From Henriciella aquimarina (lineage in GTDB: Bacteria > Pseudomonadota > Alphaproteobacteria > Caulobacterales > Hyphomonadaceae), in contig NZ_NCST01000018.1 in the NCBI RefSeq assembly GCF_002088975.1, positions 1-43,752 of the forward strand: a stretch of DNA of 43,752 nucleotides, written 5' to 3'. The number at the start of each line of letters is the position of its first letter. The stretch's first letter is position 1. The notes beneath the pieces are model-generated. The model was not told where the DNA came from. It searched no databases and was given only the letters and a program-made list of their open reading frames with translations. A program made the translations under genes and the position numbers. Shown here in pieces: positions 1 to 43,752 of the stretch.

Positions 1-663
1 CTGGGCGGGCTGCTGCCGCAGGGCGAAGGCGGCGGGCTGAGCAGCTCCGTCCTGATCCTGTTTGTCCTGGTGACGGTGTTGAGCCTCGTGCCGGGCCTGG
101 CCATGATGGTCACCTGCCTGCCTTTCATGGTGATCGTCTTTTCCTTCATCCGTCAGGCGCTCGGCGTGCAGCAGGCGCCGCCGAACATGATGCTCATGGC
201 GCTCGCCATGTTCCTGACCTTCTTCATCATGGAGCCGACCTTCACCGAGGCCTGGGCGAATGGCGTCGGGCCCTATACCGAAGGCCAGATTTCCGAGGAG
301 CAGGCCTGGACGGCGACGACCGGCCCGTTCCGGGACTTCATGGATGCGCGCACCGATCCGGAAGCCGTGCCAGTGCTGGGCAATGCGCTCAACCGGCCCG
401 TGGCGGAGGACGAGGAGCCCTCCTTCGCGCTGCTGTCGACAGCCTTCATGCTGTCGGAAATCAAGCATGCTTTTCAAATCGGATTTGTGATCTTTTTACC
501 TTTTCTGGTGATCGACCTCGTTGTGGCCTCCGTGCTGATGGCTGTCGGCATGATGATGGTGCCACCAACCGTGGTCTCGCTTCCGTTCAAGGTCGGCTTC
601 TTCGTACTGGCTGACGGATGGCTCAAGATCACCGAAGCATTGCTGCGGGGATATGCAGGATGA
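1..663 (+). CDS. fliP: FliP, flagellar export gate protein (5' end cut by window)
   Basis: FliP is a core subunit of the flagellar type III export gate in the inner membrane, where it builds the FliP/FliQ/FliR channel. The frame is open from base 1, so the gene starts upstream; an internal GTG at 70 is probably not the true start because in-frame FliP-like hydrophobic sequence precedes it. Family landmarks are visible: the VLSLVPGLAMM segment, FIRQALGVQQAPPNMML, FLTFFIMEPTF, then a periplasmic loop and two C-terminal membrane segments ending in a typical VVSLPFKVGFFVLADGW block. The signal peptide is outside the window. Its stop overlaps the fliG start (ATGA), indicating translational coupling. 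Confidence 0.95.
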   Translation: MGGLLPQGEGGGLSSSVLILFVLVTVLSLVPGLAMMVTCLPFMVIVFSFIRQALGVQQAPPNMMLMALAMFLTFFIMEPTFTEAWANGVGPYTEGQISEEQAWTATTGPFRDFMDARTDPEAVPVLGNALNRPVAEDEEPSFALLSTAFMLSEIKHAFQIGFVIFLPFLVIDLVVASVLMAVGMMMVPPTVVSLPFKVGFFVLADGWLKITEALLRGYAG

Positions 664-1754
664 GTACAGCATCGAACACCGCACAAGGGCAGGCGCAGGC
701 CAGGGGTGCCGGCAACGCACAGCAGCGCCCGTCCGTGTCCATCACGCCGGCCCAGCGCGCCGCGGTTGTCATTGCCATGCTCGGCGAAAACGCGGCCAGG
801 CCGATCGTCGACAAGCTCGACGATCAGGCGCTTGGCCAGGTCGCCCGCGCGCTTGAGACGATTTCCTATCTCGAACGCGAGCAGCTCACCGAGATCGTCG
901 TCGATTTCCTGAAACATCTGCGCCAGTCCAGCGGGGCGTTCCGTGGCGGGCGCACGCGGGCCCGCGAGATCATCACCGGACTGCTCGACGACAGCCGCCT
1001 GCGCCTCATCTATGACGAGGGTGCCGGCAGCGACGAAAACGCCCCGGCCCGCGATGACACATGGGGCCGGCTGGAGCGCCAGGAACCGCACAAGGTGGCG
1101 GGCTACCTCAACCGGCTGTCGCCCAATCTCATCGCGCTCGTCCTGCGCAAACTGGATGTGTCGGTGGCTTCCGAGATCGTCAGCGAACTCGATGACAGCA
1201 AGCTCGATCCGATGATCGGGCATCTGGTCGAGGCCGACCATTCAGACCTTGAAGTCGACGGCGTCGTCGCCCGCATGATCGAGATGGAATTCCTGAACAG
1301 TCAGGACGATGCCGCCGAGGATGACGAGGCGCACCTCGAGACGATCGGCGAATTGCTGAGCCTGATCCCGAGCGACAAGCGCGACCGCCTGATCGCCTTC
1401 CTGAAGAGCGAGCATCAGGGCAAGATGGACAGCATCGAGCGCGTCATCTTCACCATTGAAGGCCTCGCCGACATGCTGCCGCGTAATTCGGTGCCTGTCG
1501 TCTTCCGCGAGCTTGGCGAGGATACGATGATCAAGCTGCTGGCCAGCCTCAGCGGGCCGAGCGCCTCGGTGCAGGAATATCTGCTGGGCAACATCTCCTC
1601 GCGCCTGGCCGACCAGTACCGCGAGCAGCTGAACGATGTGAAGGCGCCCGGCCCTGAAGCCGCCGAGACCACGCAGCGCGAATTCCTCACGGCGCTGATG
1701 TCGCTGAAGCGGCGCGGCCTGATCACGCTGGAGAAGCCGGCCGCCGCCGCCTGA
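660..1754 (+). CDS. fliG: FliG, flagellar motor switch protein
   Basis: FliG sits on the MS ring as part of the C ring and interacts with MotA to make torque and switch rotation. The 364-residue product has the three-part layout of the family: an N-terminal domain beginning around AQRAAVVIAMLGENAA, a middle domain (QEPHKVAGYLNRLSPNLIALVLRKL) that aligns with the usual EHPQxxAxxL region, and a C-terminal torque domain with VIFTIEGLADM, FRELGED and a terminal LMSLKRRGLITL. The sequence is divergent from enterobacterial FliG but the order and length fit. I chose ATG 660 over an in-frame upstream start at 618 because 660 overlaps the fliP stop and avoids a long overlap. Confidence 0.88.
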   Translation: MSTASNTAQGQAQARGAGNAQQRPSVSITPAQRAAVVIAMLGENAARPIVDKLDDQALGQVARALETISYLEREQLTEIVVDFLKHLRQSSGAFRGGRTRAREIITGLLDDSRLRLIYDEGAGSDENAPARDDTWGRLERQEPHKVAGYLNRLSPNLIALVLRKLDVSVASEIVSELDDSKLDPMIGHLVEADHSDLEVDGVVARMIEMEFLNSQDDAAEDDEAHLETIGELLSLIPSDKRDRLIAFLKSEHQGKMDSIERVIFTIEGLADMLPRNSVPVVFRELGEDTMIKLLASLSGPSASVQEYLLGNISSRLADQYREQLNDVKAPGPEAAETTQREFLTALMSLKRRGLITLEKPAAAA

Positions 1755-1784
1755 CGGCACGGGCGCGTTTCTCTCTCCGTCCCG

Positions 1785-1791
1785 AAAAAAA
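1785..1791 (-). terminator. Possible weak terminator behind the flgI operon
   Basis: On the minus strand a run of seven T follows the flgI stop codon closely. A short CGCT/AGCG stem (4 bp, loop aaaacc) overlaps the stop just before it. The stem is weak, so this is only a candidate for the end of the motB-flgE-flgK-flgL-flgI transcript in the 50-base convergent gap with fliG. Confidence 0.25.
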
Positions 1792-1804
1792 CTGTTCGCT
1801 GGTT

Positions 1805-2914
1805 TTAGCGCATCACCAGATCGGCGTGGATCGCGCCGGCGGCTTTCATGGTGCGGATGATGTCGGCCATTTCCTGCGGCGAGACACCGAGTGCGTTCAG
1901 CCCGTCGATGAGCTGCGAAAGCGTCACGTTCGAGTTCAGCATGGCGATACTGTCGGTGCCGGTTTCCTCGATCTGGATCTGGGAGCGCGGCAGGACGATG
2001 GACTCGCCGTCCGAGAAGGGGTTTGGCTGGGAGACGACCGGGGTTTCGCTCACCTTGATCGAGATATTGCCCTGGGCAATGGCGACCTTGGAAATGGTGA
2101 CGTCCTCACCGAGCACGATGGTGCCGGACTTCTCGTCGATCACGATGCGGGCAGGCACTTCCACTTCGACCGGCAGGTTCTCGATGCTGGCTAGGATGCG
2201 CGAGGGCGAGCCTTGCACGCTGCGCAGGTCGAGGTCGACGGTGCCGGGGTCGCGCATGAAGGCGATGGGGCTGCCGACGGCCTTGTTGATCGTGTCCTCG
2301 ATGCGTGCGGCCGTCGTGAAGTCAGGGTCGCGCAGCGCCAGCACGATGGAATTGCGCTTGTTGAACTCATAGCCGACCTCGCGCTCGACGCGCGCGCCGT
2401 TCGGGATGGCGCCGGTGGTCGGTGTGCCGCGCGTCTCGCGGGCGCCCTGGGCCTGTACGTCGATGCCGGAGACGAAGACGCTGCCCTGGGCGACGGCATA
2501 GACCTCGTTGTTGGCGGCCTTGAGCGGCGTCAGCACCAGCGTGCCGCCTTCCAGGCTGCTCGCATCCCCGATGGAGGAGACCGACACGTCCACAGTCGAG
2601 CCGTTGCGCGCGAAAGAGGGCAGGGTGGCGGTGACCAGCACGGCGGCCACATTGTCTGGCTTGATGTCCTCGCCCTGCACATTCACGCCAAGGCGTTCGA
2701 GCATGTAGGTCAGCGAGTCCTCGGTGAAGGGCGAGTTGCGCACCGAGTCGCCAGTGCCGTTGAGGCCGACGACGATGCCGTAGCCGATGAGATCGTTCTG
2801 GCGGACCCCCTCCACATCGACCACGTCGCGGATGCGCGACTGGGCCTGTGCGTCGGGAAGGGGGCTTGCATGGATGAGCCCGGCGAGGGCGAGAAGCCAG
2901 AGGATCTTCTTCAT
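1805..2914 (-). CDS. flgI: FlgI, flagellar P-ring protein
   Basis: FlgI assembles the P ring around the rod in the peptidoglycan layer. The 369-residue protein starts with a cleavable signal peptide (MKKILWLLALAGLIHA, likely cut near AQA) followed by the family hallmark RIRDVVDVEGVRQNDLIGYGIVVGLNGTGD. Further conserved blocks include NVAAVLVTATLP, the GGTLVLTPLKAANNEVYAVAQG block, and the C-terminal LSQLIDGLNALGVSPQEMADIIRTMKAAGAIHADLV. Length is normal for the family. It is the last gene of the minus-strand motB-flgE-flgK-flgL-flgI block and starts 4 bases after flgL. Its chaperone FlgA and the L ring gene flgH are in block 3. Confidence 0.97.
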   Translation of the reverse strand: MKKILWLLALAGLIHASPLPDAQAQSRIRDVVDVEGVRQNDLIGYGIVVGLNGTGDSVRNSPFTEDSLTYMLERLGVNVQGEDIKPDNVAAVLVTATLPSFARNGSTVDVSVSSIGDASSLEGGTLVLTPLKAANNEVYAVAQGSVFVSGIDVQAQGARETRGTPTTGAIPNGARVEREVGYEFNKRNSIVLALRDPDFTTAARIEDTINKAVGSPIAFMRDPGTVDLDLRSVQGSPSRILASIENLPVEVEVPARIVIDEKSGTIVLGEDVTISKVAIAQGNISIKVSETPVVSQPNPFSDGESIVLPRSQIQIEETGTDSIAMLNSNVTLSQLIDGLNALGVSPQEMADIIRTMKAAGAIHADLVMR

Positions 2915-2918
2915 CAGC

Positions 2919-3899
2919 CTATCTCAGATAATTCAGGAGTGACATTTGCGAGAGCCGCGCAGTGAGCATGTATGAGGCTTCGAGGCCGTTCTGCAGCTCC
3001 CTCAGCTCGGAGGCGGCCTCATACTGGTCGCGCGCGGTCATCTTGTTGAAAGCTTCGGTCAGGATGGTCTCTTCGACATCGAGCGAGTTCTGTTCGTTCG
3101 TGATGCGCTCCTGGGTGACGCCCTTGTTCGCGCGCAGCGTGGTCAGGTCGATCTGGCCTTCGGCGACGCGGTCGGCCGCCTGCTGAATGAGAACGGGGTT
3201 CTGCTGCAGGATCGCCATATTGTCGTCGCCGCCGGAGACCGCCATTACGGCCAGGCCGGAGACCAGCTTGGTGATCGCCGGGTCGATGCCGGTCACGGCG
3301 TCCCCGTCCGAAGAGGTCGCCGACCCGTTATAGACCGATTGCTGCCAGCCCCCGGTCGGGGAATTGAAATAGTCGTCGATCTGCGTCTCGAAGTCCGTCA
3401 CGTCGGTCGCTGAGAGGGCGATGGTCCTCACATCGGCCAGCAGGCCGGCCGAATCCGGGAAAGGCTGGCTTGAGGTCGCGTCCCCTGAGAAGAGGTAACG
3501 CTCGCCATAGCGCACATTGAGCGAGGAAAAGATCGAATCCAGGGCAGATTTGGACTCCCGGGCCGTCTGTGTGACGCCGGCATCGTCCTCTGTGCCGACA
3601 GCGGTCAGCATGCGCATGGAGAGGCCCTCGGCGCTCTTGTGGACATTGTTCAGGCTCTGCTGGACAAGGTCGAGGCGGGCCTCGCGCAGGCCGAGCAGGC
3701 CGCGTTGCGAGGTGATGTCGTCGAGCGCCTTCTGGCCCATCATGGCCTTGCCGATGCGCCCGGAGAGCTTGAGGGTGAGGTCCGAATAGCGCCCGGTGAC
3801 CGCCTCGGAGGACGTATCCCTGATCTTGCTGCGCAGCTCGGTGATGTTCTGGCTGAACGAGGCGCCGAGCAGGCTGTTGGGGAGGGTCAGTTGGGCCAT
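2919..3899 (-). CDS. flgL: FlgL, hook-filament junction protein (HAP3)
   Basis: FlgL is the second hook-associated protein and joins the hook to the flagellin filament outside the cell. The 326-residue product has flagellin-like coiled-coil ends: an N-terminal helix region with LRSKIRDTSSEAVTGRYSD and a C-terminal EAASELRELQNGLEASYMLTARLSQMSLLNYL. The middle contains YGERYLFSGDATSSQPF, matching the family block that normally reads YLFsG. It lies 1 base after flgK on the same strand, the standard flgK-flgL order. Similarity to flagellin is real, but size, position after flgK and the YLFSG block make FlgL the better call. Confidence 0.93.
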   Translation of the reverse strand: MAQLTLPNSLLGASFSQNITELRSKIRDTSSEAVTGRYSDLTLKLSGRIGKAMMGQKALDDITSQRGLLGLREARLDLVQQSLNNVHKSAEGLSMRMLTAVGTEDDAGVTQTARESKSALDSIFSSLNVRYGERYLFSGDATSSQPFPDSAGLLADVRTIALSATDVTDFETQIDDYFNSPTGGWQQSVYNGSATSSDGDAVTGIDPAITKLVSGLAVMAVSGGDDNMAILQQNPVLIQQAADRVAEGQIDLTTLRANKGVTQERITNEQNSLDVEETILTEAFNKMTARDQYEAASELRELQNGLEASYMLTARLSQMSLLNYLR

Positions 3900-3900
3900 A

Positions 3901-5349
3901 TCAAATCTCCATCAGCCGCTGGACCATCTGGTTGGCCGTCTCGATAACCCGGGCATTGGCGGCATAGGCCTGTTCGATCAGAAGCAGGGCCTGCATCTCT
4001 GAATCCACATCCACCCCTGTCTTGTCCTGTTCGGCCTCTGCGACAAGGTTGTGCTGTGCATTGGTTGAAGAGAGGACCGCCTCGTTGGAGATGCGGGCCT
4101 GGCCGGTCCGCGAGGCAAAGGTGGCCGTCAGTTCGGACGCCGTGAAGCTGCCCTGGAAGCCGTTTGCGTTGATGGCGCGGGTGTCGGTGATCGAGCCCAG
4201 CATCGCGGTGAGAATCGAGGTGTTGCCGGGCGGGCCTTCGGCTGTCGCGCCGAGCCCGTCGCGCAGGCGCCAGATTTCACCCCCCTGGGTCGGGTCGACC
4301 AGGGCGTTGAGATCGATGCGTCCGGCGAGGCCATCGCCGCCGCCGGGATTGGTATCGACGAAGAGACCCGGGTCGCCGGGCATCTTGGTCGGGTCGATTG
4401 TATCGTCCGACAGCCGGGTGATGAGGTCTTCGGCGACGGTGTCGAGCTGGCGGCCGAAGTCCGGCAGGTCGCCGTCGCGCAGGGTGAACAGGGCGCCGAA
4501 GAGGCCGCTCGACACCGCCCCGAAGGAGAAGGCGCCGGGCGTGATGTCGATACCGTCGACCGACATGCCCGAAAGCGCGCCATTGCCGACAGTCTGGTTC
4601 GGCCCGAAGGCGCTGGACGGCGTGAACTCGATCTGCCGGGCCTTGCCCTGCAGCAGGTAGACGCCTTCCTTGGTGACAAGGTCGATGGTGCCGGCCTGGC
4701 GCGGCACGGCCTGGACCGGAAGGTATTCGGCAATCGTGTCGAGGGTGCGCTGGCGCTCATCCATGAGACCGGCCGCCTGGGGCGTCGTGCGGTCCATGCT
4801 GGAGAGCTGGCCGTTCAGCGTCTCGATCTTCTTCAGCGCGTCATTGACGACATTCACCCCGTCGGCGATTTCCCGGTCAGCCTCGGAGCGCTGCGTGGCG
4901 ACGAGCGCGGAGAGGCTGTTGAGTTCGGTCGTGATGGCGCGGGCGGCATCGAGCACGGCATTTGCGTTGGTTTTCGATTCCGGCGAGGTGGCCGCGGTCT
5001 GCAGCGCCTCCTCGAACTGGGAAAGCTTGCTGAACAGCCCGGCGCCATCGGCGGTGTCGCCCAGGCGGGCCGACAGCGTCTGCCAGGTCGAGGCCAGGAC
5101 ATTGGCCTGGGAAAGGTCGCTCGACAGCATCATGCGCTGCGATGTCAGCGCGCTGTCGGCCGAGCGGGCGATGCCGGTGGAGTGAACCCCGGCCGACCGC
5201 TGGCCGACAATGGTTTCGCTCAGCATGACAGAACGCCGGACATAGCCCGGCGTTGTTGCGTTTGCGACATTGTTTGCGACGATATCGGCCCTCAGTCCAC
5301 TGACCTGAAGACCCGATTTGGCCGCGTTTATGGCATGAGACAGGCTCAA
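3901..5349 (-). CDS. flgK: FlgK, hook-associated protein 1
   Basis: FlgK is the first hook-associated protein at the hook-filament junction. The 482-residue product carries the rod/hook-type N terminus (LSHAINAAKSGLQVSGLRADIVANNVANATTPGYVRR) and C terminus (VDVDSEMQALLLIEQAYAANARVIETANQMVQRLMEI) that form the shared D0 coiled coil. The central part includes LNSLNGQL-like helices and an LMDERQRTLDTIAEYLPVQ stretch typical of FlgK. It lacks a signal peptide, as expected for export through the flagellar gate. It lies between flgE (25 bases upstream) and flgL (1 base downstream). No FliS/FliD gene accompanies it. Confidence 0.95.
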   Translation of the reverse strand: MSLSHAINAAKSGLQVSGLRADIVANNVANATTPGYVRRSVMLSETIVGQRSAGVHSTGIARSADSALTSQRMMLSSDLSQANVLASTWQTLSARLGDTADGAGLFSKLSQFEEALQTAATSPESKTNANAVLDAARAITTELNSLSALVATQRSEADREIADGVNVVNDALKKIETLNGQLSSMDRTTPQAAGLMDERQRTLDTIAEYLPVQAVPRQAGTIDLVTKEGVYLLQGKARQIEFTPSSAFGPNQTVGNGALSGMSVDGIDITPGAFSFGAVSSGLFGALFTLRDGDLPDFGRQLDTVAEDLITRLSDDTIDPTKMPGDPGLFVDTNPGGGDGLAGRIDLNALVDPTQGGEIWRLRDGLGATAEGPPGNTSILTAMLGSITDTRAINANGFQGSFTASELTATFASRTGQARISNEAVLSSTNAQHNLVAEAEQDKTGVDVDSEMQALLLIEQAYAANARVIETANQMVQRLMEI

Positions 5350-5374
5350 GGAACCAAGCCCCCTTCAGTGCGCG

Positions 5375-6685
5375 CTAGCGCTTCAGGTTTGTGGTTTCCT
5401 GAAGCATCTCGTCGACGGTCTGAACGATCTTCGCATTGGACGAATAGGCCCGCTGCGTCTCGATCAGGTCGGTCAGTTCCGAAGCGATGTCGGTGGTCGA
5501 TTCCATGAGCGAGTAGCCCGAAACCGTCCCAACCGGGCCGCTGCCGGCATCCCAGAGATACAGGTTGCCGCTTTCCGCGGAGACCGAATAGGCCTGCGAG
5601 TCGAGCGATTTGAGACCGTTCATGTTGGGAACGTCACCAACCGGAATCTGGTAAAGCGTGCGGCGGAAGCCGGTGTTGTAGATCGCTTTCAGATAGCCGT
5701 CATCGTCAATCTCGACGGATTGAAGGTCACCGATCGGGGCCCCGTTCTTGGTCACGGCCGTCGGCGAGAAGGGGGCCGAGAGCTGTGTGATGCCGGAGCT
5801 GTCATTGGGACGGCCGATATAGATCTCGATCGGGCCGTGCGGCATGTTCAGCGTGACGCGGCCGTTCGAGGAATCATAGCTGGCGCCGTTGGTGGCGTTG
5901 ACGCTCTGGATGCGCCCGCCATTGGCAGGGCTGTCGTCGAAGGTGATGTCGAGATCGCCAATCGAGGCGGCCGGGTTGCCGGCACTGTCGAAGGCCTGGA
6001 CCGTCCACTCGTTGGAGTAGCCGCTGCCCGGCACGCTCGGCGTGAATTCCAGCGTCAGCGTCTGGGCGCGGCCCAGATTGTCGAAATATTCGATCGGCAG
6101 CGGATAGCTGTCGCCCGGCGCGCCGGCTTCGGTCGCATCCACCGGCAGGTTGATGCCGAGGTCGATGGATTCCGTCGGAGAGGCCGTATACTGGGACGCC
6201 GAGATGTTGACCGGCTCCAGATTGATGCCGCTATTGCGGCTGACATTGCCGATCTCGCCGTCGGTGGTGGCGGGCCAGCCCAGCAGGAAGAGCCCGCTCT
6301 GTGTGCGGAGGTTGCCATTCTGGTCAGCGTAGAATGAGCCGGTTGGCGTCAGCATCAGGCTGCGCTCGGAGGCCAGCGAGCCGACGCCCGTGCCATCGGT
6401 CACCGGCAGCAGGCCGCGGCCGGAGACGGCCATGTCGGTCGCATTGCCGGTCGAGATCAGCGAGCCGGTTGCGGAAATGTCCTTGAAGGCATTCACCCGG
6501 ACACCGCCGGCGGCATAGGCCGAGGATTGCTGGTCGAGCACCATGCTCGAAAAATCCACCTGGCTGCGCTTGTAGCCGTAGGTGGATGAATTGGCGATAT
6601 TGTCGGAAATAGTGGAAAGGCGACTCGAGTTCGAGTTCAGTCCCATTACTCCTGCATTCAGGGCTGACGAAATACTCATTGACAA
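5375..6685 (-). CDS. flgE: FlgE, flagellar hook protein
   Basis: FlgE polymerises into the hook, the universal joint between rod and filament. The 436-residue protein has the N-terminal rod/hook motif (LNSNSSRLSTISDNIANSSTYGYKRSQVDF) and the C-terminal helix (SELTDLIETQRAYSSNAKIVQTVDEMLQETTNL). Between them are FlgE D1/D2 blocks such as DMAVSGRGLLPV, LTPTGSFYADQNGNL, PIEYFDNLGRAQTLTLEF and DDDGYLKAIYNTGFRRTLYQIPVGDVPN. A strong ribosome binding site (AAAGGAG) lies about 6 bases upstream of the ATG, suitable for a highly made structural protein. motB precedes it by 38 bases on the same strand. Confidence 0.96.
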   Translation of the reverse strand: MSMSISSALNAGVMGLNSNSSRLSTISDNIANSSTYGYKRSQVDFSSMVLDQQSSAYAAGGVRVNAFKDISATGSLISTGNATDMAVSGRGLLPVTDGTGVGSLASERSLMLTPTGSFYADQNGNLRTQSGLFLLGWPATTDGEIGNVSRNSGINLEPVNISASQYTASPTESIDLGINLPVDATEAGAPGDSYPLPIEYFDNLGRAQTLTLEFTPSVPGSGYSNEWTVQAFDSAGNPAASIGDLDITFDDSPANGGRIQSVNATNGASYDSSNGRVTLNMPHGPIEIYIGRPNDSSGITQLSAPFSPTAVTKNGAPIGDLQSVEIDDDGYLKAIYNTGFRRTLYQIPVGDVPNMNGLKSLDSQAYSVSAESGNLYLWDAGSGPVGTVSGYSLMESTTDIASELTDLIETQRAYSSNAKIVQTVDEMLQETTNLKR

Positions 6686-6723
6686 CTCCTTTGTCAGATT
6701 TCTCTGAAAGTGGAGGTCATTCC

Positions 6724-7611
6724 TTAATAAGCAGATAACTCTGTTTTTCCGGCGCTTTCCGGTGCGACAGCATCAGTGAGAATGGTAATCGAGATTCGCC
6801 GGTTCTGGGCCGCGGTGGAGTCAGACGGGACCAGCGGATCGGTGTCGGCACGACCGGACACTTCGCGCAGACGGGCCACCTGAAGGCCGTTGGCCAGAAG
6901 CAGCTTGCGGGCGGCGTTCGCGCGGTCGGCCGAGAGGTTCCAGTTGTCGTAATTGCCCCCATTGGGATACTGGCGGCTGTCGGTATGGCCGACGATCTTG
7001 ATCTCGTTCTCGAAGCCGCCAAGCGATTCCGAGACCGCGCCGAGCAGATGCTGCAGCAGGTCGGTCGGTTCGCTGCGGCCGATCTCGAAGAGCGGCGCAC
7101 TGTCTGAATCGACGATTTCGAGGACGATGCCTTCCGGCGACATCTTGATCATCAGGTGTTCCGACAGCTGGCGGGACTTCTTGCCCAGCTCCTCGCGCAG
7201 GCTGTGAAGGTTCTCGGCGATTTCCGCCTCGTCGGCGTCCTTGGCGTCCTTCTTCTTCTGGGCGTCGTCGCCCTCGGCCGGGAAGTCGACCGTCTGCTTG
7301 CGCGTCGCGCCCGTGCCCATGCGGGCATAGGTCTGCTCGGAAAAGATCGACGAGCCGTTCAGCCCGTCGGAGCCGCCGCCGGAAATCCGGCTGACCGGAA
7401 TGGTCGGATTGAAATAGTCCGCGATGCCCTTGCGCTGTTCTTCGGTCGTCGCATTGAGCAGCCACATCAGCAGGAAGAACGCCATCATGGCGGTCACGAA
7501 GTCGGCATAGGCCACCTTCCAGGCGCCGCCATGGTGCCCGTCCGCTTTTACAACCTTCTTCTTCTTGACGATGATAACTGGTTGTTCTGAATTTGATGGC
7601 TGTTCTGCCAT
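6724..7611 (-). CDS. motB: MotB, flagellar stator protein
   Basis: MotB forms the ion-conducting stator with MotA and anchors it to peptidoglycan. The 295-residue product has a positively charged N terminus (IIVKKKKVVK), one membrane helix about residues 35-53 that contains the ion-binding aspartate D37 (VAYADFVTAMMAFFLLMWLL), a charged linker about 110-150, and an OmpA-like domain with IVGHTDSRQ, the SADRANAARKLL block and the terminal QNRRISITI. It is first in the minus-strand hook operon and divergent from the fliM-like/motA block, so motA and motB are in neighbouring divergent operons instead of one operon. Hydrogen or sodium specificity cannot be read with certainty. Confidence 0.96.
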   Translation of the reverse strand: MAEQPSNSEQPVIIVKKKKVVKADGHHGGAWKVAYADFVTAMMAFFLLMWLLNATTEEQRKGIADYFNPTIPVSRISGGGSDGLNGSSIFSEQTYARMGTGATRKQTVDFPAEGDDAQKKKDAKDADEAEIAENLHSLREELGKKSRQLSEHLMIKMSPEGIVLEIVDSDSAPLFEIGRSEPTDLLQHLLGAVSESLGGFENEIKIVGHTDSRQYPNGGNYDNWNLSADRANAARKLLLANGLQVARLREVSGRADTDPLVPSDSTAAQNRRISITILTDAVAPESAGKTELSAY

Positions 7612-7775
7612 GTCCGGACCGGCCCCTCTTGCTCTCTAGGGCTTCGTTTACCAAACACCGATCAAGTAAGCTTATAGCCAAACGGGCGGATTCACCGGGC
7701 GCTGATAACTTTTCGTCAACCAAATAAACCCACTTGCTAACGAAAGAGTCATCTTATCGTGGCGACAGGTGTAAT
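7612..7775. promoter_or_regulatory. Divergent control region between motB and the fliM-like gene
   Basis: This spacer separates two operons that read outward and must hold promoters for both stator/hook (minus) and switch/rod (plus) blocks. It is more AT-rich than the flanking genes. I see no convincing sigma-54, sigma-28 or CtrA box. Its right limit depends on which TTG starts the fliM-like gene. Confidence 0.4.
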
Positions 7776-8708
7776 TTGCCGACAGTACTGCACAAGAAGA
7801 TCAAGGCCGCTGGCGGAATTCCTCCGAGGATCCTGCATTGCAAGGCATTCTGGGAGGCGTTGAATTCGGCAACGGCGGCCTGGGCATCGCGGGCCTTCGG
7901 TCATGAGCTGCAATCGCGCGTGATCTCGCGCCAGGTGTTGTCCGGGCGTCAGGCGCAGACGGCTTTCGGCGAACGGTATGCCTTCGTGCCCATGGCGCCG
8001 CAGGCCGGCGCGCTCAGTGCGGTATCGATCGACCGGGCGGGCGCGGCGCGCTATGCCGCCCACCGGCTGCACCAGGACGCCGAAGGGCTTCAGTCGGCCT
8101 CTGACCTGTTCCTGAAGCTGATGGCCGAGAAGCCGGCTTTCGGGCTTTGGACGGCGGTCGCCGAAGCGGTCTCCACCGGCAAGAAGCCGAGCCAGGAGAT
8201 TGCGCTGGGAGAGCCGGCCAGCGCGCCGGACAGCCTTGATGCAAATGAACGCTACCTGCTGACGGGGCTCAGCCTTGCGGCCGAAGGCGGCGAGGATGGC
8301 TGGCTGCTCGAGGGCGAGGCGGAGCCGCCGGAAGTGCAGCTGCTCTTCAAGCTCGACCATGTCCGCCAGTTTGCCCGTCTTGAGGAACAGCGCGCCAATG
8401 TGACGGCCACCGCGCCGGGGCCCGCGGGCCAGAAGGCGCTGCGCGACAGTGTGCGCCATTCGACGATCCGGCTCGATGCCGTGCTCGAGACGATGCCGCT
8501 CACCATCGGGGAGTGCTCGCGTCTGGAAGTCGGCCAGGTGCTCGAGCTTCCGGGCATCGAGGCCGGTCAGCTCTCGCTCTATGCGGAAACGATGAATGGG
8601 AATGTGGCGATCAGCCAGGGGGAGCTCGGCGTCTGGAAAGGGCATCGCGCCCTGAAGCTGCAAACGCCCGTGCTTGAAAGCTTTGTAAAGGAAATCGCCG
8701 GTATCTGA
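7776..8708 (+). CDS. fliM: FliM-like flagellar switch protein with C-terminal SpoA domain
   Basis: The C-terminal region, about residues 224-300 of 310, has the SpoA (FliM/FliN C-terminal) pattern: a strand block STIRLDAVLETMPLTIGECSRLEVGQVLELPG, then LSLYAETMNGNVAISQGELGVWKGHRALKL. FliM links FliG to FliN in the C ring. The N-terminal two thirds is much diverged from FliM and no CheY-binding LSQxEIDALL motif is visible. Total length and the position next to motA support FliM. No ATG or GTG start is available in frame; TTG 7776 (weak AGG upstream) and TTG 7734 are the options, so the start is uncertain. A FliN-type fusion is the alternative. No separate fliN is in the window. Confidence 0.7.
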   Translation: MPTVLHKKIKAAGGIPPRILHCKAFWEALNSATAAWASRAFGHELQSRVISRQVLSGRQAQTAFGERYAFVPMAPQAGALSAVSIDRAGAARYAAHRLHQDAEGLQSASDLFLKLMAEKPAFGLWTAVAEAVSTGKKPSQEIALGEPASAPDSLDANERYLLTGLSLAAEGGEDGWLLEGEAEPPEVQLLFKLDHVRQFARLEEQRANVTATAPGPAGQKALRDSVRHSTIRLDAVLETMPLTIGECSRLEVGQVLELPGIEAGQLSLYAETMNGNVAISQGELGVWKGHRALKLQTPVLESFVKEIAGI

Positions 8709-8757
8709 AGGGATTGAGCGGGTGAGCGCCGGTTTCGGCGCATGAAGGAGGTTCGAC

Positions 8758-9624
8758 GTGAACGCAATTCTGGGGCTGGTGGTGACCGTGGGCATGGTCT
8801 TCGGCGGGTATATCCTGGCCGGCGGTCACATGGAGATCATTACGCACGCCTTGCCCTTCGAGGGCATGATGATTGGCGGGGCGGCGATCGGGGCATTTCT
8901 CGCATCCAACGATTTCAATACGATCAAGCATACGATGGGCGATCTCGCGGCGGCCTTCACGGGGCCGAAGTGGAAGAAGTCCGATTATCAGGACCTGCTC
9001 TGCCTGATGACCGAGCTGCTCAACATCCTGAAGCAGAACCCCATCGACATCGAAGCCCACATCGAAGAGCCGGAGCAATCCGAGATCTTCCAGCGCTATC
9101 CCAAGATCCTGAAGGACCACGAAGCCATCGAGATGATCTGCGACACGATCCGCTCGATGCTGATGAACTTCGACAATGTCCACCAGGTCGAGGAGCTGCT
9201 GGAAAAGCATCTCGACAGCCTGCTGGACGAGCGCCAGCACGGCGCCCACGCCCTGCAGAACATGGCCGACGCCCTGCCGGCGCTCGGCATCGTCGCGGCC
9301 GTTCTCGGCGTGATCAAGACCATGGCCTCCATCGACAAGCCGCCGGAAATCCTCGGCGGCATGATCGGCGGCGCCCTTGTCGGGACCTTTCTCGGCGTCT
9401 TCCTCGCCTATGGTGTGGTCGGCCCGTTTGCCGCGCGCGTGAAAGCGATCCGCATGGAAGAGCATTTCTTCTATTCGATGATCGGCGAGGTGCTCGTCTC
9501 CAACCTGCATAAGAACCCGGTCAACATCTGCGTCGAGGTGGCCCGCCGCCATGCGCCGGCCCGGGTGCGCCCGTCCTTCAATGAGATGGAACAGGCCGTA
9601 CGGGGGTTGAAGCAGGCGGCGTGA
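8758..9624 (+). CDS. motA: MotA, flagellar stator protein
   Basis: MotA is the inner-membrane stator subunit that couples ion flow to FliG. The 288-residue protein starts at GTG with a near-perfect AAGGAGGT ribosome binding site a few bases upstream. It shows four membrane segments: residues about 1-22 and 33-50, then after a long cytoplasmic loop (with the DYQDLLCLMTELLNILK helix and the IEEPEQSEIF stretch) two more around ADALPALGIVAAVLGVIKTM and GTFLGVFLAYGVVGPFA. The prolines in the last two segments match the conserved MotA prolines. Its stop overlaps the GTG of the next gene by 4 bases. Confidence 0.96.
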   Translation: MNAILGLVVTVGMVFGGYILAGGHMEIITHALPFEGMMIGGAAIGAFLASNDFNTIKHTMGDLAAAFTGPKWKKSDYQDLLCLMTELLNILKQNPIDIEAHIEEPEQSEIFQRYPKILKDHEAIEMICDTIRSMLMNFDNVHQVEELLEKHLDSLLDERQHGAHALQNMADALPALGIVAAVLGVIKTMASIDKPPEILGGMIGGALVGTFLGVFLAYGVVGPFAARVKAIRMEEHFFYSMIGEVLVSNLHKNPVNICVEVARRHAPARVRPSFNEMEQAVRGLKQAA

Positions 9625-11375
9625 AGACGGTTTGGCCCATCCTTCTTGTGGCGCTGGCGGGACTTGCCGGCGGACAGGCCCTGGCACAGGCGCCATCCCA
9701 TACGGCTGACTCTGAAGACGAGCTGGGCGGGCTTCCCGACCGGCTCGATACGTTTGTGAAGGATGCCATCGACGAAGGGCTGCTGACGCCGTCTGCGCGC
9801 GCGCCGGTCGAGGCCGCGCCGGGGACTGAGAACGGCCCGCGGGAGTTGCGCGCGCCGGTGCGCCATGTCTCGCTGCGTCCGAAACAGGACATCGCCGAAG
9901 AGGTCTGCCGGGGCGACAATCCGCTCGATTTTTCCGCCTATCAGGACCTGACCGGCTATGACGACCTCATGGCCTGGCGCGAAAGCGCGGCCGCCGAAGG
10001 CACGCCGAACGGCAATGTCTCGATGGCCAAGGCCTATCTCGCGCTTGGACTGAACGAGGAAGCGCGCATGCAGCTCGACGGGTCGGGCGCGCCCCAGTCG
10101 ACGGCGCTGCGCCGCTTTGCTCACCTGATGGAAGGGCGCAAGAGCCCGGATGTCGGCTACTTCCGCACCCTGACCCGCTGCCATGAGGAAGCCGGTCTCT
10201 GGCTGGCCCTGGCGCAGCTGATCGATGGCGACGATGAAGGCGGGCGCCGTCTGGACGACCACCTCAACGACTATCGCCGGCTGCCCTTCCAGCTGCGTGC
10301 CGACGTTGCCGCAGCCGTGGTCCCGGTCCTGAGCCGGCAGGGCGAGAAACTGCTGGCGGAAAAGATGATGGCCGGCTTCACCGCAGAGGCCATCAGCGGG
10401 TCCACGCAGCTCACCTTTACCCAGGCCCTGATGGATCTCGAAAAGGGCGACCCGGCGGCCGAAGCCACGGTGCGCAGTTTCCTCAACCGCCCGGAATACC
10501 GTGTGCGCGCGGTGACCTCGCTGCTGACCAACGGGCGGCCGGTGGAGAAGATCTACCAGCAGGAGGTGGCCGGGGAATTCGTCGGGGATCTCGACCGGCT
10601 GGCCGAAGAAGCGCGCATGGTCTCCAACCTCGACACGATGCTGACCGATCTGAAAGGCGTCGCCGATTACGAAATGACGCTGGAGCTGGCGGCCAAGCCG
10701 GCGACCCAGTCCCGCCACGCCCAGTCACAGCTGGCCGATCACATGACCGGCATGCTCGAGCATGACCTCGCCAGCGAGGATCCGCTGCGCAATCTCGCCG
10801 CCATGCAGGCCCTCTTGAAGGCCGGGCCGCTGTTGGAAGGCCGGCCCAGTCATGAGAGGCTGCTCAACACCGCCGCCTCGCTCGCCGTCGAGCTTGGCTT
10901 TCGCAGCCTGGCCGACCGGTTTGCCGAGGAGATGGACAGCGACGATGCCATCGCCGCCGCCCAGGCCGAGCTTGCCTTCCAGATGGTTGACCATGACCGG
11001 ATCAAGGCTCTGGCCGAGCGCCATCCCGACAATCAGGACGTCCTGCGCCTGGCGGCGCTGAGCGCCATTCGCGTGGATGACCCTGACCTGCTGAAGTCGT
11101 CCGAGACCGGGCTCGAACTCGACGCGGCGACCGTGCTCGCCCTGATCGAGGCGGATGCGGCCAGCAACCGGTGGATCGTTTCCGGCGCCGTCTATCGCGC
11201 CGCAGAGGCGCTTGAAGATGAGGCGGCGCAGGCCCGGGCCGAGCGGGTGCTGACGCTTCGCCGCGAAAGCCTGCAGCAGCGCCGCACACGCAATCGTGTG
11301 GCCATGGCCGAAGTCGGGCCCAGCCTCGACCGGATCGGCCGCTCTCTCGACAACCCGAATGCGGAGGTGCGCTGA
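9621..11375 (+). CDS. Large exported helical protein between motA and flgF, possible MotC-like stator factor
   Basis: I do not recognise a named family. The 584-residue protein begins with a signal peptide (about residues 1-22, ending ALA-QA), then a Pro/Glu-rich stretch, one pair of cysteines (in EEVCRGDNP and TRCHEEAG), and a long alpha-helical, Ala/Leu-rich region resembling degenerate TPR/Sel1-type repeats. It is coupled to motA by a 4-base overlap and to flgF by a 1-base overlap, so it is made together with stator and rod proteins and acts in the periplasm. In rhizobia a periplasmic helical protein, MotC, works with MotB; this may be an analogue, but I can see no sequence proof. Calling it a general periplasmic assembly factor is equally possible. 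Confidence 0.6.
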   Translation: MKTVWPILLVALAGLAGGQALAQAPSHTADSEDELGGLPDRLDTFVKDAIDEGLLTPSARAPVEAAPGTENGPRELRAPVRHVSLRPKQDIAEEVCRGDNPLDFSAYQDLTGYDDLMAWRESAAAEGTPNGNVSMAKAYLALGLNEEARMQLDGSGAPQSTALRRFAHLMEGRKSPDVGYFRTLTRCHEEAGLWLALAQLIDGDDEGGRRLDDHLNDYRRLPFQLRADVAAAVVPVLSRQGEKLLAEKMMAGFTAEAISGSTQLTFTQALMDLEKGDPAAEATVRSFLNRPEYRVRAVTSLLTNGRPVEKIYQQEVAGEFVGDLDRLAEEARMVSNLDTMLTDLKGVADYEMTLELAAKPATQSRHAQSQLADHMTGMLEHDLASEDPLRNLAAMQALLKAGPLLEGRPSHERLLNTAASLAVELGFRSLADRFAEEMDSDDAIAAAQAELAFQMVDHDRIKALAERHPDNQDVLRLAALSAIRVDDPDLLKSSETGLELDAATVLALIEADAASNRWIVSGAVYRAAEALEDEAAQARAERVLTLRRESLQQRRTRNRVAMAEVGPSLDRIGRSLDNPNAEVR

Positions 11376-12088
11376 TGTCGAATGCCGTCTACGCCCAACT
11401 TGCCCGTCAGGCCGGCCTGATGAAGGAAATGCAGGTGGTCGCGAACAATCTCGCAAACGCCAGCACCACCGGCTACAAGTCCGACCGCGCCATCTTCACC
11501 GAATTCCTGTCGCGCACCGAGGCGGGCGCCTCGCCGCTGTCCATGGGCTCGCTCGGCGGGCACGCCTTCGACCTCGAACAGGGCGGCATGCGGTTTACCG
11601 GCGGCGAACTCGACCTTGCCATCCAGGGCGACGGCTTCTTCGCGCTCGATACGCCGCGCGGCCAGCGCCTCACCCGGGCGGGCCATTTCCAGCTTTCGCA
11701 GCAGGGCGAGCTGATCGACGACCTTGGCAACAAGGTGCTCGATCCGGGCGGCCAGCCGATCACCATTCCGGAAGACGCCACGACCATCGCGATTGTCGGC
11801 GACGGCACGATCTCCGTCGATGGACAGCCCTTCGGCCAGATCGGCGTGGTGCAGCCCAATGGCGAGCTTCAGAAGGATGTCGACACGCAATTCATCGCCG
11901 AGGGCGGGTTTGCGGCCATCGAGGAGCCGCGTGTCCTGCAGGGCGCGCTGGAACAGTCGAATGTGACCCCGGTGCTCGAGGTTGCGCGCATGATCGAAGT
12001 GCAGCGCGCCTATGAGGCCGGACAGTCGCTCATCGAGAAAGAGGATGAGCGGGTCAGCAAGTTCATTTCCGCGGTGAGGAATTTCTAG
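11375..12088 (+). CDS. flgF: FlgF, proximal rod protein
   Basis: FlgF is a proximal rod subunit exported through the flagellar gate. The 237-residue product has the rod-family N terminus (QARQAGLMKEMQ-like helix followed by VVANNLANASTTGYKSDRAIF), the central DLAIQGDGFFAL and RAGHFQLSQQGELIDDLGNKVL blocks shared with FlgG, and a C-terminal EVARMIEVQRAYEAGQSLIEKEDERVSKFISAV helix. Slightly shorter than FlgG, as usual. The ATG overlaps the stop of the upstream exported protein by one base. flgG follows 48 bases later. Confidence 0.95.
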   Translation: MSNAVYAQLARQAGLMKEMQVVANNLANASTTGYKSDRAIFTEFLSRTEAGASPLSMGSLGGHAFDLEQGGMRFTGGELDLAIQGDGFFALDTPRGQRLTRAGHFQLSQQGELIDDLGNKVLDPGGQPITIPEDATTIAIVGDGTISVDGQPFGQIGVVQPNGELQKDVDTQFIAEGGFAAIEEPRVLQGALEQSNVTPVLEVARMIEVQRAYEAGQSLIEKEDERVSKFISAVRNF

Positions 12089-12136
12089 ACCGCGGCGGGG
12101 AATATCCAGGACGGGATGATTTAGGAGGAGGACCTC

Positions 12137-12922
12137 ATGAAATCACTACAGATCGCAGCCACAGGCATGGCGGCCCAGCAGATGCGGGTCGACGTGATCT
12201 CGAACAACATCGCCAATATGAGCACGGCCGCCTACCGGCCGCGCACGGCTGAGTTCAAGGACATGATGTACCAGCAGCACCTGACACCGGGGACGATCAC
12301 CTCCCAGGTCGGGACAATGGTGCCAGCCGGGATTCAGCTGGGCACGGGCGTGAAGCCCTCCACCGTCTCGATGGAGCTCACACAGGGCTCCCTGCGCGAG
12401 ACGCAGGCCGAGCTGGACATGGCCATCGACGGCAAGGGCTTCTTCGAGATCACGCTGCCCTCGGGCGAGTCGGCCTATACGCGCGACGGCAAATTCAACC
12501 GCAGCCCGGATGGCGAGATCGTCACCATGGATGGCTTCCCGCTGGCCGACGGCATCGTCATCCCCGAGGATGCCCGCAAGATCTCGATCAGCCCGGATGG
12601 CGAAGTCGTCGCCTATTTCGAGGATCAGGCCGCCGGCCAGTCGGTTGGCACGATCTCGCTCACCCGCTTCGTCAACGAGAAGGGGCTTGAAGCGGTCGGC
12701 GACAATCTGTTCCGCGAGACCGAGGCTTCCGGCCCGCCGAACCAGCTTGTGCCCTCCACGGAAGGCGTCGGCATGATCCGCCAGGGCTATCTGGAGGATT
12801 CCGGGGTCGATGTGGTCCAGGAGATTTCAGAGCTGATCGAGGCCCAGCGTGGCTATGAGCTCAATTCCAAGGTCATCACCGCAGCCGACGAGATGCTGGC
12901 GGCGACAACGCGGGTGAGGTAG
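12137..12922 (+). CDS. flgG: FlgG, distal rod protein
   Basis: FlgG forms the distal rod. The 261-residue protein is the family's normal length and nearly canonical: it opens MKSLQIAATGMAAQQMRVD followed by VISNNIANMSTAAYRPRTAEF, contains GIQLGTGVKPSTVSMELTQGSL, DMAIDGKGFFEI and YTRDGKFNRSPDGEIVTMDGFPL, and ends SELIEAQRGYELNSKVITAADEMLAATTRVR. A strong GGAGGAGG ribosome binding site lies just upstream of the ATG. flgA follows after 3 bases. Confidence 0.98.
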   Translation: MKSLQIAATGMAAQQMRVDVISNNIANMSTAAYRPRTAEFKDMMYQQHLTPGTITSQVGTMVPAGIQLGTGVKPSTVSMELTQGSLRETQAELDMAIDGKGFFEITLPSGESAYTRDGKFNRSPDGEIVTMDGFPLADGIVIPEDARKISISPDGEVVAYFEDQAAGQSVGTISLTRFVNEKGLEAVGDNLFRETEASGPPNQLVPSTEGVGMIRQGYLEDSGVDVVQEISELIEAQRGYELNSKVITAADEMLAATTRVR

Positions 12923-12925
12923 ATC

Positions 12926-13333
12926 ATGGCTGTTCTTACCGCTCTCGGCGCCAGTCTCGCCGTCTATCTTTCCGGCAGCGCGTCTTTCGTGGCCACCGAC
13001 GTCATCCGCGCCGGCGACCGCATCACTTCGGCCAGCATTTCCACCGAAGCCGGCGAGGCACCGCCTTCGGATACGCCGCTGATCGGGCGCGAAGTGCGCC
13101 GCACCGTCTATGCCGGCCAGGAAGTCTCGATGCAGAACACGCAGCCGGCCCGCGTGATCGAGCGCAACCAGGTCGTCACCCTGAAATACATCAGGGGCGG
13201 GCTCGAGATCACGACGAGCGGGCGGGCCATGGCCGAAGCCGCCGTCAACGAGACCGTCGCGGTCATGAACCTTCAATCGCGCCAGATGGTGCACGGAATC
13301 GTCCAGAAGGACGGATGGGTGCTTGCACAATGA
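12926..13333 (+). CDS. flgA: FlgA, P-ring assembly chaperone (short form)
   Basis: FlgA helps FlgI assemble into the P ring in the periplasm. This 135-residue protein is short for the family and seems to keep only a hydrophobic export segment (MAVLTALGASLAVYLSG) and the C-terminal SAF-like part: DVIRAGDRITSASIS, PLIGREVRRTVYAGQEVSMQN, ARVIERNQVVTLKYIRGGLEITTSGRAM and a terminal VAVMNLQSRQMVHGIV. These blocks match FlgA C-terminal regions well. The ATG lies 3 bases after flgG with GAGGT inside the flgG end as the likely ribosome binding site, and its stop overlaps the flgH ATG. Confidence 0.9.
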   Translation: MAVLTALGASLAVYLSGSASFVATDVIRAGDRITSASISTEAGEAPPSDTPLIGREVRRTVYAGQEVSMQNTQPARVIERNQVVTLKYIRGGLEITTSGRAMAEAAVNETVAVMNLQSRQMVHGIVQKDGWVLAQ

Positions 13334-14034
13334 AACCACTCCTTCCCACCGCCATCGCCGCCATCCTCGTAACCGCCTGTTCCAGCGGCCCGGCACAGCA
13401 GACCGTGCAGATGCCGGCCCCGCCACCACCGGGCCCCGTCATGTCGCAGCCCGCGCCGACGGAAGTCTATGCCGACAAGAACTCGCTCTGGACCACGTCG
13501 CCAACGGCCCTGCTCGGCATGCGCCGCGCCAAACAGGTCGGCGACCTGCTGACCGTCGTTGTCGAGATGGACGATCAGGCGAGCCTGCAAAGCTCGCTCT
13601 CCAGAAGCCGGGACAATAGCGGGGACTTCAATGTCGACGCGCTGTTCGGCCTGCCGGACGTCGCCGGCGGCGTGCTGCCGAACGGGGCAAGCCTCTCGCC
13701 GGGCGTCGATTACAATCGCAGCTCCTCGCTCGGTGGCAGCGGGGCGGTAAACCGGGCCGAGCAGATCGCCTTTACGCTGGCCGCCCGCGTGGTCGGCGTC
13801 GAGCCGAACGGCAACCTCGTTATCCAGGGCTATCAGCAGACGCGCGTCAGCAACGAGGTCCGCGTGCTCACCGTCTCCGGCGTGATCCGGGCGCAGGACA
13901 TCACGCGCACCAATACGGTCACCTATGAGAAGATCGCCGATGCGCAGCTCTCCTACATCAATTCCGGCGAGGCCACCGCATCCGTCGACCGCGGCGCCGG
14001 GCCGAAGCTGCTCGACATGATCATCCCGTTCTGA
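13330..14034 (+). CDS. flgH: FlgH, flagellar L-ring lipoprotein
   Basis: FlgH forms the L ring in the outer membrane. The 234-residue product begins with a lipoprotein signal peptide and lipobox LVTA-C with the lipidated cysteine at residue 17, followed by a Pro-rich linker. FlgH blocks then follow: SLWTTSPTALLGMRRAKQVGDLLTVVVEM, NRAEQIAFTLAARVVGVEPNGNLVIQGYQQTRV, EVRVLTVSGVIRAQDI and the C-terminal AQLSYINSGEAT with a terminal LLDMIIPF. I chose ATG 13330, which overlaps the flgA stop (ATGA), over a longer in-frame start at 13315 that would spoil the signal peptide. Confidence 0.97.
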   Translation: MKPLLPTAIAAILVTACSSGPAQQTVQMPAPPPPGPVMSQPAPTEVYADKNSLWTTSPTALLGMRRAKQVGDLLTVVVEMDDQASLQSSLSRSRDNSGDFNVDALFGLPDVAGGVLPNGASLSPGVDYNRSSSLGGSGAVNRAEQIAFTLAARVVGVEPNGNLVIQGYQQTRVSNEVRVLTVSGVIRAQDITRTNTVTYEKIADAQLSYINSGEATASVDRGAGPKLLDMIIPF

Positions 14035-14044
14035 GGCGCCCTGA

Positions 14045-14605
14045 ATGAAACAGCTGTTTCCCGCCCTCATCGCCGCGCTCTTCATCGCCATAGGCGGAGC
14101 CGGGGGCTATTTCCTCAAATCGATGATGAGCGCGCCGTCCTCATCGGCTTCCGCCAGCGATCATGCGGCGGCTGCGGATGGCGGGTCGCATGACGGGGAA
14201 AAGTCCGGCGGTCATGGCGAGGCGGAAAAGAAAGCCGAGAAGAAGGACAGCCATGGCGGCGGGGGCGACAGCGCTTCCGGCGAGTATTCCTATTACAAGT
14301 TCACCCGGGAATTCGTCGTCCCGATGATCGAGAATGACCGGGTCAAGAGCCTCGTCATCCTCAACATCAACCTGGAAGTTGATACTGCGGTCGAGCAGGA
14401 ACTCTTCTCGAAGGAGCCGGTGCTGCGGGACAATATCATGACCACGCTCATCAAGCTCAGCAATGACGGCAAGACTTTCGAGTCGCTGTCGCGTGTCGAG
14501 AATTATGAGACGCTGCGGAGCATGATCCTGTCCAACCTGCGCGAAGAGGTCGAGGAAGGCATCCACAATGTGCTGATCCTCGACATGGCACGCCAGGACC
14601 TCTGA
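14045..14605 (+). CDS. fliL: FliL-like basal body protein with His-rich linker
   Basis: FliL is a single-pass membrane protein that supports the stator at the basal body. The 186-residue product has a short cytoplasmic start, one membrane helix (about residues 5-24), a low-complexity linker (about 30-78) rich in His, Gly, Lys, Ser and Asp, and a periplasmic domain (about 80-186) that matches FliL: FTREFVVPMIENDRVKSLVILNINLEVD, EPVLRDNIMTTLIKLS, and a C-terminal RSMILSNLREEVEEGIHNVLILDM. It is last in the switch/stator/rod block, 10 bases after flgH. The His-rich linker may bind metal or simply be disordered. Confidence 0.88.
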   Translation: MKQLFPALIAALFIAIGGAGGYFLKSMMSAPSSSASASDHAAAADGGSHDGEKSGGHGEAEKKAEKKDSHGGGGDSASGEYSYYKFTREFVVPMIENDRVKSLVILNINLEVDTAVEQELFSKEPVLRDNIMTTLIKLSNDGKTFESLSRVENYETLRSMILSNLREEVEEGIHNVLILDMARQDL

Positions 14606-14625
14606 TCCTGTGATGTCAGACATGG

Positions 14626-14646
14626 GGCAGGGCCGGGGCCTCTGCC
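14626..14646. terminator. GC-rich hairpin between convergent fliL and flgD
   Basis: Seven paired bases (GGCAGGG with CTCTGCC, one G-U pair) enclose a seven-base loop in the 52-base convergent spacer. No T-run follows on either strand, so it is only a candidate transcription end for both blocks. Confidence 0.3.
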
Positions 14647-14657
14647 GGAGTGAGCGG

Positions 14658-15356
14658 CTAGTCGACCTTTTCGACGTCACGGACATCGGCGGTCAGCTTC
14701 GAGCTTGTGCCGACGCGCGTGGTGCCGTTCTCATTGCCGACATCGGTCACCGTGGTGATCACTTTCGGGGCGATGGTGCCGAGATAGGCGTCGCCCTGAT
14801 AGGTATCGATGGCGAATTCGAAGACGGAGTCACTGTCGGCCTGTCCGCCATCCTCGAAGCTGCCATCCCAGCTATAGGTTTCGGCCTCCGGGTCGAGATC
14901 CTCGGTCCAGACGGTCTCACCCTCGGAGTTGCGGATGTTCAGCACGGCCCGTTCGGCGCCTTCCGGCATGTTCATGGAATACTGCACCGCCTCGCCGGAA
15001 TAGGGCACCCAGGAGGATTCCACGGCCACCGTCTTGCCGAGCCAGTCATTGGCCAGCATCGAGTGCAGGTCGCCGATCATGGTGGCGATGTTCTGCAGAC
15101 TGTCATTGCTGCGGACCTGCTGCTCCAGTGAGGAGAAGGTGGCCAGCTGTTCGACGAACTGGGTGGAGTCCAGCGGCTTCATCGGGTCCTGGTTCTGGAC
15201 CTGCGCGGTCAGCAGCCGGATGAAGGTGTTGAAGTCCTCGCCGCCAAACGTGTCCTTGTTCTCCGAAGACTCGGAGGTTTCCTTGGTCTGGGAGGCCTGG
15301 GCGTTCGCCTGGCTCTGCTGTGTCTGGCTTGTCGCTGCCGGATTGACCGTACTCAT
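14658..15356 (-). CDS. flgD: FlgD, hook cap protein
   Basis: FlgD caps the growing hook and directs FlgE polymerisation. The 232-residue product has a Gln/Ser-rich, disordered N terminus, then the signature block FNTFIRLLTAQVQNQDPMKPLDSTQFVEQLATFSSLEQ, followed by NDWLGKTVAVES, a C-terminal Ig/tudor-type beta domain (YSMNMPEGAERAVLNIRNSEGETVW, YSWDGSFEDGGQADSDSVFEFAI). Length is normal. It is transcribed 11 bases after fliK on the minus strand, a common hook-assembly pairing. Confidence 0.95.
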   Translation of the reverse strand: MSTVNPAATSQTQQSQANAQASQTKETSESSENKDTFGGEDFNTFIRLLTAQVQNQDPMKPLDSTQFVEQLATFSSLEQQVRSNDSLQNIATMIGDLHSMLANDWLGKTVAVESSWVPYSGEAVQYSMNMPEGAERAVLNIRNSEGETVWTEDLDPEAETYSWDGSFEDGGQADSDSVFEFAIDTYQGDAYLGTIAPKVITTVTDVGNENGTTRVGTSSKLTADVRDVEKVD

Positions 15357-15367
15357 CTGGGGACCCT

Positions 15368-16885
15368 CTAGAGTTTGATGTCGAGCCCGGAGGCCCCGAG
15401 CATGGCGGGGCGGCGGCTGGTGGCGGCCGGGATGATCGTCTCCGCACTCATGCCGAAACTGTCGCCGGTCTGTTCGGAAAAGGCGCCGGGAAACTGGCCC
15501 TGACCTTGGCCCTGCTGTTGCGAGGCCTGCTGGCGAAACGACATCTCCTGGCCGTTCAGCCCGTGCTGTTCGAGCGCCTGGGAGAGCTGGAAGTGCATTT
15601 GCCGAAGCTGTTTCATCGCTTCCGGCGTCTCACCCGTAATGGTCACATGCTGCAGGCCGTTCGCGTCGAATTTGAAGTCGATCGAGACCCGGCCGAGTTC
15701 GGGCGGGTCCAGCTGCACGAGCACGCGGTCGCGTCCGTCATTGGTGCCCAGCTTGCTGGACACGATATCGACGAGATCGCCCGGCGCGGCGACGAGGGCC
15801 GCGTTCGGATTGGCGGCCATCATGTTGCCCATCGAGGCGGCGGCTGCAGGGCCGACCGTCGTCATCATCGGCGTCGGCGAGACCGACCAGCTTGCCTGCA
15901 AGGTGGTCATGAAGTCATGCCCGCTTGTGTGCAGGGAATGGCCGCCAGCCTGCCCGGATGTGGAGGCGAGCTTCGCCCAGGAGTCGTCCTTGGGCAGGAC
16001 GGCGTCCTGCTTCTGCAGCGCCTTGTCGAGGCGGGCGGCCTCCACGGCCCTGTCTGCCGCCATGTCGCGCCGGATCTCCGTGCGCGGGGTATCGGTTGAA
16101 ACAGTGTCGCGGGGCCGGCCCGTATCGGCGGACCGCGTCTGTGCCGGCTGGCCTGTCTGGGCGGCCGGAGCGAGGCCGGCATGCAGCGCCCGGTCGGCCT
16201 GGGCGGTCTGACTGTCCGTGTCCTTGGCGGTGACGGTCTCACGGGCGTGATCGGCCCGCTGATCGGCATCCAGGGGCTGGCGCCTGGCCTGCGGTGCGTC
16301 GGTCTCGGCTTTTGCCGTTTTTGTTTGTGCCTCGGGGGCGGTCTCGGCCTTCGCCTGTGTTTCCGTCTCGGCGGCCGGCTGTGCCGCCGTGGCGGCCACC
16401 TTCGGCTGATCGGCTTTCTGCGGCGCGGCTGTCTCGCCGTCGATAGGGCGGGAACGGGCCGGAGCCGCCTCCTCGCTTGCCTTGGCGGTCTCGCCTTTTG
16501 GCGCGGCGGTCGCCTCGGCCTTCAGGGCGTCTGCGTCAGCTGTCTCTGTGGAGGCCGCTTTTGCGGAGGCGTCTGTCTTCGCGGTCGGGCCGGTCTCACC
16601 AGAGATGGTTTCGCCCTCTGCCTCGCTCTTGGCTGGCTTGGCTTGCGGGGGCTGTGCGTCGGCGGCGCCCAGCTCACCGGCCCGGCTCGAGGCCTCGTCG
16701 GTTTTCTTGTCGGTCTTGCCGGCTTCGGAGGCGCGGCTGTCCTTGCTTTCGGCTTCGGAATGCCTGGCGACTTCCTTCCGGAAAGCCTCGCCCTGATGCG
16801 GCTTGTCGGAAGCGGCCTTGCTGTCGGTGCTGGTGGCACGCGGCGCCATCAGGCCGAGAACGTTGGTGTTCAGAGTATTCGCCAT
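15368..16885 (-). CDS. fliK: FliK, hook-length control protein
   Basis: FliK acts as molecular ruler and, through FlhB, switches export from hook to filament subunits. The 505-residue product has a very long low-complexity N-terminal region (about residues 15-290) rich in Ala, Glu, Lys, Thr, Pro and Gln, consistent with an extended ruler, and a C-terminal FliK domain (about 385-475) with VLVQLDPPELGRVSIDFKF, GLQHVTITGETPEAMKQLRQM and LSQALEQHGLNGQEMSFRQQ. The Gln-rich tail is typical. It lies upstream of flgD and divergent from the rod-binding gene. Confidence 0.93.
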   Translation of the reverse strand: MANTLNTNVLGLMAPRATSTDSKAASDKPHQGEAFRKEVARHSEAESKDSRASEAGKTDKKTDEASSRAGELGAADAQPPQAKPAKSEAEGETISGETGPTAKTDASAKAASTETADADALKAEATAAPKGETAKASEEAAPARSRPIDGETAAPQKADQPKVAATAAQPAAETETQAKAETAPEAQTKTAKAETDAPQARRQPLDADQRADHARETVTAKDTDSQTAQADRALHAGLAPAAQTGQPAQTRSADTGRPRDTVSTDTPRTEIRRDMAADRAVEAARLDKALQKQDAVLPKDDSWAKLASTSGQAGGHSLHTSGHDFMTTLQASWSVSPTPMMTTVGPAAAASMGNMMAANPNAALVAAPGDLVDIVSSKLGTNDGRDRVLVQLDPPELGRVSIDFKFDANGLQHVTITGETPEAMKQLRQMHFQLSQALEQHGLNGQEMSFRQQASQQQGQGQGQFPGAFSEQTGDSFGMSAETIIPAATSRRPAMLGASGLDIKL

Positions 16886-16898
16886 TCAACATCCGCGA

Positions 16899-16913
16899 TT
16901 AGGGCTCTTTTAA
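16899..16913 (+). promoter_or_regulatory. CtrA-like box, one mismatch
   Basis: TTAG-N7-TTAA matches the alphaproteobacterial CtrA consensus TTAA-N7-TTAA with one mismatch. CtrA is known to drive early flagellar operons in Caulobacter. It is in the correct kind of place but the match is short, so this is a candidate only. Confidence 0.35.
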
Positions 16914-16934
16914 CCGTAACTGCACCAAGACTGG

Positions 16935-16949
16935 TAAAGTATCGCTTAA
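16935..16949 (+). promoter_or_regulatory. Second CtrA-like box, one mismatch
   Basis: TAAA-N7-TTAA is again one base off the CtrA consensus and lies 43 bases upstream of the rod-binding gene's ATG. Two near-consensus boxes in one spacer raise the chance that at least one is real. Confidence 0.35.
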
Positions 16950-16991
16950 CGGCGCCACGATCCGGACGCCCGAATCCGGGATGGAGACGAG

Positions 16992-17333
16992 ATGACGAGC
17001 TATGTGAGTTTTCCAGCCGTCCAGGGCACGCCGCCCGTGCAATCGGCCTCGGCCCCGGTGGTCGAGAAAGCCGATGCCGGCGACATCGGAAAACGGTTCG
17101 AGGAAATGCTCTGGGCGCAGATGCTGAGCCATGCGGGCCTGGAGAAAGCCTTCACCCAGTCGGGTGGGCAGGCGGCGGCCTCCTTCTCTCAGTTTATGGT
17201 TGAAGCCATCGCCAAGGACCTGGCTGAGCGCCATCCGCTCGGGCTCGACCCGCTTGGCCATTCGGGCGCGAGCGGCGCTCAGGCCGAACCTGTTGACGTT
17301 TCTACAGAAGACAAGATGGAGACACCGGAATGA
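16992..17333 (+). CDS. flgJ: Rod-binding protein, FlgJ N-terminal type
   Basis: This 113-residue protein matches the N-terminal, rod-binding half of FlgJ: DIGKRFEEMLWAQMLSHAG, EKAFTQSGGQAAASFSQFMVEAIAKDLAE. Enteric FlgJ also has a C-terminal muramidase domain; that is absent here, which is usual in alphaproteobacteria where a separate lytic enzyme opens the peptidoglycan. It acts as rod cap/scaffold. It is first in the plus-strand block ahead of flgN, whose ATG overlaps its stop. ATG 16992 has an AGACGAG purine stretch upstream as a modest ribosome binding site. Confidence 0.88.
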   Translation: MTSYVSFPAVQGTPPVQSASAPVVEKADAGDIGKRFEEMLWAQMLSHAGLEKAFTQSGGQAAASFSQFMVEAIAKDLAERHPLGLDPLGHSGASGAQAEPVDVSTEDKMETPE

Positions 17334-17713
17334 TGCCATCCGCGACCTTCGAAACCGCTGCCGATGATCTCTATCAGATCCTGGCCGCGGAAAAGGAGCT
17401 TCTCCTGAGCGGGCGGGCCGCCGATACCGCCGGGCTTGCCGAGGAAAAGCTGAAGGCGATGGAGTCGTTCGAAGCCATCGTGAACACCCTCGACGACCGC
17501 GCCGTCAGCGACAGTCATCGCGGCCAGATCATGCGGATCGCCAAACTGGCACAGGAAAACACGATCCACTTCACCGCCGTGCGCAATGGATTGCGCAATG
17601 CGGTCACCCGGCTGGAGACCATGTCCGACGAGTCCTATGTCGGCGCCTACCGGCTCGACGGGGCGAAGACTCCCTTCACCAAAGCGACGGGCGGCTACGA
17701 AAAGAAAGTCTAA
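17330..17713 (+). CDS. flgN: FlgN-like export chaperone
   Basis: The 127-residue, mostly helical protein fits FlgN, the cytoplasmic chaperone for FlgK and FlgL. Seen directly: a helix DDLYQILAAEKELLLSGRAADTAGLAEEKLKAMESFE, which corresponds to the L..E...L..g....l..l...K pattern of FlgN, and a second helix with AQENTIHFTAVRNGLRNAVTRLE. The tail YVGAYRLDGAKTPF is characteristic of alphaproteobacterial members. It overlaps the rod-binding gene by 4 bases (ATGA). Its clients flgK and flgL are at 2919-5349. Confidence 0.8.
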   Translation: MMPSATFETAADDLYQILAAEKELLLSGRAADTAGLAEEKLKAMESFEAIVNTLDDRAVSDSHRGQIMRIAKLAQENTIHFTAVRNGLRNAVTRLETMSDESYVGAYRLDGAKTPFTKATGGYEKKV

Positions 17714-17870
17714 GAAAGTCGACAGGATTAACCTCTTATACACCCGTAGTTAGTACAGGTCGCATCAACCAAGAGGGGTTTCCGGGGCTTTTCCCGACGT
17801 CAGGATGACATGAGTTAGACAGGCGGGCTGTGCCTGATTGCGCCGGCTCGAGCCAACAAGGAAAAAACTG
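17714..17870 (+). promoter_or_regulatory. Flagellin leader and promoter region
   Basis: The 157 bases before the flagellin ATG should hold the flagellin promoter and the mRNA leader on which FlbT acts in Caulobacter. An AAGGA ribosome binding site lies at about 17858. I looked for a sigma-54 element (GG-N10-GC with TGGCAC...TTGC) and for a sigma-28 element and found no good match. Confidence 0.4.
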
Positions 17871-19118
17871 ATGTCCAGTATTCTTACCAACAATAGTGCA
17901 ATGGTCGCACTCGAGACGCTGCGCGGTATCAACCGCAATCTCGAGACCGTCCAATCCGAAATTTCGACCGGCAAGAAGATCGCTTCTGCCAAGGACAACG
18001 CCGCTATCTGGGCGATTTCCACCGTCATGTCGACGGACGTCGAGAGCTTCAAGCAGATTTCCGACTCGCTCAACCTTGGCGCGTCCACGGTCGGCGTGGC
18101 CCGCAAGTCGGCCGAGGAAGTGACCGGTCTCGTTCAGGACATTCAGAACCTGATCGTTTCCGCGCAGGAAGAGAACGTCGACCGTTCGAAGATCCAGAAC
18201 GACATTGACCAGAAGATCAAGCGGATCGAAGGCATTGTCGGCGGCGCCCAGTTCGGCGGCCTGAACCTGATCAACGGCAGCAGCACCGAGGATGTCTCCA
18301 TCCTGGCATCGCTGGACCGTACGTCGGCTGGCGATGTGAACGCCTCCTATATCGACATCGAGCGCAAGGATCTCTCGATCTCCAACAGCGCCTCGGCTGC
18401 GACCTTCGGTGGTTCCGCCGTGACGGACACGTCGATCGTCGACAATGGCGGTACGGCCGCCGGTTCGGCTGCCTCGGTTGCTGCCGCTGGCACGCAGGAC
18501 ATCACGATCGCAGCTGTCGCTGACGGCAACAGCTATCGCATCACCCTGGACGACACCGCGGGTGACAACGTCCTCGGGTCGCGCTCGTTCGAATATGTCG
18601 CGAATGCCGATGACAGCGTGAACTCGGTTGCGGCCACCCTGACCAACCAGATCCAGACCTTCCTGGATGCGACGGGCGACACGACCTACTCCATCGAACG
18701 TGATGGCGACACGATCACCGTCACCAACGGCTCCAGCAGCGCGCTCAGCGTCCAGGCCGATACGGCAACCGGCGGTACGGCTGGCACGAGCGCCGGTGGC
18801 CTCGGCAACCTGACCCTGATCGACGTTACCTCGTCCACGGGTGCGACCTCGGCCCTGACCACGATCCAGGGCGTGCTCGACACGGCCATCGACGCGGCGG
18901 CTTCCTTCGGTTCCGCCCAGAACGGCATCGAGGACCAGTCGGAATTCGTTCAGTCGCTGATCGACTCCCTGACCACCGGTGTCGGCGCCCTGACCGACAC
19001 GGACATCGAAGCGGCTTCCGCGAAGCTGCAGGCCCTCCAGGTGCAACAGCAGCTGGGCACCCAGGCCCTGTCGATTGCCAACTCGTCGCCGCAACAGCTC
19101 CTGGCGCTGTTCCGGTAA
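17871..19118 (+). CDS. fliC: Flagellin, filament subunit
   Basis: Flagellin polymerises into the filament. The 415-residue product has the conserved N-terminal D0/D1 region (MSSILTNNSAMVALETLRGI, then LETVQSEISTGKKIASAKDNAAIWAI) and C-terminal region (IEAASAKLQALQVQQQLGTQALSIANSSPQQLLALFR). The central residues, roughly 155-335, are Ala/Thr/Gly/Asp-rich beta-type surface domain with several near-repeated GTA/GTS motifs. ATG 17871 is chosen because it gives the standard flagellin start and has AAGGA in front; an upstream in-frame start at 17838 is not needed. It is the only flagellin in the window and is followed by its regulators flaF and flbT. Confidence 0.97.
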   Translation: MSSILTNNSAMVALETLRGINRNLETVQSEISTGKKIASAKDNAAIWAISTVMSTDVESFKQISDSLNLGASTVGVARKSAEEVTGLVQDIQNLIVSAQEENVDRSKIQNDIDQKIKRIEGIVGGAQFGGLNLINGSSTEDVSILASLDRTSAGDVNASYIDIERKDLSISNSASAATFGGSAVTDTSIVDNGGTAAGSAASVAAAGTQDITIAAVADGNSYRITLDDTAGDNVLGSRSFEYVANADDSVNSVAATLTNQIQTFLDATGDTTYSIERDGDTITVTNGSSSALSVQADTATGGTAGTSAGGLGNLTLIDVTSSTGATSALTTIQGVLDTAIDAAASFGSAQNGIEDQSEFVQSLIDSLTTGVGALTDTDIEAASAKLQALQVQQQLGTQALSIANSSPQQLLALFR

Positions 19119-19131
19119 TATGATCTCGGAT

Positions 19132-19153
19132 CCCGGGCGCTCCGGCGCCCGGG
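19132..19153 (+). terminator. Strong GC hairpin downstream of flagellin
   Basis: A perfect 9-bp inverted repeat (CCCGGGCGC with GCGCCCGGG, loop TCCG) starts 13 bases after the flagellin stop. No T-run follows, so it may act as a partial terminator or as an RNA stabiliser that keeps flagellin mRNA in excess over flaF-flbT. Confidence 0.55.
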
Positions 19154-19182
19154 TCCACCCTTAAGCGGACCTGAGAGGACGC

Positions 19183-19572
19183 ATGCAACAACTGGCTTTC
19201 AAGGCGTACGGAGAAGTCACCAGCCGGACTGGAAGTGACCAGCAGATCGAATACGCCCTGTTCCAAGAGATCACCCAGTCCCTCCAGGAAGTTGCGCAAA
19301 ATGACGATCCGCCAGCGGCCCTGTGGGCAGATGCCATCGACCGGAACATGCAGCTGTGGACGATTCTCGCCACGGACCTGCTGACCGAGGAAAACCAGCT
19401 CAATCCGGAGCTGAAGAAGGGCCTTCTGACGCTCTCGCAATCCGTTCGCCGCCTCAGCCATTCCGTGCTGGCAGGCGATGCGGAGCTCGAAGAGCTCATC
19501 GATATCAATGAGATTATCATGAGAGGCCTGCGTGGGCAGGTCGACCAACCTGGCCAGGAGGCCGCAGCCTGA
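19183..19572 (+). CDS. flaF: FlaF, flagellin synthesis regulator
   Basis: FlaF is an alphaproteobacterial protein needed for flagellin production and export, acting with FlbT. The 129-residue product shows the family pattern: AFKAYGEVTSRTGSDQQIEYALFQEITQSL near the start, then a WADAIDRNMQLWTILATDLLTEENQLNPELKKGLLTLSQSV block and SVLAGDAELEELIDINEIIMRGL. The gene order flagellin-flaF-flbT is diagnostic of this group. It is preceded by the 9-bp hairpin and overlaps flbT by one base. Confidence 0.95.
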   Translation: MQQLAFKAYGEVTSRTGSDQQIEYALFQEITQSLQEVAQNDDPPAALWADAIDRNMQLWTILATDLLTEENQLNPELKKGLLTLSQSVRRLSHSVLAGDAELEELIDINEIIMRGLRGQVDQPGQEAAA

Positions 19573-19988
19573 TGTCTGGACTCGTCCTGAAACTTGCCCC
19601 CGGCGAGCGCGTCGTAATCAACGGCGCCCTGCTGGAAAACGGAGACAAGCCCTCGAGCCTTCGCGTGGCCGACGGGAATGCGCGCGTACTGCGCTGCCGG
19701 GACGCCCTGAAACCCGACGAGGTGAACACTCCGGTCAAGCAGGTCTATTATGCGATCCAGCTTCTGATCACCGGAGACCTCAAGGAAGACGATGTGCTGC
19801 CCGCCATCCGCAAGGAATGCGACAGCCTCGAAGACGTCTTCGAGACCGTCAATCCGAAGATGATCCGTGTGCTCAAGGACATGATCGACCGCGGCAATTA
19901 TTATTCCGCGCTCTGCCACCTGCGCCAGGTGCTGGTGCTGGAGGCCGAGCTGTTCGCACATGGCGCGCCGAAGGCAAAGGTGGCCTGA
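19572..19988 (+). CDS. flbT: FlbT, flagellin mRNA regulator
   Basis: FlbT binds flagellin mRNA in Caulobacter and lowers its stability until the hook is finished. The 138-residue product has the family's LVLKLAPGERVVINGALLENGDKPSSLRV start, VLRCRDALKPDEVNTPVKQVYYAIQLLITGD in the middle and MIDRGNYYSALCHLRQVLVLEAELF near the end. The ATG overlaps the flaF stop (TGATG). The DUF1217 gene follows 3 bases later. Confidence 0.96.
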   Translation: MSGLVLKLAPGERVVINGALLENGDKPSSLRVADGNARVLRCRDALKPDEVNTPVKQVYYAIQLLITGDLKEDDVLPAIRKECDSLEDVFETVNPKMIRVLKDMIDRGNYYSALCHLRQVLVLEAELFAHGAPKAKVA

Positions 19989-19991
19989 CCG

Positions 19992-20825
19992 ATGTTCCAG
20001 CCCGCTATCCCCATGACCGGTTATGGTGGGTGGAAATTCCTGCAGACAACCTATGCCCGCCAGTTCGAGACTTTCTCGGACTCTCCGGCCATCAAGAATG
20101 ACCGTGAGTATTTCACCGGGAAGATGTCTAAGCCGATGGCGATGGAGGACTTCCTATCCGACAAGCGGCTCCTGCGGATCTCGCTGACGGCGTTCGACCT
20201 CGAAGGCGAGGAATGGAAGGGCGGCTTCATCCGCAAGGTCATGGAAGAGGCCAATGACGCGGAAAGCAGCTTCCTCACCCGCCTCAACAATCCCGATTAC
20301 ACCAAATTCTCAAAGGCCTTCCCGGTCCAGGATGGCAAGATCACGCTGACGCCGGAAGCGGTGTCCGACATCGGGGACAATTTCGAGAGCGCGGCCTTCC
20401 GCTCGGCGGTCGGCAATGTCGACAACAATATGCGCCTCAGCCTCAACTATCAGAACAAGATCGTCGAAATCGCCGGCAGTGGCGCCAGCGAGGAAGCGAT
20501 CCTCTACCGCATTCTCGGCAATGTGCCGGTCAAGAACGTGCTGGAAACCGCGCTCAACCTGCCAAGCGAGATGGGCAAGCTGGACATCGAGCAGCAGGCC
20601 GACATCCTGCGCGACAAGCTGCAGAGCCATCTCGGCATCACGGACGTTTCCCAGCTGGCTTCGCTCGACAAGGTCGATGATGCGCTGAAGCGCTTCCATG
20701 CGATGAATTCGATCAATAGCGGCCCGTCGCCGACGACGCCCGGCTATGCGGCGCTGACCCTGCTGCGCGGCGCCGACGGTTTCGGCAATATGGCGAGCCA
20801 GAACCTTTTCCTGAGCAACCTTTAG
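19992..20825 (+). CDS. DUF1217-family flagellar protein
   Basis: The 277-residue protein resembles DUF1217 proteins that are found in alphaproteobacterial flagellar clusters and whose exact role is not settled. Visible traits are the GYGGWKFLQTTYARQFETFSDSPAIKNDREYF start, a helical pattern FLSDKRLLRISLTAFDLEGEEWKGGFIRKVMEE, and several LNxxxY/YTKFSKAF motifs. There is no signal peptide or membrane segment. Its location directly after flbT suggests a task in flagellin supply or filament assembly. It ends only 3 bases from the convergent fliI stop. Confidence 0.78.
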   Translation: MFQPAIPMTGYGGWKFLQTTYARQFETFSDSPAIKNDREYFTGKMSKPMAMEDFLSDKRLLRISLTAFDLEGEEWKGGFIRKVMEEANDAESSFLTRLNNPDYTKFSKAFPVQDGKITLTPEAVSDIGDNFESAAFRSAVGNVDNNMRLSLNYQNKIVEIAGSGASEEAILYRILGNVPVKNVLETALNLPSEMGKLDIEQQADILRDKLQSHLGITDVSQLASLDKVDDALKRFHAMNSINSGPSPTTPGYAALTLLRGADGFGNMASQNLFLSNL

Positions 20826-20828
20826 GGC

Positions 20829-22190
20829 CTAGCCCTTCCCAGCGCCCCCGGGCGTCTCTGGCGCCCGCTGGGCCTTCTCCGCCTTCCGCTCCGGGTGCAG
20901 CCACTCGTTAAGCGTGGCAAAGGCCTGCGCAATCCCTTGCGGGTTCGGCGTCGAGACATACTGGTCGAGATGCGGATGCAGCGTGATGGCCCGGTCGCCG
21001 GCGGCGTCGTGGCCCTTTTCATAGAGATTGGCGCGCAGCATCGGGGCGAGCTCTTCGTAGAGCGCCACCGTGCGGCGGTATTCGCGGATCAGCTCATTCT
21101 CCTCAGGTGTCGCCGCGCTGGGCAGGCAGCGCGAGACGCTGCGCAGCACGTCGATCGCCGGATAGCGCCCGCGCTCTGCGATCTCGCGCGAGAGAATGAT
21201 ATGCCCGTCCAGGATACCGCGCACCATGTCGGCCACGGGCTCTTCCATGTCGGAGCCGGCGACCAGCACCGAGAAGACCGCCGTGATGTCGCCCTGCGCG
21301 GCCGTGCCTGGCCCGGCGCGTTCGGCGAGTTCGGCAATGGTGCGCACCGTCGACGGCGGGAAGGCGTTCAGCGCCGGGGTTTCGCCGGCCACCAGCGCGG
21401 TCTCGCGGTGGGCTTCGGCAAACCGGGTGATGGAATCGAAGAGCAGCAGGACCTGGTGGCCCTCGTCGCGGAAATGTTCGGCCGCCGCCATGGCGCAATA
21501 AGCCGCCCGCTTCTTGGCGCCGGGCGGTTCGCTGGCCGTCGCGGCCACCACCACCGTGCGCTCGCGCGCTTCGGATGAGAGGACACGTCGGACGAATTCG
21601 TTCACCTCGCGCGAGCGTTCGCCGATCAGCGCGATCACGACCCGGTCGGCTTTCAGCCCTTCTGCGAGCGAGCCGAGAAAGGTCGACTTGCCGACGCCGG
21701 AGCCGGCAAACAGGCCGATGCGCTGGCCCTGGCAGATTGGCAGCACCGTGTCGGTGATCATCCAGCCGCTGTCGAGCCGCGCGCCAAGCCCCTTGCGCGC
21801 ATGGCTGGCCGGGGCGGGCGCATGCAGCTTGCGGTCGCTCGTATTGGCGGCCTTGGCCGGGACGGCTTCGCCGGTCACCGCGCCGCGATAATTGACGATC
21901 TGGCCGAGCCAGTGATCGCCCGGGCTGACGCGGCCGTCCTGCTGGATCTCCACCTTGTCGCCTATGCGGATCGCGTCTGAATCGCTGAAGAGCAGGGCGG
22001 TCACGCTGTCGCCCTTGATCGAGAGGATCTCGCCATGCACCGGCCCGTCGGGCGTCTGCAGCGAGACTTCATTGCCGATCCCGGCAAAGGCGCTGATGCC
22101 GGCAATGTTGATCAGACCGGGGAAAACCTCGGTGACCGTGCCCCAGAGCGTATAGAGCCGGTCGGCAGACGAGGGCGTAAGGGGAAACAC
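20829..22190 (-). CDS. fliI: FliI, flagellar export ATPase
   Basis: FliI is the F1-beta-like ATPase that energises unloading of export substrates at the base of the flagellum. The 453-residue product has Walker A GSGVGKST (residues 163-170), IALIGERSREVNEFV with the catalytic Glu of that block, Walker B LLLFDSITRFAEAHRE (Asp about 252), and the family motifs TASEPPGAKKRAAY, GETPALNAFPPSTV and GDITAVFSVLVAGSDMEEPVAD. The C terminus is extended by a Lys/Pro/Gly-rich tail. The start is GTG. It stands alone on the minus strand, apart from fliJ; no fliH is visible in the window. Confidence 0.96.
   Translation of the reverse strand: MFPLTPSSADRLYTLWGTVTEVFPGLINIAGISAFAGIGNEVSLQTPDGPVHGEILSIKGDSVTALLFSDSDAIRIGDKVEIQQDGRVSPGDHWLGQIVNYRGAVTGEAVPAKAANTSDRKLHAPAPASHARKGLGARLDSGWMITDTVLPICQGQRIGLFAGSGVGKSTFLGSLAEGLKADRVVIALIGERSREVNEFVRRVLSSEARERTVVVAATASEPPGAKKRAAYCAMAAAEHFRDEGHQVLLLFDSITRFAEAHRETALVAGETPALNAFPPSTVRTIAELAERAGPGTAAQGDITAVFSVLVAGSDMEEPVADMVRGILDGHIILSREIAERGRYPAIDVLRSVSRCLPSAATPEENELIREYRRTVALYEELAPMLRANLYEKGHDAAGDRAITLHPHLDQYVSTPNPQGIAQAFATLNEWLHPERKAEKAQRAPETPGGAGKG
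20838..20872. terminator. Nested hairpin inside the 3' end of fliI
   Basis: CCCAGC pairs with GCTGGG and, inside it after a one-sided bulge, GGGCG pairs with CGCCC across a seven-base loop. It lies in the last codons of fliI, 13 bases past the convergent DUF1217 stop. As the genes are only 3 bases apart, a terminator must lie inside coding sequence; this is the best candidate, though without a T-run. Confidence 0.35.
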
Positions 22191-22263
22191 GTAAACAAAT
22201 CCCGTCGTTTTATTAACTCTTTGTTCAAATTAACCGGGCAGTTTTTCCAAACAGTTAACCAAG
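22191..22263. promoter_or_regulatory. AT-rich divergent promoter region between fliI and flgB
   Basis: The spacer of about 73 bases is markedly more AT-rich than its flanks and carries three TTAA motifs (22213, 22230, 22255). It must drive fliI leftward and the eight-gene flgB-fliJ block rightward. Confidence 0.5.
22213..22227 (+). promoter_or_regulatory. CtrA-like box, one mismatch
   Basis: TTAA-N7-TTCA is one base from the CtrA consensus TTAA-N7-TTAA, in the divergent spacer that heads the basal-body/export block. In Caulobacter early flagellar operons of this kind are CtrA-controlled. Candidate only. Confidence 0.35.
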
Positions 22264-22635
22264 GTGATTCCGTCCGTGATTTCGAATCTTGATGTCTTCC
22301 GGATCTACAGCGCAATGGCCCGGCACGCCGCCGAGAGCCAGCGCATGAGCGCGACCAATATCGCCCATGCCGATGAGCCGGGCTACAAGGCCGGCGAGGT
22401 GGAATCCTTCGAGGCCTATCTGAAACGCACCTCATCGGCGGCGGCCGCCGGCTCCCACACGGACGGGTTCAAGACAGGCGAAGCCAGCACACCGGCCTCG
22501 CCGAACGGCAACACGGTCAGCCTCGAACACGAGATCTACAAGTCCGCCGAGGCGGTCGGCCAGCACGAGATGGCGATGAACGTCTACAGCAAGTCGCTGG
22601 ACCTGCTGCGCGCGGCCATCGGCAAGAAGTATTAA
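22264..22635 (+). CDS. flgB: FlgB, proximal rod protein
   Basis: FlgB is the innermost rod subunit. The 123-residue product has the rod-family N-terminal motif in the form LDVFRIYSAMARHAAESQRMSATNIAHADEPGYKAGEVESF, with the typical N-I-A-x-A-x-x-P-G-Y core, and a C-terminal VSLEHEIYKSAEAVGQHEMAMNVYSKSLDLLRAAIGKK. Length is normal. Two GTG starts are possible, 22264 and 22276; an AAGG at 22261 would serve 22276 better, so the protein may be four residues shorter. It leads the flgB-flgC-fliE-fliQ-flhA-fliR-flhB-fliJ block. Confidence 0.92.
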   Translation: MIPSVISNLDVFRIYSAMARHAAESQRMSATNIAHADEPGYKAGEVESFEAYLKRTSSAAAAGSHTDGFKTGEASTPASPNGNTVSLEHEIYKSAEAVGQHEMAMNVYSKSLDLLRAAIGKKY

Positions 22636-22650
22636 GAGGGGCGCTGAGCG

Positions 22651-23037
22651 ATGAACCCGATCAAGGCAACCATGCAGCAGGCCATGTCCGGCATGGAGCT
22701 TCAGTCGAAGCGGATTGACGTCAATTCGCAGAACATCTCGAACGTCGATACGCCCGGCTACAAGCGCAAGATGCTGATCGTCGAGAACCAGCCGGCGACC
22801 GCGGCGGAAGCCTTCATGAAGGCGCGCGTCGAGCTCGACCAGGCCGACGGGGAACGCCGTCTCGACCCGTCCCACCCGATGGCCGACGAGAATGGCTATG
22901 TCACCCTGTCCAACGTGTCGCTGGTCACCGAAATGGCCGACATGCGCGAGGCCGGGCGCAGCTATGAGGCCAATCTGAATTCCTTCCAGCAGGCTCGCAC
23001 CATGTACCGGTCCCTGCTGGATATCCTGAGACGCTAG
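22651..23037 (+). CDS. flgC: FlgC, proximal rod protein
   Basis: FlgC is a proximal rod subunit. The 128-residue product contains the N-terminal motif ATMQQAMSGMELQSKRIDVNSQNISNVDTPGYKRKM and the characteristic C terminus LVTEMADMREAGRSYEANLNSFQQARTMYRSLLDILRR. The DPSHPMADENGYVTLSNV stretch is a FlgC hallmark. It starts 15 bases after flgB with a GAGGGGCG-type ribosome binding site and precedes fliE, the usual order. Confidence 0.95.
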   Translation: MNPIKATMQQAMSGMELQSKRIDVNSQNISNVDTPGYKRKMLIVENQPATAAEAFMKARVELDQADGERRLDPSHPMADENGYVTLSNVSLVTEMADMREAGRSYEANLNSFQQARTMYRSLLDILRR

Positions 23038-23064
23038 TGATGGTTCGAAGCTGAGGGGCAGACC

Positions 23065-23358
23065 ATGTCAGACGTAACGTTCAGCGCCTATGCCGCGCTC
23101 AACAATATCAAGTCCAAAGCCGCCGAGGCCGCGCCCAAGGCGGATGGTGACAAGAACGAGGTTGCCGAGGGGTTCTCCAACTTCAAGGCCGCCATCGAGC
23201 AGGCCGAGCAGACGGCCATCAACACCGCCACGACGGGCGCCGATCCGCACGCCATGGTCGAGGCGCTCGCCAATGCCGAGGTCGTTCTCGATGCGGCGGT
23301 AACAATCCGCGACAAGGTAGTCGAAGCCTACCAGGAACTCCTGAGAATGCCGGTTTGA
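23065..23358 (+). CDS. fliE: FliE, MS ring-rod adaptor
   Basis: FliE links the MS ring and export gate to the rod. The 97-residue product is all-helical and shows the family pattern: FSNFKAAIEQAEQTAINTATTGADPHAMVEALANAEVVLDAAVTIRDKVVEAYQELLRMPV, where the DPHAMVEALANAE and Y-x-E-[IL]-x-[RK]-M-P-[VI] ending are diagnostic. No signal peptide, as FliE is exported by the flagellar gate. It is 27 bases downstream of flgC and 15 bases upstream of fliQ. Confidence 0.94.
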   Translation: MSDVTFSAYAALNNIKSKAAEAAPKADGDKNEVAEGFSNFKAAIEQAEQTAINTATTGADPHAMVEALANAEVVLDAAVTIRDKVVEAYQELLRMPV

Positions 23359-23373
23359 GGGGCGGGGCTCTTC

Positions 23374-23637
23374 ATGTCTGAACTGGCGATTTTCGAAGTC
23401 CTGCGCAGCGCGCTCTGGACGGCGGTCCTCATGGGCATGCCGATCCTGGGCGTGGCGCTCGTGCTCGGTTTCGTGATCGGGCTGCTGCAGGCGCTGACCT
23501 CTATCCAGGAAATGACGCTGACCTTCGTGCCGAAGATCTTCGCCGTGGTCGTCGTGCTCTTCCTGACGCTCGGCTACATGACCCGGCTCTGTCTCGACCT
23601 GTTCAATAATTCCATCCTTCCCCTCATCGCTTCCTGA
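23374..23637 (+). CDS. fliQ: FliQ, export gate protein
   Basis: FliQ is a small export-gate subunit that winds around the FliP5R1 core. The 87-residue product has two membrane helices (about residues 14-38 and 50-73) and the conserved IGLLQALTSIQEMTLTFVPKI between and in them. It precedes flhA rather than fliR, so FliP (position 1), FliQ and FliR are encoded in separated places in this cluster. Confidence 0.95.
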   Translation: MSELAIFEVLRSALWTAVLMGMPILGVALVLGFVIGLLQALTSIQEMTLTFVPKIFAVVVVLFLTLGYMTRLCLDLFNNSILPLIAS

Positions 23638-23648
23638 GGCGCGCGCCC

Positions 23649-25727
23649 ATGCCGAGCTCCAAACTCTTCGATCTCTCCAGGCCGACGGCGCTGCTCGCCA
23701 TCGGCCTGATGATGGTGATCCTGGTCATGGTGCTGCCGGTCCCGGCCTGGATCATGGATGTCGGGCTGACGCTGTCCTTCTCCTTCGCGATCCTGATCTT
23801 CACCACCGCGATCTTCATCGAGAAACCGCTGGATTTCTCCTCCTTTCCGAGCGTGCTGCTGGCTTCGCTCATCCTGCGCCTGGCGCTGAACGTCTCCTCG
23901 ACCAAGCTGATCATCTCCGAAGGCCATACCGGCACCGATGCGGCCGGCGACGTGATCCAGGGCTTCGCCATGTTCATCATGGGCGGCAACATGTTTGTCG
24001 GCCTCGTCGTGTTCGGCGTGCTGGTGATCGTGAACTTCATGGTCATCACCAAGGGCGCGGGTCGCATGGCCGAAGTGGGCGCGCGTTTCGCCCTCGACGC
24101 CATGCCGGGCAAGCAGCTCGCCATCGACTCTGACCTCGCCGTTGGCGCGATCAGTCATGAAGAAGCCAAGCAGCGCCGCCAGAAGGAACAGGAAGAAGCC
24201 TCTTTCCTGGGCTCGCTCGACGGCGCCTCGAAATTCGTGAAGGGCGACGCCATTGCCGGCCTCTTGATCACTGCGCTCAACTTGGTGGCGGGCATCGGCT
24301 TCGGCATGTTCACCCACCAGCTCTCATTCACCGAGGCGCTGAACAACTATTCCATCCTGACGGTTGGCGACGGCCTCGTCTCGCAGATCCCGGCGGTTAT
24401 CGTGTCGGTCTCGGCTGCGCTGCTGCTGTCAAAGGGCAAGGATGATGGCGCCATCGACGAGGCGCTGGGCAAGCAGCTCGCCGGCAATGCGACCGCGCTG
24501 ATGATCGTGGCGGGCATCCTCGCCACCTTCGCGCTGCTGCCGGGTCTGCCCTTCATTCCCTTCATGCTGGCCGCCGGCGGCTTCGGCACGGCCTCCTTCT
24601 TCATCCACCGCATGGAAGCCGAGAAGGCTGCCAAGGAAGAGGAAGAGCCGGAAGACGACACCCCCAAGGCCGCCGTCATCGGCGATTCCATCCATTCCGA
24701 CGAGATCCACCTGGAAGTCGCGCCCGACCTGGTCGGGCTCGTGCTGCAGGGCTCCGACGGCTTCGAGAGCCGGATCGACAAGATCCGCCGCTACATCGCC
24801 GAGGAGTATGGCTTCGTCCTGCCGTCCATCCGCATGACGGATAATCCGACGCTGAAGAAGAACGAATACCGCATCCGCATCCAGGGCGTGCGTGTCGATG
24901 GCGGCACGCTGCGCCCAGGCTCGGTGCTGGCGCTGATGGAGGACGACCAGCTGCCGCACCTGCAGGGCGAGCGGGTGAAGGAGCCGGTCTACAAGGCCGC
25001 CTCGCGCTGGCTGCCCAATAGCAAGAAGCAGGAGCTGACGGCCGCCGGTGTGCCCGCCGTCGAGCCGACCGAAGTGCTCGCCACGCACATGCTGGAAGTC
25101 ATCCAGGCGAACTTCTCGCTGGTCTTCACGCGCATGGTGATGCTCGACACGCTCGATGCGCTGACCCGCATCAGCGACAGCGAGCGGGCCGCGGCCAACC
25201 AGCGCTTCCTGGACGAGTACATCCCGGGCAAGGTCTCGCCGGAGCTGCTCTTGTCGGTGTTGCGCCTGCTGCTGGAAGAGCGGGTCTCGATCCGCAACCT
25301 CTTCCTGATCATCGAGACGGTGGCAGAAGTGAAGAGCCAGTCCAATTCGCCGTCGCGCATTGTCGAACTTGTGCGCCAGCGCCTCGGCTTCCAGATCGTC
25401 GACCGGCTGCAGGACACGCAGGGCCGTCTGCCGCTGCTTCAGCTTTCGGCCAATTGGGAACAGCGCTTCTCCGAGCACGAAATCTCCAAGGAGGATGGGG
25501 CTTCGGATATCGCGCTGCCGCCCGAACTCTTCGGCGAGCTCACCAATTCGGTGCAGAGCAAGCTCAACGAGGTCGCGCAGAAAGGCGTGGTCGCCGCCGT
25601 GGCCACATCTTCGCGGCGCCGGCGCTTCCTGCAGACGGTGCTTGCGAGCAAGGGCATCCGCAATTCGGTTCTGGCCTATGAGGAGATCGGGTCGAAGAGC
25701 AAACCCTATATCGTCGGCGTCGTCTGA
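23649..25727 (+). CDS. flhA: FlhA, export gate and substrate-docking protein
   Basis: FlhA forms the nonameric export gate ring; its cytoplasmic domain docks chaperone-substrate complexes. The 692-residue product has about eight membrane helices in its first 330 residues, the FHIPEP-family signature GAGRMAEVGARFALDAMPGKQLAID, then ASKFVKGDAIAG, and a cytoplasmic domain with EIHLEVAPDLVGLVLQG, RIQGVRVDGG, the WLPNSKKQELTAAG region, VLATHMLEVIQANFSLVFTRM and ISPELL-like KVSPELLLSVLRLLLEERVSIRNL. Length is normal. It starts 11 bases after fliQ and its stop overlaps the fliR ATG by one base. Confidence 0.97.
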   Translation: MPSSKLFDLSRPTALLAIGLMMVILVMVLPVPAWIMDVGLTLSFSFAILIFTTAIFIEKPLDFSSFPSVLLASLILRLALNVSSTKLIISEGHTGTDAAGDVIQGFAMFIMGGNMFVGLVVFGVLVIVNFMVITKGAGRMAEVGARFALDAMPGKQLAIDSDLAVGAISHEEAKQRRQKEQEEASFLGSLDGASKFVKGDAIAGLLITALNLVAGIGFGMFTHQLSFTEALNNYSILTVGDGLVSQIPAVIVSVSAALLLSKGKDDGAIDEALGKQLAGNATALMIVAGILATFALLPGLPFIPFMLAAGGFGTASFFIHRMEAEKAAKEEEEPEDDTPKAAVIGDSIHSDEIHLEVAPDLVGLVLQGSDGFESRIDKIRRYIAEEYGFVLPSIRMTDNPTLKKNEYRIRIQGVRVDGGTLRPGSVLALMEDDQLPHLQGERVKEPVYKAASRWLPNSKKQELTAAGVPAVEPTEVLATHMLEVIQANFSLVFTRMVMLDTLDALTRISDSERAAANQRFLDEYIPGKVSPELLLSVLRLLLEERVSIRNLFLIIETVAEVKSQSNSPSRIVELVRQRLGFQIVDRLQDTQGRLPLLQLSANWEQRFSEHEISKEDGASDIALPPELFGELTNSVQSKLNEVAQKGVVAAVATSSRRRRFLQTVLASKGIRNSVLAYEEIGSKSKPYIVGVV

Positions 25728-26482
25728 TGCTGGATTCGGTCACGCTCTCGACCGATCTCGCCGCCTGGATCAGCCTCTTCATGATCGTCCTGGCGCGCCT
25801 GTCCTTCGTGGTCTTCCTGATGCCGGGGATTGGCGAACAGACCGTTCCGGTGCGCGTGCGCATGGCGCTTCTGCTGGCGGTGACGATGGCCTTTGCCGCG
25901 TCCGGTCTGGTCGAGGCGCCGGCGGGCGACGGCCTCGGTGATCTTGTCCCGGTCATGATCGGGGAAGGGGTAATCGGCCTCTTCTTCGGTATTCTCCTGC
26001 GGCTGGCCATGTGGGTACTCTCGATTACCGGCACGGTGATCGCGCAGGTGATCGGCCTGGCGCAGCTTCTCGGTATCGCGCTGGAAACCCAGGCCCAGAC
26101 GCTGACGGCGAACATGCTGTCGATGGCGGGCGCGGCGTTGCTGCTGGCAGCCGACTATCATCTCAGCGTCTTCACCCGGCTGGCCGATCTCTACACCGAG
26201 GTCCCGGTCGGTGCGGTTTCGCAGATGGACTACATGTTCCTGGTGCGCAGCTGTTTCAGCGGCTTCGGCTTTGCCGTGCTGCTCGCGTGGCCCTTCGTGG
26301 CGATCAACCTGCTCTACAACATCTGTCTCGGCTTCATTAACAAGGCGCTGCCCTCGCTCATGGTCGCCTTTGTTGGCGCGCCCTTCATGATCGGGGCGGG
26401 CCTGTTGCTGCTCACTGTGTCGATCACGACTCTGCTTATGGTCTGGTATGACAGGCTGCCCGGCCTGATCGGCTGGCTTTAG
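25727..26482 (+). CDS. fliR: FliR, export gate protein
   Basis: FliR is the single-copy subunit of the FliPQR export channel. The 251-residue product has about six hydrophobic membrane segments. Family landmarks are ARLSFVVFLMPGIGEQTVPVRVRMALLLAVTMA near the start, GEGVIGLFFGILLRLAMWVLSITGTVIAQ, and the IPxVNLLYNICLGFINKALPSL-type block near the end. It overlaps flhA by one base and flhB follows 9 bases later. Confidence 0.95.
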   Translation: MLDSVTLSTDLAAWISLFMIVLARLSFVVFLMPGIGEQTVPVRVRMALLLAVTMAFAASGLVEAPAGDGLGDLVPVMIGEGVIGLFFGILLRLAMWVLSITGTVIAQVIGLAQLLGIALETQAQTLTANMLSMAGAALLLAADYHLSVFTRLADLYTEVPVGAVSQMDYMFLVRSCFSGFGFAVLLAWPFVAINLLYNICLGFINKALPSLMVAFVGAPFMIGAGLLLLTVSITTLLMVWYDRLPGLIGWL

Positions 26483-26491
26483 AGGGGCGCG

Positions 26492-27565
26492 ATGGCTGAG
26501 GAGAATTCAGACGGCGGTGAAAAGGAATTCGAGGCCACCGAGCAGCGAAAGCGCGAGGCCCGGCGCGAAGGCGATGTTCCCCAGTCGAAGGAAGCCAACA
26601 CCTTTGCCGTGATTGCGGGCCTGACGGTCGCGCTCTTCGCCTTCAGTGCGGCGGCGGCCGGCGCGGTTTTCAACGAGTTCTCCTCGCTTTTCTACCATGC
26701 CGACTCCTATGCCGACGACATCTTCGGCGGCGGGGGCGAGCGCTCGCGGCAATGGGTGCTGAACGTGCTCGGCCATTTTGCGCCGCTCTTCCTGCTGATG
26801 GCGGCGGTCGTGCTCGTCTCTCTCGTCATCCAGCGCGCCATTGCCTTTTCGGGCAAGAAGATCCAGCCGGATCCGAAGAAGCTCTCGCCAGCGGAAAACC
26901 TCAAGAAGAAGTATGGCCCCAAGGGCCTGCTCGACTTCCTGAAGGACACCGCCAAGATGCTGTTCGCCGCCGGCCTGGCCAGCGCCTTCCTTTACAATTT
27001 CGCGCAGAGCTATTATGCCAGCAGCGCGGTCCAGAAGGGCCAGTTCTTCCTGTTCACCTTTCACCAGGTGATGGTGCTCGTCCTGCTCTTCGGCGCCTTC
27101 TATTTCGTGCTCGCCGCCATCGACCTGCCGCTGCAGCACCGGCTGCACAACAACAAGCTGAAGATGACGCGCGAGGAGGTGAAGAAGGAAGTCAAGCAGA
27201 GTGAGGGTGACCCGCAGCTCAAACAGTCGCGCCGCGACAAGGCCACGAAGATCTCCCGCAACGAAATGCTGCAGAACGTGCCGGGCTCGACCGTCGTCAT
27301 GGTCAACCCGGAACACTATGCCGTGGCGCTGAAATGGGATCCGGACGACAGCAAGGCGCCGGTCTGCGTGGCCAAGGGCGTCGACCACCTGGCCGCCAAG
27401 ATCCGCGAGATTGCGCTTGCCAATGACATCCCGATCTATCGCGACCCGCCCTCGACGCGCTCCATCTACCGCCTGGTCGAGGTGGATGAGGAAATCCGCC
27501 CGGAACACTTCGCCGCCGTGGCGGCCGCCATCAGCTTCGTCGACCGCGTGAAGCAGCACATGTAG
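26492..27565 (+). CDS. flhB: FlhB, export specificity switch protein
   Basis: FlhB controls which substrates are exported and, together with FliK, flips from rod/hook to filament export after self-cleavage. The 357-residue product has an N-terminal TEQRKREARREGDVPQSKE block, four membrane segments between residues about 36 and 210, and a cytoplasmic domain with VKKEVKQSEGDPQLKQSRRDK. The cleavage site, normally N-P-T-H, reads N-P-E-H here (residues 272-275). The Asn, Pro and His are kept, so cleavage is still plausible. The rest (YAVALKWDPD, APVCVAKGVDHLA, IREIALANDIPIYRDPPSTRSIY) is canonical. Confidence 0.96.
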   Translation: MAEENSDGGEKEFEATEQRKREARREGDVPQSKEANTFAVIAGLTVALFAFSAAAAGAVFNEFSSLFYHADSYADDIFGGGGERSRQWVLNVLGHFAPLFLLMAAVVLVSLVIQRAIAFSGKKIQPDPKKLSPAENLKKKYGPKGLLDFLKDTAKMLFAAGLASAFLYNFAQSYYASSAVQKGQFFLFTFHQVMVLVLLFGAFYFVLAAIDLPLQHRLHNNKLKMTREEVKKEVKQSEGDPQLKQSRRDKATKISRNEMLQNVPGSTVVMVNPEHYAVALKWDPDDSKAPVCVAKGVDHLAAKIREIALANDIPIYRDPPSTRSIYRLVEVDEEIRPEHFAAVAAAISFVDRVKQHM

Positions 27566-27572
27566 GCCGCCC

Positions 27573-27917
27573 ATGACCCGGAAGACAAAAGACCTCTCAA
27601 AGCTCGTCGCGCTGAAGCGCCAGAAGGCCGAGCAGGACTTTGCCGCCCTGCAGGCCGAGATCCGCCGCGATGAGCAGGCGCTCGCCGCGCTGCGCGACAG
27701 GTTGAATGCCGCCGATGATCAGGCCGCTGGCTATGAGGCGATCAGCCTCGCCCATACCCATGGCCATCTGGGGGCGGTGATCGGGCAGATGCGGACGCTG
27801 GAAAAAGAGATGGCCGAGAAGGAAGAGCGCTTGGGCACTTTCCGCGAGGCCCTCAAGAATGTGCTTTACTCAGAACAGCGCCTGCCAGACCTCAAGGCCG
27901 GACCGGGGCGCGGCTGA
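27573..27917 (+). CDS. fliJ: Short coiled-coil protein, probable FliJ
   Basis: This 114-residue protein is almost wholly a charged alpha-helical coiled coil (about residues 8-105) with heptad-like Leu/Ala spacing. FliJ, the central stalk of the FliI ATPase, has just this build and length, and sequence conservation in FliJ is low. It is last in the flgB-flhB block, 7 bases after flhB. No other fliJ candidate exists in the window and fliI is present. Function is inferred from structure and place, not from a motif. Confidence 0.6.
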   Translation: MTRKTKDLSKLVALKRQKAEQDFAALQAEIRRDEQALAALRDRLNAADDQAAGYEAISLAHTHGHLGAVIGQMRTLEKEMAEKEERLGTFREALKNVLYSEQRLPDLKAGPGRG

Positions 27918-27920
27918 GCT

Positions 27921-28994
27921 TCAGTCGAGCCCCTCGGCCTTGACCGTGTTGCGGCCGGAATTCTTGGCGAGATAGAGCTTCTGGTCGGCCTGCTCGATCA
28001 GGTCGCGGGCGTCGATGCCGGGCTTGTAGCGGGCAATGCCGAACGACGCTGTGATCTGCCCCAGGCACTGGCGCGATGTCTTGAAGACGAGATTGGATTT
28101 CGAGAACTGGACCCGGATCCGGTCGATCAGCTGGTAGGCGGCCCGCAGGTCCGTCCTTGGCAGGATCACGGCGAACTCTTCCCCGCCATAACGCGCCGCC
28201 ATGTCCTGGCCCTTGATGTTCTTGGTAATGATCCGCGCGAAGATCTTCAGCACCTCGTCGCCGACCCGGTGGCCGTAGGTGTCGTTGACGGTCTTGAAGT
28301 GGTCGATGTCGGCCATGACCAGGCAGAGGTTCTGGTCGCCCTCTGCGGCGGCGCTGAGCTCCGCGGCCAGCCGCTTGTCGAAGGCGCGCCGGTTGGCGAG
28401 CATGGTCAGGGAATCGCGCATGCTCTGATGGCGGACCTCTTCCAGCTCCTCATTCAGCTTCTCGATCTGCTTCTGGGATTCCCGAAGGCCGTCATTCAGC
28501 TCCTGGCTGTGGCGGGCCATGCGCCGGTTCTCGAACATCAGCTGTGAGATCATGGCGTCGATCCGGTCGGGTGAGACCGTCTGCGGCAGGCCTTCCTCGA
28601 GCTCGTCGAGCGCGACCTGGAACTGCTCGTGATTGCTCACCCCTTTCTGGATGAGTGCCATCACGCTGCTCAGTTCCTTTTCGAATGCGCTGCCGATCTT
28701 CTGCTGGCCGGCCTGCGTGTCGGGTTCGGACAGGTGGACCTTGCAGGCCTCGTCGATTTCATAGGGCGACAGGCTGGTGCCCTTGTCGAGCATCTGGTCG
28801 ACCTGTTCGACAAGCTCGGCATTGGAGCGTTCGGCGTAGGTGTACCAGAGCGCATAGGTGCTTGGGTAAGGCGGGGTCTCGTACTGGCCCATCAGCTTGA
28901 AGGCCTTGTCGGCGAGGTCATAGACCCGCTTGTACTCCTGCCCACCCATGGGAGGCTGAACGGTTTCAGCCTCTTTCTTTACTGCTGCACTCAT
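27921..28994 (-). CDS. GGDEF diguanylate cyclase
   Basis: This protein should make cyclic di-GMP from two GTP. The C-terminal GGDEF domain (about residues 190-350) has RDSLTMLANRRAFDKRL, the metal-binding MADIDHFKTVNDTYGHRVGDEVL, and the active-site loop GGEEF at 270-274. The inhibitory I-site, normally RxxD, reads KGQD (261-264), so product inhibition may be altered. The first 190 residues are helical with a predicted coiled coil at about 160-190 and no membrane segment or signal peptide, so it is cytoplasmic with a possible partner-binding N terminus. It ends 3 bases from fliJ, tail to tail. Cyclic di-GMP commonly controls flagellar output, but a link to this cluster is inference. Confidence 0.95.
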   Translation of the reverse strand: MSAAVKKEAETVQPPMGGQEYKRVYDLADKAFKLMGQYETPPYPSTYALWYTYAERSNAELVEQVDQMLDKGTSLSPYEIDEACKVHLSEPDTQAGQQKIGSAFEKELSSVMALIQKGVSNHEQFQVALDELEEGLPQTVSPDRIDAMISQLMFENRRMARHSQELNDGLRESQKQIEKLNEELEEVRHQSMRDSLTMLANRRAFDKRLAAELSAAAEGDQNLCLVMADIDHFKTVNDTYGHRVGDEVLKIFARIITKNIKGQDMAARYGGEEFAVILPRTDLRAAYQLIDRIRVQFSKSNLVFKTSRQCLGQITASFGIARYKPGIDARDLIEQADQKLYLAKNSGRNTVKAEGLD

Positions 28995-29219
28995 GGTCCC
29001 GCCCAGATCATCGTTTTGTACGTCTCGATGGCTGAGTATTGGCCGGGGAAACTCGATATTTGGTTAACGCGACTGCCCTGTTAGCGTGCTGTGACGGGGC
29101 TTTCCGGCGCTTGCGCAGATGCGGTGCGGCTGGCCCTGTGACCAATACTGCAGCGCAGCGCGACGGAATCGATATCGCAGGTCGTTTCAGTTTTTGTGAA
29201 AAGATCTGGCAGACCGCAT
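28995..29219. promoter_or_regulatory. Divergent spacer between diguanylate cyclase and macA-type gene
   Basis: The 225 bases hold a GTTAAC palindrome near 29061 and a generally less GC-rich start. It must promote the cyclase leftward and the export operon rightward. No recognisable riboswitch or operator was found. A 200-codon open frame across it on the plus strand is judged spurious. Confidence 0.35.
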
Positions 29220-30536
29220 ATGAAAAAGCCCTTTCTCCTGAAAACCCGGACCCTGCTCGTCGGGAGTCTGGTCGCTGCTGCAGCGATTGCAGCCTTTGTC
29301 TATGGCCGGTCGGTCTTCACGGAGCAGGCGCCCGCCTATCAGACCGCCCAGGTCACGCGCGGCGATATCGAGGTGACGATTTCCTCGGCGGGCAAGATCA
29401 CGCCGAAGGAATCCGTCGATGTCGGCGCGCAGGTCTCCGGCCAGCTGCAGGAGCTGTTTGTCGATATTGGCGACCGGGTGGAGAAGGGCGACCTGCTCGC
29501 CCAGATCGACCCGACCATCGCCCAGACCAGCGTCGAGGCGAACCGCGCCCAGTTGAACGAGCTGAAAGCCAGCCGCAAGCAGCAACAGGCCACGCTCGAG
29601 CTTTCCAGGGCCGATGCCGAGCGCGCCCAGATGCTCTATGACGCCGATGCGATTGCCCGCGCCGACTATGAAACCGCCCAGGCCAATCTCGCCATCGCGC
29701 AAGGCCGGCTGGAAGCCATCGACGCGCAGATCCAGCGCCAGACCTCCTCGCTGCAATCGGAACTCGCCAATCTCGAATTCACCAAGATCTACGCGCCGAT
29801 CGCCGGGACGGTGGTTTCGCTCGCCGCCGTCGAGGGCCAGACGCTCAACGCCAACCAGACCGCGCCGATCATCCTGACGATCGCCGATCTCGGCGTGATG
29901 ACGGTCGAGACCGATGTCTCCGAAGCCGACGTCCTGCGCATCGAGGAAGGCCAGGCGGCCTATTTCACGACGCTGGGGGAGTCCGCCCGGCGCTGGGAGA
30001 CTAGCGTGCGCCAGGTCCTGCCGACGCCGGAAGTCCTCAATGACGTGGTCCTCTACAAGGCGTTGCTCGATGTCGACAATCCGCAGGGCAGGCTGAAGCC
30101 ACAAATGACCGCGCAGGTTTTCTTCATCACCGGGTCCGCCAGGGATGCCGTGCTTGTGCCCGTTACCGCGCTTCAGCCCGCCCCGCGAAGGGCAGGCGCT
30201 GGCGAGCAGGCTGTGGCCGGCAATGGCGACCGGTCTGCTCGCGGCGGCTTCATGCAGGCCGAGGCGTCCGAACCGGCGGCCGGCCCGGGCAATGACCGGC
30301 GCGCAGCGTTCCAGGCCGCCCGCGAGGCGCATCCGGACGCCGAAGCCGCCACCGTGCTGGTGATGAATGCCGCCGGTGAACCGGAGCCGCATCCTGTCCT
30401 GATCGGCCTGAAGACCCGCACCATGGCGGAAGTCCTTTATGGCCTCGAACCCGGCCAGACGGTCGTCACAGGCGATGTCGCGATCCCGCGTCCCAATGGC
30501 GATACGCGCGGCGGCGCGCGCTTCATGCGCCGCTAG
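29220..30536 (+). CDS. macA: MacA-like periplasmic adaptor (membrane fusion protein)
   Basis: The adaptor joins a MacB-type ABC transporter to an outer membrane channel. The 438-residue product has one N-terminal membrane helix (about 11-28), a barrel/lipoyl half with VTISSAGKITPKESVDVGAQVSGQLQELFVDIGDRVEKGDLLAQID, a coiled-coil hairpin (about 100-185), the second lipoyl half IYAPIAGTVVSLAAVEGQTLNANQ and a beta-barrel with RLKPQMTAQVFF. A low-complexity insertion of about 55 residues (321-376), rich in Ala, Gly, Arg and Glu, interrupts the membrane-proximal domain and explains the extra length against about 370 residues in E. coli. ATG 29220 is preferred; an in-frame GTG at 29196 would add a charged start. 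Confidence 0.9.
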   Translation: MKKPFLLKTRTLLVGSLVAAAAIAAFVYGRSVFTEQAPAYQTAQVTRGDIEVTISSAGKITPKESVDVGAQVSGQLQELFVDIGDRVEKGDLLAQIDPTIAQTSVEANRAQLNELKASRKQQQATLELSRADAERAQMLYDADAIARADYETAQANLAIAQGRLEAIDAQIQRQTSSLQSELANLEFTKIYAPIAGTVVSLAAVEGQTLNANQTAPIILTIADLGVMTVETDVSEADVLRIEEGQAAYFTTLGESARRWETSVRQVLPTPEVLNDVVLYKALLDVDNPQGRLKPQMTAQVFFITGSARDAVLVPVTALQPAPRRAGAGEQAVAGNGDRSARGGFMQAEASEPAAGPGNDRRAAFQAAREAHPDAEAATVLVMNAAGEPEPHPVLIGLKTRTMAEVLYGLEPGQTVVTGDVAIPRPNGDTRGGARFMRR

Positions 30537-30549
30537 GGAGGGACGCCAG

Positions 30550-32487
30550 ATGACCGCTCCCCTTATCGAGCTCGACCATGTCGACCGCTTTTACGGTGCT
30601 GGCGACACCGAAGTGCGGGCGCTGGATGGCGCCTCCCTGACCATCCACTCGGGCGAGTTCGTCGCCATTGTCGGGCAGTCGGGCTCGGGCAAGTCGACGC
30701 TGATGAACATTATCGGCTGTCTCGACCGGCCGACGGGCGGGCATTACCGCGTGCGCGGCCAGGACGTGGCCGACCTCGACACCAATGCGCTCGCCGCCCT
30801 GCGCCGGGAGACGTTCGGCTTCATCTTCCAGCGCTACAATTTGCTCGCCAATGTTTCGGCCTCAGAGAATGTCGAGCTGCCGGCGGTTTATGCGGGCTTG
30901 AGCCATGAAGAGCGCCGCGAAAAGGCGAGCGATCTGCTCAGCCGGCTGGGCCTCGGTGATCGCACCGGCAACAAGCCCGGCCAGCTCTCGGGCGGCCAGC
31001 AGCAGCGCGTCGCCGTCGCCCGGGCCCTCGTCAACGATGCCGAGGTGATCCTGGCCGACGAACCGACCGGCGCGCTCGATTCCGGCTCGAGTGAGGAACT
31101 GCTCAACCTGCTCGAGGCCCTGCATGCCGAAGGCCGCACCATCATCCTCATCACCCACGACCAGAAAGTGGCCGAGCGTGCCAAACGCATGATCGAGATC
31201 CGCGACGGCCAGATTGTCTCCGATACCGGTGAGGACGAGGCCCGGCCGGAAGAGGCCGAAGGCTACCGCTACAGCCGCAAGGGCCCCTCGCCGGTCGGCC
31301 AGGTGTTCGAGGCGGTGAAGATGGCCTTCCGGTCGCTGAGGGCGAACCTGTTTCGCACCGCACTGACCCTGCTCGGCGTCGTCATCGGCGTGTCGGCGGT
31401 GGTGGCCATGCTCGCCATCGGGCAGGGCAGCCAGCAGGAAGTGATGGCCCGCTTTGAATCGCTTGGGCCCAATTTGCTTTTCGTGCGCCCCGGCGCGCCC
31501 GGCACCCGCATGCGCGGGGATGCCATCGCGACGCTGACGCTGGAGGATGCCGAGGCGCTCGGCGCGCTCGACAATATCCTCGCCGCCGTGCCGTCGCGCT
31601 CGACGGGGGCGACCTTCCGGGTCGGCAGCAAGGATTATAGCAGCCAGGTCGAGGGCGTCTCCGAAGACTGGCCGCTCGCCCAGAACCGCGGTCTCAAATA
31701 CGGCACCTTCTTCACCGAGGACGACATGGACCGTCGCATCGGCGTCGTCGTGCTCGGCACCACGACCGCCGGCAACCTCTTCGACGATGTCGAGGGCGCG
31801 GTCGGCCAGTATGTCTTTCTCGGGGGCGCGCCCTTCGAGGTGGCCGGCATTCTTGAGGAGAAGGGCGCGACTGGCTGGGGCCAGGACCAGGACGATGTCG
31901 CGCTGGTGCCGATCACGACCGGCATGATGCGCCTGTTCGGGCAGAACTATCTCTCCTCCATCACGCTCGCCGTCGATGATACCGACCGGGTGGCCGAGAC
32001 CGAGGAGGCGGCGAAAAACCTGCTTCTGGCGCGTCACGGCACGGAAGACTTCCAGATCCGCAACACCGCCTCCTTCCTGGAGTCGATGCAGGAAGCGCAA
32101 AACTCCTTCTCCATCCTGCTGGGCTCGGTCGCCTCGATTTCCCTGCTTGTGGGCGGGATCGGGGTGATGAACATCATGCTGGTCAGCGTTTCGGAGCGTA
32201 CCCGTGAGATCGGTGTGCGCATGGCCACCGGGGCGCGGCGTTCCGACATCATGACCCAGTTCGTGGTCGAGGCGCTCGTCGTCGGCGGGCTCGGCGGGAT
32301 TGCCGGTGTGCTGATCGGCCTCGGCGTCTGTTTCATCCTGTCGGAAAGCGGCATGACCGTCGCCGTGACCGCGCTGCCGGCCATGCTCGCCTTTACCTCC
32401 GCGCTCGCGACCGGGCTTGTCTTCGGGCTTCTGCCCGCGCGCAAGGCCTCGCGTCTCGACCCGGTCGCCGCTCTGGCTTCGGAGTAG
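30550..32487 (+). CDS. macB: MacB-like ABC transporter (ATPase plus permease)
   Basis: MacB-type proteins are mechanotransmission ABC transporters that export macrolides, peptides or lipopeptides via MacA and an outer membrane channel. The 645-residue product matches MacB's size and order. The ATPase domain has Walker A GQSGSGKST (42-50), signature LSGGQQQR (147-154), and Walker B VILADEPTGALD (166-177). Then come one membrane helix (about 270-295), a large periplasmic domain, and three further helices at the end with the FtsX-like VGGIGVMNIMLVSVSERTREIGVRMATGAR. ATG 30550 has an AGGGAGGGA ribosome binding site. The substrate cannot be told from sequence. Confidence 0.93.
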   Translation: MTAPLIELDHVDRFYGAGDTEVRALDGASLTIHSGEFVAIVGQSGSGKSTLMNIIGCLDRPTGGHYRVRGQDVADLDTNALAALRRETFGFIFQRYNLLANVSASENVELPAVYAGLSHEERREKASDLLSRLGLGDRTGNKPGQLSGGQQQRVAVARALVNDAEVILADEPTGALDSGSSEELLNLLEALHAEGRTIILITHDQKVAERAKRMIEIRDGQIVSDTGEDEARPEEAEGYRYSRKGPSPVGQVFEAVKMAFRSLRANLFRTALTLLGVVIGVSAVVAMLAIGQGSQQEVMARFESLGPNLLFVRPGAPGTRMRGDAIATLTLEDAEALGALDNILAAVPSRSTGATFRVGSKDYSSQVEGVSEDWPLAQNRGLKYGTFFTEDDMDRRIGVVVLGTTTAGNLFDDVEGAVGQYVFLGGAPFEVAGILEEKGATGWGQDQDDVALVPITTGMMRLFGQNYLSSITLAVDDTDRVAETEEAAKNLLLARHGTEDFQIRNTASFLESMQEAQNSFSILLGSVASISLLVGGIGVMNIMLVSVSERTREIGVRMATGARRSDIMTQFVVEALVVGGLGGIAGVLIGLGVCFILSESGMTVAVTALPAMLAFTSALATGLVFGLLPARKASRLDPVAALASE

Positions 32488-32491
32488 ACTT

Positions 32492-33853
32492 ATGCTCAGA
32501 CCGATTATCCTGTCTTCCTCGCTGCTCGTTCTCACCGCCTGCGCCTCGCTTGCGCCGGAGACGCCTGAGAGCGCGCATGCCATCGCGATGCCGGCCGCCT
32601 ATGACTATGCCGGCGAGGTCGAGGCGCTGGCCGCGCCGGAGCGCGAATGGTGGGACGGGTTCGAGACCGCCTCGCTCGACCAGCTGGTCAGCGAGGCGCT
32701 GGCCGCCAACCAGACGCTCGCGCAGGGCGTGGCCAATGTCGAAGCCGCCCGCGCCGCGCTGAAGGTCGCCAATGCCGCCTTCCTGCCGCAAGCGAGCGGC
32801 AGCCTGTCGGCCTCCAGCAACACCGAAGGCGACGGCCTCGACGATGTCGATGCCAGTGGGCGGCTCTCGGCCTCCTACCAGCTCGACCTGTTCGGTGCGA
32901 ATGCCGCAAGCCGCGAGGCCGCGCAGGCGAGCCTCGAAGCGACGATCTTCAGCCAGCGCGCGCTGGAACTGACCGTACAGTCGGACGTGGCGACGAACTA
33001 TTTTGCCCTGCTGGCCGCGCGTGAGCAGTTGGAGGTCGCCCGGCGCAACCTCGAAATCTCCGAGCGCATCTATGACATCGTCCAGGTGCGCTATGAGGCC
33101 GGTGCCATCTCTGGCTATGACGTCTCCGCGCAGGAAGCCCAGCTTGCCAATGCGCGCGCCCGCATCCCGCAGATCGAGGCGCAGATCACCGGCTTCGAGA
33201 CCGCGCTCGCCATCCTGACGGGCCGCGCCCCGCAGGGCTATGACGCACCGGAGGAGAACATCCTGTCGATCAGCCTGCCAGAGACCGACCCCGGCCTGCC
33301 CTCCGACCTGCTCCTGCGCCGGCCGGACCTGATGCAGGCCGAAGCGAGCCTTCGCGGCGCCAATGCCAATATCAAGGCGGCGCGGGCGGCCTACTTTCCG
33401 AGCATCGATCTGGGCGCCGGGGTCTCCAGCCTGCTGACGGGCGGGGGGGATCTTACCGGTTCGCTGTCGGCCTCGCTGGCGCAGACCATCTTTTCCGGCG
33501 GGCGGCTCGAAGGCCAGGTCGAAAGCGCCGAAGCGCGCCGGGATGCCCAGCTCGCAGGCTACCGCCAGGCCATTCTGGGGGCGCTGCGCGATGTCGATGT
33601 CAGCCTCAAATCGGTGGAGTCGAATGCCGTGCGGGAAGACCAGCTGCTGATCGCACGCGAGGCGGCCGGCGAGGCGCTGGAAGCTGTCGAACTGCGCTAC
33701 CGGGCCGGCACCGACGACCTGACAAGCTTGCTCACCGCCCAGCAGACCTATTTCGACGCCTCGAACACCTATGTTCAGGGCCGCCTCGACCGGCTGACCG
33801 CGGCGATCAATCTCTATGTCGCGCTTGGCGGCGGCTATGGACAGACGCCCTGA
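32492..33853 (+). CDS. Outer membrane factor lipoprotein (NodT/OprM type)
   Basis: This 453-residue protein is the outer-membrane channel for the preceding MacA-MacB pair, from which it is only 4 bases away. It has a lipoprotein signal peptide with lipobox LTA-C (Cys 17), then WWDGFETASLDQLVSEALAANQTLAQGVANVEAARAALKVANA and the two structural repeats of the OEP family. DLLLRRPDLMQAEASLRGANANIKAARAAYFPSIDLGA and the terminal QAILGALRDVDVSLKSVESN plus LRYRAGTDDLTSLLTAQQTYFDASN are classic NodT/OprM blocks. The set completes a tripartite exporter. Confidence 0.93.
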   Translation: MLRPIILSSSLLVLTACASLAPETPESAHAIAMPAAYDYAGEVEALAAPEREWWDGFETASLDQLVSEALAANQTLAQGVANVEAARAALKVANAAFLPQASGSLSASSNTEGDGLDDVDASGRLSASYQLDLFGANAASREAAQASLEATIFSQRALELTVQSDVATNYFALLAAREQLEVARRNLEISERIYDIVQVRYEAGAISGYDVSAQEAQLANARARIPQIEAQITGFETALAILTGRAPQGYDAPEENILSISLPETDPGLPSDLLLRRPDLMQAEASLRGANANIKAARAAYFPSIDLGAGVSSLLTGGGDLTGSLSASLAQTIFSGGRLEGQVESAEARRDAQLAGYRQAILGALRDVDVSLKSVESNAVREDQLLIAREAAGEALEAVELRYRAGTDDLTSLLTAQQTYFDASNTYVQGRLDRLTAAINLYVALGGGYGQTP

Positions 33854-33871
33854 CCGCCGGGGCGGGAGCGC

Positions 33872-34381
33872 CTAATTCGCGAAGCCGTCCCCGACCCCGA
33901 AGTCGCGCCGCGCCGAGACGATGCTGACGATCACGCCGACCAGGACGTCCATGAGCGACATCATCGTCAGCAGGAAGAAGGTCGAGGTCGCGAAATTGCC
34001 GATGGTCAGGAACATCACCAGGCAGAAGAGCAACACGCCCATCGACATGGCATGATTGACCATGGCGCTTGAGCGCGAGCTTGTCGCCTTCACGATCTCG
34101 AAGGAGAGCAGGACCAGCGAGACGAAGAGGATGAGGTCGCCGAGGCTGAGCGTCCAGCGCACCCCGGAAATCATCGGCATGCCGAAGATGATGCCGCGAA
34201 GCGCCGGTTCGATGGCCGGGCCGGTTTCTGTGTGCTGGCCACCGGCGAACCAGGTCATCAGGACATAGAAGCCCACCGGAAAGGCGAGCAGCGGTGTCAT
34301 CGTCTGCACCTTGCTGACAATTCCCATGCGGGATGCGGCGGATCTGCGGCCGGCCTGGGCGGACGGGCTTGGTATGGGCAT
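33872..34381 (-). CDS. Four-TM membrane protein, family not recognised
   Basis: The 169-residue product has about four membrane segments: LLAFPVGFYVLMTWF, LGDLILFVSLVLLSFEIV, MGVLLFCLVMFLTIGN and FFLLTMMSLMDVLVGVIVSI. The N terminus is cytoplasmic-like, with Ser/Pro/Arg. I could not place it in a named family. ATG 34381 is chosen because GGAGGAGG precedes it and it starts just 1 base past the stop of the upstream peptidase; a longer start at 34402 would overlap that gene. It is the last gene of the seven-gene operon and could be a membrane partner of the peptidases or a transport component, but this is a guess. Confidence 0.75.
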   Translation of the reverse strand: MPIPSPSAQAGRRSAASRMGIVSKVQTMTPLLAFPVGFYVLMTWFAGGQHTETGPAIEPALRGIIFGMPMISGVRWTLSLGDLILFVSLVLLSFEIVKATSSRSSAMVNHAMSMGVLLFCLVMFLTIGNFATSTFFLLTMMSLMDVLVGVIVSIVSARRDFGVGDGFAN

Positions 34382-34382
34382 G

Positions 34383-35363
34383 TCAGTATCCTCCTCCGGC
34401 ACCCGGACCGCGCAAGCGGTCGCGGATGGACTGTTTGGCCTTGCTGAGATGGTCTTCTAGGGCCGACGCGGCCGATTGGCGGGCCGTCTGAAGCTCGGCC
34501 TGCAGCGCGGGCGCGACGGTCTGCGCGGCGGCCTGCAGGAACTGGTCGGCCGAGGGGCCGCTGACCTGATAGGCGCGGTGCTCGGCAGTATTGCCGACGG
34601 CGAAGGGCTTCGGCGCGTTGGGGTAGACCGGCGCGCGCGTATAGTGATCGAGCACGGCGTAATCGATCCAGACATGGCCTTCGAGGCCCCAGTCGGCGCC
34701 CCAGGAATTGCGCACCAGGAAGGCGTTCTCGCGGTCGTCATAGCCGACGAGCAGCATGGCATGGCCGCTGTTCGCGCCTTCCCACTGGCCGTTCGCGGGC
34801 GGTTTCATCTGGCCGCTATGGCGCGCGTCGATGGCCATCATGCGCTTCGGCGTCGCCATGCCGAAGACGACCGGCAGGCCGCTGGCGAGCGCGTCCTTCA
34901 CCGGGTCGCCATGTTCGAGTTCGGCGAACTCGACGGCGCGGAAATTCTCGGCGGCCTTGTAGCAGTCACGGCCCGGTTCTTCCTCGACGAGGGCTTCCTG
35001 ATAGGGCCACATGGCTTCCGGGCAAACGCCCCAGCCGAGTACGGAGGCGAGCGCGATGCGGCGCGAGCAGCCCGGCTCGCCCAGCCGTCCGGCGAGCTTG
35101 CGGGCATTGTAATAGACGAACAGCCGCGACAGGTCGCGCAGCTCGCGGCCGGCGCGGATCTGGTGGTATTCGAGCGCGCCGACCACGGCATTCGCCACGC
35201 AGGAGCCGATCTTTTGCTGGTTCTCGACCGGCGAGCACTGGGCCCGCAGGTCCACGCTCGGGGGGCGGGTAATCTCGCCCACCTTGCTCAGCACGGGGAA
35301 GCTTGTGCCCGGTTCGTCGGGCAGGCAGCCGCCAATGGGGTAGCCTTCGAAAATCTCAAGCAT
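34383..35363 (-). CDS. Papain-like (C1) cysteine peptidase A, with GPGAGGGY tail
   Basis: This cysteine peptidase should cut peptide bonds using a Cys-His-Asn triad. The 326-residue product shows Gln49 (oxyanion hole) and Cys55 in QKIGSCVANA, His201 in SGHAMLLVGYDD, and Asn219 in VRNSWGADWG. No signal peptide, propeptide or membrane segment is evident. After the catalytic domain (about 35-245) come a helical, Ala/Gln-rich region and a final GPGAGGGY preceded by RDRLR. Peptidase B upstream is a clear paralogue, sharing long blocks such as LEYHQI, DLSRLF-YYNARKL and WPY. Substrate and cellular site are unknown; acting on a protein inside the same complex is possible. Confidence 0.88.
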   Translation of the reverse strand: MLEIFEGYPIGGCLPDEPGTSFPVLSKVGEITRPPSVDLRAQCSPVENQQKIGSCVANAVVGALEYHQIRAGRELRDLSRLFVYYNARKLAGRLGEPGCSRRIALASVLGWGVCPEAMWPYQEALVEEEPGRDCYKAAENFRAVEFAELEHGDPVKDALASGLPVVFGMATPKRMMAIDARHSGQMKPPANGQWEGANSGHAMLLVGYDDRENAFLVRNSWGADWGLEGHVWIDYAVLDHYTRAPVYPNAPKPFAVGNTAEHRAYQVSGPSADQFLQAAAQTVAPALQAELQTARQSAASALEDHLSKAKQSIRDRLRGPGAGGGY

Positions 35364-35461
35364 GCTGGCCCTCCCGCGGGATGCCGGGACAGGAAGCCGC
35401 CCTCAGGGTGGCCGCTCCCTGTCCACCGGCCCGCGAGCGTCCCCTCTCTCGCGATCTCGTC

Positions 35462-36544
35462 TCACTCGTCATAGCCGCCTCCCGCCCCCGGGCCGCGATG
35501 ATAGCCACCGCCAGCGCCCGGTCCCTGGTCGTATCCGCCGCCGGCGCCGGGTCCGCGATTGTAGCCGCCGCCCGCACCGGGACCCCGGTTATAGCCGCCA
35601 CCGGCGCCCGGACCGCGCAGGCGGTCGCGCAGGCTTTCTCGCGTGGCTTCGATATTGGCTTCGAGCTCGCCGCGGATATGCGCCTTCAGGGCATGGATCT
35701 GGTCCTGCACGGTGGGCGGCGCCTGCTCGACGGTGGCCTGAACGGCTTCCTCGGTCGAGGCGCCGGCCAGCTTGAAATATTGCGAGCGGTCGAGCGCGCC
35801 GATGGTCCAGAAGCCGAGCGGCTGCTTGTAATGGTCCATGACGCGGTAATCGATCCAGACATAGCCATTGAGCCCCCAGCCCGGCCCCCAGGAGTTGCGC
35901 ACCAGCCAGGCATTCTTGCGGTCGTCATAGCCGACGATCAGCATGGCATGGCCGCTACGGGCCGGTTCCCAGTTGCCGTCTTCCGGCGGCTTTACATGGC
36001 CGGTCTTGCGGGCGATGACCTGCAGGGCATGCGAGGGCACACCCATGCCGAAAATGATCGGCAGGCCGGAATAGAGCGCGATCTTGAGATCGAGGCCGTG
36101 CTGGACGCTGGCATATTGCAGCGCGGAGAAATGGCCCGCGCTCTGATAGGCTTCCTGAGAGGGCTCCTTGTCCCAGAGGAGCGGGTTGTAGGGCCAGACC
36201 GGTTCCGGGCAGGCGCCGAAGGCAAGATAGGACGCGACCGCCTGCGCCATGGAGCAGCCGGTGTCCTCATCGATCGAGCCCTTCAGCTTGCGGGCATTGT
36301 AATACATGAAGAGCCGCGACAGGTCCGTCATCGGCTGGCGGTGCAGGATCTGGTGGTATTCGAGCGCCCCGGCGACCGAGTTCGCCGTGCAGGAGCCGAT
36401 ATGGCCCTGGTCCTCGACCGGCGAGCACATGGGCGAGAGATCCACCGCGGGCGGCAGCTCGGGATGGGCAGACGCCGTCAGCGCCGGGGCCGGCTGGGTC
36501 GGGTCGGCCGGGATATAACCGCCAAGCTTGTATTTCTGACTCAT
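35462..36544 (-). CDS. Papain-like (C1) cysteine peptidase B, with five-copy GPGAGGGY tail
   Basis: This paralogue of peptidase A has the same triad: Gln46, Cys52 in GHIGSCTANS, His199 in SGHAMLIVGYDD, Asn217 in VRNSWGPGWG. The catalytic domain covers about residues 30-245 of 360. A helical linker with ELEANIEATRESLRDRLR then leads into five tandem decapeptides of the form GPGAGGGY plus two varying residues (311-360). There is no signal peptide or propeptide. It starts with MSQKYKLGGYIPADP. It lies 98 bases upstream of peptidase A and 40 bases after the kinase gene. Gly/Pro-rich tails like this could act as flexible tethers or assembly signals; no known sorting signal matches. Confidence 0.9.
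   Translation of the reverse strand: MSQKYKLGGYIPADPTQPAPALTASAHPELPPAVDLSPMCSPVEDQGHIGSCTANSVAGALEYHQILHRQPMTDLSRLFMYYNARKLKGSIDEDTGCSMAQAVASYLAFGACPEPVWPYNPLLWDKEPSQEAYQSAGHFSALQYASVQHGLDLKIALYSGLPIIFGMGVPSHALQVIARKTGHVKPPEDGNWEPARSGHAMLIVGYDDRKNAWLVRNSWGPGWGLNGYVWIDYRVMDHYKQPLGFWTIGALDRSQYFKLAGASTEEAVQATVEQAPPTVQDQIHALKAHIRGELEANIEATRESLRDRLRGPGAGGGYNRGPGAGGGYNRGPGAGGGYDQGPGAGGGYHRGPGAGGGYDE
35465..35614 (-). repeat. Five tandem 30-base repeats encoding GPGAGGGY decapeptides
   Basis: The last 50 codons of peptidase B are five 30-base units. The protein units are nearly identical (only residues 9 and 10 vary among N/D/H and R/Q/E), while the DNA units differ at many third-codon bases. That pattern suggests the peptide is being kept by selection rather than that the array is a fresh DNA duplication. 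Peptidase A ends in a single copy. Confidence 0.93.
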
Positions 36545-36584
36545 GCTGGCCTCCTCGGGCGCGATGGGAAGGGGGTGGGCCGCG

Positions 36585-37808
36585 CTACTGGCATATGACG
36601 TTCCCGTAGGCGTCGTAGTAGCAATTGCCGCTGCCGGTCTCTTCGGCCAGCCCGCCGAAAACCGCGATCAGGACGACGATGGCGATCACCGCCCAGCCCC
36701 ATTTCGGAATGGTGCGGAAGACGCGGCCATAGGCGTTCTTCAGGTCCTGCTGGGCTTCCCTGTATTCGCGCTTGCGCTCGTCGGGGCCGGCATTCCGGCG
36801 CAGGCTGGTGTTGAAGCCCTCGATCATCGCCTCGCGATAGTCGGCGGCTGTTTGGGGGCGCAGGTTCCGATTGGTCGACAGCCCCCGCTCGATCAGCTTG
36901 TCGATGGCGGGCGGCACGTCGGAGCGTCCGTCGGAGGGCGGCGACCAGTGACCGGTCGGCAGCACGCCGACGATCAGCTCGTAGAAGATCTTCGAGACCG
37001 AATAGAGGTCGGCGGCGGCATTCGCGGCGTTTGCATTGCGGATCTGCTCGGGCGCCATGTACAGCTGCGTGCCGAGCCCGGTGCCCGTGCCATCGTCTGA
37101 TTTCTGCGTGGTGGCGAGCGCGATGCCGAAATCGACGATCTTGACCTGGGCGTCCTGTGCCGTGGGCTCGCCCAGCAGCATGATGTTCTCGGGCTTGAGG
37201 TCGCGGTGGATCACGCCAGCAGCATGGGCGGCTTCGAGCCCGTTCAGCACTTCCTTGACGATCTGGCCGGCGATCCGGGCGGGCACCTCCTCATTGCGCG
37301 ACATCTTCTCGGTGCGCCAGATGTGGAGCGGCTTGCCCTCGATATATTCCATGGCGATGTAGGGCGCGCCCTGCCAGACGCCGATATCATAGGTCTTCAC
37401 CACGTTCGGGTGAGAGATGGTCCGCGTCGTCTTGCCTTCCTCGATGAGGCGCTGGACGGCCCTTTCGCTGGAGACCTGGCCGGAGGGGATCACCTTCAGC
37501 GCCACCGGGGTATCGGTGACCGTCTCGATGGCCTTGTAGACCATGCCCATGCCGCCGGCGCCGATCATGCGCTCGATGCGGTACTTGCCGGCGACCATGG
37601 TGCCGGGCGCCATACCGGTCGGGGCGGGAGCGTAATCGCCGCCGGTCATGTCATCCCTGCCAGGCGCGACGGTCTCCAGGCCGGAGACGGTCCGCAGGGC
37701 GGCGACGGTTTCGACTTCGGTCTCGATGTCTTCCACGGCTGTGCCGCAGGCCGCACAGAAGCGGGCATTGTCGGGCAGTTCGGTCTGGCAGGCAGAGCAT
37801 CTCAGCAT
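36585..37808 (-). CDS. Membrane Ser/Thr protein kinase with N-terminal zinc ribbon
   Basis: This Hanks-type kinase phosphorylates Ser/Thr on target proteins. The 407-residue product has a zinc ribbon at the start (C4, C7, C18, C21), then a kinase domain about 75-335 with glycine loop GAGGMGMV, VALK (Lys 105), HRDLKPEN (201-208), DFG (227-229) and APEQ (252-255). All key catalytic residues are present. After a charged helical region (about 335-368) comes one membrane helix (about 371-387) and a short tail with two cysteines (NCYYDAYGNVICQ). The FHA gene is 11 bases upstream, and FHA domains bind phospho-Thr, so the pair probably works together. Confidence 0.95.
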   Translation of the reverse strand: MLRCSACQTELPDNARFCAACGTAVEDIETEVETVAALRTVSGLETVAPGRDDMTGGDYAPAPTGMAPGTMVAGKYRIERMIGAGGMGMVYKAIETVTDTPVALKVIPSGQVSSERAVQRLIEEGKTTRTISHPNVVKTYDIGVWQGAPYIAMEYIEGKPLHIWRTEKMSRNEEVPARIAGQIVKEVLNGLEAAHAAGVIHRDLKPENIMLLGEPTAQDAQVKIVDFGIALATTQKSDDGTGTGLGTQLYMAPEQIRNANAANAAADLYSVSKIFYELIVGVLPTGHWSPPSDGRSDVPPAIDKLIERGLSTNRNLRPQTAADYREAMIEGFNTSLRRNAGPDERKREYREAQQDLKNAYGRVFRTIPKWGWAVIAIVVLIAVFGGLAEETGSGNCYYDAYGNVICQ

Positions 37809-37819
37809 GATCTCGCTCC

Positions 37820-38962
37820 TCAGGCGCGGCAGGTCCGGGTCAGAAGGATGCGCGTCACATCCTCCCGCTCGGCTTCGAAATTGACGGTGACGGTCAGCGC
37901 GTCCGGGCTCTTGCGCAGCGGCGAGATCACCGCCCCGTCCTCGAGCAGGACGCTCTTGGTGCGGCCATAGGCATCGCCATTGACCCTCAGCCCGAACTGG
38001 CTCTCCACGCGCAGCATCAGGCGCCCGGATTCGGGATAGATGGAGAAGTGCTGGCGCGAGATGGAGCCGGTCAGCGGCGACAGGGCGCCGTCTGCCTGGC
38101 TGACCAGAAGCCGGGCATCATTGCCCTCCTGGTCATGGCCGACCGCATTGCGCCCGAAATAGAGGATGCCGGAGGGATCGAGGATCGGCCCGTCGGCCGG
38201 GCAGTCGCCCTCGGCAAAGCCGCGCCAGGCGAAGCTGACGGCGCGCGGCACCCGCAGCCCGTTGTCATAGCCGCGCCGGCCGAGCCGGGTTTCGTCCTGG
38301 TCGGCGCGGTTGAGCTTCAGCGGGATGGGCCGGGCATGGGTGTCCTGACCGGCGGCGCGCTCCTGTTCGATACGTGTCGGATTGTAGACGGTGAGGCCGG
38401 CGCCGATCTGGTCGGCGGTGACATTGATGTTGGTGACGGGGCCGTTCGGGTCCTTGCTCTCGACCGGGAAGATGATCGAGCTGGTCAGGACGAAGGCTTC
38501 TTCGCGCCAGTGATAGCGGGACGCGATGGCAAGCCGCAGGTCGACCTGGTGAACCCCGGCATGGTCGAGCACCTCGGTGCGCACCGCGACATTGGCCGAG
38601 CGCCCGGAATCGAGCCGCTCGAACGACAGCGGCAGCTCGCGCCAGCCGGCATCGTCCTCTTTTACCCAGAGGCCCGTCACGAAAAGCGGGCGGCCGATCC
38701 CGGCGGCATTGCGGATGACGAGCGGCAGGGCAAGCTTGCCGCCTTCGCGCACCGTGCTCGCTGCGCCCGCATCGAGATAAAGTTCCGGCTGGATGCAGAC
38801 CGGGCACATGCCCGACCGGTCGATCACCGAGTGGCATTCCTGCGCGGCCATGCACCAGATCAGCGGCTTGCCGCAATCGCCGCAGAACCCGGCTTCGGGT
38901 GTCTGGGCCGAGCGGGCGCAGCAATCCTGCGGGCGGGCGAGGGAAGGGGCCTGAAGGCTCAT
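37820..38962 (-). CDS. FHA-domain protein with Cys-rich N terminus
   Basis: The C-terminal part (about 267-360 of 380) fits a forkhead-associated, phospho-threonine-binding domain: FGR at 269-271, S-ISRQH at 300-305 and GLRVNG at 324-329, the residues that normally contact phosphate and peptide. The N-terminal 60 residues hold eight cysteines in CxxC-type spacings (C27, C30, C53 and C56 among them), consistent with a zinc ribbon. The middle is beta-rich (residues about 75-165) and unassigned. It has no signal peptide or TM segment. It lies 4 bases after the SPFH gene and before the kinase gene. Role inferred: phospho-dependent adaptor for the kinase. Confidence 0.8.
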   Translation of the reverse strand: MSLQAPSLARPQDCCARSAQTPEAGFCGDCGKPLIWCMAAQECHSVIDRSGMCPVCIQPELYLDAGAASTVREGGKLALPLVIRNAAGIGRPLFVTGLWVKEDDAGWRELPLSFERLDSGRSANVAVRTEVLDHAGVHQVDLRLAIASRYHWREEAFVLTSSIIFPVESKDPNGPVTNINVTADQIGAGLTVYNPTRIEQERAAGQDTHARPIPLKLNRADQDETRLGRRGYDNGLRVPRAVSFAWRGFAEGDCPADGPILDPSGILYFGRNAVGHDQEGNDARLLVSQADGALSPLTGSISRQHFSIYPESGRLMLRVESQFGLRVNGDAYGRTKSVLLEDGAVISPLRKSPDALTVTVNFEAEREDVTRILLTRTCRA

Positions 38963-38966
38963 CGTG

Positions 38967-40559
38967 TCAGGTCCTGAGCTTGTGCCCGCATTTCATGCAG
39001 AACTTGGAGGTGGCCGGCGCCGCCGTGCTGCACTTCGGGCAGTCGATGGTCTGGATTTCGGCCTGTGGCTGGCCGGTGGCGGCCGCCTCGGGGAGAGGTT
39101 TGCCGCCCGCCCCGGCGGCCACGCCGACCGCGCCGCGCATGGCGATGTCGGACATGGTGCGGGCCTGGTCCTCGGTGCGGATCTCGCGCGCCTGCGCGGC
39201 CTCGACCATTTCGCGCATGAGGGCCATGCTCTGCTCATTGGAAGAGGCTTCGGCGCGGGCGCGTTCGGCCAGCACCATCGCGACATCCGGCGACAGCCCG
39301 GCATCGAGCGCCAGGATCTGCTCGGCGCTCATGCCCTTCTTGTGGATCAGGATTTCCTTTTGGCCGTCCAGCTCCTGCTGGCGGTCGAGGCGCTTGATCT
39401 CGGCACGGACGCGCTCACCGCGCAGCTCGATCTCCTGCAGTTCGGAGATGTGTTCGCGCTGCTGCTTCTGGGCGAGGGCGGAGACTTCCAGCTCGCTGAA
39501 TGCGCCGGACTTCTTCATCTCCTGCATGTGGGTTTCGCGCAGGGCCGACATGTCGGTGTCGATCTTCAGCTGCTCCTGCTGGATGCGCATCAGCTCGGTC
39601 TCGTTGCGCGCGGTCGCCAGCTGGTTCTCGAAGGTCGCCTTGCGCTCCTTTTCGAGGAAGGCGACCTGGTGGTCGAGCTCTTCCAGCTCCTGGCGGCGCT
39701 TGGCGTTCTCGCGCGCATCGATGAACTCGATCTCGCTGTTGAGCGCCATGTGCTTGAGCTCGTCCTCACTGGCATTCTGCAGCTTGGCGAGTTCGGTCCT
39801 GGAGCGGATCTCGAATTCCGTCGCATCGTTGATGAGTTCGGCCTGGCGCTTGGCCATCTCGATCTGGAACTCGACTTCCTTCTGCCTGCGTTCGGCGTCG
39901 GCGCGAGCCTGTTCGGCGGCTTCCTCGGCATTCTGCGCCCACTCGATGGAGGTCGAGCGGATGATCAGGCCGAGGTCGCCGACGACGCGTTCGACCTCTT
40001 TCATCATGTCGGCCTGGAGCTTGTCCTGCAGGCCGGTATCGCCACGGATGTCGGCGGCATCGACGCGCCCGATGGCAGCCTCGAAGACGCGGTCGGAGAA
40101 GTGCGGGCGGATCCGGTCCAGCACATCGGCCTTGGCGAGTGCCTTGCGGCCGAGATCGTTGGCGTCGCCCGGCGCGCGGTCGACGCCGTGCATCATGCCG
40201 AGAATGTTGGACGGCTTGTCGGTATTGACCTGCACTTCCAGCGTCACCACTCCGGTCACCTCGACCTTGTCGCGGCTGGTCGCCCGCAGCACCGTTTGCA
40301 GCTGGAAGGGCTTCAGGTCGGCAATCATCATCGAGATGTGGGTGGAGCCGCCAATCAGGCTCTTCATCCGGTCGACCAGTCCGCCGACGGAGAAGTGGCC
40401 GCCCTTGAAGGCATCGACCAGTTCGCCGTTCTTGAACAGCAGCGCGGCATAGTCGGGCGGCACGGCGAAGCGCTTCTCGAAGAAGGCCTTGAATTCGCTC
40501 TGGCGCATGAATTCGGCGAGCATGCGCGGATCGCTGAGAACAATCGGTTCGGAAGCCAT
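38967..40559 (-). CDS. SPFH/band 7-like protein with long coiled coil and C-terminal zinc ribbon
   Basis: The 530-residue protein looks like an SPFH-type scaffold. Residues about 35-205 form a beta/alpha domain (DYAALLFKNGELVDAF, FQLQTVLRATSRDKVEVTGVVTLEVQVN, then VGDLGLIIRSTSIEW). Residues about 208-430 are a very charged coiled coil rich in Glu, Arg and Gln. The end has a zinc ribbon (C507, C510, C521, C524). No membrane segment is visible, so it would lean on a membrane protein; the three-TM protein is encoded 2 bases upstream. SPFH proteins with zinc ribbons occur in bacteria such as Bacillus YdjI-type proteins. ATG 40559 has GGGAG in front and is preferred over 40574, which would overlap the upstream stop. 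Confidence 0.78.
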   Translation of the reverse strand: MASEPIVLSDPRMLAEFMRQSEFKAFFEKRFAVPPDYAALLFKNGELVDAFKGGHFSVGGLVDRMKSLIGGSTHISMMIADLKPFQLQTVLRATSRDKVEVTGVVTLEVQVNTDKPSNILGMMHGVDRAPGDANDLGRKALAKADVLDRIRPHFSDRVFEAAIGRVDAADIRGDTGLQDKLQADMMKEVERVVGDLGLIIRSTSIEWAQNAEEAAEQARADAERRQKEVEFQIEMAKRQAELINDATEFEIRSRTELAKLQNASEDELKHMALNSEIEFIDARENAKRRQELEELDHQVAFLEKERKATFENQLATARNETELMRIQQEQLKIDTDMSALRETHMQEMKKSGAFSELEVSALAQKQQREHISELQEIELRGERVRAEIKRLDRQQELDGQKEILIHKKGMSAEQILALDAGLSPDVAMVLAERARAEASSNEQSMALMREMVEAAQAREIRTEDQARTMSDIAMRGAVGVAAGAGGKPLPEAAATGQPQAEIQTIDCPKCSTAAPATSKFCMKCGHKLRT

Positions 40560-40561
40560 GA

Positions 40562-41110
40562 TCAGCTCTCCCACTTCCGGTTGGAGACAAAGGTGATGAT
40601 GTTGAAGAGGATGACGGCGACGGTGACCGTGACGCCGACCGGGTGTTCCTGGACCACGCGGGTCAGGCGCTCGCCGGCCGAATACTGCTCCCAGTAGCGT
40701 CCCATGATGGAGACCTGGAACATCGTTCCGGAGATCATGGTCGCCAGCGAGAACAGCGCCATGCCGAAGGAGATGAGCCGCCCGAAGCGCGAGATCATCG
40801 TCTCCTTGCGGCGGCGCTCGCGTTCGGCGGCGCGGGCCTCGTCGCGGTCGCGCTTGTCGAGATAGGTCTCATAGGCCTCACCGCGTTTCAGCGCCTCCTC
40901 GCGGGCCTTCTCGTCGATGGAGAGGAAGTCGGGCGTAGCCTTCCGGTTCGGGCTCGCCCCGCTGGCGGTGGTCAGGTTGGAGGCCCGGCGGCGCCACAGG
41001 ACGAAGACGGTCCAGACCAGCCACAGCGCGGTCACCGCACAGGTGACGTTGAACAGGATGGTGATGACCGGCCAGGCATCCGGCGGGATCGAGTTGATGG
41101 CGTCTTCCAT
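40562..41110 (-). CDS. Three-TM membrane protein, family not recognised
   Basis: The 182-residue product has a membrane helix near the start (PVITILFNVTCAVTALWLVW), a charged cytoplasmic region (about 55-110) rich in Arg, Glu, Lys, then two more helices (FGMALFSLATMISGTMF and VGVTVTVAVILFNIITFV). I do not recognise the family. It is the first gene of the operon, so it probably supplies the membrane anchor for the SPFH, FHA and kinase proteins encoded after it. ATG 41110 has a GAGGT ribosome binding site; an in-frame GTG at 41122 is less likely. Confidence 0.78.
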   Translation of the reverse strand: MEDAINSIPPDAWPVITILFNVTCAVTALWLVWTVFVLWRRRASNLTTASGASPNRKATPDFLSIDEKAREEALKRGEAYETYLDKRDRDEARAAERERRRKETMISRFGRLISFGMALFSLATMISGTMFQVSIMGRYWEQYSAGERLTRVVQEHPVGVTVTVAVILFNIITFVSNRKWES

Positions 41111-41253
41111 TTCTGACCTCACAAGGGTGGTTCAGAAGAGAAGGCGCACCGGCTTCCTGAATCGGGTCAGGCAGAATTTAAAAAATATGATCTGTCGTGA
41201 TTCTTGCACTTCCGGAGATTTTGCGAATACAGTCCCGGAAGGGGACAACGTGG
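41111..41253. promoter_or_regulatory. Divergent promoter region between the kinase/protease operon and the ECF sigma gene
   Basis: The 143-base spacer contains an A/T-rich tract near 41176-41190 and should carry promoters for both sides. Its shared use makes it the best place to look for a -35/-10 pair of the ECF factor, but I cannot identify one by eye. Confidence 0.4.
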
Positions 41254-41814
41254 ATGAATACTGCCGATACTGACTGCAAGGCCTTGCTGAAGCGCTGGCG
41301 TGAGGGGGATCTCGGGGCCCGGGATGCCCTGTTCGCGTGTCTCTATACCGAATTGTGCCAGGTTTCGGCGGCCATGCTGCGCGCGGAACGCAACAGCTCG
41401 CTTTCGACCGGCGACCTCGTCAATGAGGCCGCCATCCGCCTCATCCAGCTCGACCAGATCGACTGGGCCGACAAGAGCCATTTCCTGGCGCTGTCGGCGC
41501 GGGCCATGCGCCGCATCCTGATCGACCATGCGCGGCGCAAGAATTCAGACAAGCGCAAGCACCAGAAAGTCACCCTCGTCACGCGCATCGAGGGCCATCC
41601 CGGCCGGCTCGACTTCGATGTGCTTGAAAAGTCGCTGATCCGTCTCAACGCCATCGACAGCGAGAAGGCCGACATTGTCGAGCTGCGCTATTTCGGCGGG
41701 CTCAGCCTGCCGGAGATCGCGGAGGTGACGGGCACCTCGGAGTCTACCGTCAAGCGCCAGTGGCGGGTCGCCCGCGCCTGGCTGGTCGATGCCATGGCGG
41801 CGGATGTGCGATGA
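41254..41814 (+). CDS. ECF-type sigma factor (TIGR02999/PF07638 type)
   Basis: The 186-residue product directs RNA polymerase to specific promoters. A region 2 is seen with LSTGDLVNEAAIRLIQLDQIDWADKSHFLALSARAMRRILIDHARRK, a characteristic block of the TIGR02999 sigma family, and a region 4 helix-turn-helix with ELRYFGGLSLPEIAEVTGTSESTVKRQW. There is no signal-sensing extension. ATG 41254 is supported by GGAAGGGG upstream; a longer in-frame start at 41197 lacks support. Its stop overlaps the kinase ATG (ATGA). This family (often called ECF43) is known to be paired with Ser/Thr kinases that control it. Confidence 0.93.
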   Translation: MNTADTDCKALLKRWREGDLGARDALFACLYTELCQVSAAMLRAERNSSLSTGDLVNEAAIRLIQLDQIDWADKSHFLALSARAMRRILIDHARRKNSDKRKHQKVTLVTRIEGHPGRLDFDVLEKSLIRLNAIDSEKADIVELRYFGGLSLPEIAEVTGTSESTVKRQWRVARAWLVDAMAADVR

Positions 41815-43752
41815 GCGCGCCGGACACCTTCGAACGCGAGGCGCTCGCCATTTTCGACGAGGCGCTCGATGTTCCCGAAGCCCGGCTGGCGGAATGGCTC
41901 GAGGCCCGCTGTGAGGGCAATGCAGCGCTGAAGGCGCGCGTCCTGCAATTGCTGGAGGCCGACAGCGGCAAGACCGACGTGCTGCGCACCGGCGGGGCCG
42001 GCCAGGACGGCCGGGAGGAGCCGGCGCCGGAGCGGGCCGGGGCCTATCGCATCACCGGCCTGATCGGGCAGGGCGGCATGGGCGCGGTCTATCTCGGCGA
42101 GCGCGACAGCGGCGACTTCGACCACCGCGTTGCCATCAAGGTCATCCGGCCGGGCGCGCTCAGGGCCTCGCTGATCGAGCGCTTCACCCATGAGCGCCAG
42201 ATCCTGGCCAGCCTCAACCACCCCAATATCGCGCGGCTTTTCGATGGGGGCTATCTCGATGACGGCTCGCCCTACATCGTCATGGAGTATGTCGACGGCG
42301 AACCGCTGCTCGACTGGGCGCGGGCCAACCATCTCGGGCAGGCCGCCCGGCTGGGCCTCTTCCGCGAGATCTGCGCGGCCATCAGCCATGCCCACCAGAA
42401 CCTCATCGTCCACCGCGACATCACCCCGTCCAATGTGCTGGTGACCCGCGATGGCCAGGTGAAGGTGATCGATTTCGGCATTGCCAAGCCGCACGACATT
42501 TCCGCGCCGGCCGAGACCGGTGGCAGCGGCAGTGCGACGCTCGCCTCGTTGAGCTTCACCCCCGGCTATGCCGCCCCCGAGCGGGCCAAGGGCGCCCCGG
42601 CCAATACGCTGTCGGACATCTATTCGCTCGGCAAGCTGCTGGCGGAGCTGGTGCCCGCCCATGAGAGCGACCGCGACCTCGCCGCCATCGTGGCAAAGGC
42701 CACCGCGCCCGCCCCGGCAAGGCGCTATCCGAGCGTCGATGCGCTGGCCGATGATCTCGCCAATTACCGGAGCGACCGGCCCGTTGAGGCACGCGGCGGC
42801 GGACGGGGCTACCGGTTCGCGAAATATCTCAAGCGCCAGCGTGTGGCCGTCACCATCGGGTCGCTCGCCGTGCTGGGCCTCATGGGCGCGCTGATCGTCA
42901 CCCTTGTTCAGTACAACCGCGCGGAAACGGCGCTGGCGAGTGCCAATGCCCGGTTCGACGAGGCGCGCCAGCTCAGCCGCTCGCTTATCTTCGATGTCTA
43001 CGATTCCTTCGAGGAGGTGGCCGGCACGCTGGAGCCGCGCCGGGCCCTTGCCGGCCTGGTGCGCGACTATATCGACGATCTCGCCCTGGATGAGACCGCG
43101 CCCGAAGATGTGCTGTTCGAGGTCGGCACCATGCAGCTGCGCCTCTCCAATCTTTATGGCGGGGTGGGCATTGCCAATTTCGGCGAGACCGACACCTCAA
43201 TGGAGCTGCTGGACGAGGCGGAGAGCTCGCTGCGCCTGGCGCTCGACAAGGCGCCCGGCAATAGCGCGGCGCTGGCCGAACTCATCATGGTCAAGCGCAT
43301 GCAGACCATGGAGGCCCTGAACTATACCTCCGATCCCGACACCGCGCTCAAACACAATGGCGAGGCCATGGCGCTGGCCGAGCAGGGGCTCGCCATGCCG
43401 GGCGTCGAGGAACGCCCCTTCCTGCGCCATCTCTGGAGCGTGCGCACCGACCTGATGCAGATCCTGTTTGCCCAGGACAGATACGAAGAGGCCAATCAGC
43501 GCCTGGCCGACTGGCGCGCGGCGCTGACGCCGCAAATGTATGAGCGCCTTGGCGGGGGTGAGGAGATGGGGGCCTATATGGCGTCCCAGCAGGCGGAAGT
43601 GCTGAACGAACTTGAGCGCTGGCCGGCAGCGGCCGAGGCGGCCGAAGATGCGATCGCCTATCGCGAGGCGCAGCTGGAAACCACGCCGGACAATTACTAC
43701 CAGCTGACCCAGCTCATGGTGGCGCTGGGCGAGCAATCCATGGCCTTGCGGA
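41811..43752 (+). CDS. Ser/Thr protein kinase with TM segment and helical repeat region (3' end cut by window)
   Basis: The open frame runs from ATG 41811, coupled to the sigma gene, to the window edge (647 codons visible). After a helical N terminus (about 1-70) comes a kinase domain about 78-325 with GQGGMGAVY, AIK (Lys 110), DFG (221-223) and APE (255-257). The catalytic loop reads HRDITPSN (201-208): the usual Lys after HRDL/I is Thr205, while the Asp and Asn are kept. A membrane helix lies at about 347-366, and the rest is helical and probably TPR-like with periplasmic location. It likely senses a signal and acts on the coupled sigma factor; the end of the gene is not in the window. Confidence 0.92.
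   Translation, partial: MSAPDTFEREALAIFDEALDVPEARLAEWLEARCEGNAALKARVLQLLEADSGKTDVLRTGGAGQDGREEPAPERAGAYRITGLIGQGGMGAVYLGERDSGDFDHRVAIKVIRPGALRASLIERFTHERQILASLNHPNIARLFDGGYLDDGSPYIVMEYVDGEPLLDWARANHLGQAARLGLFREICAAISHAHQNLIVHRDITPSNVLVTRDGQVKVIDFGIAKPHDISAPAETGGSGSATLASLSFTPGYAAPERAKGAPANTLSDIYSLGKLLAELVPAHESDRDLAAIVAKATAPAPARRYPSVDALADDLANYRSDRPVEARGGGRGYRFAKYLKRQRVAVTIGSLAVLGLMGALIVTLVQYNRAETALASANARFDEARQLSRSLIFDVYDSFEEVAGTLEPRRALAGLVRDYIDDLALDETAPEDVLFEVGTMQLRLSNLYGGVGIANFGETDTSMELLDEAESSLRLALDKAPGNSAALAELIMVKRMQTMEALNYTSDPDTALKHNGEAMALAEQGLAMPGVEERPFLRHLWSVRTDLMQILFAQDRYEEANQRLADWRAALTPQMYERLGGGEEMGAYMASQQAEVLNELERWPAAAEAAEDAIAYREAQLETTPDNYYQLTQLMVALGEQSMALR

Follow-up and report, generated by a model that had tools for sequence, protein, structure and literature searches.

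An operon of SPFH-like, FHA, Hanks kinase and papain-like peptidase genes in Henriciella aquimarina, and its possible role as an inducible membrane response module

The question raised by this locus is what an SPFH-like protein, an FHA protein, a Hanks-type kinase and papain-like peptidases might do together when encoded in one operon. Taken singly, SPFH proteins, Hanks kinases and papain-like peptidases are familiar from bacteria, far less so in combination. The window, meaning the whole stretch of 43,752 nucleotides of Henriciella aquimarina that was analysed, carries seven minus-strand genes (g7 to g1, 33872-41110; Table 1), and the intergenic gaps recomputed from the ATG starts (2, 4, 11, 40, 98 and 1 bases) are identical to those of the original prediction. 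Its claim that no described system has this exact set agrees with the open-access literature searched, in which no description of the gene set was found. The fold behind g1 was unremarkable as a terminator (z -1.28).

Table 1. Positions of the operon genes and associated features in the window.
Feature	Position	Strand	Evidence
g7, three-TM protein, probable membrane anchor	40562..41110	-	3 TM by hydropathy; conserved adjoining g6
RRRASNLT in g7, candidate phosphosite directly after TM1	40970..40993	-	kept in homologues; phosphorylation inferred
g6, predicted SPFH protein, coiled coil and C-terminal zinc ribbon	38967..40559	-	fold matches; PF13240 E 2.6e-5
g5, FHA protein, N-terminal Cys-rich (zinc-ribbon-like) part, middle beta domain	37820..38962	-	PF00498 E 6.8e-5; predicted model
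g4, zinc ribbon, Hanks Ser/Thr kinase and one TM	36585..37808	-	PF00069 E 9e-45; PF13240 E 8.6e-7
g3, C1 papain-like peptidase, five GPGAGGGY copies at end	35462..36544	-	PF00112 E 5.6e-16
g2, the other C1 papain-like peptidase, with a single GPGAGGGY at end	34383..35363	-	PF00112 E 7.8e-15
g1, small multi-TM protein	33872..34381	-	elsewhere own unit with same promoter as operon
ECF sigma factor (TIGR02999 / PF07638)	41254..41814	+	profile match; co-occurs with operon
Second Hanks-type kinase, overlaps sigma-factor stop, runs off window	41811..43752	+	PF00069 E 1.2e-36
Predicted ECF-type promoter TGACCCG-N16-GCGCCT, 31 nt upstream of g7 ATG	41142..41169	-	pattern match

The three membrane segments expected of g7 were recovered by a hydropathy scan, and the motif RRxx[ST][NG][LV]T is present in 34/34 of its homologues, including that of a planctomycete. 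The SPFH identity proposed for g6 stands by fold, and less clearly by profile. SPFH structures are the best structural matches of its AlphaFold model, with HflK/C and FtsH-HflKC entries among the matches and a middling model confidence (pTM 0.29); the window copy has no Pfam band 7 match at E<=0.01, PF01145 is found on 4/120 among the g6 homologues listed, and the SPFH alignment, used as a profile against the PDB, has zinc-ribbon proteins as its top matches, none better than E 0.01. Judged by its modelled fold, g6 would belong to the SPFH/band 7 superfamily.

Pfam supports the predicted FHA protein, the Hanks-type kinase and both papain-like peptidases, which it places in C1, the PF00498 match of g5 exceeding the cut-off. 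The residues that matter in FHA domains are Gly-Arg, Ser and His, and in g5 residues G270, R271, S302, R303 and H305 are invariant in 11/11 sequences, N328 being nearly so. The kinase g4, with one TM segment by hydropathy, has the catalytic motifs HRDLKPEN, DFG and GxGxxGxV, and HRDxKxxN and DFG are each kept in 38/39 kinases. No TM segment was found by the same scan in the SPFH, FHA or peptidase proteins. The zinc ribbons on the kinase, FHA and SPFH proteins had been overlooked at first reading, as had the GPGAGGGY tails on both peptidases.

The Gln-Cys-His-Asn active site (Q46, C52, H199, N217) is invariant in 12/12 C1 peptidases, and by these residues g2 and g3 would fit the C1 papain peptidases; neither appears by eye to have a signal peptide. 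GPGAGGGY was rejected as a genome-wide tag, all 6 copies lying within the two peptidases (control 0), and the string appears in none of the open-access papers searched. The smallest product, g1, had been read as a four-TM protein, of which three segments are recovered by hydropathy, the fourth being weaker and visible only on inspection by eye. When five of the proteins were compared with PHROGs, four had no match and g2 matched one peptidase family.

Near-full-length SPFH genes occur in 34/105 family genomes (about one third), two of 36 matches having been left out (that of G003, with E 7.3e-4, and a fragment of 73 residues in G104, with E 5.4e-24). A check of co-occurrence, suggested with the original prediction, did not find the homologues mostly apart, as the order 3TM-SPFH-FHA-kinase is kept in 30/34 loci and also in the planctomycete locus L014; a metallophosphatase (PF00149) is present in 7/34. 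With the best few candidates per genome scored in each case, the SPFH protein has 3 matches at E<=0.001 in 289 genomes of the class, the window's own being the only full-length one, and at E<=1e-10 only two (G000 and G074, both in the family) in 398 genomes of the phylum, while 36 of 343 genomes from the planctomycete's phylum have a match at E<=0.001, the alignment covering the SPFH part in just three of them (G392, G517 and G649). In counts that ignore genome relatedness, the gene set occurs together far beyond chance, and its genes are co-inherited.

The divergent ECF sigma factor/second kinase pair and the bipartite promoter had also escaped the first reading. The promoter lies ahead of g7 in 26/33 loci, against 0.06 expected from shuffling, with 4 more further upstream, and ahead of g1 in 13/18, whilst 12/57 pattern matches are not ahead of these genes. 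With a cut-off of 1e-90, set after a gap was seen in the match list, and in counts that ignore genome relatedness, the sigma factor is present in 27/34 SPFH-positive genomes vs 1/71 other family genomes; in 3 cases of co-occurrence it is encoded on a different contig from the operon. A close sigma factor is absent from 7/34 SPFH-positive genomes, and three genomes (G040, G082 and G084) have the sigma factor or a weaker relative without the operon. Both the sigma factor and a Hanks kinase fall inside the locus examined in 23/34, and a full-length homologue of the second kinase, in another locus (L010), has 790 aa and a weak TPR match. The operon genes share this promoter and almost certainly form one co-regulated unit, and the sigma factor, second kinase and promoter together point to an induced response. 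We also considered, and rejected, a larger regulon elsewhere in the genome, a stricter promoter pattern having 13 matches vs 5 in the control; among the 13, the longer consensus is kept, by eye, only at the window site.

We tentatively propose that the locus encodes an inducible inner-membrane response module, and consider the whole chain, from trigger and sigma factor through SPFH platform and phospho-switch to peptidases, to have slightly less than an even chance of being correct. An envelope trigger would make the upstream kinase (41811 on) active and so switch on the adjacent ECF sigma factor, perhaps by phosphorylation as in its ECF43 relatives, and the sigma factor would then drive transcription of the operon from the predicted promoter. 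Because g6 combines an SPFH fold with the lack of any membrane segment, g7 may anchor it, holding a g6 oligomer on the cytoplasmic face much as YdjI needs YdjG and YdjH. The membrane kinase g4 would phosphorylate a partner, for which the g7 motif RRxx[ST]NLT with its invariant Thr is the best candidate; g5, through its FHA domain, would then bind this mark and join the parts; for this anchoring, phosphorylation and binding we see the balance as even. Recruitment or restraint of g3 and g2 on the platform, perhaps via their tails, with cleavage of membrane-associated substrates, is possible but clearly below an even chance. A more specific version seems rather unlikely, in which a kinase-assembled SPFH compartment on the cytoplasmic membrane face encloses or licenses the papain-like peptidases, the platform is opened when phosphorylation of the g7 motif brings in the FHA adaptor, and the GPGAGGGY tails serve for docking or self-inhibition.

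It may instead be that the genes have a regulator in common but form no complex, the peptidases working separately (e.g., in protein turnover) and the SPFH, FHA and kinase proteins acting as an independent membrane-stress sensor. This would suit the loci in which the four-gene core 3TM-SPFH-FHA-kinase stands without peptidases (L014 from the planctomycete, L086 and L087 from two genomes of the family), as well as the separate units, each behind the same promoter, that g1, g5 and a phosphatase can form. The operon-type papain peptidase, however, is found in 31/34 SPFH-positive genomes vs 0/71 other family genomes (cut-off 1e-50, set after a gap was seen in the match list; counts ignore relatedness), and the lack of a strong match in those 71 genomes argues for peptidase dependence, making the separate arrangement somewhat unlikely. 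The original prediction of a membrane-scaffolded, phosphorylation-gated proteolytic system fits these findings in outline, but the core-only loci suggest that the platform has the peptidases as an output and not as part of its core.

Defence against phages, predators or competitors, with kinases sensing attack, peptidases killing or disarming and the SPFH scaffold as a membrane sensor, would explain the patchy occurrence in the family, and EcfK/PknS, a pair of ECF43 factor and kinase, is reported to control a T6SS directed at amoebae (PMC13147305). The kinase also matches PADLOC PD-T4-6 (E 1.4e-66, its best PADLOC match), but 36 PADLOC families match this kinase and the match is therefore generic, whilst the other six operon proteins match none. 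A mobile origin was rejected, as no copy was found on plasmids and 26 pattern matches in viral contigs included 0 confirmed relatives, and defence is judged unlikely. A role in the cell surface or development (stalk, bud, attachment) that is particular to this lineage is very unlikely, for although the set lies mostly in Hyphomonadaceae and 22/36 longer kinases have one domain in common with a neighbouring lipoprotein (the extra domain of most longer kinase relatives is absent from the window's kinase), near-full-length SPFH is missing from 71/105 family genomes, the core is present in a planctomycete, and the peptidases lack both a TM segment and, by eye, a signal peptide.

The inducible membrane module is retained as the preferred reading. 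The set is compact and conserved, comes with a sigma factor, promoter and phosphosite that are predicted to belong to it, and is found in the named strain Hyphomonas neptunium ATCC 15444, where HNE_1635 is its FHA gene, so a link between phosphorylation, SPFH scaffold and local proteolysis would be directly testable there.

The nearest known systems are PspA-YdjGHI, HflKC-FtsH and the ECF43/kinase pairs. In the Bacillus subtilis pspA-ydjGHI operon (sigma-W regulon), the SPFH protein YdjI is probably soluble and recruited via membrane proteins of the same operon, as stated in PMC8581546. That operon resembles the present one in its ECF sigma control, SPFH protein and zinc ribbon, there carried by YdjG (PMC9239133). 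The present operon differs in also encoding Hanks kinase, FHA and C1 peptidase proteins, and pspA is absent from it, the genome's only PF04012 match lying on another contig (C29, the operon being on C11). One Hyphomonas neptunium ECF43 factor, which may not be the present factor, is reported to be kinase-activated in PMC8999054. The ECF43/Hanks pairs (EcfP/PknT, EcfK/PknS) likewise combine an ECF sigma gene with an adjacent Hanks kinase gene, but their region 2.2 is without the acidic DAED motif and has a conserved phospho-Thr (STTA/QTTA), whereas here it reads [SA][TS][GS]D in 23 sequences aligned by eye, with two acidic residues lost, the final Asp retained, Thr/Ser placed one residue ahead of its EcfP position and no Thr at the position phosphorylated in EcfP/EcfK; the output here, too, differs, being this operon. 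In the T6SS threonine phosphorylation pathway PpkA-Fha-PppA, a membrane kinase, an FHA protein and a phosphatase act as a switch, and the membrane kinase, FHA protein and occasional metallophosphatase found here may likewise form one switch, although the phosphatase here is of PF00149. HflKC controls FtsH, and the likeness to HflK/HflC-FtsH lies in an SPFH assembly together with a protease, whereas the present proteases are of the papain-like type and lack TM segments, and a kinase and FHA protein are added. The kinase-assembled compartment, if it exists, would parallel HflKC-FtsH and similar SPFH-protease assemblies, but with a phospho-switch and with soluble cysteine proteases.

The seven minus-strand genes of the original prediction, with spacings of 2, 4, 11, 40, 98 and 1 bases, were reproduced with ATG-started frames, and comparison across genomes reveals a co-inherited, conserved gene set sharing a promoter element. 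The genes are named g7 to g1 in transcription order.

Features of the operon and its surroundings in the window
Feature	Position	Strand	Description
Operon	33872-41110	-	g7, g6, g5, g4, g3, g2, g1
g7		-	First gene; three TM segments
g6		-	Second gene; SPFH, coiled coil, zinc ribbon
g5		-	Third gene; FHA
g4		-	Fourth gene; zinc ribbon, Hanks kinase, TM
g3, g2		-	Fifth and sixth genes; C1 papain peptidases
g1		-	Last gene; small multi-TM protein
Predicted promoter element	41142-41169		31 nt ahead of g7 ATG
ECF sigma factor	41254-41814		Upstream of operon, divergent
Second Hanks-type kinase	From 41811, past window edge		Start overlapped by sigma-factor stop
Efflux cluster	29196-33853		Other side of operon, convergent; HlyD, MacB, outer-membrane efflux protein (OEP)
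FliK	15368-16885		More distant flagellar gene
FHIPEP	23649-25727		More distant flagellar gene

In a scan of species genomes, the order g7-g6-g5-g4 was kept in 13 of 15 loci, twelve of them (L002-L013) under Hyphomonas, Henriciella, Hyphomonadaceae, Alphaproteobacteria and once Acidobacteria titles, and the remaining one (L014) from Pirellulaceae. The window SPFH protein shares 82% identity with a Henriciella homologue, suggesting a host in the Hyphomonadaceae. The SPFH profile matched 36 of the 105 genomes of the window's family at E<=0.001 and 34 at E<=1e-100. Counted within one stretch fetched around the SPFH gene in each of 34 genomes, FHA was present in 34/34, g7 and the kinase in 33/34 each, a C1 peptidase in 30/34, g1 in 18/34, the sigma factor and the upstream kinase in 23/34 each, and a metallophosphatase in 7/34. 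These family loci held the order g7-g6-g5-g4 in 30/34 cases; L076, without g7, and L081, without g4, each lie at a contig end, and L078 and L079 have their FHA gene relocated to a second unit, adjoining g1. The genes flanking the operon, judged by eye, vary between locus groups. A planctomycete search returned divergent partial sets, g7-SPFH-kinase (L112:2710-7257) and SPFH-FHA (L113:1369-3922). A conserved protein of ~238 residues with no Pfam match was also seen, at L003:18409-19125 and similar places in six more loci, and is convergent to a downstream TPR-type kinase in 7/34 loci.

At the level of whole genomes, an operon-type peptidase (E<=1e-50) was found in 31/34 SPFH-positive genomes vs 0/71 others, whose best match reached 1.4e-28. 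Two of the exceptions, G091 and G094, have loci with two kinases and zero peptidases, and in G098 the operon meets a contig end. The sigma factor (E<=1e-90) was found in 27/34 vs 1/71 (G040). Lower-scoring relatives, at E of about 1e-61 to 1e-69, turned up in a further six SPFH-positive genomes as well as in G082 and G084, both without the operon. Fisher tests, uncorrected for relatedness, gave 1.5e-23 for the peptidase linkage and 1.6e-17 for that of the sigma factor. As sigma factor and operon lie on different contigs in G027, G087 and G089, their co-occurrence does not reflect adjacency only. The close sigma factor of G040 (C2:266684-267262, E 9.6e-96), a genome without the SPFH gene, may be either a remnant or in other use.

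A two-part repeated element was recognised in the g7 upstream regions. Over the 579,187 bases of the 34 loci, the pattern TGA[AC]C-N18-CGC[CT]T matched 57 times and its reversed control 6 times, with 45/57 pattern matches preceding g7, g1, g5 or the phosphatase gene and 12/57 elsewhere. By the relaxed pattern (TGA[ACG]C) used for per-gene counts, the element stands upstream of g7 in 26/33 cases (0.06 expected from shuffled sequence), 31-37 nt from the g7 start in 24/26. It lies 279-299 nt ahead of the g7 frame in L082, L084, L086 and L087, and none was found before g7 in L080, L081 and L083. An element within 200 nt precedes g1 in 13/18 cases; the g1 genes without their own either end the operon (L088, L063, L065) or stand behind a g5 that has one (L078, L079). 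It is rare or absent before g6 (1/33), g4 (0/38), g3 (1/33), g2 (0/3), the sigma factor (0/23) and the upstream kinase (0/23). Positions left free by the pattern are likewise conserved; the preceding 90 nt show a median identity of just 0.30, the 26 sequences forming 21 clusters. Loci with an unlinked sigma factor (L061, L063, L066) retain the element. It is predicted to be a promoter element that the adjoining sigma factor would recognise. Four pattern matches in L055, L057, L059 and L060 lie on the strand opposite the operon, between the peptidase gene and a downstream kinase.

Catalytic motifs are present in the window g4 kinase, and among its homologues HRDxKxxN and DFG are each kept in 38/39. 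FHA signature residues are kept in 11/11 proteins, and a model of the FHA protein (pLDDT 75.1) had FHA structures as its best matches. All 34 g7 homologues, the planctomycete one included, carry RRxx[ST][NG][LV]T soon after TM1, followed by PDF[LM]xxD; the site is basic, contains an invariant Thr, presumably faces the cytoplasm, and is the best candidate phosphorylation target. Longer g4 kinases have an additional C-terminal domain beyond the TM, which the window's 407-aa kinase and two relatives of 419 and 423 aa lack. Of these longer kinases, 22/36 match a lipoprotein at E<=1e-3 (best 3.2e-12), with which they share a domain in their C-terminal part; in some loci (L003:14306-14803, L006:14328-14807) its gene separates the kinase gene from the peptidase gene. 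Two consecutive g4-type kinases occur in L082, L083, L084, L086 and L087, with one copy lacking HRD in L083 and one lacking DFG in L082.

A CxxC-CxxC pattern recurs in the SPFH (35/35), FHA (35/35) and kinase (38/39) proteins and in 6/33 g3-type but 0/3 g2-type peptidases, suggesting a shared module that may help in assembly. Some Hyphomonadaceae peptidases bear a zinc-ribbon-like N-terminal extension (L069:13307-14383, L071:9808-10908, L072:4775-5866, L079:11921-12997).

Both g3 and g2 retain the Gln, Cys, His and Asn residues, and no TM segment was detected in either. Among solved structures, g3 comes closest to 3ois (E 9.4e-38), an entry from Xylella that bears the title "Cysteine protease". 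GPGAGGGY occurs five times at the g3 end and once at the g2 end, and the genome has no further exact copy; synonymous codons differ among the six, so it is the peptide itself that is conserved. Such tails were found in 11/30 peptidase loci; in one further locus, L066, the gene is truncated by a contig end, and the others have different ends, e.g. LRGK or LRD.

The original prediction envisaged a membrane-scaffolded, phosphorylation-gated proteolytic system; the co-inherited set and its shared promoter element are observed, and the assembly, gating, cleavage and trigger of such a module are inferred. We designate the set an ECF/kinase-associated SPFH membrane module with an FHA adaptor and papain-like peptidases. 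Searches of open-access papers returned no description of this gene set, and passages of PMC7159879 and PMC10936438 name some of the same domains without describing it. The nearest known design is pspA-ydjGHI of B. subtilis, where an SPFH protein is ECF-controlled; passages of PMC8581546 and PMC9239133 state that this protein, YdjI, needs the membrane proteins YdjG and YdjH. The operon here differs in having no PspA. Its regulatory half resembles the ECF43 sigma/kinase pairs, as described in PMC13147305 and PMC8999054, but region 2.2 deviates here.
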